Assembly: GCF_011388215.1 (NCBI RefSeq)
Contig: NZ_CP049989.1
Coordinates: forward strand, 1,178,001-1,242,000
Direction of reading: 5' to 3'
Source of the DNA: Hydrogenophaga crocea
Lineage (GTDB): Bacteria; Pseudomonadota; Gammaproteobacteria; Burkholderiales; Burkholderiaceae_C
Length of the DNA stretch: 64,000 nucleotides
How positions within the stretch are numbered: position 1 is the stretch's first letter; each line of letters begins with the position of its first letter. This document shows, one piece after another, positions 1 to 64,000 of the stretch. A model generated the notes under the pieces. The model did not search any database and was not told the DNA's origin. It was given only the letters and a program-made list of their open reading frames with translations. A program made the translations under genes and the position numbers.

Positions 1-662
1 CAGGTGGCTGCGAACACGTAGGCCAGCACCCAGGCCACGTGGCGCGGCGGCTCCGACGGCGCGGCCGCGCTGTGCGGCGCCAGCGCTTCGGGCGGCGGCA
101 GCGCCTCGGTGCGCGGCAGGCTGGCATTGAGCGGCAGACCGAGCAGCAGGTGCAGGGCGGCCCAGCCCAGACAGGCACCGCGCCAGCCGAACTGCGCCTC
201 CATCCACGCCGACAGCGGCCAGCCCACGGTGCTGGCCAGGCCCGCGAGCAAGGTGATGCCCGTGATGGCGCCGCGGGCGTCGCGGCCCTGCAGGCGCACC
301 AGCGTGGCGAAGGCGGCCTCGTACAGGCCGGCGCCCATGGCCAGCCCCACCACCGTCCAGGCCAGGTACAGCGACACCGGGCCCTGCGCGAGCGCGAGCA
401 GGCCCAGGCCGAGGGCGAACAGGCCGCTGGTGGCCATGAGCACCGGCCGGCCGCCGAGCCGGTCGATGCGGCGACCCGCCGACGGGCCGATGGCCGCGGA
501 CAGCAGCAGCGCCAGGGAGAAGGCCAGCCACACCGAGGCGAGCGGCACGCCGGTGGCCTCGGCCATGGGCCGCGCGAGGATGGCGGGCAGGTAGTAGCTG
601 GAGGCCCAGGCCAGCGTCTGGGCCGTTCCCAGGCGCAGCACCAGCGACGTGTTGCTGCGCAT
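1..662 (-). CDS. MFS transporter, N-terminal part (cut by window edge)
   Basis: The minus strand is open from an ATG at 662 to the left edge. The frame reads as six or more hydrophobic helices separated by short charged loops, beginning MRSNTSLVLRLGTAQTLAW. A loop with GRRIDRLGGRP matches the MFS signature between helices 2 and 3, so this is a secondary transporter or exporter of unknown substrate; the C-terminal half lies outside. The start is only 11 bp after the NUDIX stop (674), so the two are probably co-transcribed. It closely resembles the MFS protein at 38273-39499 in helix pattern and in motifs such as TSLV-RLG and LYLAW, so the two are likely paralogues. Confident as an MFS protein, substrate unknown. 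Confidence 0.85.
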   Translation of the reverse strand, partial: MRSNTSLVLRLGTAQTLAWASSYYLPAILARPMAEATGVPLASVWLAFSLALLLSAAIGPSAGRRIDRLGGRPVLMATSGLFALGLGLLALAQGPVSLYLAWTVVGLAMGAGLYEAAFATLVRLQGRDARGAITGITLLAGLASTVGWPLSAWMEAQFGWRGACLGWAALHLLLGLPLNASLPRTEALPPPEALAPHSAAAPSEPPRHVAWVLAYVFAAT

Positions 663-673
663 GCCGGCCGGCC

Positions 674-1228
674 TCAGAGGATGTCGATCACGTGAAAGCC
701 GAAGCGCCCCGCACGGCGGTCGGCGAAGTGGTGCTGCAGCGTTTCGCGCACCGTGCGGAAGGCGATCTCGTCCCAGGGGATCTCGTCTTCGTGGAACAGG
801 CGCGCCTCAATGGTCTCGTGGCCCGGGTTGAACCGGTCGCTGAGCAGGCGTGCGCGGTAGAACAGGTGCACCTGGCCCACGCGCGGCACGTTCATGAGCG
901 TGAACAGCTCGCCGAGTTCGATCTGCGCGCCGGCTTCTTCGTCGGTTTCGCGGCGCGCCCCTTCGGCGGTGGTTTCGCCCAGCTCCATGAAGCCCGCAGG
1001 CAGCGTCCATTTGCCCCAGCGCGGCTCGATGTTGCGCTTGCACAGCAGCACCTGGGCGCCGTCTTCGCCCCACACGGGCACAGTGCCCACCACGTTGAGC
1101 GGGTTGTCGTAGTGCACCGTGCCGCAGGCGGGGCAGACCGCGCGTTCGCGCGTGTCGCCGTCGTCGGGCAGGCGCATCAGCACGGCGGTGCCGCAGTTGC
1201 GGCAGAACTTGGCGGGCGGACGCAGCAT
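674..1228 (-). CDS. NUDIX hydrolase with N-terminal zinc ribbon
   Basis: 184 aa. Two CxxC pairs at about residues 9-12 and 32-35 form a zinc ribbon. A complete NUDIX box (G-x5-E-x7-REUXEEXGU) runs from G79 to about 101, with catalytic REXXEE at 93-98. The family hydrolyses nucleoside diphosphates linked to another moiety; the ribbon plus NUDIX layout resembles ADP-ribose/NADH-pyrophosphatase-like housekeeping proteins, but the SQPWPFPxS motif of NudC is not seen, so the substrate is open. It lies just downstream of the terminator at 1256-1280 and just upstream of the MFS gene, so it probably has its own promoter or depends on read-through. Confidence 0.9.
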   Translation of the reverse strand: MLRPPAKFCRNCGTAVLMRLPDDGDTRERAVCPACGTVHYDNPLNVVGTVPVWGEDGAQVLLCKRNIEPRWGKWTLPAGFMELGETTAEGARRETDEEAGAQIELGELFTLMNVPRVGQVHLFYRARLLSDRFNPGHETIEARLFHEDEIPWDEIAFRTVRETLQHHFADRRAGRFGFHVIDIL

Positions 1229-1255
1229 CGCGGCAGTTTAGTGGGACTCGGACGC

Positions 1256-1280
1256 AAAAAAGGCCGGGGAGCCCCCGGCC
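1256..1280 (-). terminator. Rho-independent terminator of the Rieske-TRAP operon
   Basis: On the minus strand an 8-bp GC stem (GGCCGGGG with CCCCGGCC) is followed directly by six T residues. It sits about 20 bp after the TRAP binding-protein stop and ahead of the NUDIX start at 1228, so it closes the five-gene operon. Confidence 0.85.
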
Positions 1281-1299
1281 TTCGCTCGGTCAATGGGCT

Positions 1300-2346
1300 T
1301 TACGCCTTCTTGCCGTGTTTTTCGATCAGCGCCTTGGCGCCTTCGAACAGCTTCTTGCCGTCGTGGCCGCGCTTGTCCATCTCCTGCATCCACTCCACCT
1401 CGACCAGGCGGGCCTTGCGCTTGAATTCCTGCGCGTCGGCGGCGGAGATCTTGTGGATGGTGTTGCCCTGGTCGACCGCCGACTTGCGGCCGGCCGCGTC
1501 ACCGGCCTGCTGGGTCTTGCCCAGCCAGCCCGAGGTCTCGATGCCCGAGTTCTTGTCGATCACGGCCTTGAGGTCGGGCGGCAGGCTGTTGTACTTGGCC
1601 TTGTTCATGGCCATCACGAAGGTCGTGGTGTACAGGGCGCCGCCGGCGGGGTCGAACTCGCTGTGGAACTTGGTGAGCTCGTGCACCTTCACCGAAGGCA
1701 CCACCTCCCAGGGGATCACGCAGCCGTCGATCACGCCCTTGGAGAGCGAGTCGGGGATCTGCGGCAGCGGCATGCCCACGGGCGTGGCGCCGAGGTAGCC
1801 GAGCATCTTGGTGATCTGGCGCGTGGGGCCGCGCACCTTGGAGCCGCGCAGGTCGTCGGCGGTCTTCACGAGCTTGTTGCGCATGTGGAACATGCCCGGG
1901 CCGTGCACCTGCAGCGCGAGCACCTGGGTCTCCTTGAATTCGTCCACGGCCAGGGTCTGCACGTACTCCCAGTAGGCCTTGGAGGTGGCTTCGGCGTTGT
2001 TCATCATGAACGGCAGTTCGAACACCTCGATGCGCGGGAAGCGGCCCGGGGTGTTGCCCGGCAGGGTCCAGACGATGTCCACCACGCCGTCGCGGGCCTG
2101 GTCGTACAGCTGCACCGGCGTACCGCCGAGCTGCATCGCGGGGTAGCCCTCGAACTTGATGCGGCCGCCCGAGTCCTTCTCGACCTTGTCCATCCACGCC
2201 TTGTGCATGTTGATGTACACGTTCGATTGCGGCGCCATGAAGGTGTGGAACTTCAGGGTGACGCTTTGCTGCGCGAAGCCGGTGAGCGCGGGTGCGCCCA
2301 GGGCCATGGCCGCACCGGACTGGAGCAGGGTTCTGCGTTGGATCAT
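1300..2346 (-). CDS. TRAP transporter substrate-binding protein, DctP family
   Basis: 348 aa from the ATG at 2346 (MIQRRTLLQSG), chosen over an upstream in-frame start because GGAG stands about 10 nt ahead and the leader begins exactly there. The leader has RR followed by hydrophobic residues and ends near GFAQQ, which suggests Tat or Sec export. The mature part is a DctP-type periplasmic solute-binding protein. It is last in the Rieske operon, 95 bp after the FAH-family gene, so its ligand is probably the substrate of that pathway. No DctQ or DctM genes are adjacent, so the membrane subunits must be elsewhere. Confidence 0.88.
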   Translation of the reverse strand: MIQRRTLLQSGAAMALGAPALTGFAQQSVTLKFHTFMAPQSNVYINMHKAWMDKVEKDSGGRIKFEGYPAMQLGGTPVQLYDQARDGVVDIVWTLPGNTPGRFPRIEVFELPFMMNNAEATSKAYWEYVQTLAVDEFKETQVLALQVHGPGMFHMRNKLVKTADDLRGSKVRGPTRQITKMLGYLGATPVGMPLPQIPDSLSKGVIDGCVIPWEVVPSVKVHELTKFHSEFDPAGGALYTTTFVMAMNKAKYNSLPPDLKAVIDKNSGIETSGWLGKTQQAGDAAGRKSAVDQGNTIHKISAADAQEFKRKARLVEVEWMQEMDKRGHDGKKLFEGAKALIEKHGKKA

Positions 2347-2441
2347 GGTGGAGGGTCTCCGTGGTGTTGAACTTGTTTGAAGCCTAAAGCGAGAGACGGG
2401 CGCGGTGTGAGAGGTCAAACCCGAAGGCGGGCGTGCATGCC

Positions 2442-3137
2442 TCAGGCCACGCGCACCGAGATGGGGACCAGGCCGTCGACACCGCCGGTGAGGGTGTCGC
2501 CGCTGACCACCGCGTTCACCCCTTCGGGCGTGCCGGTGTAGATCAGGTCACCGGGCTGCAATGCCCAGGCCGCGGACAGGTGCTCGATGGTCTCGGCGAT
2601 GTTCCAGATCAGCTTGTTGATGTGGCTGCGCTGGCGGTCGGCGCCGTTCACCTGCAGCCAGATCGCGGCGTTCACGATGTCGCCGGCCTCGCTGGCGGGC
2701 GTGATCGGGCCGATCGGGGCGGACTCGTCGAAGGCCTTGCCGATGCACCAGGGCCGGCCCTGCTTCTTCATGTCGTTCTGCAGGTCGCGGCGCGTCATGT
2801 CCAGGCCCACGGCGTAACCGTACACGTGCTTGAACGCGTCGGCGGCCTGGATGCCACGGCCGCCGGTGCCGATGGCCACCACGAGCTCGATCTCGTGGTG
2901 CAGGTTCTTCGTGAGCGGGGGGTAGGCGATGGTCGCGGTCTGGCCGGCCTCGGCCACCACCAGCGCGTCGGCGGGCTTGAGGAAGAAGAAGGGCGGTTCA
3001 CGGCCGGTGAAGCCCATCTCTTTCGCATGCTCCTCGTAGTTGCGGCCGACGCAGTAGATGCGGTGCACGGGGAAGCGTTCGCCACGGCCCACAACGGGCA
3101 CGGACACGGTGGGGGGTGGGGTGAAAAGGTAGGTCAT
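2442..3137 (-). CDS. Fumarylacetoacetate hydrolase family protein (fumarylpyruvate-hydrolase-like)
   Basis: 231 aa, the usual size of single-domain FAH-family enzymes. The metal-binding HExE (H81, E82, E84) is in LHHEIELVVAIG, and the family motif TGTPEGV is near residue 200. Family members cleave C-C bonds of acylpyruvates at the end of aromatic ring pathways (fumarylpyruvate in the gentisate route) or act as hydratases and decarboxylases. It lies 33 bp after the ferredoxin gene in the Rieske operon, which fits a late ring-cleavage step, although no ring-cleaving dioxygenase gene is seen here. Exact substrate unproven. Confidence 0.88.
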   Translation of the reverse strand: MTYLFTPPPTVSVPVVGRGERFPVHRIYCVGRNYEEHAKEMGFTGREPPFFFLKPADALVVAEAGQTATIAYPPLTKNLHHEIELVVAIGTGGRGIQAADAFKHVYGYAVGLDMTRRDLQNDMKKQGRPWCIGKAFDESAPIGPITPASEAGDIVNAAIWLQVNGADRQRSHINKLIWNIAETIEHLSAAWALQPGDLIYTGTPEGVNAVVSGDTLTGGVDGLVPISVRVA

Positions 3138-3170
3138 GGGCGGAGTGTGCCACCGGCCGTGCGCCGGCCG

Positions 3171-3494
3171 TCAGTACTGCGTGGCCGGCAGGTGCACCAC
3201 CAGGCCATCGAGGTCGGGCGTGAGCACGATCTGGCACGACAGCCGGCTGTTGGGCTTCACCGGCGCGGCCGCGAAATCGAGCATGTCGGTTTCGTCGGCC
3301 ACGGGGGCGGGCAGGCGCGCGGCCCAGGCCTCGTCCACGTACACGTGGCAGGTGGCGCAGGTGAGGGTGCCGCCGCAGTCGGCGGCGATCTGGTCGACGC
3401 CGGCGTCGACCGCGGCTTTCATGAGGCTCTGGCCCGGGGCGCAGCGCAGCTCGCGCGTGCGCTGGTCGGCGGTGACGAGGTGGAGGGTGATCAT
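3171..3494 (-). CDS. [2Fe-2S] ferredoxin, adrenodoxin type
   Basis: 107 aa from the ATG at 3494. Cysteines follow the adrenodoxin/putidaredoxin pattern C-x5-C-x2-C (DCGGTLTCATC) plus a later Cys (LSC). Such ferredoxins carry electrons from a reductase to Rieske oxygenases or P450s. It is 23 bp downstream of the ligase gene and one gene from the Rieske oxygenase, so it is probably that enzyme's electron donor. A cognate FAD-dependent reductase is not encoded in this operon. Confidence 0.92.
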   Translation of the reverse strand: MITLHLVTADQRTRELRCAPGQSLMKAAVDAGVDQIAADCGGTLTCATCHVYVDEAWAARLPAPVADETDMLDFAAAPVKPNSRLSCQIVLTPDLDGLVVHLPATQY

Positions 3495-3517
3495 GGTTGT
3501 GGGCTTCGGTGGCGGGG

Positions 3518-4993
3518 TCAGTAGCGCGCGAAGTACTCGCGGCGCTCGAAGTCGGTCTTGTCCTCGGCCGCGGTGTGGCGGTCGAGCTCCTGCTGTTTGA
3601 TCCGGCAGAAGTGGTTCACCACGGCGGGGCCCAGCGCGTGGGTGAGCACCGTGTCGCTGCGCAGCGCGGCCAGCGCATCGCCGAGGTTGTTCGGAATGCG
3701 TTCGCTGCCCTCGGCATAGGGCGCTTCGGTGCCTGGGGGCGCGGCGAGCCGGCGCTGCAGGCCGTCGAGCCCCGCGTGGATCTGCCCCGCCATGCACAGG
3801 TACGGGTTGGCCGCGGGTTCGCCCAGGCGGTTCTCGATGCGCGTGGCGGCGTCCCCCGCGCTGCCCACCACGCGCAGCATGGCGCCGCGGTTGTCGCGGC
3901 CCCAGAGAATGGCCTGGGGCGCGAGCGCGTTGGGCCGAAAGCGGCCGAAGCCGTTCACCGTGGGCGTGCACAGCGGCGTGAGCGCGCGCGCGTGTTCGAG
4001 CAGGCCCGCGAGCCAGTGCGCGCCGGTGTCGCTGAGCGTGTGCAGCGCGTCGCGCGGCGTGGTGCCCGGGGCCGGGGTGTCGCGCTGGAACACGTTGCGG
4101 CCGCTGGCCAGATCGATCACCGACTGGTGCAGGTGCCAGCCGCTGGACATGATGTTCGGGAACGGCGGTCTGCACATGAAGGTGGCGTGGTAGCCGGCGC
4201 GGCGCAGCGCCTGCTTCACGCCGTTGCGCAGCAGCACCATCTGGTCGGCCGCGGTGAGCGCGTCGGTGGCGTCGAACACCGCCTCGACCTGGCTCGGGCC
4301 GAGCTCGATCTCGAGCGACTGCAGCGGCAGGCCCAGGCCGAGCGCGGTGCGCTCGACGATGCGCAGCGGCTCGTCGGCGAGGTCGATCAGCGCCTCGCCC
4401 TGCAACTGGTAGCCCGGGTGCACCATCTGCACCGCGGGCGGCTCGCCCGGCCAGGCCGCGCGCTCGGGGTCGAGCTGCGGCGTGGGGTCGGTGAGGCGGT
4501 AGATGTGGAACTCGACCTCGAGCCCGGTCTTGTAGCCCAGGCCGTGCCGTGCGAGCGCGGCCAGCGCGGTCTGCAGCACGCGGCGGCTGTCCAGGGCCAC
4601 CGGTGTGCCGTCGGCGTGCCAGGGCTGGCAGCGCAGCCAGCCGGTGCCGGGCGCCCAGGGCAGCTCGACGAAGCTCTCGGGATCGGGCAGCACCATGAGG
4701 TTGGCCGCGCCCGCGAAGCCGGGCAGGTCGTCGGTGCCACCGGGCTCGAACACCTTCCACGCGGTCTTGTCGGCGGTGTCCTTGAGCATCAGCGTGCCCA
4801 CCATGCCCACGCCATCGCGCAGTGCGCGGATCGCCGCGTGCGGCATCAGCGTCTTGCCGCGCAGCAGGCCATGCGCATCGCACCAGCCCAGGCGCACGCG
4901 CTGGATGCCTCGCTCCTCGATCAGGCGCGCCAGGCGCAGGCACGCGGCTTCGCGTGCGGCGTCGTGCACGCCGCAGGTGTGCGCAAAGCTCAT
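3518..4993 (-). CDS. Glutamine-synthetase family protein (putative gamma-glutamyl ligase)
   Basis: 491 aa from the ATG at 4993. GS catalytic motifs are recognisable: LEVEF (E159, E161, metal ligands), SGWHLH around H287, the NGFGRFRPN and WGRDNR stretches at about 347-370, and RIENRLGEPAANPY at 385-398. The family condenses glutamate with ammonia or an amine using ATP. In catabolic clusters such proteins (for example IpuC for isopropylamine, or the GS-like protein of aniline dioxygenase clusters) activate amines by gamma-glutamylation. The start overlaps the Rieske stop (ATGA at 4990-4993), implying translational coupling. A role on an amine substrate is inference. Confidence 0.85.
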   Translation of the reverse strand: MSFAHTCGVHDAAREAACLRLARLIEERGIQRVRLGWCDAHGLLRGKTLMPHAAIRALRDGVGMVGTLMLKDTADKTAWKVFEPGGTDDLPGFAGAANLMVLPDPESFVELPWAPGTGWLRCQPWHADGTPVALDSRRVLQTALAALARHGLGYKTGLEVEFHIYRLTDPTPQLDPERAAWPGEPPAVQMVHPGYQLQGEALIDLADEPLRIVERTALGLGLPLQSLEIELGPSQVEAVFDATDALTAADQMVLLRNGVKQALRRAGYHATFMCRPPFPNIMSSGWHLHQSVIDLASGRNVFQRDTPAPGTTPRDALHTLSDTGAHWLAGLLEHARALTPLCTPTVNGFGRFRPNALAPQAILWGRDNRGAMLRVVGSAGDAATRIENRLGEPAANPYLCMAGQIHAGLDGLQRRLAAPPGTEAPYAEGSERIPNNLGDALAALRSDTVLTHALGPAVVNHFCRIKQQELDRHTAAEDKTDFERREYFARY

Positions 4994-6375
4994 TTCGCGC
5001 CCAGGGCTGCGGCGGCGTCGGCCAGCGCTTTGGCTTCGGCCGTCCAGGGCGCGCGCTCGCGGCGCTCGCGCACCGCGGTCTGCCACCAGGTCTGCCAATC
5101 GCCCGTGGGCGCGAAGCCGTCGATGGTGTCGGGGCCGTGGATCTCGGCGTGTCGGGCCGGATCGGCGATGCCCGGTGCGCTGCCGCCTTGCTCCACCGCG
5201 TCGATGGCCTGCTGCAGCAGGCGGCGGTGCGCCATGATGACCTTGTCGCTCGTGCCCAGGTGTTCGCGCGTGCGGTCCTGGATGGCGCCCATGCTTTCGC
5301 AGGCCCACTGGTCGTGCACGTTGATGTCGTCCTCGCCCATGCCCAGGTAGGTGCGCTCCACCTGCTCCTGCGGGTTGAAGCCCCAGTGGTTGTGGCGGCC
5401 CATCTTGGGCGTGAAGAAGGGCAGGGTCACGGCCTCGAGCCTCGGCTGGCGCATGGCGTCCTTGTCCACGGGGGCGTCGAAGCTGGTGAAGAAGGCGTAC
5501 CAGTAGTTGTGCGTGTCGTCCACGGGCACGTGCATCTGCGTGATCGTCATCGTCTCCGAAAGCGGGATCACAAAAGTCTGCGGGAAGACCGCGTTGGTCA
5601 CGCGCACGTGGGTCAGCTGTTCGTTGAGCTGGCGCAGCGCGGTGAGCTGCAGGCCCCAGGGCTTGGCCTCGTGGCTGATCTCGGGGCGGCCGAACTCGCG
5701 CATCACGCGCGTCATGGGCCAGCGCTCGCCCGCCACCTCGCCCGCGCTCGCGCCGCGAAACTGCTTGCCGTAGGCGTCGTCGAGCGAGGCGTCGTTGAAG
5801 AAGCGGTGCAGGTACGAGGCGTGCGCGGGGTCGATGCCGACCTCGAACGACTGCAGCCAGTTGCAGTGCCACAGGCCCTTGAACGCGAAGGTGTGCGTGG
5901 ACGGGGCTTCGAAACAATCGAGCGCGGGCAGGGCGGGCGGCTCGCCCTCGCCGAGCCAGGCGAACAGCACGCCGCTGCGTTCCTGCAGCGGGTAGCTTTG
6001 CTGGCGCACGCGCGTGCACAGCGTGCTGCCCTCGGGCTCGGCCGGGGTTTCGAGGCAACGGCCGTCGACGTCGAACTTCCAGCCGTGGAAGGGGCAGCGC
6101 AGGCCGTCGCCTTCGTTGCGGCCGTAGGCGAGATCGGCGCCGCGGTGCGGGCAGTCGCGGTCGAGCAGGCCGAAGCGGCCCTGCGCGTCCTTGAACAGCA
6201 CGAAGTTCTGGCCCAGCAGCCGCACGGGTTTGACGGGGCGCACCGCCATGGCCGGATCGATGGCCGGGTCGAACTCGTCGAGCAGGGCCACGGGTTGCCA
6301 GTAGCGGCGCAGCAGCCGGCCGCCGGGCGTGCCCGGGCCGACCTGGGTCAGGCGTTGGTTGAGTTCAGCTTTCAT
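4990..6375 (-). CDS. Rieske non-haem iron oxygenase, catalytic subunit
   Basis: 461 aa from the ATG at 6375. The N-terminal Rieske domain has C75-x-H77 and C94-x2-H97. The mononuclear iron motif D182-x2-H185-x4-H190 follows in EVGIDPAHASYLH. Length and layout fit the phthalate-dioxygenase-like group, in which one large subunit works with separate electron donors. It would oxygenate or demethylate an aromatic or amine substrate in the cytoplasm. It is first in a five-gene operon (Rieske, GS-like, ferredoxin, FAH, TRAP binding protein) and divergent from the GntR regulator at 6448. Confidence 0.92.
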   Translation of the reverse strand: MKAELNQRLTQVGPGTPGGRLLRRYWQPVALLDEFDPAIDPAMAVRPVKPVRLLGQNFVLFKDAQGRFGLLDRDCPHRGADLAYGRNEGDGLRCPFHGWKFDVDGRCLETPAEPEGSTLCTRVRQQSYPLQERSGVLFAWLGEGEPPALPALDCFEAPSTHTFAFKGLWHCNWLQSFEVGIDPAHASYLHRFFNDASLDDAYGKQFRGASAGEVAGERWPMTRVMREFGRPEISHEAKPWGLQLTALRQLNEQLTHVRVTNAVFPQTFVIPLSETMTITQMHVPVDDTHNYWYAFFTSFDAPVDKDAMRQPRLEAVTLPFFTPKMGRHNHWGFNPQEQVERTYLGMGEDDINVHDQWACESMGAIQDRTREHLGTSDKVIMAHRRLLQQAIDAVEQGGSAPGIADPARHAEIHGPDTIDGFAPTGDWQTWWQTAVRERRERAPWTAEAKALADAAAALGAK

Positions 6376-6404
6376 GGGGCGGGGCCTCGGATGCAGGGAA
6401 TGGG

Positions 6405-6422
6405 AAAACGGTATCCCGTTTT
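6405..6422. promoter_or_regulatory. Inverted repeat between Rieske operon and GntR gene (candidate operator)
   Basis: A perfect inverted repeat with 7-bp arms, AAAACGG and CCGTTTT, separated by TATC, lies 30 bp upstream of the Rieske start and 26 bp upstream of the GntR start. Its place between divergent genes suggests the operator at which the GntR protein controls both directions. A second short dyad around TGTACA (about 6433-6438) lies beside it. Confidence 0.5.
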
Positions 6423-6447
6423 TTGCGTTCAGTGTACAGTCCGGCCC

Positions 6448-7167
6448 ATGGGCTTGCAAGAAACCGTTTTGATGCAATTGCGCGACTGGATCCTCTCGGG
6501 CCAGTTCGAACCCGGCCAGCGCCTGGCCGAACAACAACTGGCCGAGCGCCTGGGCGCCTCGCGCACACCGGTGCGCGCGGCCTTGGTGACGCTGGAGCAG
6601 GAAGGCCTGGTCGAGGCCAACGAGACCGGCAAATACCTGGTGCGCCAGTTCACCGCGCAGGAGGTGATCGACGCGATCGCGGTGCGCGGGCACCTCGAAG
6701 GCATGGCCGCGCGGCTGGTGGCCGAGCACGGCGTGCCGCGCGCGCTGCAGAACGACCTGCAGGCGCTGCTCGACGAGGGCGACCGCCTGCTGGCGGACAA
6801 CCCGCTGACGCTGGAAAGCTATGCGGCCTACGCGCGCATGAACGATCGCTTCCATGCGCTGATCCTCGACGCCTGCGGCAACCGTGCCTTGCAGCGCGCG
6901 GTGGCGCTCAACGACAAGCTGCCGTTCGCACCCGCGTCGGCCATGCTGCCCATGCAGGGCACGGTGGCGCTGGACCGCGACTGGATGCTGTACGCGCACC
7001 GGCAACACCACATGCTGTTCGACGCGCTGCGCCGCGGCGAAAGCGCGCGGGCACAGGCCCTGGCCACCGAGCACACCGAAGTGGCGCAGATGAACATGCG
7101 GCTCGCGCTCGAACGCCGTTCGGAGAGCGAGCGGGTGATGCCCTTGATGAAGCTGGTGGTGGGCTGA
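6448..7167 (+). CDS. GntR family transcriptional regulator (FCD/FadR subfamily)
   Basis: 239 aa from the ATG at 6448. Residues 1-70 form the GntR winged helix (EPGQRLAEQQLAERLGASRT, then LEQEGLVEAN). The rest is an all-helical FCD-like ligand domain with candidate metal-binding histidines and aspartates. It is divergent from the Rieske operon with a 72-bp intergenic region holding a palindrome, so it is probably the local regulator, answering to the pathway substrate or a metabolite. Confidence 0.92.
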   Translation: MGLQETVLMQLRDWILSGQFEPGQRLAEQQLAERLGASRTPVRAALVTLEQEGLVEANETGKYLVRQFTAQEVIDAIAVRGHLEGMAARLVAEHGVPRALQNDLQALLDEGDRLLADNPLTLESYAAYARMNDRFHALILDACGNRALQRAVALNDKLPFAPASAMLPMQGTVALDRDWMLYAHRQHHMLFDALRRGESARAQALATEHTEVAQMNMRLALERRSESERVMPLMKLVVG

Positions 7168-7357
7168 GCTTTTTTGCCTGCTTTTGCGCGTGGGCCGCTG
7201 GAGCGGGTGCCCGTGCTTCGGCGTGCTCGCGGGTGTCTGCTTCTGGGGTGCAGGCGCTGCTGCGTCAACACCGTGGTTGGCGCGCGGCCTCTGAGGCAAC
7301 CGCGAATGGCGCCTGCGCACGGGCACCCGACCTGCGCGAAGTGGCGGAGAGAAAGGA

Positions 7358-8068
7358 TCAAACGCCCAGGTGCTGCGCCAGCAACTCGGGCTTGGCCAGC
7401 AGCTCGGGCGTGGCCCCTTCGAACACCACCTCGCCCTTCACGAGGATCACGTTGCGGTCGGTGATCTGCGTGACGTGCTTCCAGTTCTTGTCCACGATCA
7501 CGCTGCTGATGCCGCTCTCGCGGATCAGGCCGCAGATGCGCCAGATCTCGCGCGCGATCAGCGGCGCCAGGCCTTCCGTGGCCTCGTCGAGGATCAGCAG
7601 GTCGGGGTTGGTCATCAGCGCGCGGCCGATGGTGAGCATCTGCTGCTCGCCGCCGCTCAGTTGCTGGCCACCGTGGTTGAGCCGCTCGGCCAGGCGCGGG
7701 AAGGTGTCGAGCACGCGCTCGTAGGTCCATTCGCGCTGGCCCCGCGTGCCCGGCCGCGCGGCCATCACGAGGTTTTCCTTCACGCTCAGGTTGCCGAAGA
7801 TGCCCCGGCCTTCGGGCACGTAGGCGATGCCCTCGCGCGCCACCGCGTAGGGCGACGCGCCCGTCATGTCGCGGCCCTTGACCTGCACCGTGCCGCCGCT
7901 GGGCTTGACCAGGCCCATGAGCGATTTGAGCAGCGTGCTCTTGCCCATGCCGTTGCGGCCCATGAGGCCCAGCGTCTGGCCGGGCTCGATGCGGAAATGA
8001 ATGCCGCGCAGTATGTGGCTCTGGCCGTAGTGCGTGTGCAGGCCCTTGGCTTCAATGAGAGCGGTCAT
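7358..8068 (-). CDS. livF: ABC transporter ATP-binding protein, LivF type
   Basis: 236 aa from the ATG at 8068. Walker A is GRNGMGKST, the signature is LSGGEQQ, and Walker B ends ILDEATEG. The length and the short form match LivF, the second ATPase of branched-chain-amino-acid-type importers. The start overlaps the LivG stop by one base. It is last of the five-gene importer cluster. The ligand may differ from amino acids, because this family also carries urea, amides and aromatic acids. Confidence 0.93.
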   Translation of the reverse strand: MTALIEAKGLHTHYGQSHILRGIHFRIEPGQTLGLMGRNGMGKSTLLKSLMGLVKPSGGTVQVKGRDMTGASPYAVAREGIAYVPEGRGIFGNLSVKENLVMAARPGTRGQREWTYERVLDTFPRLAERLNHGGQQLSGGEQQMLTIGRALMTNPDLLILDEATEGLAPLIAREIWRICGLIRESGISSVIVDKNWKHVTQITDRNVILVKGEVVFEGATPELLAKPELLAQHLGV

Positions 8069-8829
8069 CAATGCTCCTCCCCGAGGTAGGCCGCCTGCAC
8101 GCCTTCGTCGTTGCGGATCTGCTCGGGCGTGCCGCTGGCGATCACCTGGCCATTGACCATCACGGTGAGCACGTCGGCGAGCGCGAACACGGCGTCCATG
8201 TCGTGCTCCACCAGCATGATGGCGTGTTCGGCCTTGAGGCGGTGCAGCAACGCCACCATGGTCTCGGCCTCGGCCGCGCCCATGCCCGCGAGCGGTTCGT
8301 CGAGCAGCAGCACGGTGGGCTCGGTGGCCAGGGTCATGGCGATCTCGAGCTGGCGCTGTTCGCCGTGGCTGGTGGCCGCGGCCACGCTGCCGGCGCGCGC
8401 CGTGAGCCCCGCGAGTTCGAGCGCGCGCTCGCAGCGGCGGTTCGCCTCGGCCATGTGCGTGGCGGCGCTGAACCAGTGCAGCGGGTTGAACGGCGCGTGG
8501 CGTTCGCGCGATTGCGCGGCCAGGCGCACGTTCTCGCGCACGGTGAAGGGCAGGAAGATGTTGGTCTTCTGGTAGCTGCGGCCCAGGCCCTGGCGCGAGA
8601 TGCGCTCGGGCGAGAGGCCCGTGATGTCCTGGCCGTTGAGCCGGATCTGCCCGCTGGTGGTGGGCAGGTCGCCCGACAGCAGGTTGGTCAGCGTGGATTT
8701 GCCCGCCCCGTTGGGGCCGATGACCGCGTGGATGCGGCCGCGGTGCAGGTCGACCGAGACGCCGTTCACCGCGGCCAGGCCGCCGAAGCGCTTGACCAGG
8801 TTCTGGGCGGAAAGCAGCAATTCGCTCAT
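8068..8829 (-). CDS. livG: ABC transporter ATP-binding protein, LivG type
   Basis: 253 aa from the ATG at 8829. Walker A is GPNGAGKST, followed by LLSGDLPTTSG. The signature is degenerate: SHGEQRQLEIA replaces LSGGxQ. Walker B is VLLLDEPLAGM, with LVEHDM after it. The start overlaps the LivM stop (ATGA at 8826-8829). It pairs with LivF as the ATPase heterodimer of the importer. Confidence 0.93.
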   Translation of the reverse strand: MSELLLSAQNLVKRFGGLAAVNGVSVDLHRGRIHAVIGPNGAGKSTLTNLLSGDLPTTSGQIRLNGQDITGLSPERISRQGLGRSYQKTNIFLPFTVRENVRLAAQSRERHAPFNPLHWFSAATHMAEANRRCERALELAGLTARAGSVAAATSHGEQRQLEIAMTLATEPTVLLLDEPLAGMGAAEAETMVALLHRLKAEHAIMLVEHDMDAVFALADVLTVMVNGQVIASGTPEQIRNDEGVQAAYLGEEH

Positions 8830-9809
8830 GCTTTCTCCCCGCGCTTGCCGAAGCGGTCGATGAGGCCCAGCAGCCCGCGCGGTGCCACGATCACCACCAG
8901 CACGATGAAGCCGCCCATGAGCAGCTGCCAGTGCTTGGTGAGGTCCTTGAAGAGGTGCATCACGTACTCGAAGGCGAAGGCGCCCACGATGGCGCCCGCG
9001 AAATTGCCCATGCCGCCGAGGATGACCATCATGATGGCGTGCGCGCTCATGTGGAAACCCATGAGCTCGGGGTTCACGAAGCCGGTCTGTGCGGCCCACA
9101 GGTAGCCCGCCACGCCGGCCAGCGCGCCCGCGATGGTGAAGGCCGTGAGCTTGTAGCCGAAGGTGCCGTAGCCCACGGCGCGCATGCGGTGCTCGTTCAC
9201 GCGGATGCCCGCGAGCGCGCGGCCGAAGGGCGAGAACAGCAGGCGGCGCAGGCCGGCATACACCAGCAGCAGCACCGCGAGCGTGAAGTAGTAGAAGACG
9301 GTCTTGTTGTCGAGGTCCAGGCCCAGAGCGGTGGCGTCGGGGCGTAAGGTCACGTAGATGCCGTCGGAGCCGCCCAGGCCTTTGTTGTCGAAGAAGAGGT
9401 AGTACACCATCTGCGCGAAGGCCATGGTGACCATGATGAAGTAGATGCCGTGGGTGCGCACCACGAAGAAGCCGATCACCAGCGCGGCCAGCGCGGCGGC
9501 CAGCGCGGCCAGCGGCAGCGACCACCAGAGCGCGATCGGCGCGTCGGGCGGCGTCATGAAGGCCAGCGCATAGCCAGCGATGCCGAAGAAGGCCGCGTGG
9601 CCCAGCGAGACCAGGCCGGTCACGCCCTGCAGCAGGTCCAGGCTCATGGCGAAGATGGCCAGGATCATCATCTGCGAGAGCATGCCGAGGTAGAAATCGG
9701 CGCCCGCGATGGGCAGCAGCGGGAAGGCCGCGAGCGCGATGGCGCCCAGCGCCAGCACGAACCGGATGCTGCGCGGCAGCTTTTCGAGTTGGGCTTTGGC
9801 GGCACTCAT
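8826..9809 (-). CDS. livM: ABC transporter permease, LivM type
   Basis: 327 aa from the ATG at 9809, with eight or more hydrophobic segments. Family stretches are visible: LLQGVTGLVSLGHAAFFG near residue 60 and a GGMGNFAGAIVGA loop near 280, the coupling region to the ATPases. The start overlaps the LivH stop (ATGA at 9806-9809). It is an inner-membrane subunit. Confidence 0.93.
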   Translation of the reverse strand: MSAAKAQLEKLPRSIRFVLALGAIALAAFPLLPIAGADFYLGMLSQMMILAIFAMSLDLLQGVTGLVSLGHAAFFGIAGYALAFMTPPDAPIALWWSLPLAALAAALAALVIGFFVVRTHGIYFIMVTMAFAQMVYYLFFDNKGLGGSDGIYVTLRPDATALGLDLDNKTVFYYFTLAVLLLVYAGLRRLLFSPFGRALAGIRVNEHRMRAVGYGTFGYKLTAFTIAGALAGVAGYLWAAQTGFVNPELMGFHMSAHAIMMVILGGMGNFAGAIVGAFAFEYVMHLFKDLTKHWQLLMGGFIVLVVIVAPRGLLGLIDRFGKRGEKA

Positions 9810-10669
9810 TGCTTGAACAGGCCTTCGGGTTTGTAGAGCAGCACGATGGCCATGAGCATGTAGACCGCCATGCCCGCGATCTGGGGCAGCAGCACCTTGC
9901 CGAAGGTGTCGACCAGGCCCACGAGCAGTGCCGCCACCAGCGCACCGCGCACCGAGCCGATGCCACCGATGACGACCACCACGAAGCACATGATCAGCAC
10001 CGAGCTGCCCATGCCGGGGTAGACGCTGGCAATGGGCGAAGCGAGCATGCCCGCGATCGCGGCCAGGCCCACGCCGAGCGCGAACACCACGCCGTGGATC
10101 AGGCGGATGTTCACGCCCAGCGATTCGGTCATGTCGCGGTTGAAGGCGCCCGCGCGGATCTTCATGCCCAGGCGCGTCTTGCTGATCAGCAGGTACAGGC
10201 CGATGGCGAGCACGATGCAGATGCCCGACATGACGAGGCGGTAGATGGGGTAGGAGAGGGTGTCGGTCAGCGGGATCGACCAGTTCAGCAGCTCGGGCAC
10301 CTGCACCGCGTGCACGTCATCGCCCCAGAAGATCGAGCGCACCTCTTCGAAGATGTAGATCAGGCCGAAGGTGAGCAGCACCTGGTCGAGGTGGTCGCGG
10401 TGGTAGAAGTGGCGGAACAGCAGCCACTCGAGCAGCCAGCCGAACACCACCGCGAGCACTGTGCCGAGCACGATGGCCAGCGTGAGGCTGCCCAGCGTCG
10501 AGCTGAAGTACCACGCGAGGTAGGCGCCCAGCATGTAGAAGCTGCCGTGCGCCAGGTTGACCACGCCCATGATGCCGAAGATCAGCGTGAGGCCGGCGGC
10601 CAGCATGAACAGCAGCAGCCCGTACTGGACGCTGTTGAGCAGCTGGATGAGGAAATTGGCGAAGTCCAT
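9806..10669 (-). CDS. livH: ABC transporter permease, LivH type
   Basis: 287 aa from the ATG at 10669 (MDFANFLIQ); an upstream in-frame start would add ten uncharacteristic residues. Typical motifs are GIMGVVNLAHGSFYMLGAY near the N-terminus and a VIGGIGSVRGALVAALLVG coupling loop. It forms the permease pair with LivM. It is 82 bp downstream of the binding-protein gene, a gap filled by a strong hairpin. Confidence 0.93.
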   Translation of the reverse strand: MDFANFLIQLLNSVQYGLLLFMLAAGLTLIFGIMGVVNLAHGSFYMLGAYLAWYFSSTLGSLTLAIVLGTVLAVVFGWLLEWLLFRHFYHRDHLDQVLLTFGLIYIFEEVRSIFWGDDVHAVQVPELLNWSIPLTDTLSYPIYRLVMSGICIVLAIGLYLLISKTRLGMKIRAGAFNRDMTESLGVNIRLIHGVVFALGVGLAAIAGMLASPIASVYPGMGSSVLIMCFVVVVIGGIGSVRGALVAALLVGLVDTFGKVLLPQIAGMAVYMLMAIVLLYKPEGLFKQ

Positions 10670-10703
10670 GGTGTCGTGGTGCGGGCCCGCGCGGCACACG
10701 GCA

Positions 10704-10728
10704 AACCGGCGCCGCGTGGGCGCCGGTT
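10704..10728 (-). promoter_or_regulatory. Intercistronic hairpin between binding protein and livH
   Basis: A perfect 10-bp stem (AACCGGCGCC with GGCGCCGGTT) with a 5-nt loop and no T run follows. Such hairpins after binding-protein genes usually stabilise the upstream mRNA or give partial termination, so the periplasmic protein is made in excess over the permease. That role is inferred from position. Confidence 0.5.
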
Positions 10729-10751
10729 GCGGTGGTTCAGGCGCTGGAGGT

Positions 10752-11939
10752 TCAGGCCATGCGGCAGCCGGTGGCCGGGTCGGCGACGGCCTTGCCGGCG
10801 ATGCCGATCACCTTGTTCTCGCGGTTCTCGACCTTGCGCAGGTAGATGTCCTGGATCGGGTTGTGCGAGGGGCTCATCTTCCACTTGCCGCGCGGGCTGT
10901 CGATCTCGGCGCCGCGCATGGCCGCGTAGAGCGCCTGCTTGTTGGCCATGTCGCCCTTGACCGCGTTGGCGCCCTTGACCAGCAGCAGACCGGTGTCGTA
11001 GCCCTGCACGGCGTACACGTCGGGCTGGAGCTTGAAGGTCTTGGCGTAGTCGAGGCGGAATTTCTTGTTGCGCGGGGTGTCCAGCGAATCGCTGTAGTGC
11101 ATGGTGGTGAGCACGCCGTTGGCCGCGTCACCGGCGGCGTCGAGCACGCCCTCGGTGAGGAAGCCCGAACCCCAGAGCTGGATGTTCTTGCTCAGGCCCG
11201 CGGCCTCGTAGTCGCGCAGGAACTTGGCCGCACCGCCGCCGGCGAAGAAGCAGGCCACGGCATCGGGCTTGAGCGCGGCGATCTCGGTCAGCAGGGCCTG
11301 GAATTCCACGTTGGGGAAGGGCAGGCCGAGCTTCTTGATGATCTGGCCGCCGGCCTCGGTGTAGCTCTTCTCGAAGCCTTCAAAGGCCTCGTCGCCCGCG
11401 GCGTAGTTCCAGGTGATCCACACGGCCTTTTTGTGGCCGCGCTCCATCATGGGCTTGCCCAGGGCCAGCGTGGGCTGGCTGTTGGTGAACGAGGTGCGGA
11501 ACACGTTGGGCGCGCACTGCGCGCGCGTGGCGATGTGCACGCCGGCATTGGGGATCAGGTTGAGCACGCCGGTGTCGCGCGCCACCTTGTGGATGCCCAT
11601 CTGCACGCCCGAGTGCACCGTGCCCACGAGCACGTCGACCTTGTCGCGCTGCACCAGTCGGGTGGCGTTCTCGATGCCCTTGGCCGGGTTGGATTCGTCG
11701 TCGACCTTGAAGAACTCGACCTCGCGGCCGCCCAGCTTGCCGCCCTGCTCGTTGAGCGCCATGCGGAAGCCGTTCTCGATGGCCACGCCGAGCTGCGCGA
11801 AGGTGCCGGTGTAGGGCAGCATGAAACCGACGCGGACCTTGTCGGACTGCGCGCGCACGATCTCGGGCAGCAGCAGGCCGGAAGAGGCCGCGCCGATCAC
11901 GGCGGCGCTGCGGGTCAGGACAAGACGGCGGGTAGTCAT
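10752..11939 (-). CDS. ABC transporter substrate-binding protein, Liv/amide family
   Basis: 395 aa from the ATG at 11939. The leader MTTRRLVLTRSAAVIGAAS has an RR pair and a hydrophobic core ending near VRAQ, so it is exported. The mature protein is a type I periplasmic binding protein (VRVGFMLPYTGTFAQLG; VDVLVGTVHSG; IPNAGVHIATRAQ). It is first of the importer cluster. Members of this family bind branched-chain amino acids, amides, urea or aromatic acids; the ligand cannot be read from the sequence. Confidence 0.92.
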   Translation of the reverse strand: MTTRRLVLTRSAAVIGAASSGLLLPEIVRAQSDKVRVGFMLPYTGTFAQLGVAIENGFRMALNEQGGKLGGREVEFFKVDDESNPAKGIENATRLVQRDKVDVLVGTVHSGVQMGIHKVARDTGVLNLIPNAGVHIATRAQCAPNVFRTSFTNSQPTLALGKPMMERGHKKAVWITWNYAAGDEAFEGFEKSYTEAGGQIIKKLGLPFPNVEFQALLTEIAALKPDAVACFFAGGGAAKFLRDYEAAGLSKNIQLWGSGFLTEGVLDAAGDAANGVLTTMHYSDSLDTPRNKKFRLDYAKTFKLQPDVYAVQGYDTGLLLVKGANAVKGDMANKQALYAAMRGAEIDSPRGKWKMSPSHNPIQDIYLRKVENRENKVIGIAGKAVADPATGCRMA

Positions 11940-12025
11940 GTTCGGAGTCTCCAGGGGGTGGATGGGATGCGGCTCACTGTAGGTTCGGGCAGCGGGGCTT
12001 GGCGATCCTGAATAACCCTATGCGC

Positions 12026-12037
12026 TTCAAATTTGAA
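12026..12037. promoter_or_regulatory. 12-bp perfect palindrome upstream of the Liv cluster
   Basis: TTCAAATTTGAA is a perfect palindrome 86 bp upstream of the binding-protein start, and an imperfect copy (TTCAGCTTTGAA, 12041-12052) follows 3 bp later. The AT-rich site stands out in GC-rich DNA and is a candidate operator or part of the importer promoter. Confidence 0.35.
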
Positions 12038-12056
12038 TTGTTCAGCTTTGAACGTT

Positions 12057-12548
12057 TCAGGCCGCGGACGCGGCCGCCAGGGCCTGTGCCAGCCACGCGC
12101 GGCACCAGGCCGCACCGGCCGCTTCGGGATCGACGTCGCTCGACGCATCAAGGATCAGCGGCTCGCCGATGCGCACAGCGCCGAGGTCGCGCAGGCGCTC
12201 GTCGAACTGGCGGCCGCCATTGGCGAAGGTCATGGGGTACTGGGCGCTGTCGCCGAGCGCGATCAGGCCATAGCGCACGTGGCCGAGGTAGCGCGGCTGG
12301 CTGTCGAGCGAGGCGTAGAAAGCCTGGGCGTTGTCGGGCACGTCGCCCGAGCCATAGGTGGACGAGCATATGACGTAAAGTGCATTTGGCTCGTCGAAGA
12401 CCTCGGGGCCCAGCCCGTCCATCATGCGCACCTCGATCTGCCCGATGAGATCGGCGCTGTCCATCTCGATCGCCTGCGCGACGTACTCCGCCGTGTTGGT
12501 CATGGTGCCCACGAGAATGAGCAGCTTGGAGGGCAGGGCAGAAGACAT
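12057..12548 (-). CDS. Flavodoxin-like protein
   Basis: 163 aa from the ATG at 12548; a GTG nine bases upstream is also in frame. The N-terminus has the FMN phosphate loop pattern (LVGTMTNTAEYVAQAI) and a second flavin loop (SSTYGSGDVPDNA). It is a short-chain flavodoxin carrying electrons with FMN in the cytoplasm. It is the last ordinary chromosomal gene before the tRNA remnant and integrase. Confidence 0.9.
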   Translation of the reverse strand: MSSALPSKLLILVGTMTNTAEYVAQAIEMDSADLIGQIEVRMMDGLGPEVFDEPNALYVICSSTYGSGDVPDNAQAFYASLDSQPRYLGHVRYGLIALGDSAQYPMTFANGGRQFDERLRDLGAVRIGEPLILDASSDVDPEAAGAAWCRAWLAQALAAASAA

Positions 12549-12605
12549 GACACGCACTTTAGTGCATGTTTCTGCGGCGCATCATGGGGTAAACCCGCGG
12601 AGGGC

Positions 12606-12652
12606 TGGCCTGCCCGGAGGGACTCGAACCCCCGACCTGCTGCTTAGAAGGC
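12606..12652 (-). tRNA. tRNA-Arg(UCU) 3' half, attachment-site remnant
   Basis: Read on the minus strand there is an anticodon loop CTTCTAA, its 3' stem strand GCAGC, a 5-nt variable region, a paired T arm around TTCGAGT, and an acceptor 3' strand ending CCA at 12608-12606. The 5' stem strand upstream of the anticodon pairs for only two bases, so the 5' half is missing. This is the classical footprint of integration into a tRNA gene. No intact copy is seen elsewhere in the window. Confidence 0.7.
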
Positions 12653-12745
12653 CAAAAATCCAGGCTTTCTAAGCCGTTGATCTGTCTAAAGTTTTGGGCA
12701 TTTCTGCCGAAATTCGAGGTCAACGGGGACAATTTGGGGACAGTT
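12642..12745. other. Integrase attachment region (att) with dyad and direct repeats
   Basis: An imperfect inverted repeat with 12-bp arms (GCTTAGAAGGCC at 12642-12653 and GGCTTTCTAAGC at 12663-12674, one mismatch) brackets a 9-nt spacer right at the break in the tRNA sequence. It resembles a core crossover site. Two copies of GGGGACA in direct orientation (from about 12725 and 12736) lie between it and the integrase and may be arm-type binding sites. Confidence 0.5.
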
Positions 12746-12789
12746 CGCAGTATGAAATTCAGTGCGATCGCATCGAATAGGGGCCTTTC

Positions 12790-13938
12790 ATGGCCTCGGT
12801 GAAGCAGCGCCCCAGCGGGACTTGGCAGGCAAAGGTCCGTCGCCTGGGGTTCCCCGATCAGTCCAAGACGTTCGCGCGAAAGACCGACGCGGAAGCGTGG
12901 GCGAGGGCTGTTGAGCGGGAAATGGACGTGGGCAGTTTTGTTTCGAGGAACAAGGCAGAGAACACCACATTCGGCGAGGCCGTCGATCGCTACCTGGCTG
13001 AAGTCGTGCCCAAGCTTCGGGCGCAGCGCCAGCCCACCAGCATGTTGCTCAAATTGAAAGAGCGTTTCGGCGAGTACTCGCTGGTGGCCATTCAGCCGTC
13101 GATGCTCGCGGCCTATCGTGACGAGCGGCTTCGAGCCGTTGGCCCCCAGACCGTGACCCACGAGCTGGGGCTGGTGAACCGGGTCTTTAAAGCCTGCCAA
13201 CTCGATTGGGGCATTCCGCTGCCGCAGGGCATCCCGACGGCGGGCATTCGCAAGCCCAAGTTGCCGCCCGGCCGAGATCGACGCCTGGAGGGTGACGAGG
13301 AGGCGATCCTGCTGCGGTCGCTCGGTCAGGCGGCGACTCCCTGGATGAAGGCTGCTTTCGTTCTGGCCGTTGAAACGGCAGCCCGAAGGAGCGAACTGCT
13401 TTCCCTGGCCTGGCAGGAGGTTGACCTGACCAGGCGTGTCGCTCGCATTCGAGGGGTCGATGGTCGCGCCACGAAGAACGACCAGCGCTACCGCGATGTG
13501 CCGCTGTCCACGCGAGCGGTGGCGACACTGGCTCAACTGCCGCGTTCAACGACCGGTCGGGTGCTGCCCATCACCGCGGATGCGCTCGACTCGGCCTGGG
13601 ATCGCCTGATCGCCCGATGCCGGCGCGAGCACGTTCATGGCGTTCTCTCCAGGAAGCTCGAAGAACAGGGGATCGATGCGGCACGAGAGATTCGGGCCTT
13701 GGTCTACAAGAAGCGGGCCCCGCTGGACATGACGCTGAAGCTGCTCGCAGAAGTCGAGCGTGTGGAGATTCGGTTCCTGGATCTGCATTGGCATGACCTT
13801 CGGCACGAAGCGGTCTCGCGCTTGGCCGAGCGCTTGCAAATGCACGAACTGATGAAGGTCACGGGGCAGAAGACCGCCAAGATGGTCGCTCGGTACTACC
13901 ACCCACGTGCCGAGGACCTTGCTGCGAAGCTGGGCTAG
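12790..13938 (+). CDS. Tyrosine recombinase / phage-type integrase
   Basis: 382 aa from the ATG at 12790. The N-terminal arm-binding region (residues 1-55) and core-binding domain (about 60-160) precede the catalytic domain. Catalytic residues are Arg in ETAARRSE (about 200), Lys in RATKN (229), H335-x-x-R338 in HDLRH, and the nucleophile Tyr in ARYYH (369). About 45 extra residues (roughly 278-325) stand before HDLRH compared with standard integrases. It lies beside the tRNA remnant in the expected position for the element's own integrase. Confidence 0.93.
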   Translation: MASVKQRPSGTWQAKVRRLGFPDQSKTFARKTDAEAWARAVEREMDVGSFVSRNKAENTTFGEAVDRYLAEVVPKLRAQRQPTSMLLKLKERFGEYSLVAIQPSMLAAYRDERLRAVGPQTVTHELGLVNRVFKACQLDWGIPLPQGIPTAGIRKPKLPPGRDRRLEGDEEAILLRSLGQAATPWMKAAFVLAVETAARRSELLSLAWQEVDLTRRVARIRGVDGRATKNDQRYRDVPLSTRAVATLAQLPRSTTGRVLPITADALDSAWDRLIARCRREHVHGVLSRKLEEQGIDAAREIRALVYKKRAPLDMTLKLLAEVERVEIRFLDLHWHDLRHEAVSRLAERLQMHELMKVTGQKTAKMVARYYHPRAEDLAAKLG

Positions 13939-14039
13939 CTAGATGCGCGCCTTGCGGAGACTGAAACTCATTGAAGGGCGCCGTCCAAATAGAATGAATG
14001 ACCTCAGTGCGACAGTGGACCTCAACCTCGAAAGATCTC

Positions 14040-14195
14040 ATGTCTGCGGCGGACTACCTCAAGCTCTTCATGCTCTTTGGCATCGCGATCGGCATCGTGC
14101 TGAATCGGCGTTTGGCGCGATCGAGCGTCGCGCTTCGAATCGCGAACAAGCACTACGTTGACCAAACTGATCGCATGTTTGGTCTGAATGACTGA
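14040..14195 (+). CDS. Possible small membrane protein
   Basis: 51 aa from the ATG at 14040 (MSAADYLKLF). One hydrophobic segment (about residues 6-20) is followed by a basic stretch (NRRLARS) and a polar tail. The Shine-Dalgarno is weak and no family is recognised. It sits 100 bp after the integrase. The composition is plausible for a single-pass protein, but it could be chance. Confidence 0.35.
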   Translation: MSAADYLKLFMLFGIAIGIVLNRRLARSSVALRIANKHYVDQTDRMFGLND

Positions 14196-14306
14196 GCGGT
14201 GCCGAGCGCACGAAAGGCGTGCTCCTCGTATTGCCGTGAGGATTTCCACGCGATTTCGCGGTGCGCTTCCCATCCGCATGAAATTGACCCTGGCAAGGAG
14301 GCGGGT

Positions 14307-14636
14307 TTAGGTGAAGGACCATTGAGGCAGAGGCTCCCCACGGCTCAAGGCGAGCATCGAGCGCGAAGCCAGCTTCATGAACTTGAGCGTTTCCCACATC
14401 GTTCTGGGCTTGGCCGTATCCCGCAGGCCAAGATCGTCCACCATGCGCTCCAGTTCCGGGTCCAGGTGCGCGGCGTATCTCCACTCCGGCACAAACATCT
14501 GCGGTTCGAGCTGGCGCAGTCGCATTTTCAGTAGGTCGCGGCCGAAGGCCGACCTGAGGAGCCAGTGCGGCTCCGGGGTGTAGTGCTGGCGGAAACAAAC
14601 CGTAGTCGTCAGGTCGAGGTCGGTCTTGTGTGGCAT
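14307..14636 (-). CDS. Hypothetical protein
   Basis: 109 aa from the ATG at 14636, with a good ribosome site (AAGGA about 7 nt ahead). The protein is soluble, rich in Leu, Arg and Met, with no signal or membrane segment. It lies downstream of the ParM/ParR operon in the same direction but after a terminator, so it is probably separate. Function unknown; codon use resembles real coding sequence. Confidence 0.6.
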   Translation of the reverse strand: MPHKTDLDLTTTVCFRQHYTPEPHWLLRSAFGRDLLKMRLRQLEPQMFVPEWRYAAHLDPELERMVDDLGLRDTAKPRTMWETLKFMKLASRSMLALSRGEPLPQWSFT

Positions 14637-14709
14637 TGCTGTTCCTTGGTTCAGGGGGTGGATACCAAAGTCGCACGCAAGCGGATTTAGTCAAGAGACA
14701 CTCGGACCA

Positions 14710-14741
14710 AAAATCAGAAGGGCCAGCAAAGCCAGCCCTTC
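14710..14741 (-). terminator. Terminator after the parMR-like operon
   Basis: On the minus strand a 7-bp stem (GAAGGGC with GCCCTTC) with an 11-nt loop is followed by TGATTTTT. It lies 39 bp after the ParR-like stop. Confidence 0.6.
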
Positions 14742-14779
14742 ACGGAGATACAGCCCACCGGGCTACGCCCCCCAGTTGC

Positions 14780-15148
14780 CTAAGAGCGGAGCCTGGCGAG
14801 CGCAGGGCCAAACAAAGACGCCATGAGTTCCGTATCGACAGCCGCAGCCGGCGCTGGCTCAGCGATAACCTCGCGGCGCCGCTTTGGGAATTTGTGAGGT
14901 TTCATAGCATCCGTTGACATGACGGGTTCCGACGTGCCCATGCTCGAGTCCGGAATAAGCCCGACCTGGAGCATTCGTTCCAACTTGACCCCTAACAGCA
15001 TCAGATCGCGAGCTACCTTCACGCGTCGGCGCACAGGCACCGCCAGAAGATGCTCGTATAGGCCAGAGTGATCCGGCTGAAGGGAGAGCCGAAGCCTAAG
15101 ACCGGCCTCCTCGTCCTCCCCAGCCATCGAAACGCCCTGATCAGTCAT
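14780..15148 (-). CDS. Small ParR-like partner of the ParM homologue
   Basis: 122 aa from the ATG at 15148, which overlaps the ParM-like stop (ATGA, 15145-15148). It has a basic N-terminal half (VRRRVKVARDLMLLGVKLERML) that could form a ribbon-helix-helix-like DNA-binding unit, and a low-complexity C-terminal tail rich in Pro and Ala. No family signature is certain. Position and coupling match ParR/StbB adaptor proteins, which bind parC repeats and cap the ParM filament; that role is inferred. Confidence 0.65.
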   Translation of the reverse strand: MTDQGVSMAGEDEEAGLRLRLSLQPDHSGLYEHLLAVPVRRRVKVARDLMLLGVKLERMLQVGLIPDSSMGTSEPVMSTDAMKPHKFPKRRREVIAEPAPAAAVDTELMASLFGPALARLRS

Positions 15149-16251
15149 TTCGTCATGCCCTGGACGCTCACGAACTCGGACGCCAGCTGAAAGCCGCGCA
15201 CGTTCGAGAAAGCCGACCCGGGGTCGCACTTGAGGCGGCGCTTGAGCTCCGGCGCTACTTCGCAGAGGAAGTCATAGAAGACCGAACCACCGCCTCCGCA
15301 CACCAGGATCGTGTCGAAGTCGGACAGATCTCCCACATCGCTGAGCATCGCGTCGTAGCCCCTGCGCAGAACTTCGTCGACAGTGCCCTTGTAGTCGGCC
15401 ATCTCCAGGTCCACGCCAGCGATGCGAACCGTTGCGCTGCGCGTTCGGATCGCGGCATCGATTGCCTCGATCACCGTGAAATTGTTCTGGTACGAGGGGT
15501 TGATCTGCTGGGCAACCGCGTATGCGCACTGAAGCATCGACTCAGGGTGTGCGCCAGACCGAGTGTGGTTCGGCTCGCGCTCAAGCGAGACGAGGTAGTC
15601 GATAGTGCCGCCGCCTACGTCGACTACCAGGCTCCAGCCGCGCAGCCCGGCCCCCTTGTTTGCCATGCCGTAATTCATCAGTGCCCCCAGGGGCTGCACC
15701 ATCACGTCCGCGTCGAGCACGCGCACGGTGCGCACACCCAGCGGGTCTTCAGGGCCGCCAAGAACGTGGGTGCCGATAGCCGACTGGCGCAGCTTCTCCT
15801 TGTATTCGTAGTGGGTGTTGAGCGGCAGGCCCAGCCCAAGATGCTCGATCACCAGCTCCCGAGGGTTGCCAACGTCTTCCAGCATGTAGTGCATGGCACC
15901 GTGCATGAGGGCCATGTATGCGGGCGTCATGCAGTAATTGGGAAGGACGTGGCGTGGCTGCGAGCCCTTCAGGTGCATCGGAACGCCGCGACCGGCAAAG
16001 TGCAGCACGCCGTCGATCTCAGTCAGGCACCCATCCGAGGCGCGAGTACCGGCCTTGCGCTCAAAAGGTCGCCCCTTGGGTAGCACAGCCGTGATCGAGG
16101 GGAACAGGTCAGCCACGATCACGGTCTCGCCGTTCACCTTCTTGCGGCCAACGGTGAACTTGGTGTTTGCGTAACCGACGTCAATGGCGCGACTTGAGAC
16201 TGTCACGGTGTTGTGGGACTGCGCGAGGGCAGCGGGAAGATCGCGTTTCAT
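15145..16251 (-). CDS. ParM/StbA-like actin-fold ATPase (plasmid segregation)
   Basis: 368 aa from the ATG at 16251. Actin-fold nucleotide motifs are present: phosphate-1 AIDVGYANTK (D24), phosphate-2 VVDVGGGTIDY (D211) and an adenosine loop LVCGGGGS (319-322). In type II partition systems such an ATPase polymerises and pushes sister plasmids apart. The adjacent ParR-like gene and the repeat array just upstream complete a par locus. Finding it between two recombinases suggests an integrated plasmid or an integrative element with a replicating circular stage. Confidence 0.88.
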   Translation of the reverse strand: MKRDLPAALAQSHNTVTVSSRAIDVGYANTKFTVGRKKVNGETVIVADLFPSITAVLPKGRPFERKAGTRASDGCLTEIDGVLHFAGRGVPMHLKGSQPRHVLPNYCMTPAYMALMHGAMHYMLEDVGNPRELVIEHLGLGLPLNTHYEYKEKLRQSAIGTHVLGGPEDPLGVRTVRVLDADVMVQPLGALMNYGMANKGAGLRGWSLVVDVGGGTIDYLVSLEREPNHTRSGAHPESMLQCAYAVAQQINPSYQNNFTVIEAIDAAIRTRSATVRIAGVDLEMADYKGTVDEVLRRGYDAMLSDVGDLSDFDTILVCGGGGSVFYDFLCEVAPELKRRLKCDPGSAFSNVRGFQLASEFVSVQGMTK

Positions 16252-16352
16252 ATGGGACTCTCTGCGTTGAGGATGCGCACGGGATGTGCTGGCGCCGATT
16301 CTTTAGCCCCGCTCACATTCCTTCAACCGACCTGGCTCTCCACTTCCAGAAC

Positions 16353-16583
16353 GGGCCAAAAATGGTCCCTAGCGTCGTCATGCGCTGCTCAACTAAGCAG
16401 CAAGTGGGCAAAAAATGGTCCCTGGCGCGCGAGGCGTGCGAACGAGCAACGCTTCAGTGGGCTAAAAATGGTCCCTAGAACCTCCGCACGCTGCGTGAAA
16501 AAGCGGCAGATGGGCCAAATTTGGTCTCAAGCACTTCGCGCATTGCGCGAAGCGGCACCAGATGGGCGAAAAATGGTCCCTGG
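16353..16583. repeat. Five 20-bp direct repeats at 52-53 bp period (parC/iteron-like array)
   Basis: Copies lie at 16353-16372, 16406-16425, 16459-16478, 16512-16531 and 16564-16583, with consensus GGGCnAAAAATGGTCCCTrG. The fourth copy is the most diverged. The period equals about five helical turns, so all copies face one side of the DNA. The array is 102 bp upstream of the ParM-like start, where a ParMRC centromere and operator would be. Iterons for replication are an alternative, but no rep gene is seen. Confidence 0.85.
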
Positions 16584-16599
16584 GGCTTTGAATCGGGCC

Positions 16600-17880
16600 G
16601 CGGCAGCGAACTGCGCGCACGTGCAGCCCGCAAAAGCAGCACTCGAGGCATCGACGGATGAGAGGCCCAAGTGCCTTGTCTCCGGACCGACCTGCGGCAG
16701 AACCGGCCAGCAGACCAGGCTCGCGGCACAGTGCAAACGGGAGCGGCATTGCTCTCACCGAAACTCGGGCGCGAGCAATATCCACAGGGGCAAAGCCGCA
16801 CGCGTTTCGTGTTCCGCGTAGTCCATGGGTAGAGCCTGAGTGATATACAAGGCTAGCTGTGACAAGCAAAAAACAGCAGAAGCAAACACCTGAGATGGGC
16901 TTTGAAAATCTTTTCTAGTCTGTGGACAACCAACCCAGCGGGTCAAAGCGCAAAGCAGTTGTCAACATGGTGAGCCAGGTCGAGTGACAACCGACAAACG
17001 ACCTCCGAGAATGCGCGTACTGCACTTGATGTGCTCTGGCATCCGGTAACCCGGTGATGCCCTGCCCCCAGAGGGCGTAACGCAGAACGGCGCTCCATGT
17101 GAGAGTCGCAAAGCAACAAGCCGGCTTCCCAAAGTGGACGTCGTAGCCAAGTCGGCTCTCTTTGTGAGGGTCGCACTAACAGGTCGGAGATAGACCTAGC
17201 AGCTGAGCCCGCGATGCGGCTCGGAAGCGGTAGCCCTCGCACGAGGAGTTGCCCGCAGCAAGCTCAAACCGGCTCCCTCTGGGGGCCACCAGCCAATGCT
17301 CCTCCTCAGCTACGGAGCACGTGTGGTCGCGTAAGCGAAAAAGCGAACCTACGTTTCTCGTTCTCCTTGATGCGGCCCTTGTGTGGTGCGCCATCACGAA
17401 TTCCCTCCCACCCGGCGCCTGAGCCGGGAGCCCCAGCGGCATGAAATAGGAAAGGGTGGACACAACGGAGAAGGAGACGCCGCATAGAAGTCATGCGGAG
17501 AAGTAGGTGAACTTGGGCGGTGACGAACTGCCTCGGCCTGGCCACCCACCCCATTTGGCTCTGTCTGAGACCCAGACAGTAACCCCCCCGGCGATCGATT
17601 GCGTCTCCGGGGTGCCCATCCCTCAAGGATGGGGGTCACACAGTTTCCCGCTGTGCCGACAGGAAAGCTTGCTAACGAACCGGGATATGAAGACTTGATG
17701 GCCGCGCGCAGGGCCTTGTACTGGGCGAGAGGTAGCTGAGAGGGTGCTGGCGTGAGCTGGCGAGATAGCACTGGGAATTGGCTGAGACCGCTATCCGGTG
17801 TGGGTGCGCGAGACGCCCGCAGGGGATAGGGGCTTTAGTGGCGATCCCTGGAAGAGAAAGCCGCATCCGAGAGGAGTTCT
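16600..17880. other. 1.3-kb non-coding region with possible origin elements
   Basis: No convincing reading frame is seen on either strand; open stretches are short and have no coding character. It holds two sequences one base from a DnaA box (ATATCCACA at 16778-16786 and TGTGGACAA at 16921-16929), a locally AT-rich stretch near 16900-16918, and many GC-rich dyads including three tandem stem-loops at 17586-17655. An origin of replication or transfer, or a structured RNA, would fit; none is proven. Confidence 0.4.
17586..17655. other. Three consecutive stem-loops upstream of recombinase 2
   Basis: Hairpin 1 pairs CCCCGG (17586-17591) with CCGGGG (17607-17612). Hairpin 2 pairs CCCATCC (17615-17621) with GGATGGG (17627-17633) over a 5-nt loop. 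Hairpin 3 pairs CACAG (17639-17643) with CTGTG (17651-17655). They are 225-295 bp ahead of the second recombinase and could be a leader RNA or a recombination or transfer site. Confidence 0.4.
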
Positions 17881-19317
17881 ATGGACAGGCAGATTGGAGT
17901 TGGTCAGGTGAAGACAGCGGGCAACGCGATGGCGCGGGGGCCATTGCCAAAGCGCGGTCCGCGCAAGTCGGTGATCGGGAGCGGGCGTGCGGCCTTGGCT
18001 GAGGCGATCCGCCGGCATCCTAACGATCCGGGCCGCCAGATGGCGGCGTTCCTTGAGGAAGCGCCCTTGCCGTCATTGATCGGCCGCGCCAGGGAGGTTT
18101 CGGCCAAGACGCGAACGAACCATGGAGACATGCTGCGGGGTGCAATCGCCGACCTGAAGGCCATCAACATGAGAGTGCAAAGGCTGGATCAACTGAACAG
18201 GCGTCAAGTCGTGGCCCTTGCGGCGTACTGGACCAACGAGCGAGGGCAGACGGCGGGGACGGTGGCGAACAAGCTGAGTGCGCTGCGGAAGTTTTTCACG
18301 CTGGTGGGTCGCCAGGATGTGGTTCCGAAGCGCGACGCGCTTTACGAGGCGCTGGCTGCATCGGGTGTCACGCAGCAGATGGTGACGCGCCAGCAGGTTG
18401 CGCTGGACAGCAAGGCGTGGACGCCCAAGGGGGTGTTGCCGCGCGAGGTGATCGAGGAGGTCCGCGAGACCCATCCGCATGAGGCACTGCTATTGGAATT
18501 GATGCTTGCGTGGGGTCTGCGGGTGTCAGAGGCACTGGGCCTTCGTCCGCACGCGTCGGACACCCCGGACGGTCTGCTGGTTCACCGCGAGACAAAGGGT
18601 GGGCGCTGGCGCAAGGTGCCCTATCTGAAGGATGAGCAGAAGGCGGCGTACCAGCGTGACGTACTGGATAGGTGCCGCCAGTGGGCCGAAAAATCACGAG
18701 GCCTGGAGATGGGGTATCCGAAGATGACTCTCAAGCAGGCGAGAAGTCGGCTGTACAACGTGATGGCGGACTTGGGCGTGACGCTGGAAAGGCGTGGGGT
18801 GGTCTGCCACGGACTGCGGCATGAATTCGCAGGGGACATGTTCTTCGACCTGACGGGGCACCGCCCGCCGAGCGAGAACGGCGCAGTCGCGGACTGGTAC
18901 AAGAAGAACAAGATGCAGGTAAATGCTGCCTACCAGCAGGTGTCGGAGGCGCTGGGCCACTGGCGGCGCGACATTTCCTCTGCCTACCTGGGTTCGCCGG
19001 CCAAGATGAGCACGACGCAGCGCGCACGGGTTGAGCAGTGGGTGGAGCAGATCGAGGGCAAGCCCGAGTTGTTGCTGAGGCTGCTGAACGGGGGTGCCGA
19101 GCAGATCTGGATCACGGGAGCTGCTGCGCAAGGGCTGCCCCTGCGCAACGGGGAGACGATGCAGTTGGCCGTGCGCCTGCGGTGTGGGTGGACGGCTGCG
19201 GATCTCAATCGCGTTGATGATGTCGTGCGAGCGATGGCTACCGTACCGATCCAATTGATTCCGTGTCTCGGTCAGCAGCCGCAAGGGGAGGCCGTCGAGG
19301 TGTTTCTGCGGAGGTGA
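17881..19317 (+). CDS. Second tyrosine recombinase
   Basis: 478 aa from the ATG at 17881, preceded by a good GAGAGGAG ribosome site. Catalytic residues: Arg in AWGLRVSEA (R214), Lys in ETKGGRW (239), H310-x-x-R313 in HGLRH, His in LGHWRRD (360) and the nucleophile Tyr in SSAYLG (369). A roughly 38-residue insertion lies between HGLRH and the LGH motif, and a 100-residue C-terminal extension follows the Tyr. It may resolve multimers or act as a second integrase for the element carrying the partition genes. It is only distantly like the integrase at 12790. Confidence 0.9.
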   Translation: MDRQIGVGQVKTAGNAMARGPLPKRGPRKSVIGSGRAALAEAIRRHPNDPGRQMAAFLEEAPLPSLIGRAREVSAKTRTNHGDMLRGAIADLKAINMRVQRLDQLNRRQVVALAAYWTNERGQTAGTVANKLSALRKFFTLVGRQDVVPKRDALYEALAASGVTQQMVTRQQVALDSKAWTPKGVLPREVIEEVRETHPHEALLLELMLAWGLRVSEALGLRPHASDTPDGLLVHRETKGGRWRKVPYLKDEQKAAYQRDVLDRCRQWAEKSRGLEMGYPKMTLKQARSRLYNVMADLGVTLERRGVVCHGLRHEFAGDMFFDLTGHRPPSENGAVADWYKKNKMQVNAAYQQVSEALGHWRRDISSAYLGSPAKMSTTQRARVEQWVEQIEGKPELLLRLLNGGAEQIWITGAAAQGLPLRNGETMQLAVRLRCGWTAADLNRVDDVVRAMATVPIQLIPCLGQQPQGEAVEVFLRR

Positions 19318-19533
19318 ACTGGAGTAAATCGGTTCGCAGTCGACGAGTAGACGCGCACGTCAATCGCCTTGGTGAGTGCCCCGTTCGCCAGAGGCCCGCA
19401 TCCGTACGTGAAGACCGCGAGCAATCCCTGGAATCTTTGGTGATTATCCCCGTGTGAAAGAGGTGAACGCGGTGCCCTTGACGACGTGGGGTTCTCCGGT
19501 ACGTTGGTCACAAGACCATTCACGTACCTCCCC

Positions 19534-21531
19534 ATGTTCAAAGAGTTCATCTACGCGATCGAATACCAGGCGTCGCTGCGCACGGCCCAGCTGACCGCCA
19601 TTCTTCAATTCTTCTGGCTGCTGAAGATGCTGGTTTCCATCGTCTTCGAAGGAGGCCCCCAGCTCGATCACCGCGCGGTCAACGGAGAGTTCATGATTCC
19701 GATGCTCATCGTGATCATCGGCACCATTGCATTGTTCTGGCGTGTGCTGGGTCGTTGGGTGCTGGGCAGTTGGAGCAACAACGAGTCGTTCTGGATGGAG
19801 CACAGCGCCTTCAGGCACGCCCTCTGGGGCGCGGGCGTGATGGCAATCCTCTGGCTTGTCTACGAACGCTTCGACGCGACCATGATGTACCTGACTGGGT
19901 ATGTGCTGTACCTCACGATTCTCACCTTGCTCGCGCGAGCCGGGCCGCTGACCAACGGCATATGTCGCCAAGCCCGAACTCGTGCCGGTGCACGGGCGCA
20001 GCGGCGTGAGGACGGTCCGCCGAGCGTGGCCAGAGCGGTCATGCCGAAAATCAGCTTCAAGGACATTCATGGCAACGCTGACACGAAGGCTCGGCTGAAG
20101 GAGGCCGCGCAAGCGGTGATTGCAAAGCGGGGAGGGGCGCGCACCGAGCGAAACGGCATCCTGTTGTCCGGCAAACCTGGCAACGGCAAAACCATGTTCG
20201 TGGAAGCGCTGGCCGGCGAGCTCAAGCTGCCCCTGCTGCAACTGACCTACGGCGATGTGGCAAGCCCCTGGGTGGGCGAGAAGACTGCCCGCATCAACGC
20301 GGCCTTCGCCCAGGCGCGCCGTCAACAGCCATGCGTGCTTTTCATCGACGAGGCAGACAGCTTCCTGAGTTCGCGCGACGGTGAGGCTGGCAACGGCGTC
20401 AAGGAAGACCGCGACGTGGTCAACGCGCTGCTCACCCTGATGGTGGACATTCGCAAGGAGCGGGTCATCCTGGTGGCCGCCACCAATCACATGGATCGCC
20501 TTGATGCGGCTGGCGTCCGCGAAGGCCGGTTCGACTTCAAGGTGGAGATCACGCCGCCCGATGCCGAGGCGCGGGTAGGTCTGCTCAAGCTCGGCCTCGA
20601 AACCCATCTGCCGAAAGCCAGCGTGGATCCGGTGGTGATCGAATCGGTTGCCCGCCGTTGGAACGGCTATTCGGCCAAGCGCATCCTGGCCGTCACCGAG
20701 GAGCTCGGACCTTACCTGCATCGCGCGGGCCGGGTGACACCTGGCTACGAAGACTTCATGGGCGCACTCCGCGCGCTGCAAGGTCGAAAGGGCGTATTGC
20801 TGGAGAACGTCAAGACACTTGACGAGCTGGTACTGTCACCCGTCACCCGTGAATCGCTCGGTCTCATCGCCGGCCGTATGGCCGATCCGCAGCACACCGA
20901 GGCCCACGGCGGCACCCTGCCAGCCGGTGTGCTCTTCTATGGTCCGCCGGGAACCGGCAAGACGGCCACGGCCAAAGCCCTGGCCAAATCGATCGACTGG
21001 GCGTTCCTCACGGCCACGGGAGCTGACCTGGCGCGCACTCCCGCGGAGCTGCAAAAACTCCACGACCAGGCGAACGAACTGCGCCCCTGTGTCATCTTCG
21101 TGGACGAGGCCGACGAGTTGCTCAGGAGCCGTGACCTTTCGCCCCACACCGAGGGGACCAACAAGCTGCTCACCCTCATGGACGGGGTAGGGGACCGCGT
21201 GAAAGACGTCGTGTGGATCGCCGCGACGAACAACCCTGAGCAGATCGACCCGGCGCTGCTGCGTGGTGGACGGTTCACGGAGAAGGTGCCGTTTGACCGA
21301 CCGAGCGCGAAGAGCCTGAGCCTCTACCTGGAAACCTGGTTCGCGAGCCGCAAGGTCCGCCTCGCAGGCGGCCTCACGGTCGCAGCGGTGGCCCAAACGC
21401 TGAAGGGCGAGAGCATCGCAAACGCGGAGGCGGTTGCGCAGGGAGCGCTCAACAGAGCGATTTCACGGCGAAGCACACCGCTGGTGGTCACTTCAGCCGA
21501 CATCGAACATGCGGTAGTGACGGTGCTTTGA
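19534..21531 (+). CDS. Membrane-anchored tandem AAA ATPase (Cdc48/FtsH-like motor)
   Basis: 665 aa from the ATG at 19534; an in-frame GTG at 19486 is the alternative. Three or four hydrophobic segments (about 22-37, 53-70, 96-111, 117-136) are followed by two complete AAA modules. Module 1: Walker A GKPGNGKT (213-220), Walker B VLFIDEAD, sensor ATN, GRFD arginine region. Module 2: Walker A GPPGTGKT (470-477), Walker B VIFVDEAD, sensor ATN, RGGRF. No protease (HExxH) or nuclease domain is present. The family remodels or extracts proteins. Partner and role in the island are unknown; transport, membrane stress or defence are all possible. Confidence 0.88.
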   Translation: MFKEFIYAIEYQASLRTAQLTAILQFFWLLKMLVSIVFEGGPQLDHRAVNGEFMIPMLIVIIGTIALFWRVLGRWVLGSWSNNESFWMEHSAFRHALWGAGVMAILWLVYERFDATMMYLTGYVLYLTILTLLARAGPLTNGICRQARTRAGARAQRREDGPPSVARAVMPKISFKDIHGNADTKARLKEAAQAVIAKRGGARTERNGILLSGKPGNGKTMFVEALAGELKLPLLQLTYGDVASPWVGEKTARINAAFAQARRQQPCVLFIDEADSFLSSRDGEAGNGVKEDRDVVNALLTLMVDIRKERVILVAATNHMDRLDAAGVREGRFDFKVEITPPDAEARVGLLKLGLETHLPKASVDPVVIESVARRWNGYSAKRILAVTEELGPYLHRAGRVTPGYEDFMGALRALQGRKGVLLENVKTLDELVLSPVTRESLGLIAGRMADPQHTEAHGGTLPAGVLFYGPPGTGKTATAKALAKSIDWAFLTATGADLARTPAELQKLHDQANELRPCVIFVDEADELLRSRDLSPHTEGTNKLLTLMDGVGDRVKDVVWIAATNNPEQIDPALLRGGRFTEKVPFDRPSAKSLSLYLETWFASRKVRLAGGLTVAAVAQTLKGESIANAEAVAQGALNRAISRRSTPLVVTSADIEHAVVTVL

Positions 21532-21978
21532 ATCACATGCCAACAGGAGGTCCGCTGACTTCACGATCGGCGCACTGGTGACCTTGCTTTCAAGAGCTGG
21601 CGAAAAGTTCACGTGTGCGTTCATTGTGAAGCACCGTGCCTAGCTCAGCATTTACTGGGCCAATCGAGTTCGCCGCATTGCTTTTGGACGCTCGGCAGCA
21701 AGCGGCCCGCCAGCGCGTGTCCGCGGCCTCCAATTGCGGTGAGGGCTTTGCAGCGGAAGCAGTAGTTAGCCAGGGGCACGCGAGCTCACGCATTCTGAGC
21801 CGAAGCGGACGCTGGAGGCGCCCCCGCTATCCAGAACATCCGCCCCGGGTCCACGTGGCCAGACGCGATGGCGACGAATGCGGTACTTCCTGAGACAGTG
21901 GAGCGGGCACCAGAAGGCAGTTTGCCCCGCGCCTGCGTGGCCCCGGCAAAGCACCAGCGCGACGACCCCTGCAGAACG
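21532..21978. other. Intergenic region before the XRE-ImmA gene
   Basis: About 450 bp with no convincing gene. The longest open stretches (67-85 codons) have no ribosome site and no family resemblance. The region may hold the end of the AAA transcript and decayed sequence; only the promoter at its right end is recognisable. Confidence 0.4.
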
Positions 21979-22009
21979 TATACTCCTGGACTTAACTTCA
22001 CTTAAGTCC
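21979..22009 (+). promoter_or_regulatory. -10 box and operator palindrome of the XRE-ImmA/PIN operon
   Basis: TATACT (21979-21984) is a near-consensus -10 box. It is followed by a perfect inverted repeat with 8-bp arms GGACTTAA (21988-21995) and TTAAGTCC (22002-22009) separated by 6 nt, ending one base before the TTG start. The repeat covers the expected transcription start, ideal for autorepression by the XRE domain. No clear -35 box is seen. Confidence 0.6.
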
Positions 22010-22010
22010 C

Positions 22011-23150
22011 TTGTCCGACCACCTCAACGTCGATGCACTGCGTCGCGCCCTGCAACTGAAGGGCATGCAGCAGAACGAGTTGGCAGCGAAGCTCGAGGTC
22101 ACGGACGCGGCGGTGAGTCAGTGGCTTTCCGGAACGACGGAGCCCAAGCCGGCGACCTTGCTGAAAATGGCTCGCGCCGTTGGGCTAACCGTCGCCGAAC
22201 TTCTCGTCACGGAGGAGCCGGCCCCTCTGGTGGCATATCGACGCAAGGGCCAGCAGAAGACGACCGAGTTCAACGAAGACGAAGCGCTCGACCAAGCGTA
22301 CGCGCTCGACGCTCTGGTGGATCTGCTCCCGCCTCGCACGTTCCGACCTCCAAGCGTCGCTAACGCGAGCCCCACGTACCGCTGTGCTGAATTGGCCGCA
22401 GCCGAGCAGAGGTCGCGGCTGGACACTGAACCCGGCCAGCCGGTGAGCTGGCGCTCGTTGATGAAGTGGTTCACCGACTGGCAGTCGGTCGTTGTCCCGG
22501 TGTTCTGGGGAGAGCGCGAGAACCACGGCAATGCCCTGCACATCCACCTGCCGCGGACGAATCACACCTTCGTCTTCATCAATCTCGACAGTGAACGGCT
22601 GGACTTCAAGTTCTGGCTGGCGCACGAGATGGCCCATGTCCTGACGCCAGACTTGGTGGGCTCGGAGGACGGTGAGGACTTTGCGGATCTGTTCGCCGGG
22701 GCACTGCTGTTCCCACGCGATGTCGCTGCCGAGGCCTACCGGGAAGCGGTGGGAGCCAATAGCGCTGCGATCGCGCTGAACACCATGGCTGACTGGGCGC
22801 GGAAGTGGGAGGTATCGCTCTTCACGGTGTACTCGCAGTGCAACCGTCTCGCGGAAGATCGGAAGGTGCCCCCGCTAAAGATCGACTCCACAGCCGTCCA
22901 CGCCGCGCGGCGGCGCCTCGACAAGACTCTTCCCAAGGTTCGGGACGAACTCTTCGAGGGCCAGACACCGAACGTGCACCAGTACATCGACGTCGCGGCC
23001 CGGCAGTTCGGAGGCGAGTTCTTCAATGCCCTGGCACAGTACGTCAGGACGAGAGAGGGCGGCCCTACCTACATCCGCCGGTGCATGCATGCGACCTTGC
23101 GTGACTCGCTAGCGCTGTACAGCGCCCTGACGAAGGGGGCCGAGCATTGA
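22011..23150 (+). CDS. XRE-family HTH protein with ImmA/IrrE metallopeptidase domain
   Basis: 379 aa starting at TTG 22011, chosen because the complete HTH begins at once (LRRALQLKGMQQNELAAKLE, residues about 10-65). The ImmA/IrrE domain has the zinc motif H205-E-M-A-H209 in LAHEMAHV. Such proteins act as regulators that cleave or hold a partner repressor, and many serve as antitoxin-like controllers. The stop overlaps the start of the PIN gene, so both products are made together. Confidence 0.9.
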   Translation: MSDHLNVDALRRALQLKGMQQNELAAKLEVTDAAVSQWLSGTTEPKPATLLKMARAVGLTVAELLVTEEPAPLVAYRRKGQQKTTEFNEDEALDQAYALDALVDLLPPRTFRPPSVANASPTYRCAELAAAEQRSRLDTEPGQPVSWRSLMKWFTDWQSVVVPVFWGERENHGNALHIHLPRTNHTFVFINLDSERLDFKFWLAHEMAHVLTPDLVGSEDGEDFADLFAGALLFPRDVAAEAYREAVGANSAAIALNTMADWARKWEVSLFTVYSQCNRLAEDRKVPPLKIDSTAVHAARRRLDKTLPKVRDELFEGQTPNVHQYIDVAARQFGGEFFNALAQYVRTREGGPTYIRRCMHATLRDSLALYSALTKGAEH

Positions 23151-23746
23151 ACGTCGCCCTCGTCGATACCTCCGCCTACCTCAACCTCGCACGATGCCTG
23201 CACCCGATGTTCGGACGGACCTTCGGCCCGCCGCCGTGGACGGCCCAGGGCGCCGCCGAGCTTCAGCGGGAGTTCGAGGACAAGCCGTCGCTCGGGGTGA
23301 CGTACTACTGGTTCAGCGAGCCGTCCTACGCGGATAACCGGAGCGCGAACGTCTTTGACTGGAAGTCGGTGAACCTGATGGAGGTCAGGGCCTCGACGGA
23401 CGGCATCCTTCAGTACTGCCGGGCGAACTCCAAGAAGTTTCGCGATGCGCAGTGTTCGGTACCGTCTCCCGCCGACTGCCTTCTGGCGGGCTACGCCGCA
23501 GCACTTGTCGAGGCTGGCAGGAAGGCAGCAGTTGTGACCGACGACAAAGGACTTCACCTAGCTATACGGATGCTGGCCACGAGCGAGGTGATGCATGGGT
23601 ACGAGATGCTCGCCCATTTCGTCTCGGCTGGGCATGTAACGCGCGACGCGGCGAAGGCTCTTTACCAAGAGCTGGCCTACCTTTCGAACGTGCCGACGGC
23701 GTGGCGCCTGGCCTGTAAGTCGACATTCGGCTTCCCCTGCCCGTGA
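23147..23746 (+). CDS. PIN-like nuclease domain protein (putative toxin)
   Basis: 199 aa starting at TTG 23147, which overlaps the upstream stop (TTGA, 23147-23150). Acidic residues sit where a PIN fold needs them: D7 in VALVDTSAY, D110 in PSPADCLLAG, and D132/D133 in VVTDDKG. PIN proteins cut RNA. XRE-ImmA plus PIN-like (DUF4411-like) gene pairs are known as toxin-antitoxin-like modules; the assignment here rests on motif pattern and coupling. It converges on the helicase gene. Confidence 0.75.
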   Translation: MNVALVDTSAYLNLARCLHPMFGRTFGPPPWTAQGAAELQREFEDKPSLGVTYYWFSEPSYADNRSANVFDWKSVNLMEVRASTDGILQYCRANSKKFRDAQCSVPSPADCLLAGYAAALVEAGRKAAVVTDDKGLHLAIRMLATSEVMHGYEMLAHFVSAGHVTRDAAKALYQELAYLSNVPTAWRLACKSTFGFPCP

Positions 23747-23847
23747 CCTAGGACCCGGGTCGGTCACGAGATTCGCAACAGGCCGGCGGCTGGAAGCGAC
23801 GCGAGTCGCTACCCCAATCTCTGTCGATCCGACACGCCGTCTCGCGG

Positions 23848-25446
23848 TCAGAGAGTGGTAGGTGAGGGCACTGCCAGCGCGCGAGCGTAAAGCTGGCAGC
23901 GCCGCGTCCTGGTTGTGCCGGTCGCGTCGATGTAGGGCAGGTCGACCGAGCCAGCAGGCGAGCAGTAGCCATCTGGGAAGAGCTGCAGGTGCGCTGCGCC
24001 GCGGGCGATAGTGTCGTCCGCGGGCAGATGAGACAGCAATGACTTGCTGATGAGCATGACGAACTTCATGCGCGCACGCGTGAGCGTCACGTTGAAACGC
24101 CGCGGATCGAGGATGAACTCCTCCTCGGACGCAATGAAGTCCGGGTCCGAAACCGTGTAGCTGGCGACGATGAGGTCGCGCTCCTGGCCTTGGAACCGGT
24201 CGACGGTGTCAATAAAGGACGAGTCGAGCACGGCCACGTCCAGCGTCGACCCAAGAAGGTTGCGAATCGTCGCGATCTGCGCCCGGTGCGGTGTGACCAA
24301 ACCGACCCGCTCTTGCCAGAAGTCTTGTGGCACGCTGCCCCCATTTACGGCACTCAGCATCGCGCTGTATTCATGTACCAAGGCCGCGGCAACCTGCGCC
24401 TCGAATAGGTTGGACACGGTGCTCGTGTTGTCGTCGTAGCAGACCACTAGGACAGGCTTTTCAGGGTCGAGCAACTCTTGCCAGTGCGGCGACCAAGGCG
24501 GCATCGCAGGCCACGACTCGGGCTGGCTTGCAGGCAAGGGTTTGACGTCCAAGCGGCGCATCTTGTGATGCGACTCATAGTCGTCCTCGTAAAATCGGCG
24601 CGACGGCCAGCCGGAGATCGCCTCGTTCGACCGGTAGTTCTTCGCCAGGTTGACAGGCTTGATCTGATGGGCGAGCCGGTAGTAAGAAAAAATGCAGTCG
24701 AGCAGACCCGAACGCGAGTCCTCGACCTTGTACTGGTAGACCGGGCCGAGTTGCCGATCGTCGCCGCAGACGACGACGTGTGCGTCGGGCCTGAGCAAGC
24801 ACATGTAGGCCAACGCAGCGGCCGACGCCACCTGGGACGCCTCGTCGATGATCAGCAGGTCGAACCAAGGCGCTCCGATCTGCGAAGCAGGGGTGTCCTT
24901 ACCGGTCGTGAGCTTCAGGAGCTGTTGGTGGGTTCCTCCCACCACCAAGAGGTCGTCCGCGGCGGCAAGGAGTCCTGGAAGCCAACCGCGTTCCTTCCAT
25001 CGATCGATGTCCTCGACCCCCTCGATGTCCCGCGGTTCGCTGGAACTGGATCGAATGCGGAGGACTCTGGCATGCATCGCTCCATTGGCGCAGCGACGCG
25101 TCTCGAGCAGCTCGGCGCATGTTCTGAGGACGTTGTCGATCGCGTTGTAGTTAGAAGCGCCGATGCCGATTCGCAGACCTGTTCCGCGTGCGATCGCATC
25201 CTCCAGCCATGACAGCGCGAGAACGCCGAGGGTTGCCGTCTTGCCGGTGCCGGGCGGCCCCCAGAGCATGGACAGTCGATCGCTGAACGAGTGGGCAATG
25301 GCGTCGGCTTGCCGCTCGTTCGGCGGGTCGGGTGCGTAGGCCTTCACCTTCGCCAGCGCGTCGGCGGCATCGCGCCGCTGGGGTGCGGCTAACTTGGTGG
25401 GCGCGTAGAAGAAGGTGTACGCGGGTTCCAACTGCTTCGTGCTCAT
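23848..25446 (-). CDS. SF1 superfamily helicase, Dna2/Upf1-like
   Basis: 532 aa from the ATG at 25446. Ordered helicase motifs: Q motif NERQADAI (43-50), I GPPGTGKT (63-70), II IIDEASQ (D201, E202), III VVCGDDRQLGP, IV KNYRSNEAI, V DTVDRFQGQERD, VI RRFNVTLTRARMK. Motif V/VI wording is typical of SF1B Dna2/Upf1 enzymes, which move 5' to 3'. The protein is compact, with no nuclease domain. The start overlaps the nuclease stop (ATGA, 25443-25446), so the two are probably subunits of one machine. Confidence 0.92.
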   Translation of the reverse strand: MSTKQLEPAYTFFYAPTKLAAPQRRDAADALAKVKAYAPDPPNERQADAIAHSFSDRLSMLWGPPGTGKTATLGVLALSWLEDAIARGTGLRIGIGASNYNAIDNVLRTCAELLETRRCANGAMHARVLRIRSSSSEPRDIEGVEDIDRWKERGWLPGLLAAADDLLVVGGTHQQLLKLTTGKDTPASQIGAPWFDLLIIDEASQVASAAALAYMCLLRPDAHVVVCGDDRQLGPVYQYKVEDSRSGLLDCIFSYYRLAHQIKPVNLAKNYRSNEAISGWPSRRFYEDDYESHHKMRRLDVKPLPASQPESWPAMPPWSPHWQELLDPEKPVLVVCYDDNTSTVSNLFEAQVAAALVHEYSAMLSAVNGGSVPQDFWQERVGLVTPHRAQIATIRNLLGSTLDVAVLDSSFIDTVDRFQGQERDLIVASYTVSDPDFIASEEEFILDPRRFNVTLTRARMKFVMLISKSLLSHLPADDTIARGAAHLQLFPDGYCSPAGSVDLPYIDATGTTRTRRCQLYARALAVPSPTTL

Positions 25447-28097
25447 TGGCGCACCTTCGCTGGCTTCTTGCCTCCCACGCGCCGAACGGCTCGCTCCAGC
25501 AACTCGGTACTGAAATCCTTAGCAACCGGATCGAGGACGCAGGCGTGATCGAGCGATCGGAGACCGGCGTCCCTAAGCAGCTTTTCCTTCGTCGGGTCGA
25601 ACAGGAGGACCAGAAGGGGCGGCGTGTGCAAGGTGTCGAGCCGCGCGACGGTGACTTCCAATAGGTTGCGGAGCGGCGCGTACTGAAGCCGTTCAGGGAC
25701 TGAGATTCCTGCCGAAAGCGCCTCTCCGAGGTTCTTGTGCCCCGCGGCGTGGTACCACTTCGCGTCGATCGAGCCCTCCATGGTCTCGTTTCGCAGGATG
25801 ACGGTGAAGTCGCCTTCGCGGATCCGCGTATCCCGTGAGTCGTCCGAGAATGTGAACGGCAGGGCCTGCTTGGTCCCCTTTCTCAGCTCCGGCGCGTACC
25901 GCGGGTCTGCTGACACAGCAGCCATGACCTCCTCAATGCAGGGTACGCCGTCGGCGACCGTGATGCCGCGAATCGAGTGGAAGTTCGCTTCGCGCTCCTC
26001 GATCGGGAGCGCAAGAACGTGCATGTTCTCCAGATCGTCCGCGATCGCATTGAGCTGCGAGAACACGATCATCTGCGCCGAAGCAGTCGGCAGGTTGAAC
26101 TCTTTGGGTGGCTTGAGGCTGAAGGGTTCCTTTCGCAGAAGCAACTGCTTCCGATAGTCCTTCTGCAGGCCAACAACGACGTCGTGGACCGCACTGAGGT
26201 GCATGCTGGTCACTTTGCGGAGAAGATCACTCAGCTCGCCGCGACTGAACGGCTCTCCCTTGTTGAACCCGTCGACCAGACTGTTTTTGCGCAGCAGGAT
26301 CTTGTCCTGCCACAACTCGTAGGCGCGCTCGAAGGGGATCTGGTCGCTCAGTTCCGTGCGGAAACCATACGGTGGGCGCACCATGATGTGCTTGCCTTCT
26401 TCGTTGATGAACGGCGCGAGCCAGTGCTTCGCGTCCCATAGCGTGTATCCAAAGCGAACGGGCAGGCCGACAAGACTCTGCACGATCCTCTTGACGATCG
26501 TGACGGGCTGCGTCCTGAAGTCCTCAGGTGCGGCCAGATCTCCTTCGAGAGGGAACACGCGGATCAGGAAGACAGCGATCTCCGCGACGGCCTCGTCTTC
26601 GATGTGCCTAGCTAGAATCCTTGCTACGTGGCGCGCTTCGAGTTGGTCCCAGACGTAGAACTGGACCGTATGTTTCTGGAAGTCCTCGTCGAACAGCTTG
26701 TTCGTGTTGTCCAGTTCCGTCAGCCAGGACTGCAGGCGCCTGCAAAGCTCGATGAGGCGCAGCCTCTCGCTTCTGGAACTCATGCCGTCGCCGGCCGAGT
26801 CGATCAGAAGCGTCAAGTCCTCGACCTCCGGCTTCGCTCCCTTGGTCCTGAAGTACACCTTGCGCAGACCGAGCGCGAACGTGATGCCGGTTCCGGGATC
26901 GAAATGCGCTGTCAGGAAGATGCTCATGTGCGCGAAGGAGGGCATAGCCGCCGCCTTGCGTCCTGCCACAGGAATCGCCTTGCAGGTGGCGACGGCCTCT
27001 GCACGCGCCACGAAGGCCCGCTCAAGCGACTTCAGCCGCTGACTCTGGCTCTTCGCGGCTTGCCACTTCGGCCCATTCGCACGGAGCTCGGTGGATAGCT
27101 CGCTGAACTTTGCGATGCCCGCTTCCCGCAGCACCTGGGCTTGGCCGGCAGTCAGGTCCGGCATCTGCGACAGGTGGTCCACGTCAGGCCGGACTGCCTC
27201 CTCTCGGCAGTGGTGGAGGAAGTCGCACAGCTGGCAATTGCCAGAGACGTGCCAAGGGGCCTCCAACGGCTTGTAAGCGAGAACACGTGGCAGACGTTCC
27301 TCGAGGAACTGCCGGAGGCGAGGGCGATACACCTCGTAGGGTACCGCCTTCGTCGTTTCGAGTAAGGCTTTCGCGACGGGGTCTGCGAGTCCGCTCGCCT
27401 TGTGCCGCTGGACCAGCTCCTTGAAGGCTCCGGCCGTGTGGGTCCCCGGCCAGACGCGGCCTTCCGCGGACACGCCGTACTGATCGTCCAGCCCTTGCTC
27501 CTCCAGCCAGGTCTGAAGGCCGAAGGCGTAAAAAGTAACCTCGACAAAGTGCCGAAGCGCCGGCTCTGCGGCTAGCTTGACGTCGATGACATGCAGGACA
27601 GTTCTTGGCTTCTTGGTCGGATTGATGAGTGGCACCTGGGCGTCATAGGGACGCACCCACAGCAGGTCCGGCCTAGCGCTGGCCTCCTCTAATTTGCGCG
27701 AGTCGACCGCAGCTTTCAGCGACGGACTTAGTGAGCCCGGCACCTGGAATTCGGCCTCGACGATGAACTCTGGCGGAGCCGACTTCTTCAGCAGAGCGTC
27801 AAGCGCCTTGATCGGCTGGAAGGTGGCGATCCGGAGTTCTTCGTCGACGTCTCTGCTCTTGGAGGCCGCCACTCGACCTTTCGCGACTTCGCAGATGTCG
27901 TCGAAGCACTGAGCCTCCCAGACGCGGCCTTGAGCGGTAACCAGTTGGATGCCGGGGCGACTACCCCGCTCCTCATTGGCGTTTGGAACCGCGGGCCTTC
28001 CCCTTTGCTCCGCCTTCGTGGCCAGCCGATATCGGAGGAATCGGTCGCAGTCGAACTTGAACGTGAGCGCGACCACGCTCTTGTTGAGTATTCCCAT
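25443..28097 (-). CDS. Large RecB/Cas4-like iron-sulfur PD-(D/E)XK nuclease with RNase H-like middle domain
   Basis: 884 aa from the ATG at 28097, which has GGGAG about 8 nt ahead. The N-terminal 300 residues match the Fe-S (iron-staple) nucleases of Dna2, AddB and Cas4: C17 in FDCDRF, Glu near 114-116, D144 in ARPDLLWV, D172-x-K174 in VIDVKL, and a C-x2-C-x5-C cluster at C288, C291 and C297. Residues about 390-520 resemble the RNase_H_2 domain of TM0106-type RecB nucleases (LTAHFDPGTGITFALG; QFYVWDQLEARHVARIL), but the DxE pair is not conserved. The C-terminal 350 residues are unrecognised. It is coupled to the helicase and overlaps the methylase end. Confidence 0.8.
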   Translation of the reverse strand: MGILNKSVVALTFKFDCDRFLRYRLATKAEQRGRPAVPNANEERGSRPGIQLVTAQGRVWEAQCFDDICEVAKGRVAASKSRDVDEELRIATFQPIKALDALLKKSAPPEFIVEAEFQVPGSLSPSLKAAVDSRKLEEASARPDLLWVRPYDAQVPLINPTKKPRTVLHVIDVKLAAEPALRHFVEVTFYAFGLQTWLEEQGLDDQYGVSAEGRVWPGTHTAGAFKELVQRHKASGLADPVAKALLETTKAVPYEVYRPRLRQFLEERLPRVLAYKPLEAPWHVSGNCQLCDFLHHCREEAVRPDVDHLSQMPDLTAGQAQVLREAGIAKFSELSTELRANGPKWQAAKSQSQRLKSLERAFVARAEAVATCKAIPVAGRKAAAMPSFAHMSIFLTAHFDPGTGITFALGLRKVYFRTKGAKPEVEDLTLLIDSAGDGMSSRSERLRLIELCRRLQSWLTELDNTNKLFDEDFQKHTVQFYVWDQLEARHVARILARHIEDEAVAEIAVFLIRVFPLEGDLAAPEDFRTQPVTIVKRIVQSLVGLPVRFGYTLWDAKHWLAPFINEEGKHIMVRPPYGFRTELSDQIPFERAYELWQDKILLRKNSLVDGFNKGEPFSRGELSDLLRKVTSMHLSAVHDVVVGLQKDYRKQLLLRKEPFSLKPPKEFNLPTASAQMIVFSQLNAIADDLENMHVLALPIEEREANFHSIRGITVADGVPCIEEVMAAVSADPRYAPELRKGTKQALPFTFSDDSRDTRIREGDFTVILRNETMEGSIDAKWYHAAGHKNLGEALSAGISVPERLQYAPLRNLLEVTVARLDTLHTPPLLVLLFDPTKEKLLRDAGLRSLDHACVLDPVAKDFSTELLERAVRRVGGKKPAKVRQ

Positions 28098-30210
28098 TCG
28101 GAGGCTCCCATTTCCCTGCCATGTCGAGCGCCTCCGAGAGTTCCATTCTTCTCGAACCTCGGCTGTCGACAAGAGCAGTCGTCGCATTAGCACAGAGCAG
28201 CGCGCGCAAGAAGTTTCGCGCATCAGGAACCCGGAAACCCACTGCCTCGTGCCTACTTAGGTCTTCCCACCATGAAGCCATCGATTCGGTCGCCTGCTCC
28301 ACGGCTCTTGCGCTTACCGCAGTCGACCCTCGGGGCGTCTTGACGGGCTGCAGGACCAAGACCGCGTCCCAGCGGAGCGTACCTTCGTAGCTATGCAGCC
28401 CGCCTTGTCCTTCACCGCGCATCGGAAACGTTCTCACGACTGTGAATCCGGAGGCAATGATGGCCTGGGTAAGCAGCAGCCAAGCCTCTGACGAGGTGTG
28501 ATGGTAAGTGAACACCAATCGGCCGTCGATCTTCAGCACCCGGTGCACCTCGCGGAGGATCCGGGTCAGTTGATCAGCAAACTTGCATCGCGACACCTCG
28601 TCGCCGCTCACTACGGCGAGCGACTCCCTCATCGGAGCGCTGCGCGAAGCTCTCCTATATCCGGCCGGCGCAGAGCCCAGGTATTGCGCCCACGCGAGGT
28701 AGAAGTCGGACAGTTCGGAATAGCTGACGTTGTCGAAGTACGGTGGGTCCGTAAGTACCAAGTCGATGGTGTGAGCCTCCACCTCAGACATCGACTCGGA
28801 GGACTTGTTGTAGATGCGGCTTGTGCACCGTCGCTTCGGCTGCAGTGGCTCCGGCTCGCTGAGACCGCCGCGAACGTAGAAGTGAGGCGCGCGGGCGTAG
28901 TCCAACGCTCGCAGCACCTTGGACGCCACGTTTGGAAACGTCCCTCGCCCTTTGCCAGCGAGCCACGGGTTGACCTCGACTGGGCGGACGATGTGCCGAA
29001 AGCCGTGCATGGCAAACATCGCGCTCGTTCGACGGTACCCGGCGGCATAGCTCGTGTACATTGAGTTCGTTGTCAGGTGCTCGCTGAAGGCTAGTTCGAG
29101 CACCTTCTTTAGGTCGGTGTCCTTCTCGGCGGCGATTCGCTTGGCCAGGACGCCGAGATGCAGGCGCTGCCTGTCGTTGAAGAGCTGCCGATAGTTGACG
29201 ATTCCGTTGATCATCGGCCGCGAGTCGCTGCGACCAATGGTGGGAATGAGTCGCTCAGGCCCGACGAGGCCGAATTCACGCTCGAACCGGGCGAGTGCGT
29301 CGGCGGCCAGCTTGAAGCGTGCCCGGTCCTCATCGTCGGCCGCCTTGAATGCTCGGTGGCGGTCGGATCCGGATCCCGCAAAGTACTCCTGTGCGAAGAG
29401 TCGGTAGCGCGGCGCCGCTCGGCCGGAGACCGAGTGTGGCTCGCTGTGGCCGCACTTCGGGCAGACACAGGCGCCGCGCAAGTAGTTACCGTCGTTGATT
29501 CGGGTCTTGACCCCGCACGCGCAGGAGACTACCTGGCGCGACGCCGGAACTTCGTGGACACGATCGCACGAGGAACAGTGAACCCACTGTATTCCGCGCA
29601 CCGCGTCCTTCGCGAGCTGGAAGGTCGGATGCAAATCGAACGAAACGCCGCACGCCGCGCACTGGAACAACTCGACCCAGAAGTGGTACAGGACCGAGCT
29701 CTGTGTGCCATTGACCGTCGTGGTGTGATATGCGGCGAAGAACGCGGATAGGTCCTCCACCAGCTGCTGGTAGGAGTGCCGGGAAGGCTGGAGATTCCTG
29801 GCATTTAGTTCGAAGCTTGTGATCATTGACGCAATTGGGTCGATTTCGTACCCTACGACGTCGGCTCCGACTCGGGCTGCTTCCACTAGCGAGGTGCCCC
29901 CCCCAGTGAACGGATCCAGGATCGTCTTGCCGGAGAGGTCCGGCGCACCTTCAAACAGCGCCCAAAAGTCATCGGTGGAAGCTGTTGCCGGCAGCGCCGC
30001 AGCAGTCAACAGTGCTCGAAACTGCGATCCCAGGCGACGCGCGAACCAGCGGTGGACGCGGTAGATCGGAAGTGAGCTCTGTCCCTCCCGCAGTCCGATC
30101 TTCGCGAGGTCGACGACGGGGATGTCACCTCGATCGAGCAGCAACCGGTGGGCAACTTCGGATTCGGAGTGCGGGGCCGGCTCGATGGGTGTGTCGGTTC
30201 CCTTGTACAT
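27973..30210 (-). CDS. Zinc-ribbon DNA methylase (DUF1156/COG1743-like)
   Basis: 745 aa from the ATG at 30210; a GTG at 30363 would add 51 unlikely residues. The N-terminal LPIYRVHRWFARRLGSQFRA (about 47-66) recalls the HxWWARR region of DUF1156 methylases. SAM motif I is DPFTGGGT (99-106), followed by GYEIDP. CxxC pairs at about 184, 212 and 250 form zinc ribbons. The catalytic motif is LTDPPYFDN (DPPY 488-491), for N6-adenine or N4-cytosine methylation. It would modify self DNA if the block is a defence system. The last 42 codons overlap the nuclease gene. Confidence 0.88.
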   Translation of the reverse strand: MYKGTDTPIEPAPHSESEVAHRLLLDRGDIPVVDLAKIGLREGQSSLPIYRVHRWFARRLGSQFRALLTAAALPATASTDDFWALFEGAPDLSGKTILDPFTGGGTSLVEAARVGADVVGYEIDPIASMITSFELNARNLQPSRHSYQQLVEDLSAFFAAYHTTTVNGTQSSVLYHFWVELFQCAACGVSFDLHPTFQLAKDAVRGIQWVHCSSCDRVHEVPASRQVVSCACGVKTRINDGNYLRGACVCPKCGHSEPHSVSGRAAPRYRLFAQEYFAGSGSDRHRAFKAADDEDRARFKLAADALARFEREFGLVGPERLIPTIGRSDSRPMINGIVNYRQLFNDRQRLHLGVLAKRIAAEKDTDLKKVLELAFSEHLTTNSMYTSYAAGYRRTSAMFAMHGFRHIVRPVEVNPWLAGKGRGTFPNVASKVLRALDYARAPHFYVRGGLSEPEPLQPKRRCTSRIYNKSSESMSEVEAHTIDLVLTDPPYFDNVSYSELSDFYLAWAQYLGSAPAGYRRASRSAPMRESLAVVSGDEVSRCKFADQLTRILREVHRVLKIDGRLVFTYHHTSSEAWLLLTQAIIASGFTVVRTFPMRGEGQGGLHSYEGTLRWDAVLVLQPVKTPRGSTAVSARAVEQATESMASWWEDLSRHEAVGFRVPDARNFLRALLCANATTALVDSRGSRRMELSEALDMAGKWEPPNGNTQQERGRAHVQVRLRPIPPISAGHEGGAKGKARGSKRQ

Positions 30211-30587
30211 GCAAGACGCGCGAGTTTTGTTCCAGTGGGGGCAGTGTACCGATCTCGCGGCGATAACCACGGTGCAGCCCCACGCTCGTACCGCTCCGAC
30301 GCCACGCGACGGCGCCGACGAAAGTCGGTGAACTGGACCGGAGTCGGACCTCAGCGCGGCCACTGGCAGGTTTACTGACTTGCCCGCTTGCGGCCTGCAC
30401 CGCGCGATGAGGTGGCTTGGGGCAAGCGGTTCATGCTGCCGAGGCCTTGAATGCAGGCAGGACTAAACGCCAGTTGTTCGTCGACATCAGCCGTCGGCCG
30501 CGTGCGCAGCGGTCAGTCTTCCGGAGTATCCGCAAGCGGCACGACCGGTCATCCCGCACGCTGGAGCCGAGCGGCCGCATTCAGTCT
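30211..30587. other. Intergenic region at the apparent end of the island
   Basis: 377 bp upstream of the methylase and downstream of the LysE gene. It must hold the promoter of the methylase block, but no clear -10/-35 pair stands out. No tRNA, att copy or transposon end was seen. Confidence 0.4.
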
Positions 30588-31229
30588 TCATCGGTCGTTC
30601 CCGATCACCGACCCTGCCAGCCTCGCCGCCAATAAGCCCATCGTGACTCCAGACAGCCTGTCAATCCACAATTTGCAGCGCACATAGACAGCCTGAGCGC
30701 CGTCAGACGAGAGAATCAATGCGACTGTCGCGTACCAGCCTGCCTCGATGGTAAAGACTAGTATGGCCACCAGAAGGTGGAACTCGATGTCTGGCGAGGG
30801 GGGAAGCAGCGTCGCAAAGACGCTGGCGTAGACGATGGCGGTCTTGGGGTTGCTGATCTGGGTGAAGAAGCCAAGCAAAAAGTGTCGCGGCGACGCAGTC
30901 GAGCGTCCGGTCGACAAGATGTTTTGAACCTCCAGCGGCTGATTGGCGCCTCGCCAAAGCCGGATCGCGAGATAGCCGAGGTAGGCCGCTCCTGCCAGCT
31001 TCAACGCGGCGAAGACCTTTGGCGCTGCGACGAGTGTTGTACTCAGCCCGAGCAGAGCGACGACCGCGAAGATCAGGCCACCCAGTCCCATGCCCAGCGC
31101 CGCTTGCAAGCCGGCACGCCGGCCACACGACGCTGCTGACTGCACGACCATGATGAAACTGGGTCCTGGGCTGGCGGCTCCGATGAGCAGGGCGACGCCG
31201 ATGGCAAGCAACGATGCAACTTCGCTCAT
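30588..31229 (-). CDS. LysE/RhtB family amino acid exporter
   Basis: 213 aa from the ATG at 31229 with five or six hydrophobic helices. The N-terminus shows the family pattern AAASPGPSFIMVV (PGP motif), and ISNPKTAIVYASVFA matches the middle loop. It exports amino acids or homoserine lactone-like compounds through the inner membrane. It is divergent from the PhzF gene with a 206-bp gap. Confidence 0.9.
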   Translation of the reverse strand: MSEVASLLAIGVALLIGAASPGPSFIMVVQSAASCGRRAGLQAALGMGLGGLIFAVVALLGLSTTLVAAPKVFAALKLAGAAYLGYLAIRLWRGANQPLEVQNILSTGRSTASPRHFLLGFFTQISNPKTAIVYASVFATLLPPSPDIEFHLLVAILVFTIEAGWYATVALILSSDGAQAVYVRCKLWIDRLSGVTMGLLAARLAGSVIGNDR

Positions 31230-31435
31230 GACGTCTGTGTGTCCTGGCGCTGAATCTCGGCAGTGTTCTCCGCGGTTTTGTACAAATCCGGCGACGTTTG
31301 TCGCTGTTGCATTTCATCCCATGCTGACTTCGTGGCGCAGCCTGTGCAACGAACATCCCAACCAGCAGGAGGACAAGGTTTCAGCGCTGAGCTGCGATCC
31401 GCGGGCAACATTCCGCGAATTACCGGACTCAGGCC

Positions 31436-32302
31436 ATGAAGCTCTATCGTGCAGCGGCGTTCTCATCAGGTGGCAAAGGTGGCAACCCGGCCGGCGTGGC
31501 CATATGCAGCAGGGCGCTTTCCGAATCGACCATGCAAGCCTTGGCGCGGGATGTCGGCTACTCCGAGGTCGCGTTCCTCCATCCGGAGGGAGGCTCATGG
31601 CGAGTGCGCTACTTTGCACCGGAGATCGAGATTCCCTTCTGCGGTCATGCCACGATCGCAGCCGGCGCCATTCTGGGACTCAACCACGGCGTGGGGCAGT
31701 ACGACCTGAAGACCAACCTCGCCAATGTCCCTGTGGTGGCCTCCATGTCCAATGCGGGATGGATGGCGCGGTTTGTGTCGCCCCGTACGTTCACCCGTGA
31801 ACTGGCACCATTGCATGTCGAACGCCTGCGCGACTGCTTTGGCCTGGCAGCAGACGAGCTGGACGCGGGACTGCCACCGCGCTTGATGAACGCTGGTGCC
31901 AATCACGCGCTCATCGCCCTGCGGTCCAGGCGTCGGCTCTCGCACATGGGGTATGCGTTCAGCGAGTTGCTGCAGGTCAAACGGGAGCTTGATCTCGCCA
32001 CCGTGACCCTCGTGTACCGCGAAAGCGATGATGTGTTTCATGCGCGGAACCCTTTCGCCGCGGGTGGGGTGTACGAAGATCCGGCTACCGGCGCGGCCGC
32101 TGCTGCGCTGGCTGGCTACTTGCGTGATCTCGGTATCAAGCGCAGCGGATCACTGCGCATCATCCAGGGCGAAGACATGGGCCGACGCAGCGAAATCTTT
32201 GTCGACTACGACGCCGCGCGGGGGACTGGTGTCCGAATTGCTGGAGAGGTGTCCGTGTGGGGAGGCAGCGAGCTCGATGCGCGTTTGATGGCCGTGGATT
32301 GA
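31436..32302 (+). CDS. PhzF family isomerase/epimerase
   Basis: 288 aa. Family marks: GNPAGVAI near residue 17, catalytic Glu at E44 in GYSEVAF, CGHATIA at 69-75, and DPATGAAAAALAGYL in the second half. The fold has two similar halves like diaminopimelate epimerase and catalyses proton transfer on varied small acids. It is divergent from the LysE-type exporter and convergent with the EamA gene. Substrate unknown. Confidence 0.92.
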   Translation: MKLYRAAAFSSGGKGGNPAGVAICSRALSESTMQALARDVGYSEVAFLHPEGGSWRVRYFAPEIEIPFCGHATIAAGAILGLNHGVGQYDLKTNLANVPVVASMSNAGWMARFVSPRTFTRELAPLHVERLRDCFGLAADELDAGLPPRLMNAGANHALIALRSRRRLSHMGYAFSELLQVKRELDLATVTLVYRESDDVFHARNPFAAGGVYEDPATGAAAAALAGYLRDLGIKRSGSLRIIQGEDMGRRSEIFVDYDAARGTGVRIAGEVSVWGGSELDARLMAVD

Positions 32303-32350
32303 CAACGGATCTTCAGGCGGTGACTCAAGCGCGCGGCTTGTAGCACCCGC

Positions 32351-33277
32351 TCAAGTACGTGGTTGATTGAAGACCACGGTCAGCACGCCCAGCATCACCG
32401 CGGTCACGCCGGCCAGGGTCGCGATCGACGGGATCTCCCGGATCAGGAAGATGCCGAGCACGGCGGTGAGTGCGGGGCACAGGGCTCCGATCACCGCGGC
32501 ACGCGTGGCGCCCAGGCGCTTCACGGCCTCCGAGAATAGCCAGAGCGCCAGGATGGACACCGCGATGCCCTGGGCGGCCACCTGGGTGATCACTTCCTGC
32601 ATGGGGGCCTGGGCCAGCTTCGGCGTCATCCACAGCAGGTAAACAGGGGTGAACACGGCAGCGGAGACCACGTTGACGAGGGCTGTCGCCACCCAGGGGG
32701 AGACGCCCGAGTTCCGCTGCGCAACGGTGTATGCGGCGAAAAGGAATCCGGCAAACAAGAACAGGGCGTCTCCGCGCCACTCGCCGGCCTGCCGGTTGAA
32801 CACCACGGAGTGGCCGCCAATGAACACGATGCCCATCAGCACCAGCACCATGCCGTACACCTGCGTGCGAGACAGATGCTGCCCATAGAGGGTGGACGAA
32901 AGAATGGCCACGAACACCGGCATGGTGCCGATCATCAGCGTGGCGACGTGTGACGCCGGCGCGAACTGCATGCCGGTGGACGTCGACAGCATGAAGGGAG
33001 CACCCGCCCCCGTCACCATGGCCAACAGAAGCAAGGGGCGAACGCCCCGCAGTTGATGGCGGCCGAGCCAGAGGACGGGCAGCAACAGCAGGCCAGACAC
33101 CGCAAAGCGAAGAAAGGTCACATCGCCCGGTCCCAGCGAGCTGGTCACTGCGTGCCGGGTGGCGATGGCCCATGTCGACCAGATCAATGCCGTCATGAGC
33201 CCGCATGCGACGCCGACGCCGGTTGCCGAGAGCCACGCCGTGGGGGTGACGCTGGCGGAATGCTGAAGATGGGCCAT
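32351..33277 (-). CDS. EamA/DMT superfamily transporter
   Basis: 308 aa from the ATG at 33277, selected because the hydrophobic region begins shortly after it (MAHLQHSASVTP); the longer upstream frame has no membrane character. About ten helices form two EamA repeats (LMTALIWSTWAIATRHAV; GDALFLFAGFLFAAYTVAQ). It is an inner-membrane metabolite exporter, substrate unknown. A second EamA gene follows upstream in the same direction. Confidence 0.88.
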   Translation of the reverse strand: MAHLQHSASVTPTAWLSATGVGVACGLMTALIWSTWAIATRHAVTSSLGPGDVTFLRFAVSGLLLLPVLWLGRHQLRGVRPLLLLAMVTGAGAPFMLSTSTGMQFAPASHVATLMIGTMPVFVAILSSTLYGQHLSRTQVYGMVLVLMGIVFIGGHSVVFNRQAGEWRGDALFLFAGFLFAAYTVAQRNSGVSPWVATALVNVVSAAVFTPVYLLWMTPKLAQAPMQEVITQVAAQGIAVSILALWLFSEAVKRLGATRAAVIGALCPALTAVLGIFLIREIPSIATLAGVTAVMLGVLTVVFNQPRT

Positions 33278-33362
33278 CGCTTGGTGCTTGAAGTGGATGG
33301 CCCACTGTCGTTGGGAATACGGCCTCCAACAGGAAAGCTGTTGACCGTGCGTGAACGCGGAT

Positions 33363-34268
33363 TCAGTTCCGCTTTGGCGACCGGGGCTGACGCGGCCTTG
33401 AGACGATGAGCACCAGGCCCAGCAGAACGAGCGGGATGGCGATGAAGCTGACGGTATCCAGCCGTTCGCCTGCCACGGCTGCGCCGATGCCCACTGCGAT
33501 GACCGGATTGACAAAGGCATTGCTCCCGGCCAGCGGCGCGCTCACATTGCGTACCAGCCAGAGATAGGCGGTGTAGGTGAGTAGGGTGCCGAAGACGAGC
33601 AGGTAGGCCCAGGCCCACCATGCTGACGCCTGGTTCTCGGTGGTCAGTCGCCACACCTCGTCCGCTTCGAAAATGAGTCCCACGGCAATCCCGATGAGCC
33701 CGCCGCTCAGCCACTGAATCGCTGAGGCAAGCGCCATCGGTGGCATGTCGGACCGCCTCACCCAGTAGGAACCGGCCGCCCAAAGCATGGGCGACAGGAA
33801 GGCCATGCCAGTACCCAGGGGAACGAAGTGCAGGTTCCCGTCGAGAAGCAGAAGACCCGCGCCCGAGATGCCGACCAGAACGCCCACCCAGCCCACGGCG
33901 TGGGTTCGCTCACCACCCCCATGGGCAAAGAGCGTCAACCACAACGGCATGGTTGCGATGATGCAGGCCACCAGGCCCGTGGGCACACCTTGCGCGATGG
34001 CGAGCACCGCCAGTGCAAAGCTCGCGAAGGACATGATGGTCCCGGCAACGACACAGTTGAACGCCTGCCGCGCGCTCAGTGAAAGCAGCGCCGGTGCGCC
34101 GGCAAACGCCAGCATGATCAAGCCCGCTGTGGCGAAGCGTGCCCCGGTCATGAAGACCGGTGGCAGGCCTTGAACAGCGAGCAAGGTCGCGTATTGGGTG
34201 GTGCCCCAGACCAGGTAGACGGTCAACAGGGCAAGAACCGTCTTCCACCTTGCACCGTTGGCGGTCAT
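33363..34268 (-). CDS. EamA/DMT transporter, YedA-like
   Basis: 301 aa from the ATG at 34268. Ten helices in two repeats; VYLVWGTTQYATLLAVQGLP and GTLLTYTAYLWLVRNVSAPL are typical of YedA/RhaT-like exporters. The start overlaps the stop of the upstream membrane-protein gene (ATGA at 34265-34268), so the two are translationally coupled. Substrate unknown. Confidence 0.9.
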   Translation of the reverse strand: MTANGARWKTVLALLTVYLVWGTTQYATLLAVQGLPPVFMTGARFATAGLIMLAFAGAPALLSLSARQAFNCVVAGTIMSFASFALAVLAIAQGVPTGLVACIIATMPLWLTLFAHGGGERTHAVGWVGVLVGISGAGLLLLDGNLHFVPLGTGMAFLSPMLWAAGSYWVRRSDMPPMALASAIQWLSGGLIGIAVGLIFEADEVWRLTTENQASAWWAWAYLLVFGTLLTYTAYLWLVRNVSAPLAGSNAFVNPVIAVGIGAAVAGERLDTVSFIAIPLVLLGLVLIVSRPRQPRSPKRN

Positions 34269-34831
34269 CCCGCCTCCCTGGGCATCTCCTGTCGCTCAAA
34301 GGACGGAAGCGCCACGAACAGCTTGAACGCCAGGGCCAGGGACAAGAGGACGAACAAGGGCGACGAGCCTGGCAGTGCGGCTGCGTAAGCGGGCCATGCC
34401 AATGCCAGCACAACGCGAAACCCGCTGGCGACCGAGCGGCTGCACATGGCACCGCCCACAGCCCCCAGAAACAGCAAGCTGAGCCCCATGGCGGCAGCAC
34501 CGGCCGGGCCATCGGAGAGCAGCCATGCGATCGCGATCACATGTCCGGCATGGCTCAACTGGAAGCCGGCTTGCTTGAGTGGATCGCAGTAGCGGCTACG
34601 GTGCCACCGTTGAAGCGGTGGCAGGCTGCAGGCGATGCAGCCGCCGATCAGGTCGATGGCCAGCAGGGCAACGAGGGTGATGGCCCAGTCAGAGGCGTTC
34701 TGGTGCGCGAGCACCTGTCCGCACAACAGTCCTGCCATCAAGGCAGGGATCAGGATCAGGGCGATCTGGCCGACAGAAGCGCCGGGCCCGACGAGTCGAT
34801 CCACAAGTGATGCGGGTTGGGGGGTGCGCAT
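34265..34831 (-). CDS. Hypothetical integral membrane protein
   Basis: 188 aa from the ATG at 34831 (MRTPQPASLVDRLVGP). Four to six hydrophobic helices, short loops, and a single Cys-rich turn (GGCIACSLPP). No family recognised. It is coupled to the YedA-like exporter by ATGA overlap, so it may assist it or share its regulation. Confidence 0.7.
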   Translation of the reverse strand: MRTPQPASLVDRLVGPGASVGQIALILIPALMAGLLCGQVLAHQNASDWAITLVALLAIDLIGGCIACSLPPLQRWHRSRYCDPLKQAGFQLSHAGHVIAIAWLLSDGPAGAAAMGLSLLFLGAVGGAMCSRSVASGFRVVLALAWPAYAAALPGSSPLFVLLSLALAFKLFVALPSFERQEMPREAG

Positions 34832-35025
34832 GGCGATTGTCACAAGGCAAGGGCGATGTGACACCCACGGTAACCATGTCGTAAGGTCGATACTTGAAAT
34901 CCATGTGCTCGACCCGCGCGCCGTTTCTTCCCTATCTATCAGGGCGATGGCCATCCTTGAAGGCAATGCGACGCAAGGGTTGTTGATTTCCTGATCGTGG
35001 CAAGCGCGCTGGGCACGATCGGCGA

Positions 35026-35307
35026 ATGGACCACAGCGCCACGCATCAAACCCACCCGACGACGCCTGTTCACCTCGTCGGCCAGGTTCCCGTCGAAGTC
35101 CACCTGCCCGTCGGTTCCGAGATCGAATGTGTGGGGGGACATCTGTGGTTCACGGTGCGCCCGCCCGACAGCAACTTCTTTGTCGACGACAAATTCCTGG
35201 TAGCGGGCGAGAAGTTCCTGGCCTCGCAGAACCTCAGGATATGGATCTCCAGTTTCAGGGGAGAGCCCGCGGGTTATCGCTTGAGGCTTGGTGTGCATCT
35301 GAAGTAG
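35026..35307 (+). CDS. Small DUF2917-like protein
   Basis: 93 aa from the ATG at 35026. After a short polar N-terminus comes a beta-rich stretch (IECVGGHLWFTVRPPDSNFFVDDKF... then GEKFLASQNLRIWISS) with the spacing of DUF2917/cupin-like small proteins common in Burkholderiales. No clear ribosome site is seen. Function unknown; a second protein of this kind is at 49708. Convergent with the CoA-transferase gene. Confidence 0.55.
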   Translation: MDHSATHQTHPTTPVHLVGQVPVEVHLPVGSEIECVGGHLWFTVRPPDSNFFVDDKFLVAGEKFLASQNLRIWISSFRGEPAGYRLRLGVHLK

Positions 35308-35344
35308 GCCAGGGCGCGCATCGACAGCCTGGCGCCGGCCGCCC

Positions 35345-36754
35345 TCACGGCCATTGCGGCAAGTGGCTGCCAGGCGGCATGGAGGGCCTTGTCCATCCAG
35401 CCGGTGTCTGCGCGAAGCGAGCGGCGTGCGTTGACGCAACCAGACGCCCGTAGCCCGTGTCCGTGGCTTCGAGGAAGCGCTCGATCTCGGGCTTGGCGCA
35501 TGCGAGTCCGTTGGGAATGCGGCCCATGGAGCGCAACCAATGGGCCGTCTGTGCCAGTGAGACGCGCACGTGCCACGAACCGCCCTCTTGTTGCTGGCGG
35601 ACGAGCGCTGCCTGGGCGCCCAGGGCCATGAGGTACCCGCTCGCGTGATCGAGGATCTGCATCGGCAGCGCCTTGGGCGTGTCGGACCCCGCGGCCTGCG
35701 CCTCGGCGTGGTTGAAGCCGGTTGCCGTCTGCACGAGCGAGTCAAATCCTCGACGTTGAGCCCATGGGCCTTCATGCCCGTAGGCGCTGAGCGACACGCA
35801 GACGATGCCCGGGCGCAAATGTGCCAATCCTTCTGCGCTGAAGCCCAGTGCGGCCAGTCCACCTGGCCGGTAGCCCTGCATGAACACATGCGCTTGACTG
35901 CAGAGTTGGGCCAGGCGTTTGCGGCCTTCGGGCAGGCACAGATCGATCTGAGCTGAGAGCTTGCCGCGGCTGGTCTCAGCGATCACCTCCACGTTGGGCA
36001 AGTTCGGTGAGTTGATCAGCATCACGTCGGCGCCATAGGCTGCCAACGTGCGGCCGGCGACCGGGCCCGCCAGGATGCGCGTCAGATCAAGCACCCGGAT
36101 ACCTGTCAGCGGACGATCCGAGGATTTCATGCCTGGGAGTTGCCGTGGTTCCGCTTCTCCGATTTTCTCGATCGTGAACAGCGGAAGTTTGGCGACTGCC
36201 CTGGCAGGCTCGGACGCATCCCACTCCTCGAAGGTTCTGAGCGCGGCCACGACGAGGCCCTGCTCGGCAGCCATCTGCTCGAAGTCGAGCGCCGTCGTGT
36301 GTGACAAGGCCGCGATCACATCGGCCTTCGTGGTGGTGTCGTCGGCCTTCAGGCCCAGCAAGGCCAGCGCCCCTTCGCGGTGGTGTTTGAAGTTGGCGTG
36401 GATGCGAACCCAGCCATTGCGCGCGTCGGGGCCGCACGGGTAGAGCCCGGAGAAGCGGTCCCACACCTCGGGAATCACCCCATCCAGGCTCATGAAGTTG
36501 GAGCACTCCACCGCCGCATGCAGCATGTCGACCGACACCTGCTGGCGCCCGAAGCCACGCACGTGTCGCACCTCCGCGGCAGCAAGAGCCGCGGCAGCAA
36601 TGCTCGACTGGGCTGCCGTGCCCACGGCAAACGACGACGGCATGACCGGGTCGGAACCCGTCAAGGTCAACGAGGTCAGGGCGGACGTGGGCAGCCCGGC
36701 CCGGCACCAGAGGTCGGCGGTAACGGCGTTGGCGGGGGGTGGTACGGCGTTCAT
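35345..36754 (-). CDS. CaiB/BaiF (class III) CoA-transferase family protein
   Basis: 469 aa from the ATG at 36754 (MNAVPPPANAV); an ATG at 36796 is the alternative. The family core is GIRVLDLTRILAGPVAGRTLAAYGADV near residue 235 and the conserved RGFDSLVQTATG with its probable catalytic Asp. The end (PSMPPGSHLPQWP) is typical. An N-terminal 200-residue extension makes this the long two-part subtype. It moves CoA between carboxylic acids in catabolism. It stands alone on the minus strand between unrelated genes. Confidence 0.88.
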   Translation of the reverse strand: MNAVPPPANAVTADLWCRAGLPTSALTSLTLTGSDPVMPSSFAVGTAAQSSIAAAALAAAEVRHVRGFGRQQVSVDMLHAAVECSNFMSLDGVIPEVWDRFSGLYPCGPDARNGWVRIHANFKHHREGALALLGLKADDTTTKADVIAALSHTTALDFEQMAAEQGLVVAALRTFEEWDASEPARAVAKLPLFTIEKIGEAEPRQLPGMKSSDRPLTGIRVLDLTRILAGPVAGRTLAAYGADVMLINSPNLPNVEVIAETSRGKLSAQIDLCLPEGRKRLAQLCSQAHVFMQGYRPGGLAALGFSAEGLAHLRPGIVCVSLSAYGHEGPWAQRRGFDSLVQTATGFNHAEAQAAGSDTPKALPMQILDHASGYLMALGAQAALVRQQQEGGSWHVRVSLAQTAHWLRSMGRIPNGLACAKPEIERFLEATDTGYGRLVASTHAARFAQTPAGWTRPSMPPGSHLPQWP

Positions 36755-37057
36755 GGTGTCGATGTCGATCTTCGGGATCTCGGCGCTGCCAAGCATGCAA
36801 TCGGCCCATCCTGTCGCCGTCGGCGGTCGAAGCAATGAAATTCGATTCCCGACCTGCGACGCGCCCTCCTGCGTGGACCATTGCCCATGGCTGCCGCACG
36901 AAGCTGGCGCGTTGCCAGTCGCTGCGATTTCATGTGTGCGAAGTTTGACCCACCTAGGATGACCCGCGATCGATACCACCTCGCCATGGCCGTCTTGCCC
37001 GAAGGTGGGTGCAGCGTGGTTTTGACTCCGTGTTCACCTTGCATGGGTGACTTGTTG
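36755..37057 (+). other. Intergenic region upstream of an orphan terminator (possible small RNA)
   Basis: No gene is supported in these 300 bp. The interest lies in the strong plus-strand terminator that follows (37058-37090) with no plus-strand gene before it, which would fit a short non-coding transcript starting within this region. No promoter was identified with confidence. Confidence 0.3.
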
Positions 37058-37090
37058 GCGGTGAGGGTCTCGGCCCTCACCGCTTTTTTT
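37058..37090 (+). terminator. Orphan Rho-independent terminator
   Basis: A perfect 10-bp stem (GCGGTGAGGG with CCCTCACCGC), 6-nt loop and seven T residues. The orientation is plus strand only. The nearest upstream plus-strand coding gene ends at 35307, so it either ends a small RNA or is left over from a deleted gene. Confidence 0.8.
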
Positions 37091-37164
37091 CCTTCGATTT
37101 CTCGCAAGCCTGCCTACCAAAGTTCCCGATGGTTTGAACAGGACAGGGGCCGAACAATGACGCC

Positions 37165-37908
37165 ATGCCTGTCTCTGCGTTCTTGTTCGCCGCATTGGTG
37201 TTTGTTCTCGCCGGCATGGTGAAGGGCATCACCGGCATGGGTTTGCCGACCGTTGCGATCGCACTGCTGCCGATCCTCCTGCCCACCGGTCTGGCGGCGT
37301 CGCTGCTGGTGATGCCTTCACTGTTGACGAATATCTGGCAGTTTGTCCGGTCTCCCCGGTGCACAGCACTGATCAAGCGCCTGGCTGGTTTACTGGCCGG
37401 GGTGGTGTTTGGGGCCGTGCTGTCCCCTTTGCCCAATGTCTCGTCCGCCAGCACCCAGACACTTGTTCTGCTGGGCTTGGCACTCACTTTCTATGGAGTT
37501 GTCGCCCTGGTCGGCTGGCGGCTTCCCCATCCTGGTCGGCACGAGTGGTGGGCGGGCCCCTTGGCCGGTGTGGCCACTGGTGCGTTGACGGTGGCCAGTG
37601 GGGTGTTTGTGGTGCCTTCCGTCCCTTACCTGCAATCCCTCGGGCTCGACAAGGCAGAACTCGTGGGTGCGCTGGGATTGACGTTCACCGTCTGCACCGT
37701 TGTGCTTTGGTTCAGCCTCGGTGTATCGCCCACGTTGAGCGCTAACGCCTTGTGGTCGCTGCTCATGCTGGGTCCTGCGTTGCTGGGGATGTGGATTGGC
37801 GCAGCCTTGAGAGGCCGCCTCAGCGACCTGATGTTCAAGCGTTGCTTCCTGGGCACCTTGATCATGCTCGGCGTCTACACGGTGATGCGCGCCATCGGGA
37901 GCACTTGA
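37165..37908 (+). CDS. TauE/SafE family membrane transporter
   Basis: 247 aa with seven or eight helices. The N-terminal GMVKGITGMGLPTVAIALL and the second-half copy GVATGALTVASGVFVVPSVPYLQ are the two family repeats. These proteins export sulfite, sulfoacetate or other anions. Start ATG at 37165. It is followed after 2 bp by a small gene and then an MFS and an SDR gene on the same strand, an apparent operon. Confidence 0.9.
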   Translation: MPVSAFLFAALVFVLAGMVKGITGMGLPTVAIALLPILLPTGLAASLLVMPSLLTNIWQFVRSPRCTALIKRLAGLLAGVVFGAVLSPLPNVSSASTQTLVLLGLALTFYGVVALVGWRLPHPGRHEWWAGPLAGVATGALTVASGVFVVPSVPYLQSLGLDKAELVGALGLTFTVCTVVLWFSLGVSPTLSANALWSLLMLGPALLGMWIGAALRGRLSDLMFKRCFLGTLIMLGVYTVMRAIGST

Positions 37909-37910
37909 GC

Positions 37911-38171
37911 ATGACCGAGCTTGAAACCACAGGGCGCGAACTGGAGAGGCTCTACCGGTGTGCATTGGGGCTGACCGCGCTGCTCGAGGAGCTTGCACCC
38001 GGCGAAGCCATTCCCGAGCGCAAGTGGTTCCTGGTTCAGCAGTTGCTGCAGGAACTGACCGACTCTGCCGATGATGCGCGCGCCGGTCTGGTGCTGGCCA
38101 CGCTGCGCATGCCGAAATCCGTGCCAGCGATCGCGACGGCGGCCGGACCGAACCTTGAATCCCGTTCGTGA
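37911..38171 (+). CDS. Small hypothetical helical protein
   Basis: 86 aa from the ATG at 37911, two bases after the TauE stop. It is predicted mainly helical and acidic (ELETTGRELERLYRCALGL; LLEELAPGEAIPERK), soluble, with no known family. Its place inside the TauE-MFS-SDR run suggests it is translated, but no function can be proposed. Confidence 0.55.
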   Translation: MTELETTGRELERLYRCALGLTALLEELAPGEAIPERKWFLVQQLLQELTDSADDARAGLVLATLRMPKSVPAIATAAGPNLESRS

Positions 38172-38272
38172 CGCAGGTAGCAGGCTTCCTGCAAAACCCG
38201 TCCTTGTTCCATAGAGTGCTTGTGCGCTCCCGCATCTTGAGAACAACACCCGCCGGGATCACAGGCAACACC

Positions 38273-39499
38273 ATGCAGACGGCAAGCACTCGCCGCGGGG
38301 CTGACGCAACGCCCAGCTCAGACACCTCCCTCGTGATCCGCCTCGGGCTGTCGCAACTGGTGGCCTGGGGGGCGCTGCACTACATCATCGGGGTCTTCGG
38401 TGCCGACATCGCCCGTTCCATGGGCTGGAGTGCGGTGCGCGTGCATGGCGGCTTCTCCGTTTCCCTGGTGGTGATGGGTTTGAGTTCGCGTTGGGTCGGG
38501 GAATGGATCGATCGCCATGGAGGGCGCCGGGCGATGTCGATGGGCTTCTGGATCGGGGCCAGCGGCTGCGTTCTGCTTGCGCTCTCAAAAGACGTCGCGA
38601 CGTTCTATCTGGCCTGGGTGGTGCTCGGTTTCGCCATGCGCCTGTCGCTCTACGACGCCGCGTTCGCCTCGCTGGTCAAGGTGAAGGGCGTGCAATCGCA
38701 GCAGTCCATGACGGTGATCACTCTGTTCGGCGGTCTGGCCTCTACCGCGTTCTGGCCGCTCGGTCATGCGCTTGCTTCGGTTTGGGGATGGCGTGGTGCC
38801 CTGGTTGCCTACGCAGCCATTCTGGTGGTCTCGTCGCTGCTGCTGAGGACCATTCCGCGCGCGGCGACCGCGCAGGGCGTGGCGCGAACCGAGCCGGCCG
38901 GCAGCGAGACGGTCTTGCCGGTGCCGCTTGAAGCCGCCAAGACCGCCGCCTACGGTCTGGGCGCCACCCTCATCCTGTTCATGCAGGCCGGCATGGCAGC
39001 GCACTTCATCGAATTGCTGTCGCGGCTGGGTTGGGCGATCGGGGCGGTGGTCGCCATGTCCACGATGCTGGGCATCGGGCAGCTTCTGGGGCGTCTCTAC
39101 ATGGTGTTTCATGGCCACCGGTTTCCCATCTTGTGGATGAACCTGCTGCCCCCCAGCCTGCTGCTGCTGAGCTATGGCCTGTACTTCAACGGCGGCCAAT
39201 CGATCGTGCTCGCTGGCGCCTTTGCGCTGCTCTATGGTGCTGGTAACGGTATATCAACCATCACGCGGGGCGCGGTACCCGTTGCCTTGTTTGGTGCCAA
39301 GGGTTATGGCGCTCGCGTCGGCCGCGTACTGCGGCCGGCGTTCTTTGCATCGGCCGCTGCGCCGATGGCCTTTGCGTGGACTATCACGCAGTGGGGCGCG
39401 CAGGCAACGGTGAGCATCAACGTCGCGTTCTCGGCCATCCTGCTGGGCACCGCAGGGACGCTGATTCATCTCGACAGGAAAACCAGGAGATCGACATGA
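38273..39499 (+). CDS. MFS transporter
   Basis: 408 aa from the ATG at 38273; a GTG at 38168 overlapping the previous stop is possible but adds a non-membrane leader. Twelve helices; GEWIDRHGGRRAMSMG is the helix 2-3 signature. The N-terminal half (TSLVIRLGLSQLVAWG; LYDAAFASLVKVKG) closely matches the MFS protein at 1-662. Its stop overlaps the SDR start (ATGA, 39496-39499). Confidence 0.9.
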   Translation: MQTASTRRGADATPSSDTSLVIRLGLSQLVAWGALHYIIGVFGADIARSMGWSAVRVHGGFSVSLVVMGLSSRWVGEWIDRHGGRRAMSMGFWIGASGCVLLALSKDVATFYLAWVVLGFAMRLSLYDAAFASLVKVKGVQSQQSMTVITLFGGLASTAFWPLGHALASVWGWRGALVAYAAILVVSSLLLRTIPRAATAQGVARTEPAGSETVLPVPLEAAKTAAYGLGATLILFMQAGMAAHFIELLSRLGWAIGAVVAMSTMLGIGQLLGRLYMVFHGHRFPILWMNLLPPSLLLLSYGLYFNGGQSIVLAGAFALLYGAGNGISTITRGAVPVALFGAKGYGARVGRVLRPAFFASAAAPMAFAWTITQWGAQATVSINVAFSAILLGTAGTLIHLDRKTRRST

Positions 39500-40245
39500 G
39501 CAAGGAGACGCGAGGAACGGTGATCGTGACGGGAGGCGGCAGAGGCATCGGTGCCGAGGTCGTCCAACTGTGTGCCCAGGCTGGCCACGACGTCTTGTTC
39601 ACCTATGTCAGCAAGCCCCATCGGGCCCGGGAGGTGGTGGACCGGTGTGTACCTTACGGCGTGAAGGTGGTGGCCGTGCAGGCCGACGTTCGGGATCCCA
39701 TGCTGGCCAACGCAGTGGTGGAGCAGGCAGAGAGACTCTCCGCCGTGATCGGGCTGGTCAACAACGCCGGCATCACCAGCCGGATTGGATCATTCCTCGA
39801 TGTGGACATCGACACCATGCGCGACGTACTGGACGTCAACGTGCTCGGCACGATGGTGATGTGCCAGGCCGTTGTACGGCACTGGGTTGGGCGTGGTTCG
39901 GGTGGCAGCATCGTCAACGTGTCCTCCATCGCTGCCACGCTGGGCTCGCCCGGGGAGTACGTCCACTACGCGGGGTCCAAAGCGGCCGTCGAAGGCTTCA
40001 CCATCGGACTGGCCAAGGAGTTTGCGGACCAGGGCATCCGCGCCAACGTGGTTTCGCCAGGGACCACCGACACCGAAATTCATGCCCTCTCGGGCGAGCC
40101 CGGCCGGGCCGAGCGTGTCGCGCCAAAGATTCCGATGAAGCGGGCAGGGGACCCGCGCGAGATTGCGGAGGCCATTGCCTGGATGCTCTCGGACAAGGCG
40201 TCCTATGTCACTGGCACGGTGCTGCGTGTCGCCGGGGGACTTTGA
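39496..40245 (+). CDS. Short-chain dehydrogenase/reductase (SDR)
   Basis: 249 aa. Classical SDR marks: TGGGRGIG (12-19), NNAG (89-92), catalytic Ser in VNVSS (about 143) and Y158-x3-K162 in YAGSK. An NAD(P)(H)-dependent oxidoreductase similar to FabG-like enzymes. Start ATG 39496 is coupled to the MFS gene, so it may act on the transported compound or its CoA ester. Substrate unknown. Confidence 0.93.
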   Translation: MSKETRGTVIVTGGGRGIGAEVVQLCAQAGHDVLFTYVSKPHRAREVVDRCVPYGVKVVAVQADVRDPMLANAVVEQAERLSAVIGLVNNAGITSRIGSFLDVDIDTMRDVLDVNVLGTMVMCQAVVRHWVGRGSGGSIVNVSSIAATLGSPGEYVHYAGSKAAVEGFTIGLAKEFADQGIRANVVSPGTTDTEIHALSGEPGRAERVAPKIPMKRAGDPREIAEAIAWMLSDKASYVTGTVLRVAGGL

Positions 40246-40280
40246 TCGCCAAGGGGGCACGGATCCGATACCAAGGCCGT

Positions 40281-41183
40281 TCAACCTTGCTGCCCGGCGT
40301 CGATGAGGTAGTCAATGAGGGGTTGCACATAGCCGGGCGCCGCGCCCGCCGCGTGGTGCGTGCAGAGGATGAGCCGCCGTCTCGCCCAGGCATCACGCAG
40401 TGCGCGAACCTCCAGCCCGGGGTGTTTGGCTGTGAGGTGTTGCGTGGCCAGACTGGATACCACCGACACACCCACGCCGAGTGAAGCCATTCGCAACACC
40501 CCCTCGAAAGACCGCATGCGCACCCGGTAGTGGATCGCCTTTCCGTGCGCTGCGGCCTTGACCTGCAGGTAGGTGTAGAGCGCACTCTCTTCCGACAGAC
40601 CCACCATCGCGTGTTCGATGCACTCCTCAAACGTGGGCGACCCGCTCAGGGGCCGCATGAGTTCAGGGTGTCCGACGACCACAAGGGTGTCATCCGCCAG
40701 GGGAGTGCTGTGCAGCCCCGAGGTGTCCATGGTGTCGGCCAGGATGCCGATGTCCGCTTTCTTGCGGTGCAACGCCTCCAGAATCTCGCCGGTCCACATC
40801 TCCTGAACGTCGACATCGATCTCGGGGTGCAGGCTCAGGAAGCGCGCGAGCGGTTCCGGCAGGTAGGCCGACAGTGCGGCGGTGTTTGCCAGCAGCTTCA
40901 CACGTCCACGAACGCCGCGCGAAAACGGCGTCATCTGGTTGCGCAGCTTGTCTACCTCCTGCAGAACACTGCGTGCGTGCTTGGCCAGTTCAAGCCCCGC
41001 ATCGGTGGGCGTAACGCCGCTCTTGCCGCGTTCGAAGAGCCGCACACCCAAGGCACCCTCAAGTTCCTGCAGCCTGTTGCTTGCAGCAGCCAGTGACAGG
41101 TGGCACCGGCTCGCCCCCGCGGTGATCGATCCCGTTTCGAGCACTTCGATGAACAGCTTGAGTTTGGCGAGATCGATTTTCAT
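40281..41183 (-). CDS. LysR family transcriptional regulator
   Basis: 300 aa. Winged HTH at residues about 3-62 (KLKLFIEVLETGSITAGASRCHLSLAAASNRLQELE split by the turn), then a two-lobed effector domain. It is divergent from the TRAP binding-protein gene at 41420 with a 236-bp gap, and convergent with the SDR operon. It probably controls the binding-protein gene in response to its ligand. Confidence 0.93.
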   Translation of the reverse strand: MKIDLAKLKLFIEVLETGSITAGASRCHLSLAAASNRLQELEGALGVRLFERGKSGVTPTDAGLELAKHARSVLQEVDKLRNQMTPFSRGVRGRVKLLANTAALSAYLPEPLARFLSLHPEIDVDVQEMWTGEILEALHRKKADIGILADTMDTSGLHSTPLADDTLVVVGHPELMRPLSGSPTFEECIEHAMVGLSEESALYTYLQVKAAAHGKAIHYRVRMRSFEGVLRMASLGVGVSVVSSLATQHLTAKHPGLEVRALRDAWARRRLILCTHHAAGAAPGYVQPLIDYLIDAGQQG

Positions 41184-41419
41184 GAGATCGCTTGTCGGCT
41201 TCCGTGGTGCGCCCTGTCCTTGTGCGCCAGCGTCGCCCTGACTTTCTGATTCAGCTCGCCGCGGCCAACTGAAACCTGTTGGCTGGATGACGAGCGCAAT
41301 TCAACAGTGAACGGCACCGGTTGGGCACCCTATGGGCGCTCGAACCGACGCACTGCGTCATGGGCGCACGAGGCACAGAAGACGAGTGCCGCAACGTAAC
41401 CCTCGACTGATTGGATGAT

Positions 41420-42502
41420 ATGGAACGCAGAACCCTAACCAAATCGCTGGGACTGGCGGGCATCTTGGCCGCTGGCGCAGCGCCGGCCATCAGCAGCGCG
41501 CAACAGGAGATTCGCTGGCGACTCGCTTCGAGCTTCCCGAAGTCGCTCGACACGATCTATGGTGCGGCCGAGGACTTCTCCAACGTCGTGTCCGAACTCA
41601 CCGGAGGCAAGTTCAAGATCAGTGTTCACGCCGGCGGTGAGCTGATGCCTCCATTCTCGGTGGTGGACGGCGTTCAGGCGCGCACGGTTGAAATGGCGCA
41701 CACGGCCAGCTACTACTTCTTCGGCAAGGACCCGACCTTTGCCATCAGTGGTGCGATCCCCTTCGGCATGAACGCGCGTCAGATGACGGCATGGATGCTT
41801 GAGGGCAACGGCCTGAAGGTTACCCGGGAGTTCTACGCCAACTTCAACATCGTCAACTACCCGGGCGGCAACACCGGCGCCCAGATGGCGGGCTGGTTCC
41901 GTCGGGAAATCAAGACCGTCAACGATCTCAAGGGACTCAAGTTCCGGGTCGGCGGGTTTGCAGGGCGTGTGCTCAGCCGGCTTGGCGTGGTGCCTCAGAA
42001 CATCCCCGGCGGCGAGATCTACCAGGCTCTGGAGAAAGGCACGATCGACGCGGCCGAATGGATCGGACCGTACGACGACCTCAAGTTGGGCTTCCACAAG
42101 GTGGCGCCCAATTACTACTACCCGGGCTGGTGGGAAGGCGGGCTGAACTGCGAGTTCTACATCAACGACAAGGCCCTGGCGGAGTTGCCCAAGGAGTACC
42201 GCGACGTCATCGAGCATGCGTCCAAGGTGGCCCACGTGAACATGCAGGCCAAGTACGACGCTCGCAACCCGGTGGCGCTGCGCCAGCTGGCACAGAATGG
42301 CGTCAAGCTGCACGGCCTGAACACGACCATCATGGAAGCGGCCTTCAAGGAAGCGATGGACCTGTACAACGAACTCGGGTCGAGCAACGCCAACTGGAAG
42401 AAGGTGTACGACGACTACCGCAAGTTCCAGCGTGAGGTGAACCTCTGGTTCCGCTTCGCCGAGTCCGGCTTCGACCGTTTCATGCAGGCACAGCGCCTGT
42501 AA
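41420..42502 (+). CDS. TRAP transporter substrate-binding protein (TakP/FcbT1-like)
   Basis: 360 aa from the ATG at 41420; the in-frame TTG at 41411 is less likely. The leader MERRTLTKSLGLAG is Tat-like, ending near ISSAQQ. The mature part has the stretch EKGTIDAAEWIGPYDDLKLG and NYYYPGWWEGG, characteristic of the TakP (2-oxo acid) and FcbT1 (chlorobenzoate) branch. No membrane subunits are adjacent; the nearest DctQ and DctM are at 51529-53840. It is a paralogue of the protein at 53980-55068. Confidence 0.92.
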   Translation: MERRTLTKSLGLAGILAAGAAPAISSAQQEIRWRLASSFPKSLDTIYGAAEDFSNVVSELTGGKFKISVHAGGELMPPFSVVDGVQARTVEMAHTASYYFFGKDPTFAISGAIPFGMNARQMTAWMLEGNGLKVTREFYANFNIVNYPGGNTGAQMAGWFRREIKTVNDLKGLKFRVGGFAGRVLSRLGVVPQNIPGGEIYQALEKGTIDAAEWIGPYDDLKLGFHKVAPNYYYPGWWEGGLNCEFYINDKALAELPKEYRDVIEHASKVAHVNMQAKYDARNPVALRQLAQNGVKLHGLNTTIMEAAFKEAMDLYNELGSSNANWKKVYDDYRKFQREVNLWFRFAESGFDRFMQAQRL

Positions 42503-42544
42503 CGCCCGCGAACCGCTGGGTGCCCAGGAGGCCAGATGCTGAAG

Positions 42545-43315
42545 TCAGCGCCTGGCCTCTTGCTTCTTGACGAAGGCTTGCATGGCTTGCAGGAAAGGTT
42601 CTTCCTGGAAGCACGCCTGAAAGCTGGAGGCTTCGAAGGCGAGTCCTTCGTCCAGCCCGGGATGTGCCCGCAAAACGGACTGCTTCATGCGCGTGAGCAA
42701 GCCCAGTGGGCGCTGCGCAATCTCCTCTGCCAGTGCCAGCGCCTGCGAGCGAAGCTGATCCCGGGAAACAATTCGCGAGACCAGGCCGGCTTGTCTCGCT
42801 TCCTCTGCTGAAAGGCGCCGACCAGTCAGCAGCATGTCCATGGCGAGGTGTCTGCCCACGGCGCGTGGCAGCCGCTGCGTACCGCCGGCACCTGGCATGG
42901 CGTTCAGAGTCACCTCGGGGTGGGCGAACACCGCATCGTCGGCGGCCAGAACGATGTCGCACATCTCGGCCAGCTCACAGCCACCGCCCAGCACCATGCC
43001 ATGTACCGCCGCTATCACCGGCTTGGGGAATCGCCCCAGTTCCCTTGAGCAACCAATGAAGTCGGTCCGGGTGGCCTCGTCGTAGGTCATCGTCGACATG
43101 TCGGCGATATCGGCACCCGCGCAAAAATGCTTGCCGTCGGCCTGCAGAACGACCACGCGAACCGTTTCATCCGCCGCGAGCCGAAGCAGGTTGGCGTCCA
43201 ACTCATCTGTCAAAGCGCGGCTGAGCGCATTGAGGTTCTGGGGGCGCGCGAGTGTCATCACGGCCACGCCTGATTGCGTGCTGATGCCGACACGGGGCTG
43301 GGTCTCATTGCGCAT
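42545..43315 (-). CDS. Enoyl-CoA hydratase/isomerase family protein
   Basis: 256 aa from the ATG at 43315, chosen for its GGAGGTG ribosome site 5 nt ahead. Oxyanion-hole motif HFCAGADIADM near 66-76 and GGGCELAEMCD near 109-119, then PEVTLNAMPGAGGTQRLPR with the second catalytic region. A crotonase acting on CoA esters in acid breakdown. It is divergent from the racemase gene. Confidence 0.92.
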   Translation of the reverse strand: MRNETQPRVGISTQSGVAVMTLARPQNLNALSRALTDELDANLLRLAADETVRVVVLQADGKHFCAGADIADMSTMTYDEATRTDFIGCSRELGRFPKPVIAAVHGMVLGGGCELAEMCDIVLAADDAVFAHPEVTLNAMPGAGGTQRLPRAVGRHLAMDMLLTGRRLSAEEARQAGLVSRIVSRDQLRSQALALAEEIAQRPLGLLTRMKQSVLRAHPGLDEGLAFEASSFQACFQEEPFLQAMQAFVKKQEARR

Positions 43316-43502
43316 GTTCACCTCCATGGCTGACGGTCAGGCTAGACGCCCATGATCCGCGTTACATGAAAACCAGCAGGCCTTGCTTGAACAACATTCC
43401 TGCGAGCGTGCAAGGTCGACGCGTTGAGCGGTGGAGAATCGGCAACGCCTGCCGCAATCGAGCCCGGTTGTTCCGCTTCCCGTAGATGTTCGTTGAAAAC
43501 CG

Positions 43503-44180
43503 ATGAAGACAGTTGGCGTTCTGGGCGGTCTGGGTCCATTGGCAACGGTTGACTTTCTGGACAAGTTCTACCGCTGTGGCGATGCCTGCCAAGATCAGGA
43601 TCATCCGCCCGTCGAGGTCAGGCTTTGCACGGCCACACCGGATCGAAGTGCGTTCCTGGACGGGCATGGACCCAGTCCTCTCGGTCACCTGAGGGAGGCC
43701 GCGGTGTCTCTCAAGAAGTCGGGTGCGCAGTTTGGTGTCCTGATCTGCAACACCGCGCACATCTGGCATCGAGATTTGGAGCTCGCGTCCGGATTGCCGT
43801 TTCTGCACATCGCAGAACAGGTTCGATCCTTTCTGGAACACGCACGCACACCGGTCGGACTGCTCTGCACACCATGGACTGTCAAGGGTCGTGTGTACTC
43901 AAATGTGCTGCCACGTGAGAAGCTGGTCGAGCCCAGCGCTGAGGTGCTTGAACACGTACTGATGCCCGCCATACGACTGCTCAAGGCGAACCGCTTCGAC
44001 GAAGCCAGGCAACTGATCGCACGCGTGCTGACGCAGTTTGAGCGCGCCGGTTGCGAGGCGGTCATCCTGGGATGCACGGAGTTGCCAATCATCGCCAAGG
44101 CGTGCGCGACCCGTATGCAACTGATCGATCCCAATCAACTGCTGGCCGAAGCGGCGCGTCGCTACGCCATGGAGCGCTAA
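43503..44180 (+). CDS. Aspartate/glutamate racemase family protein
   Basis: 225 aa. The two catalytic cysteines are in CNTAH (C82) and GCTELP (C191), and GVLGGLGPLATVDF opens the protein. The family racemises Asp, Glu or related acids without PLP; hydantoin racemase and decarboxylase members also exist. It is convergent with the MFS gene at 44231. Confidence 0.9.
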   Translation: MKTVGVLGGLGPLATVDFLDKFYRCGDACQDQDHPPVEVRLCTATPDRSAFLDGHGPSPLGHLREAAVSLKKSGAQFGVLICNTAHIWHRDLELASGLPFLHIAEQVRSFLEHARTPVGLLCTPWTVKGRVYSNVLPREKLVEPSAEVLEHVLMPAIRLLKANRFDEARQLIARVLTQFERAGCEAVILGCTELPIIAKACATRMQLIDPNQLLAEAARRYAMER

Positions 44181-44230
44181 GCAGAAGCCACGGCGGTGCT
44201 TCGACAGCTTTCCTGCGTGACTCCGTCGGA

Positions 44231-45415
44231 TCAGTGGCCGGATCGGTAGGCCCAGGTCTTGGCCTCTGACGGCGCATTGGCCAGCGCCGCCCCCAGCAGG
44301 ATGATCGCGACACTGAACGCCATGCCCGCCGTGAGGTTGATGTGATCGGCGATCACGCCGGCCGCCCATGGACCGATGGACTGTCCGACCGAGAACATGA
44401 GCGTGAAGAGCGCGACGTACGATGCCCATTCGGAGGCCGGTCGGGTGCTTCTGGCCAGCAAGGTGACGGAGGTCGGTGCGATGAACAGTGACAGACCGTA
44501 AAGCAGCGCTGACGTCAAGGTGGGCAAACCGCCGCTGCCCAGGAAGCTGATGCTCACGCCCACGGCTGTCGTGAGCAGGCAAGTGGCCAGCGTTCTGGTG
44601 GCTGGCCAGGTGTTGAGCGCGCGTGCCCAGATCAGCGGCGACAGGCAAATGCCGAAACCGAGCACACACCAGGCCAGCGTCACAGCCTGCCACCCCTCGC
44701 CGCGTTCGTTGATCCATGCGGCGAGGAAGGTGAGGTAGACGTTGTTACCTGCGCCGAACAACAGATAGGCTGACAGGCAAGGCAGATAGGGCGCAATCGG
44801 GATCGGCTTGTCGCCAGCCGCAGGACTCAGGGATGCGTCGTGCTTCAAGCTTGCCGCCACCCGAAGCGGCAGGACTGCCAGCAAAGCGCTGGCAACGCCG
44901 ATCGCGTACCAGGTCGACACCCAGGCGGTCGAACCCATCTGTTCCAGCCAGCGTGGCACGAACGCGCCGGAGAGGATCATGCCGATGCCAGCGCCGGCAA
45001 AGTAAAGCCCTGTTGCCGTGCCGCGGATGCGCGCATGGTTCGCGTAGATCTTCGAGACCAGTGCGGCCCCGCAAGAGAACATCCAGGCGGAACCGAACCC
45101 GGTGAGGCTCCTCATGACGGCAAGGTGCCAGAAGTCCTTCAGCACGGGCGTCGCAAGCAGCGATCCGACCACGATCACGGTGCCGATGCGAAACGCACGG
45201 GCGGGTGAAACTGCCCGCAGACCCGCGTAACCCGCCAGGGCGCCGAGCATGTAGCCCACCGCATTCACGGTGTTCAGAAGGCCGGCTGTGGCGTAAGTCC
45301 ATTGCAGGTCCTCGCGCATGGCCGGCAACACCAACCCGTAAGCGAAGCGCGCGATGCCGTTGCTGATGGCCACGGCCATCGAGAGTTGAATCGCGGGCCA
45401 GAGTCCAGGCGTCAC
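44231..45415 (-). CDS. MFS transporter, YbfB/YjiJ-like
   Basis: 394 aa starting at GTG 45415, one base after the GST stop. Twelve helices; the N-terminal SNGIARFAYGLVLPAMREDL matches the YbfB/YjiJ group. It exports or imports an unknown small molecule. It is probably co-transcribed with the GST gene upstream. Confidence 0.9.
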   Translation of the reverse strand: MTPGLWPAIQLSMAVAISNGIARFAYGLVLPAMREDLQWTYATAGLLNTVNAVGYMLGALAGYAGLRAVSPARAFRIGTVIVVGSLLATPVLKDFWHLAVMRSLTGFGSAWMFSCGAALVSKIYANHARIRGTATGLYFAGAGIGMILSGAFVPRWLEQMGSTAWVSTWYAIGVASALLAVLPLRVAASLKHDASLSPAAGDKPIPIAPYLPCLSAYLLFGAGNNVYLTFLAAWINERGEGWQAVTLAWCVLGFGICLSPLIWARALNTWPATRTLATCLLTTAVGVSISFLGSGGLPTLTSALLYGLSLFIAPTSVTLLARSTRPASEWASYVALFTLMFSVGQSIGPWAAGVIADHINLTAGMAFSVAIILLGAALANAPSEAKTWAYRSGH

Positions 45416-45416
45416 G

Positions 45417-46139
45417 TCACACCTCGACGTTATGCACGCCGCTGATCTCCGCGTCCACCGGGAACTTCAGTGTGCTGTGCGGGGCTCTGCGAAAGCACTC
45501 CAGCAGCTCTGCCTCAGCGGCCAGGGTGTCCAGCACCGGGTGGTTTTGCGTCTCGATCATGGTCGGCACCATGCGCTTGCAGAACGTCCAGGCCACGGCG
45601 CTGCTCACCTCCGGCAAGGCCGGTGGCTTGTCCCGGAAGTTCCATTGGTGAAGGCGAAGCGCCGCTTCAAGCTGGTCGAGGGCTTCGGTGAGCTGAATGC
45701 CGACCCGGATCAGCCAGGGAGAGTGACGCTTCTCGGGAGGGCGAAGGAAATCCTCGAGCACCAGCTGGATGGATTTCTCCATGACGGCCAGCGCCAGGCT
45801 CTCCAGCCGGAGATACATCGCGCGCTGCTTGCGTCCGTTGGGGATGGCGCTCCACGCGTTTCTCGACACTACCGAGGCGTACTGAATGATCAGGCCCGAA
45901 TCCATCAGGACATCGCCGCTGTCGCAGACGAAGGTCGGGGCCTTGACCACCGGGTTGATTTGCGCGAACTCGTGGTAGTGCGAGAAAACCGAAAGTGGGA
46001 CGTGCTCGAAATCCACGTCCATGAGCTGCAGGGCAATGGCCAGGCGCCGGACGTAGGGGGAGTCGAGAAGGCCCACCAGCTTCGTGTTCGTACTCCGCCG
46101 ACGCGAGCTGGCGTAGGGGTGGCTTCTGTGAACGCTCAT
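45417..46139 (-). CDS. Glutathione S-transferase family protein
   Basis: 240 aa from the ATG at 46139, with an 18-residue N-terminal extension before the thioredoxin fold (KLVGLLDSPYVRRLAIAL). Conserved NPVVKAPTFV (cis-Pro) and DSG motifs bind glutathione; the C-terminal part is all helical. It may conjugate or isomerise intermediates of the neighbouring catabolic genes. Directly followed by the MFS gene. Confidence 0.88.
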   Translation of the reverse strand: MSVHRSHPYASSRRRSTNTKLVGLLDSPYVRRLAIALQLMDVDFEHVPLSVFSHYHEFAQINPVVKAPTFVCDSGDVLMDSGLIIQYASVVSRNAWSAIPNGRKQRAMYLRLESLALAVMEKSIQLVLEDFLRPPEKRHSPWLIRVGIQLTEALDQLEAALRLHQWNFRDKPPALPEVSSAVAWTFCKRMVPTMIETQNHPVLDTLAAEAELLECFRRAPHSTLKFPVDAEISGVHNVEV

Positions 46140-46310
46140 GCCTGTTGACCGTTGGAGTATCCGGGCGCACCAAGGGGCTCGGGTGCCGATGGCGAATGCG
46201 GTCAGTAGGCCCTAAGCGGCAGGCGATGAATGGAAAGATGATTCCGGCCACTGCAGCCGGATTCGTGTCTACCTCGGGATTATTCAAGCGTCCGCGATGG
46301 CGCGTCGGCT

Positions 46311-46706
46311 TCAGCCTGGCGCGTTGTGGCAGACCACACAGAGCTTGTTGCCCTCGCTGTCCCGGAAGTAGGCGCCGTAGTAGTGCGGGTGGTACTCAGG
46401 GCGCAATCCCGGTCCGCCTTCGTCCGTTGCACCGGCGGCCATGGCCACCGCGTAGGCCTCGTCCACCATCTCACGCGTCGTCGCCAGCAACGCGATCATT
46501 TGTCCGTTGCCGGGTCGATGCGCTTGCTGGTCATACGGGCGACCAATGAGAAACAGGGGGCGTGGTCCTGGATCGGACTGCCAGCCAGCCCATGGCCGGG
46601 CGGGATCGCAGAACCGTTCGTCAATCCCCATCGCAGCAAATAGCGCGCGGTAGAAGCGCAGTGCGCGGTCGAAGTCTTGCACACCCAGGAACGTGTGGGA
46701 AATCAT
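46311..46706 (-). CDS. VOC/glyoxalase family protein
   Basis: 131 aa. Begins HTFLGVQDFDRALRFYRALF and ends with a YGAYFRDSEGNKLCVVCH strand, the usual vicinal-oxygen-chelate pattern, with metal ligands likely H4 and residues near 120. Could be a lyase, dioxygenase-like or glyoxalase-like enzyme; specificity unknown. Confidence 0.88.
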   Translation of the reverse strand: MISHTFLGVQDFDRALRFYRALFAAMGIDERFCDPARPWAGWQSDPGPRPLFLIGRPYDQQAHRPGNGQMIALLATTREMVDEAYAVAMAAGATDEGGPGLRPEYHPHYYGAYFRDSEGNKLCVVCHNAPG

Positions 46707-46739
46707 GTGGTCGGGGCTGTGTCTTGCTTTGTGACGTGA

Positions 46740-47663
46740 TCAATCGGCCATCGCAGCCGAATCCGAAGCGACCTGACGCTGGATCCAGTCGAGAAACAGG
46801 CGCATTGGCTCGCGGCGCGATTGCTCCTCCGACACCACGGCGTGATACGGCTTGGCCGGTATCGAGTGGCTGGTGATCAGTTCGACGCGGCCGCTTTGCA
46901 GGTGCGCTTGCGCCAGTCGCCGTGGAACGATGGCCAGGCCCACGCCGTGCGCCGCGCATTCGAGGCCGAACTGCAAATCGACGGTGTTGATCCGTGGTCT
47001 GGCCTTGAGGCTGGCGGGGATCAGGCCGCTGGCCCATGTTGTCCACTCCATGGAAGGGTGCTGCACCAAAGGCAGTGTCGAAATCACCTCGGCCATGGTC
47101 ATGAATCTTGCTTTTCGCGCAAGCTGCGGATTTCCTACGACCACGAGCCGGTCCTCCCACATCGGGATCGACATCATGTCCGGCAACGAGGGTCCGCCAT
47201 AGCGAAGGCCAATGTCCACGCCATCGCCGAGGACCGATTCGAGCCGATCCACCGCACTCACGATGAGCTCGATACGAGGGTGCGCAGCATGAAAGCCGTT
47301 CATGCGCGGGCCCAGCCACAGTCGCGCCAGCCCGCGCGATGACGATACGCGGATCTGCGTCGTGGCCGTGGACGATTTCAGGTAGTGATCGTCTCTCAGC
47401 CGCCGGGCAAAGGCCTGTGATGCGGCGAAGTACGAGTGGCCCACCGGTGTCAGGATCACCAGAGGGGAGTAGCGGTACACCAGGCGCAACTTGAGGCGAT
47501 GTTCGAGCAGCGCGATCGAATGCGTCAGCGCGGACTTCGTGATGCCGAGTTCGCTGGCGGCACGAGACAAGCTCTGGTTGCGTGCAACCGACTCGAAGGC
47601 CAGCAGATTGCTCATCGGCGGGAGCTGTCCGATGGGTGCACTCTTTTGTCGCGTCGTGTTCAT
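46740..47663 (-). CDS. LysR family transcriptional regulator
   Basis: 307 aa. HTH at about residues 16-75 (NLLAFESVARNQSLSRAASE; ITKSALTHSIALLEHRL) and a GcvA-like effector domain. It is divergent from another LysR gene at 47780 with a 116-bp gap. Confidence 0.93.
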   Translation of the reverse strand: MNTTRQKSAPIGQLPPMSNLLAFESVARNQSLSRAASELGITKSALTHSIALLEHRLKLRLVYRYSPLVILTPVGHSYFAASQAFARRLRDDHYLKSSTATTQIRVSSSRGLARLWLGPRMNGFHAAHPRIELIVSAVDRLESVLGDGVDIGLRYGGPSLPDMMSIPMWEDRLVVVGNPQLARKARFMTMAEVISTLPLVQHPSMEWTTWASGLIPASLKARPRINTVDLQFGLECAAHGVGLAIVPRRLAQAHLQSGRVELITSHSIPAKPYHAVVSEEQSRREPMRLFLDWIQRQVASDSAAMAD

Positions 47664-47779
47664 GGCTATATGCTATCGAGCACTGTTGCCATCCGGAACG
47701 ACCCGAAGCCCATGGGTTTGCAAGGGCAGCCAGGTCAACCCGGTGCAAACGACGACCGACCGTTGACAAACTTTCGAAC

Positions 47780-48691
47780 ATGAGTCAGCCCACCACACCA
47801 GCGGCCGCCCAGTTTCCGCTCCATGAATTGCTGGCGTTCGAAGCAGCGGCCCGCCACGGCTCGTTCCAGAAAGCCGCGGACGAGTTGAGCGTGACGCAGT
47901 CGGCGGTGAGCCACCGTGTCATCAACCTCGAGCGGCGCCTGGGCGTCTCGCTGTTTGCGCGCAAGGGCCGTGGCATTGCGTTGACAGACGAGGGCGCCAC
48001 CTACCTAGACGGTGTCTCCGCCGCGTTGACATCGCTGTGGGCGGCGGGCGAAGAGCTCCGCCTCGCCGAGCATTCCCTCATTCGCGTGAACTTCGCGCCA
48101 TCCATTGGCAACGTCTGGCTGCTACCTCATCTGCCGGAGTTCATGCGCAACCACCCGAGCATCCAGATCGAGGTGGCGAGCATCGCCACGCCTGAGGAAG
48201 CGAACCGGGCAGACTGGGATGTGCTGGTGCACTACGGTAGCGGTGTAGGCGACGACGCGCGCCGCGCCCCGCTGCTGACCGATGAGGTGCTGGTGGTCGG
48301 TCGCCCCGACATCCTTCCCGAAGCCGGGCAGGGATTGCGAGTCGAGGATGTTGCATGCCTGACCGTTCTGCGCCATACGCTGTTGAACTGGCTCGACTGG
48401 AGTGCGGGCGCGTTCGGCAGGAAGACCGAACCTGCGCGATACATGCATTTCGACGACTCGATCACGATGCTGGAGTCGGCGGTCAGCGGTGCGGGCATCG
48501 CGGTCACCACGCGCATTGCTGCAACGCCGTACCTGAAAGAGGGCGCGCTGGTGCAGATCCACCCCTTCGTGCTCAAGGATAACGAGTACTACGTGGAGCT
48601 GTCGGAGTCGGGCGAGCTCAAGCCCGCGGCCAAGGCGTTTACCGACTGGATCGTTCGTCTCGCGTCGGCGGATCGGACTCCCGCGTTCTAA
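47780..48691 (+). CDS. LysR family transcriptional regulator
   Basis: 303 aa from the ATG at 47780. HTH at about 13-72 (LLAFEAAARHGSFQKAADEL; VTQSAVSHRVINLERRL), then an effector domain. Its 3' end overlaps the stop of the convergent LysR gene by three bases. Probably autoregulated from the shared divergent region. Confidence 0.93.
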   Translation: MSQPTTPAAAQFPLHELLAFEAAARHGSFQKAADELSVTQSAVSHRVINLERRLGVSLFARKGRGIALTDEGATYLDGVSAALTSLWAAGEELRLAEHSLIRVNFAPSIGNVWLLPHLPEFMRNHPSIQIEVASIATPEEANRADWDVLVHYGSGVGDDARRAPLLTDEVLVVGRPDILPEAGQGLRVEDVACLTVLRHTLLNWLDWSAGAFGRKTEPARYMHFDDSITMLESAVSGAGIAVTTRIAATPYLKEGALVQIHPFVLKDNEYYVELSESGELKPAAKAFTDWIVRLASADRTPAF

Positions 48692-49614
48692 GTGGCTTCG
48701 GCAGCGAGCTCCTGCTCGATCCATTGCGCGAGGCGCTGCACGGCGGGGTTGGCCACCGATTGCTCGGCGAACACCAGGTAGTAGTGGAGGCCGACGATGC
48801 GGTGTTCTGGGAACACCACCTGCAGCCGCCCTTCGCGCAGTGTTCTCGTGATCGACGGTGTTCTGCCAATGGCCACGCCGCCACCCTGGACGGCCGCCTG
48901 AATGGCGTGGTCGTATTGCGTGAACTGCACCGTTTTTTGCCCCAGGCGGTGTTCCAGGCCCAGTCGCGTCAGCCATTCCGACCAGGCCATCCAGGGAAAG
49001 CGGCTCCTGCCTGGTCCGTAGACGATCAGTGTCTGACTCAGCAGGTCGACGGGTTTGCGGATCTGGGCGGCCACCTCCGGACTGGCCACCAAAAAGGCTT
49101 CCTCCGTACCGAGGCGCCGGGCGAGCGGAGAGGCCAGCGGATCCAACGGAAGGCGTATCGCCAGGTCATAGCCTTCACGTTCCAGGTTCGACACGCCCTC
49201 GCTGGAGTCGATGATCACGTTCACATCCGGCGCGACCTGGCGAAAACGCGTCAGGCGAGGCACCAGCCACATTGAGACGAACGACGGCCAGGCGGTCAAG
49301 GTCACCGTCTCGACGTGCTCCGACAGCAAACGGCCGATGGACGACTCCAGTGCATTGAGAGCCTGCTGAACGCCTTGCAGAACCACCTTGCCTTCTTCGG
49401 TCAGCTGCAACTGGCGGGAGCCACGAACAAAGAGCTGGCACGACAGCACCTCCTCCATCGAGCGGATCTGCTTGCTGATGGCCGATTGCGTCAGTGAGAG
49501 CTCCTCGGCCGCCTGCGTGAAGCTCAACAGACGCGCGGCGCTCTCGTAGCCTCTCAGTGCATCGAGCGAGAGGTGGCGAAGTTGTCTGGCGACTGAACTC
49601 TTGGTGGGTGTCAT
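48688..49614 (-). CDS. LysR family transcriptional regulator
   Basis: 308 aa from the ATG at 49614. HTH at about 16-75 (ALRGYESAARLLSFTQAAEEL; LTQSAISKQIRSMEEVL, split by the turn). Divergent, 93 bp, from the DUF2917-MFS-TRAP run starting at 49708, so it is the best candidate to control that transport operon. Confidence 0.93.
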   Translation of the reverse strand: MTPTKSSVARQLRHLSLDALRGYESAARLLSFTQAAEELSLTQSAISKQIRSMEEVLSCQLFVRGSRQLQLTEEGKVVLQGVQQALNALESSIGRLLSEHVETVTLTAWPSFVSMWLVPRLTRFRQVAPDVNVIIDSSEGVSNLEREGYDLAIRLPLDPLASPLARRLGTEEAFLVASPEVAAQIRKPVDLLSQTLIVYGPGRSRFPWMAWSEWLTRLGLEHRLGQKTVQFTQYDHAIQAAVQGGGVAIGRTPSITRTLREGRLQVVFPEHRIVGLHYYLVFAEQSVANPAVQRLAQWIEQELAAEAT

Positions 49615-49707
49615 GAATTGGAGGCATGCCTGGGGTTCTGAAGATTCCAACCACGCCGGGTGTGACTCGTTGACGATCGGTTCCTCCCCTCGCAAAGGAG
49701 GCACACG

Positions 49708-50055
49708 ATGCTTTCACACACTTCGGCCCGCACTCTACAAGTCGAGCCTGTTCTCATCAACCTGAAGGCCGGCGAAGCGCTTGAATGCACGGCCGGCGCC
49801 ATCTGGGCAACGCTGGATGCGGGGCGCGATACCCCCGACGCCATCGATGAATTGCTCTACCCGGGCGATGTGCTGCTTTCAAGTCAGCGGCGAACCTACT
49901 GCCTCTCCAGCCTGCGTCGGCAGCCGGCGAGCTATCGCGTCCTTGTCGCAAGCCCGTCATTCGACAAGCGGGTCGCGAGTTGTCCGCGATTGCACGGGGC
50001 GGCGTACACCCTGTTCAAGGCCGCGATGGGGCAACCCGAAGGAGCACTCGCATGA
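49708..50055 (+). CDS. Small DUF2917-like protein
   Basis: 115 aa with an excellent ribosome site (AAAGGAGG) ahead of the ATG at 49708. A beta-rich middle (ALECTAGAIWATLDAG; YPGDVLLSSQRRTYCLSSL) matches the DUF2917 pattern. Its stop overlaps the MFS start (ATGA, 50052-50055). Function unknown; it may fine-tune or sense for the operon. Confidence 0.7.
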   Translation: MLSHTSARTLQVEPVLINLKAGEALECTAGAIWATLDAGRDTPDAIDELLYPGDVLLSSQRRTYCLSSLRRQPASYRVLVASPSFDKRVASCPRLHGAAYTLFKAAMGQPEGALA

Positions 50056-51254
50056 AGCTGAGCTCCAGAGACCTCTTCTTCATCGTCCTGTGCGGGCTGA
50101 TCATGTTCCTGTCCATCGGGCAGCGGCATTCGTTCGGGCTGTACCTGATTCCCGTCACCAGCGACTGGTCGTGGGGGCGTGAGACGTTTTCCATTGCCAT
50201 CGCGCTGCAGAACCTGGTCTGGGGCGCTGCGCAACCCTTTGCGGGCATGCTGGCCGACAAGATCGGCTCCAAGCGCGTGATGGCCTTGGGCGGCGCCTTC
50301 TACGCCTTGGGCGTCGTGCTCATGCCGTACAGCAACGATGGTGTGCTCTTCGCCATCACTGCTGGCCTGTTTGTCGGTCTTGGCCTCAGCGGAACGGCCT
50401 TCGGCATCGTCTATGGCGCCGTGGGTAAGGCCGTTGCCCCGGAGCGCAGGCCGGCAGCGCTCGGCCTGGTGGGCGCAATCGGCGGTGCAGGGCAGTTGTT
50501 GATGCTGCCCGTGAACATGACCCTGATCGAGAGCTACGGGTGGACGACCGCCGCGCTGGTGATCGCCGTGATCGTCGCAGCCATGATTCCGCTCGCCCTG
50601 TCCACGGGAAAATCCGAAGTCACGCCGCCCCAGGCGAGCGAACTGACCATGCGCCAGACCCTGGCCAACGCCTTCGGGGATCGCGACTTCTGGCTTCTGA
50701 CCGTGGGCTTCCTGGCCTGTGGCTTCCAGCTGGCCTTCATCGGCACGCACATGCCCGCCTACCTGGCGGACAACGGACTGAGCCCTTCCGTGGCCACCAC
50801 GGCACTGGGCCTGATCGCCCTGACCAACATCGCCGGCACGTATCTGTTCGGCGTGTGGGGAACCCGTTGGTTGCGCAAGACGCTCACCGTCTGGATCTAC
50901 CTCGGGCGGGCTGCGGCCATTCTGATGTTGCTCTGGCTGCACCTCAGCCCATGGACGGTATACGCATTCGCCGCCGTCATGGGTTTCCTGTGGCTCGGGA
51001 CTGTGCCGCTGACCAACGGAATGATCGGTCAGATCTTCGGGATGCGTTACGTCAGCACCTTGTTTGGCTTCGTGTTCCTTTCGCACCAGATCGGCAGCTT
51101 CCTGGGGGTCTGGCTCGGTGGATGGTTGTTCGATGCTTACAAGAGCTACACCTGGGTCTGGATCCTGGCCGCTGCGCTGAGCCTGCTTTCGGCGGTCCTT
51201 CATGCACCCATCCGGGAGCGTCGCGCGCCGGTGGCCGCGGCGGCAGCGGCATGA
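50052..51254 (+). CDS. MFS transporter (oxalate/formate antiporter-like group)
   Basis: 400 aa from the ATG at 50052. Twelve helices; SIGQRHSFGLYLIPVTSDWSWGRE and ADKIGSKRVMALGG are typical of the monocarboxylate/oxalate-formate MFS group in this class of bacteria. It is coupled to the DUF2917-like gene upstream and to a 49-aa gene downstream, and lies ahead of the TRAP DctQM genes. Confidence 0.9.
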   Translation: MKLSSRDLFFIVLCGLIMFLSIGQRHSFGLYLIPVTSDWSWGRETFSIAIALQNLVWGAAQPFAGMLADKIGSKRVMALGGAFYALGVVLMPYSNDGVLFAITAGLFVGLGLSGTAFGIVYGAVGKAVAPERRPAALGLVGAIGGAGQLLMLPVNMTLIESYGWTTAALVIAVIVAAMIPLALSTGKSEVTPPQASELTMRQTLANAFGDRDFWLLTVGFLACGFQLAFIGTHMPAYLADNGLSPSVATTALGLIALTNIAGTYLFGVWGTRWLRKTLTVWIYLGRAAAILMLLWLHLSPWTVYAFAAVMGFLWLGTVPLTNGMIGQIFGMRYVSTLFGFVFLSHQIGSFLGVWLGGWLFDAYKSYTWVWILAAALSLLSAVLHAPIRERRAPVAAAAAA

Positions 51255-51400
51255 GTCGGACGCCGCTGCACCGCGCGCAGAACCTAGCACTTGCAGTGGT
51301 GCTCGCGGCCCTGGCCACCGGGGCGATGTCCTGGTACGCGAGTCCCATGACCTCGTTTCTGCTGGCCGACACCTGGCTGCTGTGCGCCGGCCTCAGGTAA
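51251..51400 (+). CDS. Small single-pass membrane protein
   Basis: 49 aa from the ATG at 51251, overlapping the MFS stop (ATGA). One hydrophobic stretch (about 11-40) after a basic N-terminus; no known family. Translational coupling and the terminator just after it (51438) suggest a real last gene of the MFS operon, perhaps a transporter-associated peptide. Confidence 0.5.
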   Translation: MSRTPLHRAQNLALAVVLAALATGAMSWYASPMTSFLLADTWLLCAGLR

Positions 51401-51437
51401 CCCGTTCCGCACGAAAGAGCCACCCAATCCACCTCAT

Positions 51438-51479
51438 GCCAAAGGCCACGCCCATGTGGCCTTTGGCGTTTTCGTTTTT
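51438..51479 (+). terminator. Terminator between MFS operon and TRAP genes
   Basis: A perfect 12-bp stem (GCCAAAGGCCAC with GTGGCCTTTGGC), 6-nt loop, then GTTTTCGTTTTT. It separates the MFS operon from dctQM, which therefore need their own promoter or read-through. Confidence 0.85.
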
Positions 51480-51528
51480 GCATCGATCCCCTTAACCCAA
51501 CGTTCTCAAGCAAAGGAGACAAGTCACC

Positions 51529-52071
51529 ATGCCATTCCTTCTCAGCCTGTCGCGCGCCTCGGATGCACTCAATCGATGGATCGGTTGGTCTGCGATGTGG
51601 CTCATCCTGGCGGCCACCTTGATCAGCGCCGGCAATGCGATCGTTCGCAAGGCGTTCGGCGTGAGTTCCAACGCGTTCCTCGAGGTCCAGTGGTACCTCT
51701 TTGCTGCGGTGTTCGTGCTGGGGGGAGGCTATGCCTTTCTGCAGAACGTGCATGTCCGCATCGACTTCCTGTCGGCCAAGCTCAGCGCGCGAACGCGCAA
51801 CTGGATCGACATCGTCGGCATCGTCGTGTTCCTGACGCCGTTGTGTCTGCTCATGATCCATGAGGGCTGGCCCGTGTTCGCCAACGCCTGGGCCACGGGT
51901 GAAGTCTCCTCCAATGCCGGGGGGCTGATTCGTTGGCCTGTCCTGCTCCTGATTCCCGTGGGCTTTGCCGTGCTGCTCCTGCAGGGCCTGTCCGAACTCA
52001 TCAAGCGGGTGGCCTACCTCAAAGGCCTGATTGAAGACCCGTTGCAGCCAGAGGCCGGCCAATCGCACTGA
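51529..52071 (+). CDS. TRAP transporter small permease subunit (DctQ-like)
   Basis: 180 aa from the ATG at 51529 with an AAAGGAG ribosome site. Four helices in the DctQ arrangement; NAFLEVQWYLFAAVFVLGGGYAFLQNVHVRID is the family core, split by a helix break. It works with DctM (52125) and a periplasmic binding protein in sodium-driven import. Confidence 0.92.
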   Translation: MPFLLSLSRASDALNRWIGWSAMWLILAATLISAGNAIVRKAFGVSSNAFLEVQWYLFAAVFVLGGGYAFLQNVHVRIDFLSAKLSARTRNWIDIVGIVVFLTPLCLLMIHEGWPVFANAWATGEVSSNAGGLIRWPVLLLIPVGFAVLLLQGLSELIKRVAYLKGLIEDPLQPEAGQSH

Positions 52072-52124
52072 GCGCTCCGGACGATCCAGACACCCACCGC
52101 CATTCCTAGAAGAAATCGTGCGTC

Positions 52125-53840
52125 ATGAATGAACTGCTTTCCACCCAATTCGTACCGCTGATGTTTGCGGGCCTCTTGTTGTTCTTGCTGTCGGGCTTTC
52201 CGGTGGCCTTTGCGCTGTCGGCCACAGGTCTGTTCTTTGGCTTCGTCGGGATGGAGATCGGCCTCTTTCCCGCGAACCTGTTCCAGGCGCTTCCGCTGCG
52301 CGTTCTGGGGATCATGCAGAACGACACCCTGTTGGCGATTCCCTTCTTCACGCTGATGGGCTTGATCCTGGAGCGCAGCCGCATGGCCGAGGATCTGTTG
52401 GAGACGGTTGGTCAGGTGTTCGGCGCCGTCCGCGGCGGCCTGGCGGTAGCAGTGATTCTGGTCGGGGCGCTTCTGGCAGCCACCACCGGTGTGGTGGCCG
52501 CGGCGGTGATCTCGATGGGCCTCATCTCGCTACCCATCATGCTGCGCTACGGCTACAACCGCACCATCGCCACCGGAACCATCACGGCCTCCGGCACACT
52601 GGCCCAGGCCATACCGCCGTCGCTGGTGCTGATCGTTCTGGCCGATCAGCTCGGCCGCTCGGTCGGTGACATGTACGCCGGCGCGCTGATTCCCGCGCTC
52701 ATGCTGGTCGGCCTGTACCTGACTTTCGTGGTGCTGGTCGCGATTTTTCTGCCCAGGTGGGTGCCCGCGCTGCCGAAGGAGGCGCGCATTTACACCGAGC
52801 CCAACGGTGCCTCGGGCCACGTCTCGTTGCTGGTGCTGCTGGTCATCTGCGGTGCAGCCAGCTGGGTCTGGAGCCTGAATCACGCTCGCATCATCAATCC
52901 GGTGCTCGGTCGCGAGATGGCGCCCGGCGGAGATGAGGTGCTCATCCTGTCCATCACCGTGGGTTCGGTGCTTGCCTTGCTGCTGGCGGCTGTGAACCGC
53001 CTGCTGGGCTTGAGGCTGCTCTCGCGCCTGGCCCAGCAGGTCACCTTCGTGCTGATTCCGCCGCTGGTGCTCATCTTCCTCGTTCTGGGCACCATCTTCC
53101 TCGGCATCGCGACCCCTACCGAGGGGGGGGCCATGGGCGCGGTGGGCGCGATGCTGATGGCCGCGATGCGGGGCTCGTTCAGCTGGCGACTCTTGAGGGA
53201 AGCACTGGAACGGTCGACGCGACTGTCCATCTTCGTGATGTTCATCCTGGTTGGCTCGACCGTCTTCAGCTTTACCTTCAACGCCGCCGATGGTCACATC
53301 TGGGTCGAGCATCTCTTCGACAAGCTGCCGGGCGGGCAGCTCGGCTTCCTCCTGTTCGTGAACTTCCTGGTGTTCATTCTGGGGATGTTCATCGACTTCT
53401 TCGAGATCGCGTTCATCGTCGTGCCGCTGCTTGCGCCGGTGGCGGAGAAGATGGACATCAACCTCATCTGGTTCGGCGTTCTGCTGGCCATGAATATCCA
53501 GACCTCGTTCCTCACCCCGCCTTTCGGCTTCGCGCTGTTCTATCTGAGGAGCGTGGCCGCGCGGGACGACTACCGTGACAAAGTGACGAACAAGCTCGTC
53601 AAGGGTGTGCGCACCGAGGAGATCTACAAAGGATCCATCGCCTTCATCGTCATTCAGTTGGTGATGGTGGGCGTCATCCTGTTCTTCCCGAACCTGGTCA
53701 TCGGCAACCTGCACCAGGACAAGCGCATCGATGACAACGCCGTCAATGACATGCTCTATAACATCGACAGCGACATTCCGTCGGCGGTCACGCCGGGTGG
53801 CAACCCGCCGCCGGACGGTGGTTCGATGAACCTGGATTGA
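52125..53840 (+). CDS. TRAP transporter large permease subunit (DctM-like, long form)
   Basis: 571 aa, well above the roughly 430 aa of classical DctM. The core is typical (SGFPVAFALSATGLFFGF; TITASGTLAQAIPPSLVLI; ATPTEGGAMGAVGA). Extra length lies in a middle helix pair near 225-295 and a 60-residue polar C-terminal tail. The long form goes with TakP/FcbT1-type binding proteins, as found at 53980 and 41420. It uses a sodium gradient for uptake. Confidence 0.92.
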   Translation: MNELLSTQFVPLMFAGLLLFLLSGFPVAFALSATGLFFGFVGMEIGLFPANLFQALPLRVLGIMQNDTLLAIPFFTLMGLILERSRMAEDLLETVGQVFGAVRGGLAVAVILVGALLAATTGVVAAAVISMGLISLPIMLRYGYNRTIATGTITASGTLAQAIPPSLVLIVLADQLGRSVGDMYAGALIPALMLVGLYLTFVVLVAIFLPRWVPALPKEARIYTEPNGASGHVSLLVLLVICGAASWVWSLNHARIINPVLGREMAPGGDEVLILSITVGSVLALLLAAVNRLLGLRLLSRLAQQVTFVLIPPLVLIFLVLGTIFLGIATPTEGGAMGAVGAMLMAAMRGSFSWRLLREALERSTRLSIFVMFILVGSTVFSFTFNAADGHIWVEHLFDKLPGGQLGFLLFVNFLVFILGMFIDFFEIAFIVVPLLAPVAEKMDINLIWFGVLLAMNIQTSFLTPPFGFALFYLRSVAARDDYRDKVTNKLVKGVRTEEIYKGSIAFIVIQLVMVGVILFFPNLVIGNLHQDKRIDDNAVNDMLYNIDSDIPSAVTPGGNPPPDGGSMNLD

Positions 53841-53921
53841 TGGGTTTGGTCTGACTGTCTGCTTGCTCGCGTCGCGGGCGGGCAGCCTCGGTGGCTCGCG
53901 AACAAGTCATGCCGGAATGCA

Positions 53922-53954
53922 GGAGGGGGCGCCAGGTTCACTGGCGCCCCCTCC
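53922..53954. terminator. Strong hairpin between convergent TRAP genes
   Basis: A perfect 14-bp GC-rich stem (53922-53935 with 53941-53954) and a 5-nt loop, located between the dctM stop (53840) and the convergent binding-protein stop (53980). No T run follows on either side, so it may work as a bidirectional barrier or protect mRNA ends. Confidence 0.5.
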
Positions 53955-53979
53955 GTTCACAGGCTTGCAGTTGGAGTGT

Positions 53980-55068
53980 TCAGCGCCGCACGCCGGCCTG
54001 TGCCATGAAGTTGGCGAACTGCAACTCGTTCACGCGCGACCAGAGCGATTGGGTCTCGCGAAACGGACGCCAGGAGTCCAACAGCTTCTTGAAGGTAGCG
54101 TTCTTGGCGGCTTCCTCATCCAGCAGGGCTTCGCTGACCTTGAAGGCCTCTTGCAGCACATCCCTGGGAAAGGTGCGGACCGTGGCCCCTTTGGAAACCA
54201 GGCGTCGAAGCGCTTCGGCATTGGCGACGTCGTAGCGCGCGGTGGCCATGACGTTGACTTCCTGGGCCGCCACTTCGAACGCGGAGCGAAACGCCTTGGG
54301 CAGCGCGTCGAGCTTTTCCTTGTTGGCGAAGAAAGAGACGTTCGCACTGCCTTCCCAGAAGCCCGGTGCGTAATAGTTCTTGGCCACACGGTAGAAGCCC
54401 AGCTTCTCGTCGTCGTAGGGGCCTACCCATTCGGTTGCGTCGATGGTCCCTTTCTCGAGCGCGGTGTAGACATCGCCGGCAGCCAGCGTTTGCGGCACCA
54501 CACCGAGCTTGCTGAGTACCTCACCGCCCATGCCGGGGATGCGCATGCGCAAGCCCTTGAGGTCTTCCAGCGAGTTGATCTGCTTGCGGAACCAGCCACC
54601 CATCTGGGCCGCGGTGTTCAGACCGGGGAAATTGACCATGTTCTGTTCGGCGTAGAAGTCCCGCAGGAGCTTCAGGCCGCCGCCATAGAACACCCAGGCG
54701 TTCTGCTGCCGCGCCGACAGGCCGAAGGGCAGCGTGGTGTCGAAGGCATGCGCCTTGTTCTGGCCGACCCAGTAGTAGCTGGCGGTTTGCCCTGCCTCCA
54801 CCGTGCCGTTGCGAACACCCTCAAGCACCTGGAACGGGGGCACCAGTTCGCCTGCCGCGTACACCTTGACGTCGAAGCGCCCGTCGGTGAGTTCGGCGAT
54901 GCGTTCCGAGAACATGGTGCAGGCACCGTAGAGGATCTCCAGGCTCTTGGGATAGCTCGACTGCAGGCGCCAGGTGACCGCTGCGGGTTGTGCCCGGACA
55001 GCGGGACTGGCGAGCAGCGCAGCACTGGTGGCAGCGGCGCTGCCGACAAGGAACTTCCTTCGGCTCAT
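53980..55068 (-). CDS. TRAP transporter substrate-binding protein (TakP/FcbT1-like)
   Basis: 362 aa from the ATG at 55068. Tat-like leader MSRRKFLVGSAAATSAAL ending near VRAQ. EKGTIDATEWVGPYDDEKLG and NYYAPGFWEG mark the TakP/FcbT1 branch. It is convergent with dctM and so probably the periplasmic partner of that transporter, with opposite transcription. Paralogue of 41420-42502. Ligand likely a 2-oxo or aromatic acid. Confidence 0.93.
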   Translation of the reverse strand: MSRRKFLVGSAAATSAALLASPAVRAQPAAVTWRLQSSYPKSLEILYGACTMFSERIAELTDGRFDVKVYAAGELVPPFQVLEGVRNGTVEAGQTASYYWVGQNKAHAFDTTLPFGLSARQQNAWVFYGGGLKLLRDFYAEQNMVNFPGLNTAAQMGGWFRKQINSLEDLKGLRMRIPGMGGEVLSKLGVVPQTLAAGDVYTALEKGTIDATEWVGPYDDEKLGFYRVAKNYYAPGFWEGSANVSFFANKEKLDALPKAFRSAFEVAAQEVNVMATARYDVANAEALRRLVSKGATVRTFPRDVLQEAFKVSEALLDEEAAKNATFKKLLDSWRPFRETQSLWSRVNELQFANFMAQAGVRR

Positions 55069-55360
55069 TCAGTTGTCTCCATATCGGGCGCGCAAAGTCG
55101 CCCAGGTTCGCTGGACATTCAGCGACCCGCATGTTGCAGATCGTGGAAAGGGGACGGACGAACTCTTCTTCCCGTGCATGCAGCACTTTTCAGGGAAATG
55201 GCCGTGACCGAGATGGCAGAGTTCGTGCCGGCTCTTGTCGTCACATGGCGGATGTCGATGTCCAGTCCGCGCGGGAATCCAAAGCTTTCCGTGAATTCGC
55301 TTGTCCGGTTCGGCGCCTGTCGCTGAAATCCGGGCATCACCCGATTTGGAGGACGTCGAC

Positions 55361-56212
55361 ATGCATCAGCCGGTTGCAGAACCCACCGTATCCGTGCGGG
55401 CACAGGTGGGCTACCTGGATGAATTCGCATCAAAGCCCGAGATCTATCTGTGTCAACCGCCCCGAGGTGTGGAAGCCGAAAACTGCTCGACCGATCTTCG
55501 GTGGGTGGACATCGAAGACGTGCGATCGCGCGACCGGATGCCAACACTCGAACACGACGGTTTCATGTTCATGCGCGATGGGCTGCCGGACATCGACTTT
55601 CGCGATCCGGAGCAGGTCAAGGCCCGCTACTACCCTGTGATTGCGCAACTGGCGCTGCAGGCCACCGGCGGGCAGTCAGCGTTCGTGTTCGATCATCTGG
55701 TTCGACAACGCGACCCTGGCATGAACCTTCACCGGTTCGGCGAGCGAGGGGCCGATGTCAAGGTCGGCGCCCTGGGTCGTGTCCACAACGACTACAGCGA
55801 AGAATCCGGCCGACGGCGCCTGGCGTTGGTGATGGACAGCCTTGGTCTCGATCAGCGTCCCCGGCGCTACTGCATCGTGAACCTGTGGCGTTCCATCGGC
55901 GGCGTGATCGAGGATTCGCCGTTGGCTTTTTGTGCGGCGCAGTCCGTGTCGACCCAGGACCTGGTGGCCGCGAAGCTGCACTACGGACACCGCACCGGCG
56001 AGATCTACCTGCTCCGGTTCAACCCAGGCCACCGCTGGTACCACCTCGACGCGATGGACACGCACGACGTGGCTGTTTTCAAGCAGTTCGACTCCCGGGT
56101 CAGCGGCGTGTCGAGATTTGTTCCTCATTCGGCATTTGACCTGCCGCAAGCAAAGAGCGCGAAGTCGCGCAGGCGCAGCGTCGAGGCGCGCGTTCTGGTC
56201 GTCATGGAGTGA
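55361..56212 (+). CDS. CmcJ/NvfI-family oxygenase-like protein
   Basis: 283 aa from the ATG at 55361, with GGAGG about 9 nt ahead. It matches the pattern of CmcJ/AsaB-type putative 2-oxoglutarate/iron oxygenases: HND (142-144) as likely metal ligands, NLWRSIGGVIEDSPLAFCAAQSV split by a turn near 174-195, and GHRWYHLDAMDTHDVAVFKQFDS near 223-244. Known relatives are mostly fungal or actinobacterial secondary-metabolism enzymes. It is followed 16 bp later by an isomerase-like gene. Substrate unknown. Confidence 0.75.
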   Translation: MHQPVAEPTVSVRAQVGYLDEFASKPEIYLCQPPRGVEAENCSTDLRWVDIEDVRSRDRMPTLEHDGFMFMRDGLPDIDFRDPEQVKARYYPVIAQLALQATGGQSAFVFDHLVRQRDPGMNLHRFGERGADVKVGALGRVHNDYSEESGRRRLALVMDSLGLDQRPRRYCIVNLWRSIGGVIEDSPLAFCAAQSVSTQDLVAAKLHYGHRTGEIYLLRFNPGHRWYHLDAMDTHDVAVFKQFDSRVSGVSRFVPHSAFDLPQAKSAKSRRRSVEARVLVVME

Positions 56213-56228
56213 AAGCGAGTCATTGAAG

Positions 56229-56822
56229 ATGAAAACACTGGAAATCTGGTACGAGTTCGGCAGCAACTACAGCTACCTGAGCGTGCAACGGGTGGGCGAG
56301 CTCGCCCGTTCGCGCGGTGTGCCGCTGAAATGGGAGCCATTCCTGCTGGGCCCGATCTTCAAATCGTTCGGTTGGGAAACCTCACCGTTCGTGCTGCAGG
56401 AGCAGAAAGGCCGCTACATGTGGCGCGACATGGAGCGGCAGTGTGAGAAGTACGGCCTGCCGTGGAAGCGCCCCACGAACTTCCCGCGCCGGGCTCTGTT
56501 GCCCATGCGGGTCGCGGTGCTCGGCAAGGATGCCGTGTGGATCGAGGCCTTCTCGCGGCGCATGATGGCCCTGAACTTCGTCGAGGACCGGGAGATCGAT
56601 TCGGTGGAGGCGGTGTCCCGTGTTCTTGTGGAACTGGGCCTGGATGCCGGCGCGATCATTGAACAAGCACAGGACGCCCAGAACAAGGAGCGCTTGAAGG
56701 ACCAGACGCTGCGAGCGCGGGCGCTCGGCGTCTTCGGTGGGCCCACGTTCTTCGTGGAGGGCGAGATGTTCTGGGGCAACGACCGCTTGGATGAGGCCGT
56801 CGAGTGGGCAGCCAGGGCTTAG
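56229..56822 (+). CDS. 2-hydroxychromene-2-carboxylate isomerase-like protein (DsbA family)
   Basis: 197 aa. Begins TLEIWYEFGSNYSYLSVQRV with the Ser that binds glutathione in kappa-class GST-like isomerases, and ends GVFGGPTFFVEGEMFWGNDRLDE. The family isomerises ring-cleavage products of naphthalene-type aromatics or acts as thiol oxidoreductase. It forms a pair with the CmcJ-like gene. Start ATG 56229. Confidence 0.9.
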   Translation: MKTLEIWYEFGSNYSYLSVQRVGELARSRGVPLKWEPFLLGPIFKSFGWETSPFVLQEQKGRYMWRDMERQCEKYGLPWKRPTNFPRRALLPMRVAVLGKDAVWIEAFSRRMMALNFVEDREIDSVEAVSRVLVELGLDAGAIIEQAQDAQNKERLKDQTLRARALGVFGGPTFFVEGEMFWGNDRLDEAVEWAARA

Positions 56823-56823
56823 G

Positions 56824-57651
56824 TCATGACCGAGAAAACAGCTCGTTGAGCTGTTTTCCTGTCAGCGAGTTCTGGGTCCGGTGGAAGGTCCCTTGCCCTC
56901 GAAACTCGCTGGCGGCGGCCATCATCGCCGAGTATGCGGTGCGGGCGAACGAGCCGCCGGTGCTGACGCGACGCACGCCGAGCGTCTTCAGCGTGGCCAC
57001 GTCGAGTGTGGACCCGGCGAAGCCCAACATCACGCTGACCGGCTTGCTGACGGCAGCCACCACCGCGCGAACCTGTTCCTCGGTCTTGATCCAGGGAGCG
57101 AACAGCACGTCGGCGCCGGCCTTCTCGTAGGCTTGCAGGCGCATGAGGGTGTCGTCCATTGACGCATCAGGCAGGGTGAAGCACTCCGCCCGGGCGGTCA
57201 GCACGAAGGGGTGCCCCAGGGTCCGCTTGGCTTCCACAGCGGCGTGCACCCGTTCGACCGCAAGTGACAACGGCAACAGCGGGGCACCGGGTTCGCTGCC
57301 CGAGTCTTGAATCGACGCGCCAACGATGCCGCAGGCGGCCGCCTGTTGCAAATGGCGGTACACGTCTTCGGGGGAGTCTGCGAACATGGCCTCGAGGTCG
57401 GCCGAGACCGGCAAGCTGGTGCAAGCGCACAGTTCCCGCAGGTGATTCAGGACTTGTTTGAAGGACGGTGTCCCGTCCGGCATGCCCTGGGAGAAGGCGA
57501 ACCCGGCGCTGGTACTGGCCAGCGCCTCGAAGCCCAGCTTCTCCAGCAGGACGGCCGAACCCTTGTCCCATGGGTTCGGCATCAGGAAGATCTGCTTTCG
57601 CTCGTGAAGGTCGCGAAAGGCCTCGGCACGCTGTTGCTGGGTGCTGCTCAT
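56824..57651 (-). CDS. Isocitrate lyase/PEP mutase family protein
   Basis: 275 aa from the ATG at 57651. TIM-barrel features: LMPNPWDKGSAVLLEKLGFEAL at the start, SADLEAMF, GIVGASIQDSG and LTARAECF, with conserved Asp and Glu metal ligands. Relatives include oxaloacetate decarboxylase/2-methylisocitrate lyase-like and PEP-mutase-like enzymes. It lies 22 bp after the aminotransferase gene in the same direction. Substrate unknown. Confidence 0.88.
   Translation of the reverse strand: MSSTQQQRAEAFRDLHERKQIFLMPNPWDKGSAVLLEKLGFEALASTSAGFAFSQGMPDGTPSFKQVLNHLRELCACTSLPVSADLEAMFADSPEDVYRHLQQAAACGIVGASIQDSGSEPGAPLLPLSLAVERVHAAVEAKRTLGHPFVLTARAECFTLPDASMDDTLMRLQAYEKAGADVLFAPWIKTEEQVRAVVAAVSKPVSVMLGFAGSTLDVATLKTLGVRRVSTGGSFARTAYSAMMAAASEFRGQGTFHRTQNSLTGKQLNELFSRS
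56834..56858. terminator. Hairpin at the meeting point of convergent genes
   Basis: A perfect 10-bp stem, GAAAACAGCT with AGCTGTTTTC, 5-nt loop. It lies within the last codons of the PEP-mutase-family gene and just after the isomerase stop. The T-rich 3' arm could serve as terminator for the plus-strand operon. Confidence 0.5.
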
Positions 57652-57673
57652 GGTTGCTGGATCAAAGGCATGG

Positions 57674-58912
57674 TCAGGAGTGAACGGTGGCGTCGCACGC
57701 CGCCGCGACGTGCAAACGCCCATGTGCGTTCCTCAGCCGCTGCACGCCTTCCCGAATCCGATCGGGCGGGTTGGTGACGAAGCTGAGTCGCAGCTCGCTG
57801 GTGCCGAGGTCGCCTTGTGCGTAGAAAGCGCTGCCCGGCACAAACATCACGTTGTCCCGTATTGCCTCGGACAACAGCGCGCGGGTGCGGGTGCCGTCAT
57901 TGAACCGCGCCCACAGGAACATGCCGCCCTCGGCTTCGCCGACGGTCAGGCGCTCGCCGAAGGCGTCTTCAAGCGATTCGCGCATGGCGCGGTAGCGGCT
58001 CTCGTAGGTGACGCGCATGCGTTCCACGGCCGCGTCCATGAGACCGGATTGCAGGTAGGCCGCCGCGACCTCCTGCACCAGTGACGAGGTGTGCAGGTCC
58101 ATCGCCTGCTTGATGCGGACACATGCGTCAAGCACGGTGGCGGGTGCCAGCATCCAGCCAATGCGCAGCCCGGGCGCCATGCATTTGGACAGCGTGGACA
58201 AGTAGGCAACCCACCCGTGTGCACCCGCCTGGTGGCTGGCCAATTGATACAGAGAGGGCACCGCGTGTGCTCCGGGGAATCGGAGTTCGCCGTAGGGATC
58301 GTCCTCGATGACGAATACCTTGTTGTCAGCTGCCCACTTCAACAACTTGATTCGTGCTTCCAGGGGCATTTGCGCGCCGCAAGGGTTGCTGAAGGTCGGA
58401 ACCACATAGAGCAGCTTGGGGCGCGCCTGGCCGCTCACCAGTGCATCCACATCCAGGCCGTTCGGTGTGGTGGGTACTGTCAGGAACCGCGGGCGCGCCA
58501 GCTCCAGCGCATTGACGGCAGCCAGATAGGTGGGCGACTCGATGGCGACCAGGTCTCCCGGGTTGACCAAGGCGCGGGCCAGAAGGTCCAGCCCCTGCTG
58601 CGACCCCGTGGTGATCAGGAGGTCATCGGGCAAAGCCGGCACACCCCGCCGGCGCATGAGTTCGGCGACGGCTGATCGCAGGCCCGGCTGCCCCTCGGTG
58701 GCGCCGTACTGCAGCGCTCGCCTCATCGACCGGCTCTGGATCAGGTCGATGGCCCGGTTGATGCCGGCCAGATCAAAAAGCTCCGCGTCGGGCAGACCGC
58801 CCGCGAACGAAATCATGCCCTCCCGGGAGGCGTGGTGCAGGAGGTCCCGGACATCGGATCGTCTGGCGGACGTTGCCACCCATGAAAGTCCGTCGAACTT
58901 GCCTGCATCCAT
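57674..58912 (-). CDS. PLP-dependent aminotransferase (2-aminoadipate/aromatic type)
   Basis: 412 aa from the ATG at 58912. Fold type I marks: SFAGGLPDAELF near 35-46, TTGSQQGLDL, N176-P, EDDPYGELRF with the PLP-binding Asp and Tyr (about 204-207), and catalytic K243 in STLSKCMAPGLRIGW. Resembles LysN/ARO8-like transaminases for aminoadipate and aromatic amino acids. With the indolepyruvate oxidoreductase nearby it could supply arylpyruvates. Operon with the PEP-mutase-family gene. Confidence 0.92.
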   Translation of the reverse strand: MDAGKFDGLSWVATSARRSDVRDLLHHASREGMISFAGGLPDAELFDLAGINRAIDLIQSRSMRRALQYGATEGQPGLRSAVAELMRRRGVPALPDDLLITTGSQQGLDLLARALVNPGDLVAIESPTYLAAVNALELARPRFLTVPTTPNGLDVDALVSGQARPKLLYVVPTFSNPCGAQMPLEARIKLLKWAADNKVFVIEDDPYGELRFPGAHAVPSLYQLASHQAGAHGWVAYLSTLSKCMAPGLRIGWMLAPATVLDACVRIKQAMDLHTSSLVQEVAAAYLQSGLMDAAVERMRVTYESRYRAMRESLEDAFGERLTVGEAEGGMFLWARFNDGTRTRALLSEAIRDNVMFVPGSAFYAQGDLGTSELRLSFVTNPPDRIREGVQRLRNAHGRLHVAAACDATVHS

Positions 58913-59057
58913 CGCTTCTCCTTGTGAAGTGCGATATGTAGGTCAATGGTGTTCTGACAACATGAAATGTGATCCCCGGCATGTGAGCACGACTCGTGGG
59001 TGCTGGCGCATGGCCATGCGGTACTTCGGCAATCCATCCACTTCACCGTTCCCGATC

Positions 59058-59531
59058 ATGGAAACGTCGCCCAACCCGATCGAGCCCGATGCGCTTGATC
59101 CCCTCTACAGGACCGATCTCAAGCAGATCATCGAGGCCATGCCGGCTGCCCGTCATCTCGGGGTTGTGGTGACAGGCTTCGACAGGTCCGGCCGCTCTCG
59201 GGTCGAACTGACGATACGCCGGGAGCACACGTTCAATGGGCACACGGTCCAGGCCGGCATCGTCGGCGCACTGGCCGACTTTGCCGGCGTGAGCGCGTCG
59301 GCCGCCGTGCTGGGTGAAGGCTGGATGGCAAGCACGACCGGCTTCGAGTTGCACAATCTCGCCCCGGCCAACGGCGTCCGCCTGATTGCCGTGGGCCGAC
59401 CCTTGACGGCCAGTCGAACACACGGCGTTGCCACCGTGTCCGTCTTTTCTGTGGGTGCCGAGGAAGAGTCCCTCGTGGTGGCCCACGCCACCACGATCTG
59501 TCGGCCGTTTCGCCTCAACCCGGGTGGGTGA
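59058..59531 (+). CDS. Hotdog-fold thioesterase (PaaI-like)
   Basis: 157 aa from the ATG at 59058. The hotdog helix region reads HTFNGHTVQAGIVGALADFAG, with the conserved acidic residue, followed by LHNLAPANGVRLIAVGRPL. Such enzymes hydrolyse acyl- or arylacyl-CoA. It is divergent from the aminotransferase and convergent with the oxidoreductase gene, whose stop it overlaps by 17 bp. Confidence 0.85.
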   Translation: METSPNPIEPDALDPLYRTDLKQIIEAMPAARHLGVVVTGFDRSGRSRVELTIRREHTFNGHTVQAGIVGALADFAGVSASAAVLGEGWMASTTGFELHNLAPANGVRLIAVGRPLTASRTHGVATVSVFSVGAEEESLVVAHATTICRPFRLNPGG

Positions 59532-62500
59532 CTGAGGTTTCCTCCATCGGAGTTGCCTGCGCGGCACCGGGCACGGTCGCCAACAGGTCGTTCCAGCGTG
59601 CCTGAGCCGTTGCCACCGAGGCGTGCTTTACTTGACCGAAGCCGCGGATCGAATCTGGAACGTTGGCGACCTTCACCCAGTGGTGGTAGTTGTCGCCAGT
59701 CAAGTTCGCGAGACCACGTTCCACGATCTCGAGGTAGCGGTCGATCAGGCCACGCTCCATGCGCCGCTCGGCCGTCCAGCCAAAAGGGTCGAGCCGCGTG
59801 CCGCGCAGGAAGCGCATGGCGGTGAGTACGCGCATGGCGGGGAACATCCAGCCGCCGTATTCCTGCTTGACGGGGTTGCCGTCGGCATCTCGCTTGGCGA
59901 ACAGGGGCGGGGCGAGATTGAGCTTGACCTTGTAGTCGCCCTCGAACTTGGCGTCGAGCTTGTCCCAGAAGTCAGCGGCGGTGTACAGCCGAGCCACCTC
60001 GTACTCGTCCTTGTAGGCCATCAGCTTGAACAGGTTCCTGGCGACCGCGCGGGTGAGCGCCTGATCGGCCGAGACGCCCAGCGCCACATCCCGCTGCCGC
60101 ACCTTTTCGACAAAGTCGAGGTACCGGCGCGCATAGGCTTCGTTCTGGTAGTCGGTCAGTTCGGTGACCCGAAGGTCGATCGTCTGCTGCAGCGTGCGGC
60201 GCGGAAGCACCTTGATGACAGCCTGCTGGTTGACTTGCTCCTGGATGTTCTGCAGGTGGACGGCCGCAGCGCGTCCCCAGCGGAAGGCCTCGAGGTTCTT
60301 GTCGACCGCCACGCCGTTGAGTTCGATTGCGCGCTCAATGGACGCGCAGCTCAGGGGGATCAGGCCCTTCTGGAACGCGAAGCCGACCATGAACAGGTTG
60401 CTGCCAATGGAATCGCCCAGGATGGCAAGGGCAAGGCGGGTGGAGTCGACGAAGTCCACCTTCTCGCCCACCGCCTGCGTGATGAGCTGTCGAACGGTCT
60501 GCTCCGGGAAGGACCAGTCGGGGTTCTTCGTGAAATGGCCCGTCGGTTGCTGGTGGGTGTTCACCAGGGCGTGCGTTCGGCCGCGGTGCATCTTGGAGAC
60601 CACCTCTTTCGATCCCGCTGTGAGCATGTCGCAGCCGAGGATGAGGTCGGCCTCGCCGGTGGGAATGCGCTGCGCCATGATGGCTTCGGCGCTTCGGGCC
60701 AGCCGCACGTGTGAAGTCACGGCGCCGTTCTTCTGGGACATGCCCGTCATGTCCAGGATGGACGCGGCCTTGCTCTCCAGATGGGCGGCCATGCCCAGCA
60801 GGGCGCCGATGGTGATGACGCCGGTTCCGCCGATGCCCGTCACCATGATGTTGTAGGCCGTCTCACACGGGGGCAGGGTCGGCTCCGGCAGCGACTGCAG
60901 CATGGCGGCGAGATCCAGCTTCGCCTTGCTGGGCTTGCGCAGCTTGCCTCCCTCAATGGTGACGAAGCTCGGGCAGAAGCCTTTCTGGCAGGAGAAGTCC
61001 TTGTTGCAGTTCGAGTCGTCGATGCGGCGCTTGCGGCCGAACTCGGTTTCCAGCGGCAACAGGGACACGCAGTTCGACTGCTGGCCGCAATCGCCGCAGC
61101 CTTCGCACACCGCCTCGTGGATGTGCAGGTGCTTTGCGGGCGTGGGGTAGCTGCCTTTCTTTCGCCGGCGGCGCTTCTCGGCGGCACAGGTCTGGTCGTA
61201 GATGATGACCGACGTGCCCTGGACCTCCCGCAGTTCCTTCTGAACCCGCTCGAGCTCCGATCGGTCGTGCACCGTGACCGAGGGCGGCAGCCCGACGCGG
61301 TTGGCGTGTCGGGTCACGTCCTCACTGACCACTGCGATGCGTCGAACACCCTCGGCGTGCACCTGCTGCGCGATCATGGGCACGGTGACCACACCGTCGT
61401 GCGGCTGTCCCCCCGTCATGGCCACGGCATCGTTGTAGAGGATCTTGTAGGTGATGTTCGTTTTTGCGGCAACCGCGGCGCGGATGGCCAGAAGGCCCGA
61501 ATGGAAGTACGTGCCATCACCCAGGTTGGCGAACACGTGCTTGACCTGGGAGAAGTGGTGCTGACCGATCCAGGTGGCACCTTCGCCGCCCATGTGGGTC
61601 GTGGTCTTGTTGCCCTCGGGGTAGATCGTGGTGGCCATGATGTGGCAACCAATGCCAGCCAGGGCGACGGAGCCTTCGGGCACCTTGGTGGAGGTGTTGT
61701 GCGGGCAGCCCGAGCAGTAGTAGGCCGGCCGCGGTGGGGTCTTGTTGGCCTGGCCGAGCAAAGCCTCCTTGCTGCGGATCAACTCCAGCCGACGATCGAT
61801 CGCTTCGCTGGAGTGAAACCGACGAATTCGCGAGGCGATGACGGTGGCCACCTGGGCCACAGTGAAGTCGGCCATGGGCGTGAGCAACCATTCCCCGCGC
61901 GGATGAACCCATTCGCCCTGATCGTCGAACTTCCCGATCACCCGGGGACGAACGTCATCGCGCCAGTTGTAGAGTTGCTCCTTGAGCTGGTACTCAACCA
62001 GTTGGCGCTTCTCTTCAACGACCAGAATCTCTTCCAGGCCGACCGCGAACTCGCGGATGCTGTCGGGCTCCAGCGGCCAGGGCATGGCCACCTTGAACAG
62101 CCGAACGCCGATCTGGTTCAGGCGTTCCTCGGTGAGGCCCAGTTCCTGAAGAGCCTCCAGCACGTCGCTGTAGGCTTTCCCCGATGCGACGATGCCCAAC
62201 CGGTCACGGTCAGAGCGCACCGTGGTGCGGTTGAGTTGGTTGGCGCGGCAGTACGCCAGGGCCGCGTAGATCTTGTGGTCGTGCATCAGCGCTTCTTGCG
62301 CCCGCGCGACGATGCCCAGCGTCTCTGTCCACAGACGGGAATGCAGGCCGCCAGGTGGCATCTCGATATCGGGCGGCAGAACGATCTTCGTTGCGAACGG
62401 ATCGGCACTCACCGAACCACTGGATTCGACCGTGTCGGCAATCGCCTTGAAGCCGACAAAGCAGCCGGAGTAGCGTGACATGGCCCATCCATGAAGGCCC

Positions 62501-63087
62501 AGCTCGATGAATTCATGCACGTTGGCGGGGTAGAGCACGGGCACCATGCTGGCGGCGAAGACGTGCTCGCTCTGGTGTGGCAGCGTCGAGGAGTAGCCTC
62601 CATGGTCATCGCCCGCTACCAGCAGCACGCCACCCTTGGGGCTGGAGCCGGCATGGTTCGCATGCTTCAGGACGTCGATCGAGCGGTCCACGCCAGGCCC
62701 CTTGGCATACCAGAGGCTGAACACGCCATCGTAAAGGCTGGGACCCACTTGGTCGATGTGCTGTGTGCCCCACACGCTGGTCAATGCCAGGTCTTCGTTG
62801 ACGCCCGGCTGGAACTTGATCTTGTTGGCCTCCAGGTGCTTCGACGCCTTCCAGAGGGTTTCGTCGAGACCGCCGATCGGTGACCCACGATAGCCCGATA
62901 CGAAACCTGCGGTGTTCAAGCCCGCGGCCTCGTCGCGCCACTTCTGCACGAACAGGAGCCGCACCAGGGCCTGAATGCCACTCAGGTAGACGGCTCCGCT
63001 GCGCGCGGTGTACTTGTCATCGAGGGTGACCTCGCGCAACCTGCATTCGTGGGCCAGCGCGTCTTTGGCGCGCGCGATGTCGTTCAT
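59515..63087 (-). CDS. Fused indolepyruvate:ferredoxin oxidoreductase family protein
   Basis: 1190 aa from the ATG at 63087 (an ATG at 63090 is adjacent; upstream frame lacks family character). The single chain joins the parts found as IorA and IorB elsewhere. TPP-binding half: YYCSGCPHNTST (457-466), GDGTYFHSG (523-531), NDAVAMTGGQP. A cysteine cluster CEGCGDCGQQSNC (661-673) may bind Fe-S. Gamma domain GIGGTGVITIG near 735. It decarboxylates 2-oxo acids, often arylpyruvates, to acyl-CoA while reducing ferredoxin. Confidence 0.93.
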   Translation of the reverse strand: MNDIARAKDALAHECRLREVTLDDKYTARSGAVYLSGIQALVRLLFVQKWRDEAAGLNTAGFVSGYRGSPIGGLDETLWKASKHLEANKIKFQPGVNEDLALTSVWGTQHIDQVGPSLYDGVFSLWYAKGPGVDRSIDVLKHANHAGSSPKGGVLLVAGDDHGGYSSTLPHQSEHVFAASMVPVLYPANVHEFIELGLHGWAMSRYSGCFVGFKAIADTVESSGSVSADPFATKIVLPPDIEMPPGGLHSRLWTETLGIVARAQEALMHDHKIYAALAYCRANQLNRTTVRSDRDRLGIVASGKAYSDVLEALQELGLTEERLNQIGVRLFKVAMPWPLEPDSIREFAVGLEEILVVEEKRQLVEYQLKEQLYNWRDDVRPRVIGKFDDQGEWVHPRGEWLLTPMADFTVAQVATVIASRIRRFHSSEAIDRRLELIRSKEALLGQANKTPPRPAYYCSGCPHNTSTKVPEGSVALAGIGCHIMATTIYPEGNKTTTHMGGEGATWIGQHHFSQVKHVFANLGDGTYFHSGLLAIRAAVAAKTNITYKILYNDAVAMTGGQPHDGVVTVPMIAQQVHAEGVRRIAVVSEDVTRHANRVGLPPSVTVHDRSELERVQKELREVQGTSVIIYDQTCAAEKRRRRKKGSYPTPAKHLHIHEAVCEGCGDCGQQSNCVSLLPLETEFGRKRRIDDSNCNKDFSCQKGFCPSFVTIEGGKLRKPSKAKLDLAAMLQSLPEPTLPPCETAYNIMVTGIGGTGVITIGALLGMAAHLESKAASILDMTGMSQKNGAVTSHVRLARSAEAIMAQRIPTGEADLILGCDMLTAGSKEVVSKMHRGRTHALVNTHQQPTGHFTKNPDWSFPEQTVRQLITQAVGEKVDFVDSTRLALAILGDSIGSNLFMVGFAFQKGLIPLSCASIERAIELNGVAVDKNLEAFRWGRAAAVHLQNIQEQVNQQAVIKVLPRRTLQQTIDLRVTELTDYQNEAYARRYLDFVEKVRQRDVALGVSADQALTRAVARNLFKLMAYKDEYEVARLYTAADFWDKLDAKFEGDYKVKLNLAPPLFAKRDADGNPVKQEYGGWMFPAMRVLTAMRFLRGTRLDPFGWTAERRMERGLIDRYLEIVERGLANLTGDNYHHWVKVANVPDSIRGFGQVKHASVATAQARWNDLLATVPGAAQATPMEETSVTHPG

Positions 63088-63151
63088 CATGGAGTGGACG
63101 TCCAAAATTGTGTTCTGGGTCAACACCGCGGCCTGCACGAGGGTGGCCGTG

Positions 63152-63199
63152 CATCGGGTGCCATCTGCTGCGCTCATACATCGGGTGATCAACCCGATG
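63152..63199. promoter_or_regulatory. Three CATCGGGT half-sites between oxidoreductase and LysR genes
   Basis: CATCGGGT occurs at 63152-63159 and 63179-63186, and inverted as ACCCGATG at 63192-63199. The last two make a perfect dyad with a 5-nt centre. They lie 65-112 bp upstream of the oxidoreductase start and between it and a divergent LysR gene, so they may be that regulator's sites. Confidence 0.5.
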
Positions 63200-63412
63200 C
63201 AGTCACGTGGCGATGGTCTCAGAAGGGCGCCTGGCCGGGACGCTCGCAGCCATGAAACGCACGACTTGATCGGCCAAGACTTTGCGAACGACCAAAGGGC
63301 GAACGCGGTACACCTGCACTGCCACCCGAGCGACAACGCGGACGAGAACGTCCAGCACGGGTAGCCATGACCAGAAGGTGCCGCGTCCTTGCGATTCGGC
63401 GCGGAGAGTTCA

Positions 63413-64000
63413 GTGACCGAGCGGATCCGATCGCCCTACAACAACCAGGCCGTCAGCTTCAAGCTGTTGCACCACTTCGTCGTCGTTTGCGAGGCAAGCT
63501 CACTCAGCCGGGCGGCGCATGTGCTCAACGTCTGCCAGTCCAACCTCACCCTGCAGATGTCGGACCTGGAGCGGCGCATGGGTGTGCAGCTGATGCACCG
63601 ATCCTGGAAGGGAGTGGAGCTGACCGAGGCCGGGCAGATTCTCTTGCCCGAAGCCCGCGGCATCCTGCGCCGCTTTGAGAAGATCAAGATACAGGTTCAA
63701 CAGGCGCACCTGCACGGGCGCGTCGATCTGGCGTGCGCCAGCTTTGCGGTGCCGGACTACCCGGCGGTGCCGCAAGCGGCGCGCATGCTGCGCCGCAACG
63801 ACGCCCGCTTCGAGGTCAAGCTGGTGGAGATGCCCAGCAGTGCGCAACCGATCGCGCTGGAGAACGGGCAGGTGCAGGTGGCGGTGATGCTGGGCAAACT
63901 GCCGAACATCCAGTTCCGGGTGGCCAGGCTGCGCGAGTCCCGGATCATGCTGCTGGCCTGCGCCGGTCATGCATCGACGCGCTCCGGTGGACCGGTGTCC
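63413..64000 (+). CDS. LysR family transcriptional regulator, N-terminal part (cut by window edge)
   Basis: Open from GTG 63413, with GGAGAG about 7 nt ahead, to the right edge (196 codons). HTH at about residues 15-75 (LLHHFVVVCEASSLSRAAHV; VCQSNLTLQMSDLERRMG), then the start of the effector domain. Divergent from the oxidoreductase gene and probably its regulator. Confidence 0.9.
   Translation, partial: MTERIRSPYNNQAVSFKLLHHFVVVCEASSLSRAAHVLNVCQSNLTLQMSDLERRMGVQLMHRSWKGVELTEAGQILLPEARGILRRFEKIKIQVQQAHLHGRVDLACASFAVPDYPAVPQAARMLRRNDARFEVKLVEMPSSAQPIALENGQVQVAVMLGKLPNIQFRVARLRESRIMLLACAGHASTRSGGPVS

Follow-up and report, generated by a model that had tools for sequence, protein, structure and literature searches.

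The window (the whole 64 kb stretch of DNA analysed here, part of a 4.56 Mb single-contig genome) carries a block of three genes encoding a DNA methyltransferase (MT), a Cas4/AddB-like Fe-S nuclease (NU) and an SF1 helicase of the UPF1/Dna2 type (HE), which is probably an ATP-dependent restriction-modification-like defence system whose NU-HE effector combines with different modification enzymes. The gene order and the catalytic residues are conserved, the methyltransferase partners vary, the neighbours include defence genes, and the block is spread across distant bacteria.

The three-gene block

The block lies at the right edge of a genomic island. The features are:

12602..30581, no strand assigned: genomic island carrying the block, from comparison with a genome of the same genus (G048)
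27973..30210, minus strand: MT, DNA methyltransferase of 745 aa (PF01555, 1.6e-08; start from homologues)
25443..28097, minus strand: NU, Cas4/AddB-like Fe-S nuclease of 884 aa (open reading frame, fold, conserved residues)
23848..25446, minus strand: HE, SF1 UPF1/Dna2-type helicase of 532 aa (domains; ATGA-coupled to NU)

The maximal open reading frame (ORF) of MT covers 27973-30363, and its likely start was placed at the ATG at 30210 because this agrees with the N-termini of homologues. For NU, the maximal ORF covers 25443-28223 (926 aa); translation probably begins at the ATG at 28097, which is preceded by GGGAG at a distance of 7 nt. The coding regions of MT and NU share 125 nt, read in different frames, and the NU-HE junction is an ATGA overlap. 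The three-gene block as such, with all ORFs on the minus strand and overlapping or ATGA-coupled, had been proposed at this place by a sequence-only reading and is confirmed; that the gene order is kept in other genomes rules out a chance arrangement.

In MT the motif DPFTGGGT is followed about 390 residues on by TDPPYFDN. The catalytic motifs (DPF-GGGT and DPPYF) are invariant in the 13 rows of the alignment, as are eight cysteines of the zinc-ribbon type between the two motifs, and MT is predicted to be an amino-methyltransferase (N6-adenine or N4-cytosine). The earlier description of a zinc-ribbon DUF1156-like methylase holds for the methyltransferase motifs and the eight conserved cysteines, but DUF1156 membership fails curated cut-offs: the score against NF042963 (DUF1156 anti-phage methylase) is 88.6 bits, short of the cut-off of 1000, and Pfam gave no DUF1156 match at E<=0.1. 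On these scores MT is DUF1156-like only in a loose sense. It also matches HmaB (1.6e-16). The predicted structure of MT, with a mean pLDDT of 62, was set aside.

Two domains were recognised in NU: a Cas4/AddB-like PD-D/ExK Fe-S domain (residues 1 to about 320) and a DEDD-exonuclease fold without the DxE motif (residues 388-693). The nuclease motif PD...D-x-K (D144, D172 and K174) is invariant in 35/35 rows; among the Fe-S cysteines, C17 is a cysteine in 33/35 rows, C288 in 34/35, and C291 and C297 in 35/35. The DEDD-fold domain was rejected as a second nuclease, since the DxE position is glycine or serine in 35/35 rows and D484 is replaced in 5/30 rows of lone NU, although D400 and E444 are invariant. 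Sequence searches with NU gave no Pfam or PADLOC matches at E<=0.1, no match in the PDB at E<=1, and no NCBIfam or PADLOC model covering it above cut-off; the score against TIGR03491 (TM0106) is 31.9 bits over residues 299-424 of the 926-aa ORF and does not reach the cut-off of 97.45. Foldseek returned nothing at E<=0.001. VIA-align on the Foldseek candidates gave clear domain matches, including AddB and Cas4 folds, which indicate fold, not function. The fold match, together with the conserved catalytic and cysteine residues, bears out the proposal of a Cas4/AddB-type Fe-S nuclease.

HE contains the Pfam domains AAA_11 and AAA_12, and a search of the PDB with a profile of the HE family gave matches to chains of UPF1, DNA2 and SMUBP-2, in agreement with the Dna2-like SF1 helicase proposed earlier. 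HE residues 31-490 align to the DpdJ profile (PDLC02895, 2112 positions) over its positions 36-476 (7.4e-58). The PLuB helicase-like model NF040671 gave 112.8 bits, below its cut-off of 999, and a literature search on PLuB gave nothing relevant among the matches listed.

Conservation of gene order

From 8000 scored candidates, 67 NU relatives were obtained. Helicase Pfam domains are absent from 49 of them, some of which are shorter pieces, and the other 18 are proteins of 1302-1487 aa with SF1 helicase domains, that is, fused NU-HE. The nuclease and helicase had been described as two subunits, which stands for the separate genes of the window, but fused proteins also occur.

A locus scan with two peptide patterns and one genome per species, not exhaustive, identified 18 NU loci, the layout of which was read by tblastn and ORF analysis. 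Co-occurrence of the genes elsewhere had been set beforehand as a test of the block, and it was found: HE follows NU in 16/17 testable loci (L005 left out), an MT-family gene precedes NU in 13/17 (L008 left out), and a methyltransferase gene of some kind adjoins NU-HE in 16/17, counts that are not independent because many loci are closely related. The order MT-NU-HE on one strand is present in 11 loci (L006, L007, L009, L010, L011, L012, L014, L017, L018, L019 and L020), although in L009 the contig stops within HE, and NU is broken in two in both L019 and L020. In L004 the last part of MT is followed by NU and HE, the contig of L005 ends after MT-NU, and L008 starts at NU. An NU-HE pair without an MT-family gene is found in L013, L015 and L016, and L021 has an NU remnant without HE, MT or a recognised methyltransferase.

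The distances of MT, NU and HE correlate with each other (r of 0.95, 0.96 and 0.996 in nine loci, with many near-identical rows), and 5-8 of 5000 permutations reach the observed value. This analysis leaves out L009, L019 and L020, which are truncated or frame-broken, and the loci without all three genes. No gene cluster beyond the core genes is common to all loci.

These data bear on whether the methylase and the nuclease-helicase are two independent defence units, brought into one island by chance or by co-transfer, which we judge to be very improbable. MT and NU-HE are each found apart, and defence genes cluster anyway, as this explanation would have it; it is opposed by the overlapping or closely coupled genes, the order and orientation shared by 13 loci, the correlated distances, and the presence of another adjacent methyltransferase in three of the four loci without MT.

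Other partners of the nuclease-helicase pair

In L015 and L016 a different methyltransferase of 309-314 aa overlaps the NU ORF; both enzymes match PADLOC type II models, and that of L015 matches PF01555. L013 has a convergent methyltransferase 169 nt from HE, with PDLC03316 as its best model. The three enzymes form one BLAST cluster, and under the thresholds applied MT matched none of them. Judged by these matches, the exchange is between distinct, not wholly unrelated enzymes, MT and the L015 enzyme both matching PF01555. On plasmids of Rhizobium and Bradyrhizobium, a fused NU-HE is accompanied by a convergent gene with a 4-nt overlap, annotated as a DNA methyltransferase, and these convergent enzymes match PADLOC type II methyltransferase models.

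A diverged NU precedes a 2113-aa DpdJ in Skermanella, where the first part of DpdJ is a relative of HE and the pair lies in a cluster with dpdA, dpdB and queE annotations. The diverged NU-DpdJ pair was also found in Methylobacterium, Caulobacter and Azospirillum plasmids, and 4/4 diverged NU proteins retain the nuclease D and D-x-K and the four cysteines. No modification genes are annotated in the stretch around the pair in the Methylobacterium and Caulobacter loci (L046 and L047); the Azospirillum plasmid sequence (L048) carries no annotation.

A fused NU-HE of a bacterium from the same order as the window genome (L059) has as neighbours a HerA-type ATPase and a 380-aa gene of unassigned family, and in Methylorubrum extorquens AM1 (L022) the fused protein is split over two frames. 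A motif scan found no methyltransferase near either, a weak result, as the scan was too strict and missed the annotated methyltransferases of L024 and L025. Diverged MT relatives are present in 4/398 genomes of the phylum besides that of the window, with no NU or HE in the surrounding 10-19 kb; in two of these four genomes there is an overlap between MT and a 381-aa gene without a known function. An NU-like gene also follows gyrB (PF00204) at a contig end (L058), with its partner cut off.

As the pair occurs also with other methyltransferases, within a cluster of dpd genes and, in one locus, next to HerA, NU-HE is, by sequence comparison, the constant part and the methylase the exchangeable one. 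It is possible, and we offer it tentatively, that NU-HE is a portable, modification-agnostic restriction effector for chemically different self-marks, namely those of several methyltransferases, 7-deazaguanine and, in the HerA-linked case, possibly none. For such an effector, discrimination between marked and unmarked DNA would sit in loading or licensing and not in the reading of one mark.

The same partners bear on the reverse direction of attack, in which NU-HE would, in a type IV-like or Pgl-like manner, attack marked DNA, with MT marking invader progeny or sensing sites. Gene order does not tell which DNA, marked or unmarked, would be attacked, related pairs occur alongside marking systems of different chemistry, and the pair beside HerA has no visible methyltransferase, all of which would suit this explanation. 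Attack on the mark of its own methyltransferase would nevertheless be lethal unless separately controlled, and the loci share no gene cluster beyond the core that could be set against this; we regard modification dependence as improbable.

Comparison with known systems

As in restriction-modification systems, the block has a linked methyltransferase with catalytic motifs (motifs in 13 rows, linkage in 13/17 loci) and a linked nuclease with conserved catalytic residues (D144, D172 and K174 in 35/35 rows). It resembles Dpd (DpdJ subtype PDLC02895) in the match of HE to DpdJ and in the NU relative that precedes DpdJ in Skermanella, but differs in having a methyltransferase, no dpd genes among its three genes, and a helicase that stands alone and lacks the other helicase part present in DpdJ. 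No dpd genes were recognised by eye among the ORFs adjoining the block, and they are annotated beside the related pair in L023.

Similarity to the TM0106 (TIGR03491) nucleases and fused nuclease-helicases consists of the weak sequence match of NU and the 18/67 homologues that are fused, whereas NU of the window is far under the family cut-off and stands alone, with a separate HE, in an operon with a methylase. Dna2 combines an Fe-S nuclease and an SF1 helicase in one polypeptide, and in the window these are two genes. BREX-related Type-1 systems (DUF499 ATPase, DUF1156 methyltransferase and Swi2/Snf2 helicase-nuclease) and Hma share a distant methylase kinship with the block, and a restriction-modification-like logic resembling that proposed here has been described (PMC12839542). 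By contrast, HE belongs to SF1 and not to Swi2/Snf2, the nuclease of the block is a separate Cas4/AddB-type Fe-S protein, and no DUF499 ATPase gene is among the three genes. UvrD-Cas4 fusions, which according to PMC5704561 adjoin Mod-Res or Dcm-Vsr genes and have proposed roles in several defence systems, likewise associate a Cas4-like nuclease and an SF1 helicase with methylases; their helicase is UvrD-like (3'-5') as opposed to the UPF1/Dna2-like HE, and their nuclease is pfam12705, which NU does not match. The three-gene block is not described in the available portions of PMC12839542, PMC5704561, PMC12458937, PMC5567051 and PMC10853773, subscription literature lying mostly outside the search.

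Defence setting, island and spread

Some neighbours match defence models in 10/10 long-flank loci (L010-L019), which is not a blind rate, as the neighbours scanned were hand-chosen and PADLOC models are broad; as a rough control, 10 genes sampled in eight stretches of the genome of the window were scanned, with 0/10 defence matches at E<=1e-10. L010 (Mangrovibacter) has Hachiman HamA/HamB just downstream; L011 has IetA/IetS and a type I methylase, L012 has type III restriction-modification, and L013 has matches to PD-T4-6/Gabija-like models. L014 has Zac and, via a similarity cluster with L017, type I restriction-modification; L015 has a phospholipase effector model and PDC-S41 (2/5 scanned neighbours), L016 has SoFic (1/5 scanned neighbours), L017 has type I restriction-modification and GmrSD, and L019 has a Gabija-like helicase and a methylase. 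In L018, BrxA and a BrxF-PglZ fusion lie directly upstream of MT, and the fusion looks like a BREX deletion remnant.

In G048 the left flank of the island aligns as far as window position 12599, and alignment of the right flank begins at 30582. About 40 kb separate these flanks on its contig (a stretch examined in part), including sequence that matches the first integrase region (window 12602-14200) at 97%. NU has no match in G048, and no direct repeat of the left junction of the island was found within the window.

NU matches were obtained in 2/197 relatives and in 2/398 genomes of the phylum, in each case the window's own genome and one weak or partial match; the system is rare among these genomes. 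MT is 94-96% identical among isolates of Achromobacter, Mangrovibacter and Geomesophilobacter, which we take to belong to different orders or phyla. Among viral contigs 48 stretches match a pattern and none is a relative, and phages gave one weak match. For the Mangrovibacter copy, no near DNA match was found to its NU gene in plasmids or to its three genes in E. coli genomes.

This sporadic presence (2/197 and 2/398, including the window's own genome), the methyltransferase neighbours and the defence flanks speak against a mobile repair or recombination helicase-nuclease (AddAB/Dna2/TM0106-like) that moves together with a methylase for its epigenetic or addiction effect and does not restrict. 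The resemblance of the NU fold to AddB and Cas4, and of HE to DNA2/UPF1, is what such a machine would display, and the authors of the UvrD-Cas4 study favour defence yet discuss overlap with RecB-type repair (PMC5704561). We consider a repair role unlikely. Several points run against the restriction-modification-like reading: the fused forms beside HerA (L059) and in two frames (L022) have no methyltransferase visible to the weak motif scan, the diverged pair in L046 and L047 has no annotated modification genes around it, L021 retains an NU remnant with neither HE nor a recognised methyltransferase, MT relatives occur without NU-HE, and TM0106/Dna2-like machines may act in repair.

Proposed mechanism and significance

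In a restriction-modification-like system of this kind, MT would mark host sequence by methylation, and NU and HE would assemble as the two subunits of a Dna2/AddB-like machine and load on invading DNA that lacks the mark. HE would unwind this DNA by SF1 translocation and the Fe-S PD-(D/E)xK nuclease of NU would cut it, so that degradation could protect the cell from phage. In type III restriction-modification the methyltransferase serves as the site-finding subunit. MT may double in this role, as in type III systems and BREX; for BREX, one study reports that the methyltransferase has to bind DNA for both defence and methylation (PMC11842806).

The block gives functional context to a large nuclease without a Pfam match (E<=0.1). 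If the proposed reading is true, it would add a restriction-modification-like system built on a Dna2/AddB-type machine, and a shared nuclease-helicase pair would join methylation-based and 7-deazaguanine-based defence. It would also open the question of how one degrading engine respects different self-marks.

Possible integration hotspot and possible ancestry of the island

The flanks of the island are shared with a second genome of the same genus, G048, in which about 40 kb lie between them on contig C117. This stretch of G048 includes a 97% copy of the integrase region (window 12602-14200), and 47 junction bases (12606-12652) are found again, exactly, at a second site on contig C117. The site between the common flanks looks like an integration hotspot. 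A putative plasmid segregation protein of the ParM/actin type (368 aa), encoded inside the island (15145-16251, minus strand), suggests a plasmid or ICE ancestry.

Other genes of the island

Three further plus-strand genes of the island are:

19486-21531, plus strand: tandem AAA+ ATPase, two stretches of which are IetA-like
22011-23150, plus strand: HTH and M78 peptidase protein, RmrA-like (9.9e-13)
23147-23746, plus strand: 199-aa protein that matches no family well

The ATPase matches PADLOC IetA at 7e-53, its NCBIfam matches are of the FtsH/Cdc48 type, and its first 180 residues are presumably membrane-like in appearance. The small number of neighbouring genes that were scanned included no recognisable IetS partner. 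The other two genes overlap by 4 nt and are convergent with the helicase gene of the block; they are the pair that the sequence-only reading had called toxin-like.

Relatives of the block in other genomes

Loci in other genomes include:

L018 3184-5078: fusion of a BrxF N-terminus with a PglZ C-terminus, followed by BrxA, immediately upstream of the methyltransferase
L056 9124-12373: diverged methyltransferase relative and overlapping 381-aa gene of unknown family
L057 9159-12480: the same arrangement
L059 1858-9824: fused nuclease-helicase, adjoining 380-aa gene of unknown family and HerA ATPase

The fusion and BrxA of L018, which carries all three block genes, appear to be what was left when a BREX operon was deleted. 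The fused gene of Methylorubrum extorquens AM1 (L022 11965-16387) is split over two overlapping reading frames, and therefore it is probably broken or contains a sequencing error. Fe-S nucleases related to that of the block precede a DpdJ subtype of approximately 2100-2200 aa, whose usual helicase part follows an SF1 helicase in the same polypeptide, in Skermanella (L023) and on Methylobacterium, Caulobacter and Azospirillum plasmids (L046, L047, L048); the Skermanella nuclease has no PADLOC match. In L056 and L057 the overlap is 110 nt, and the methylase may have another partner in the 381-aa gene product. The genes listed for L059 are possibly a further system without a methylase.
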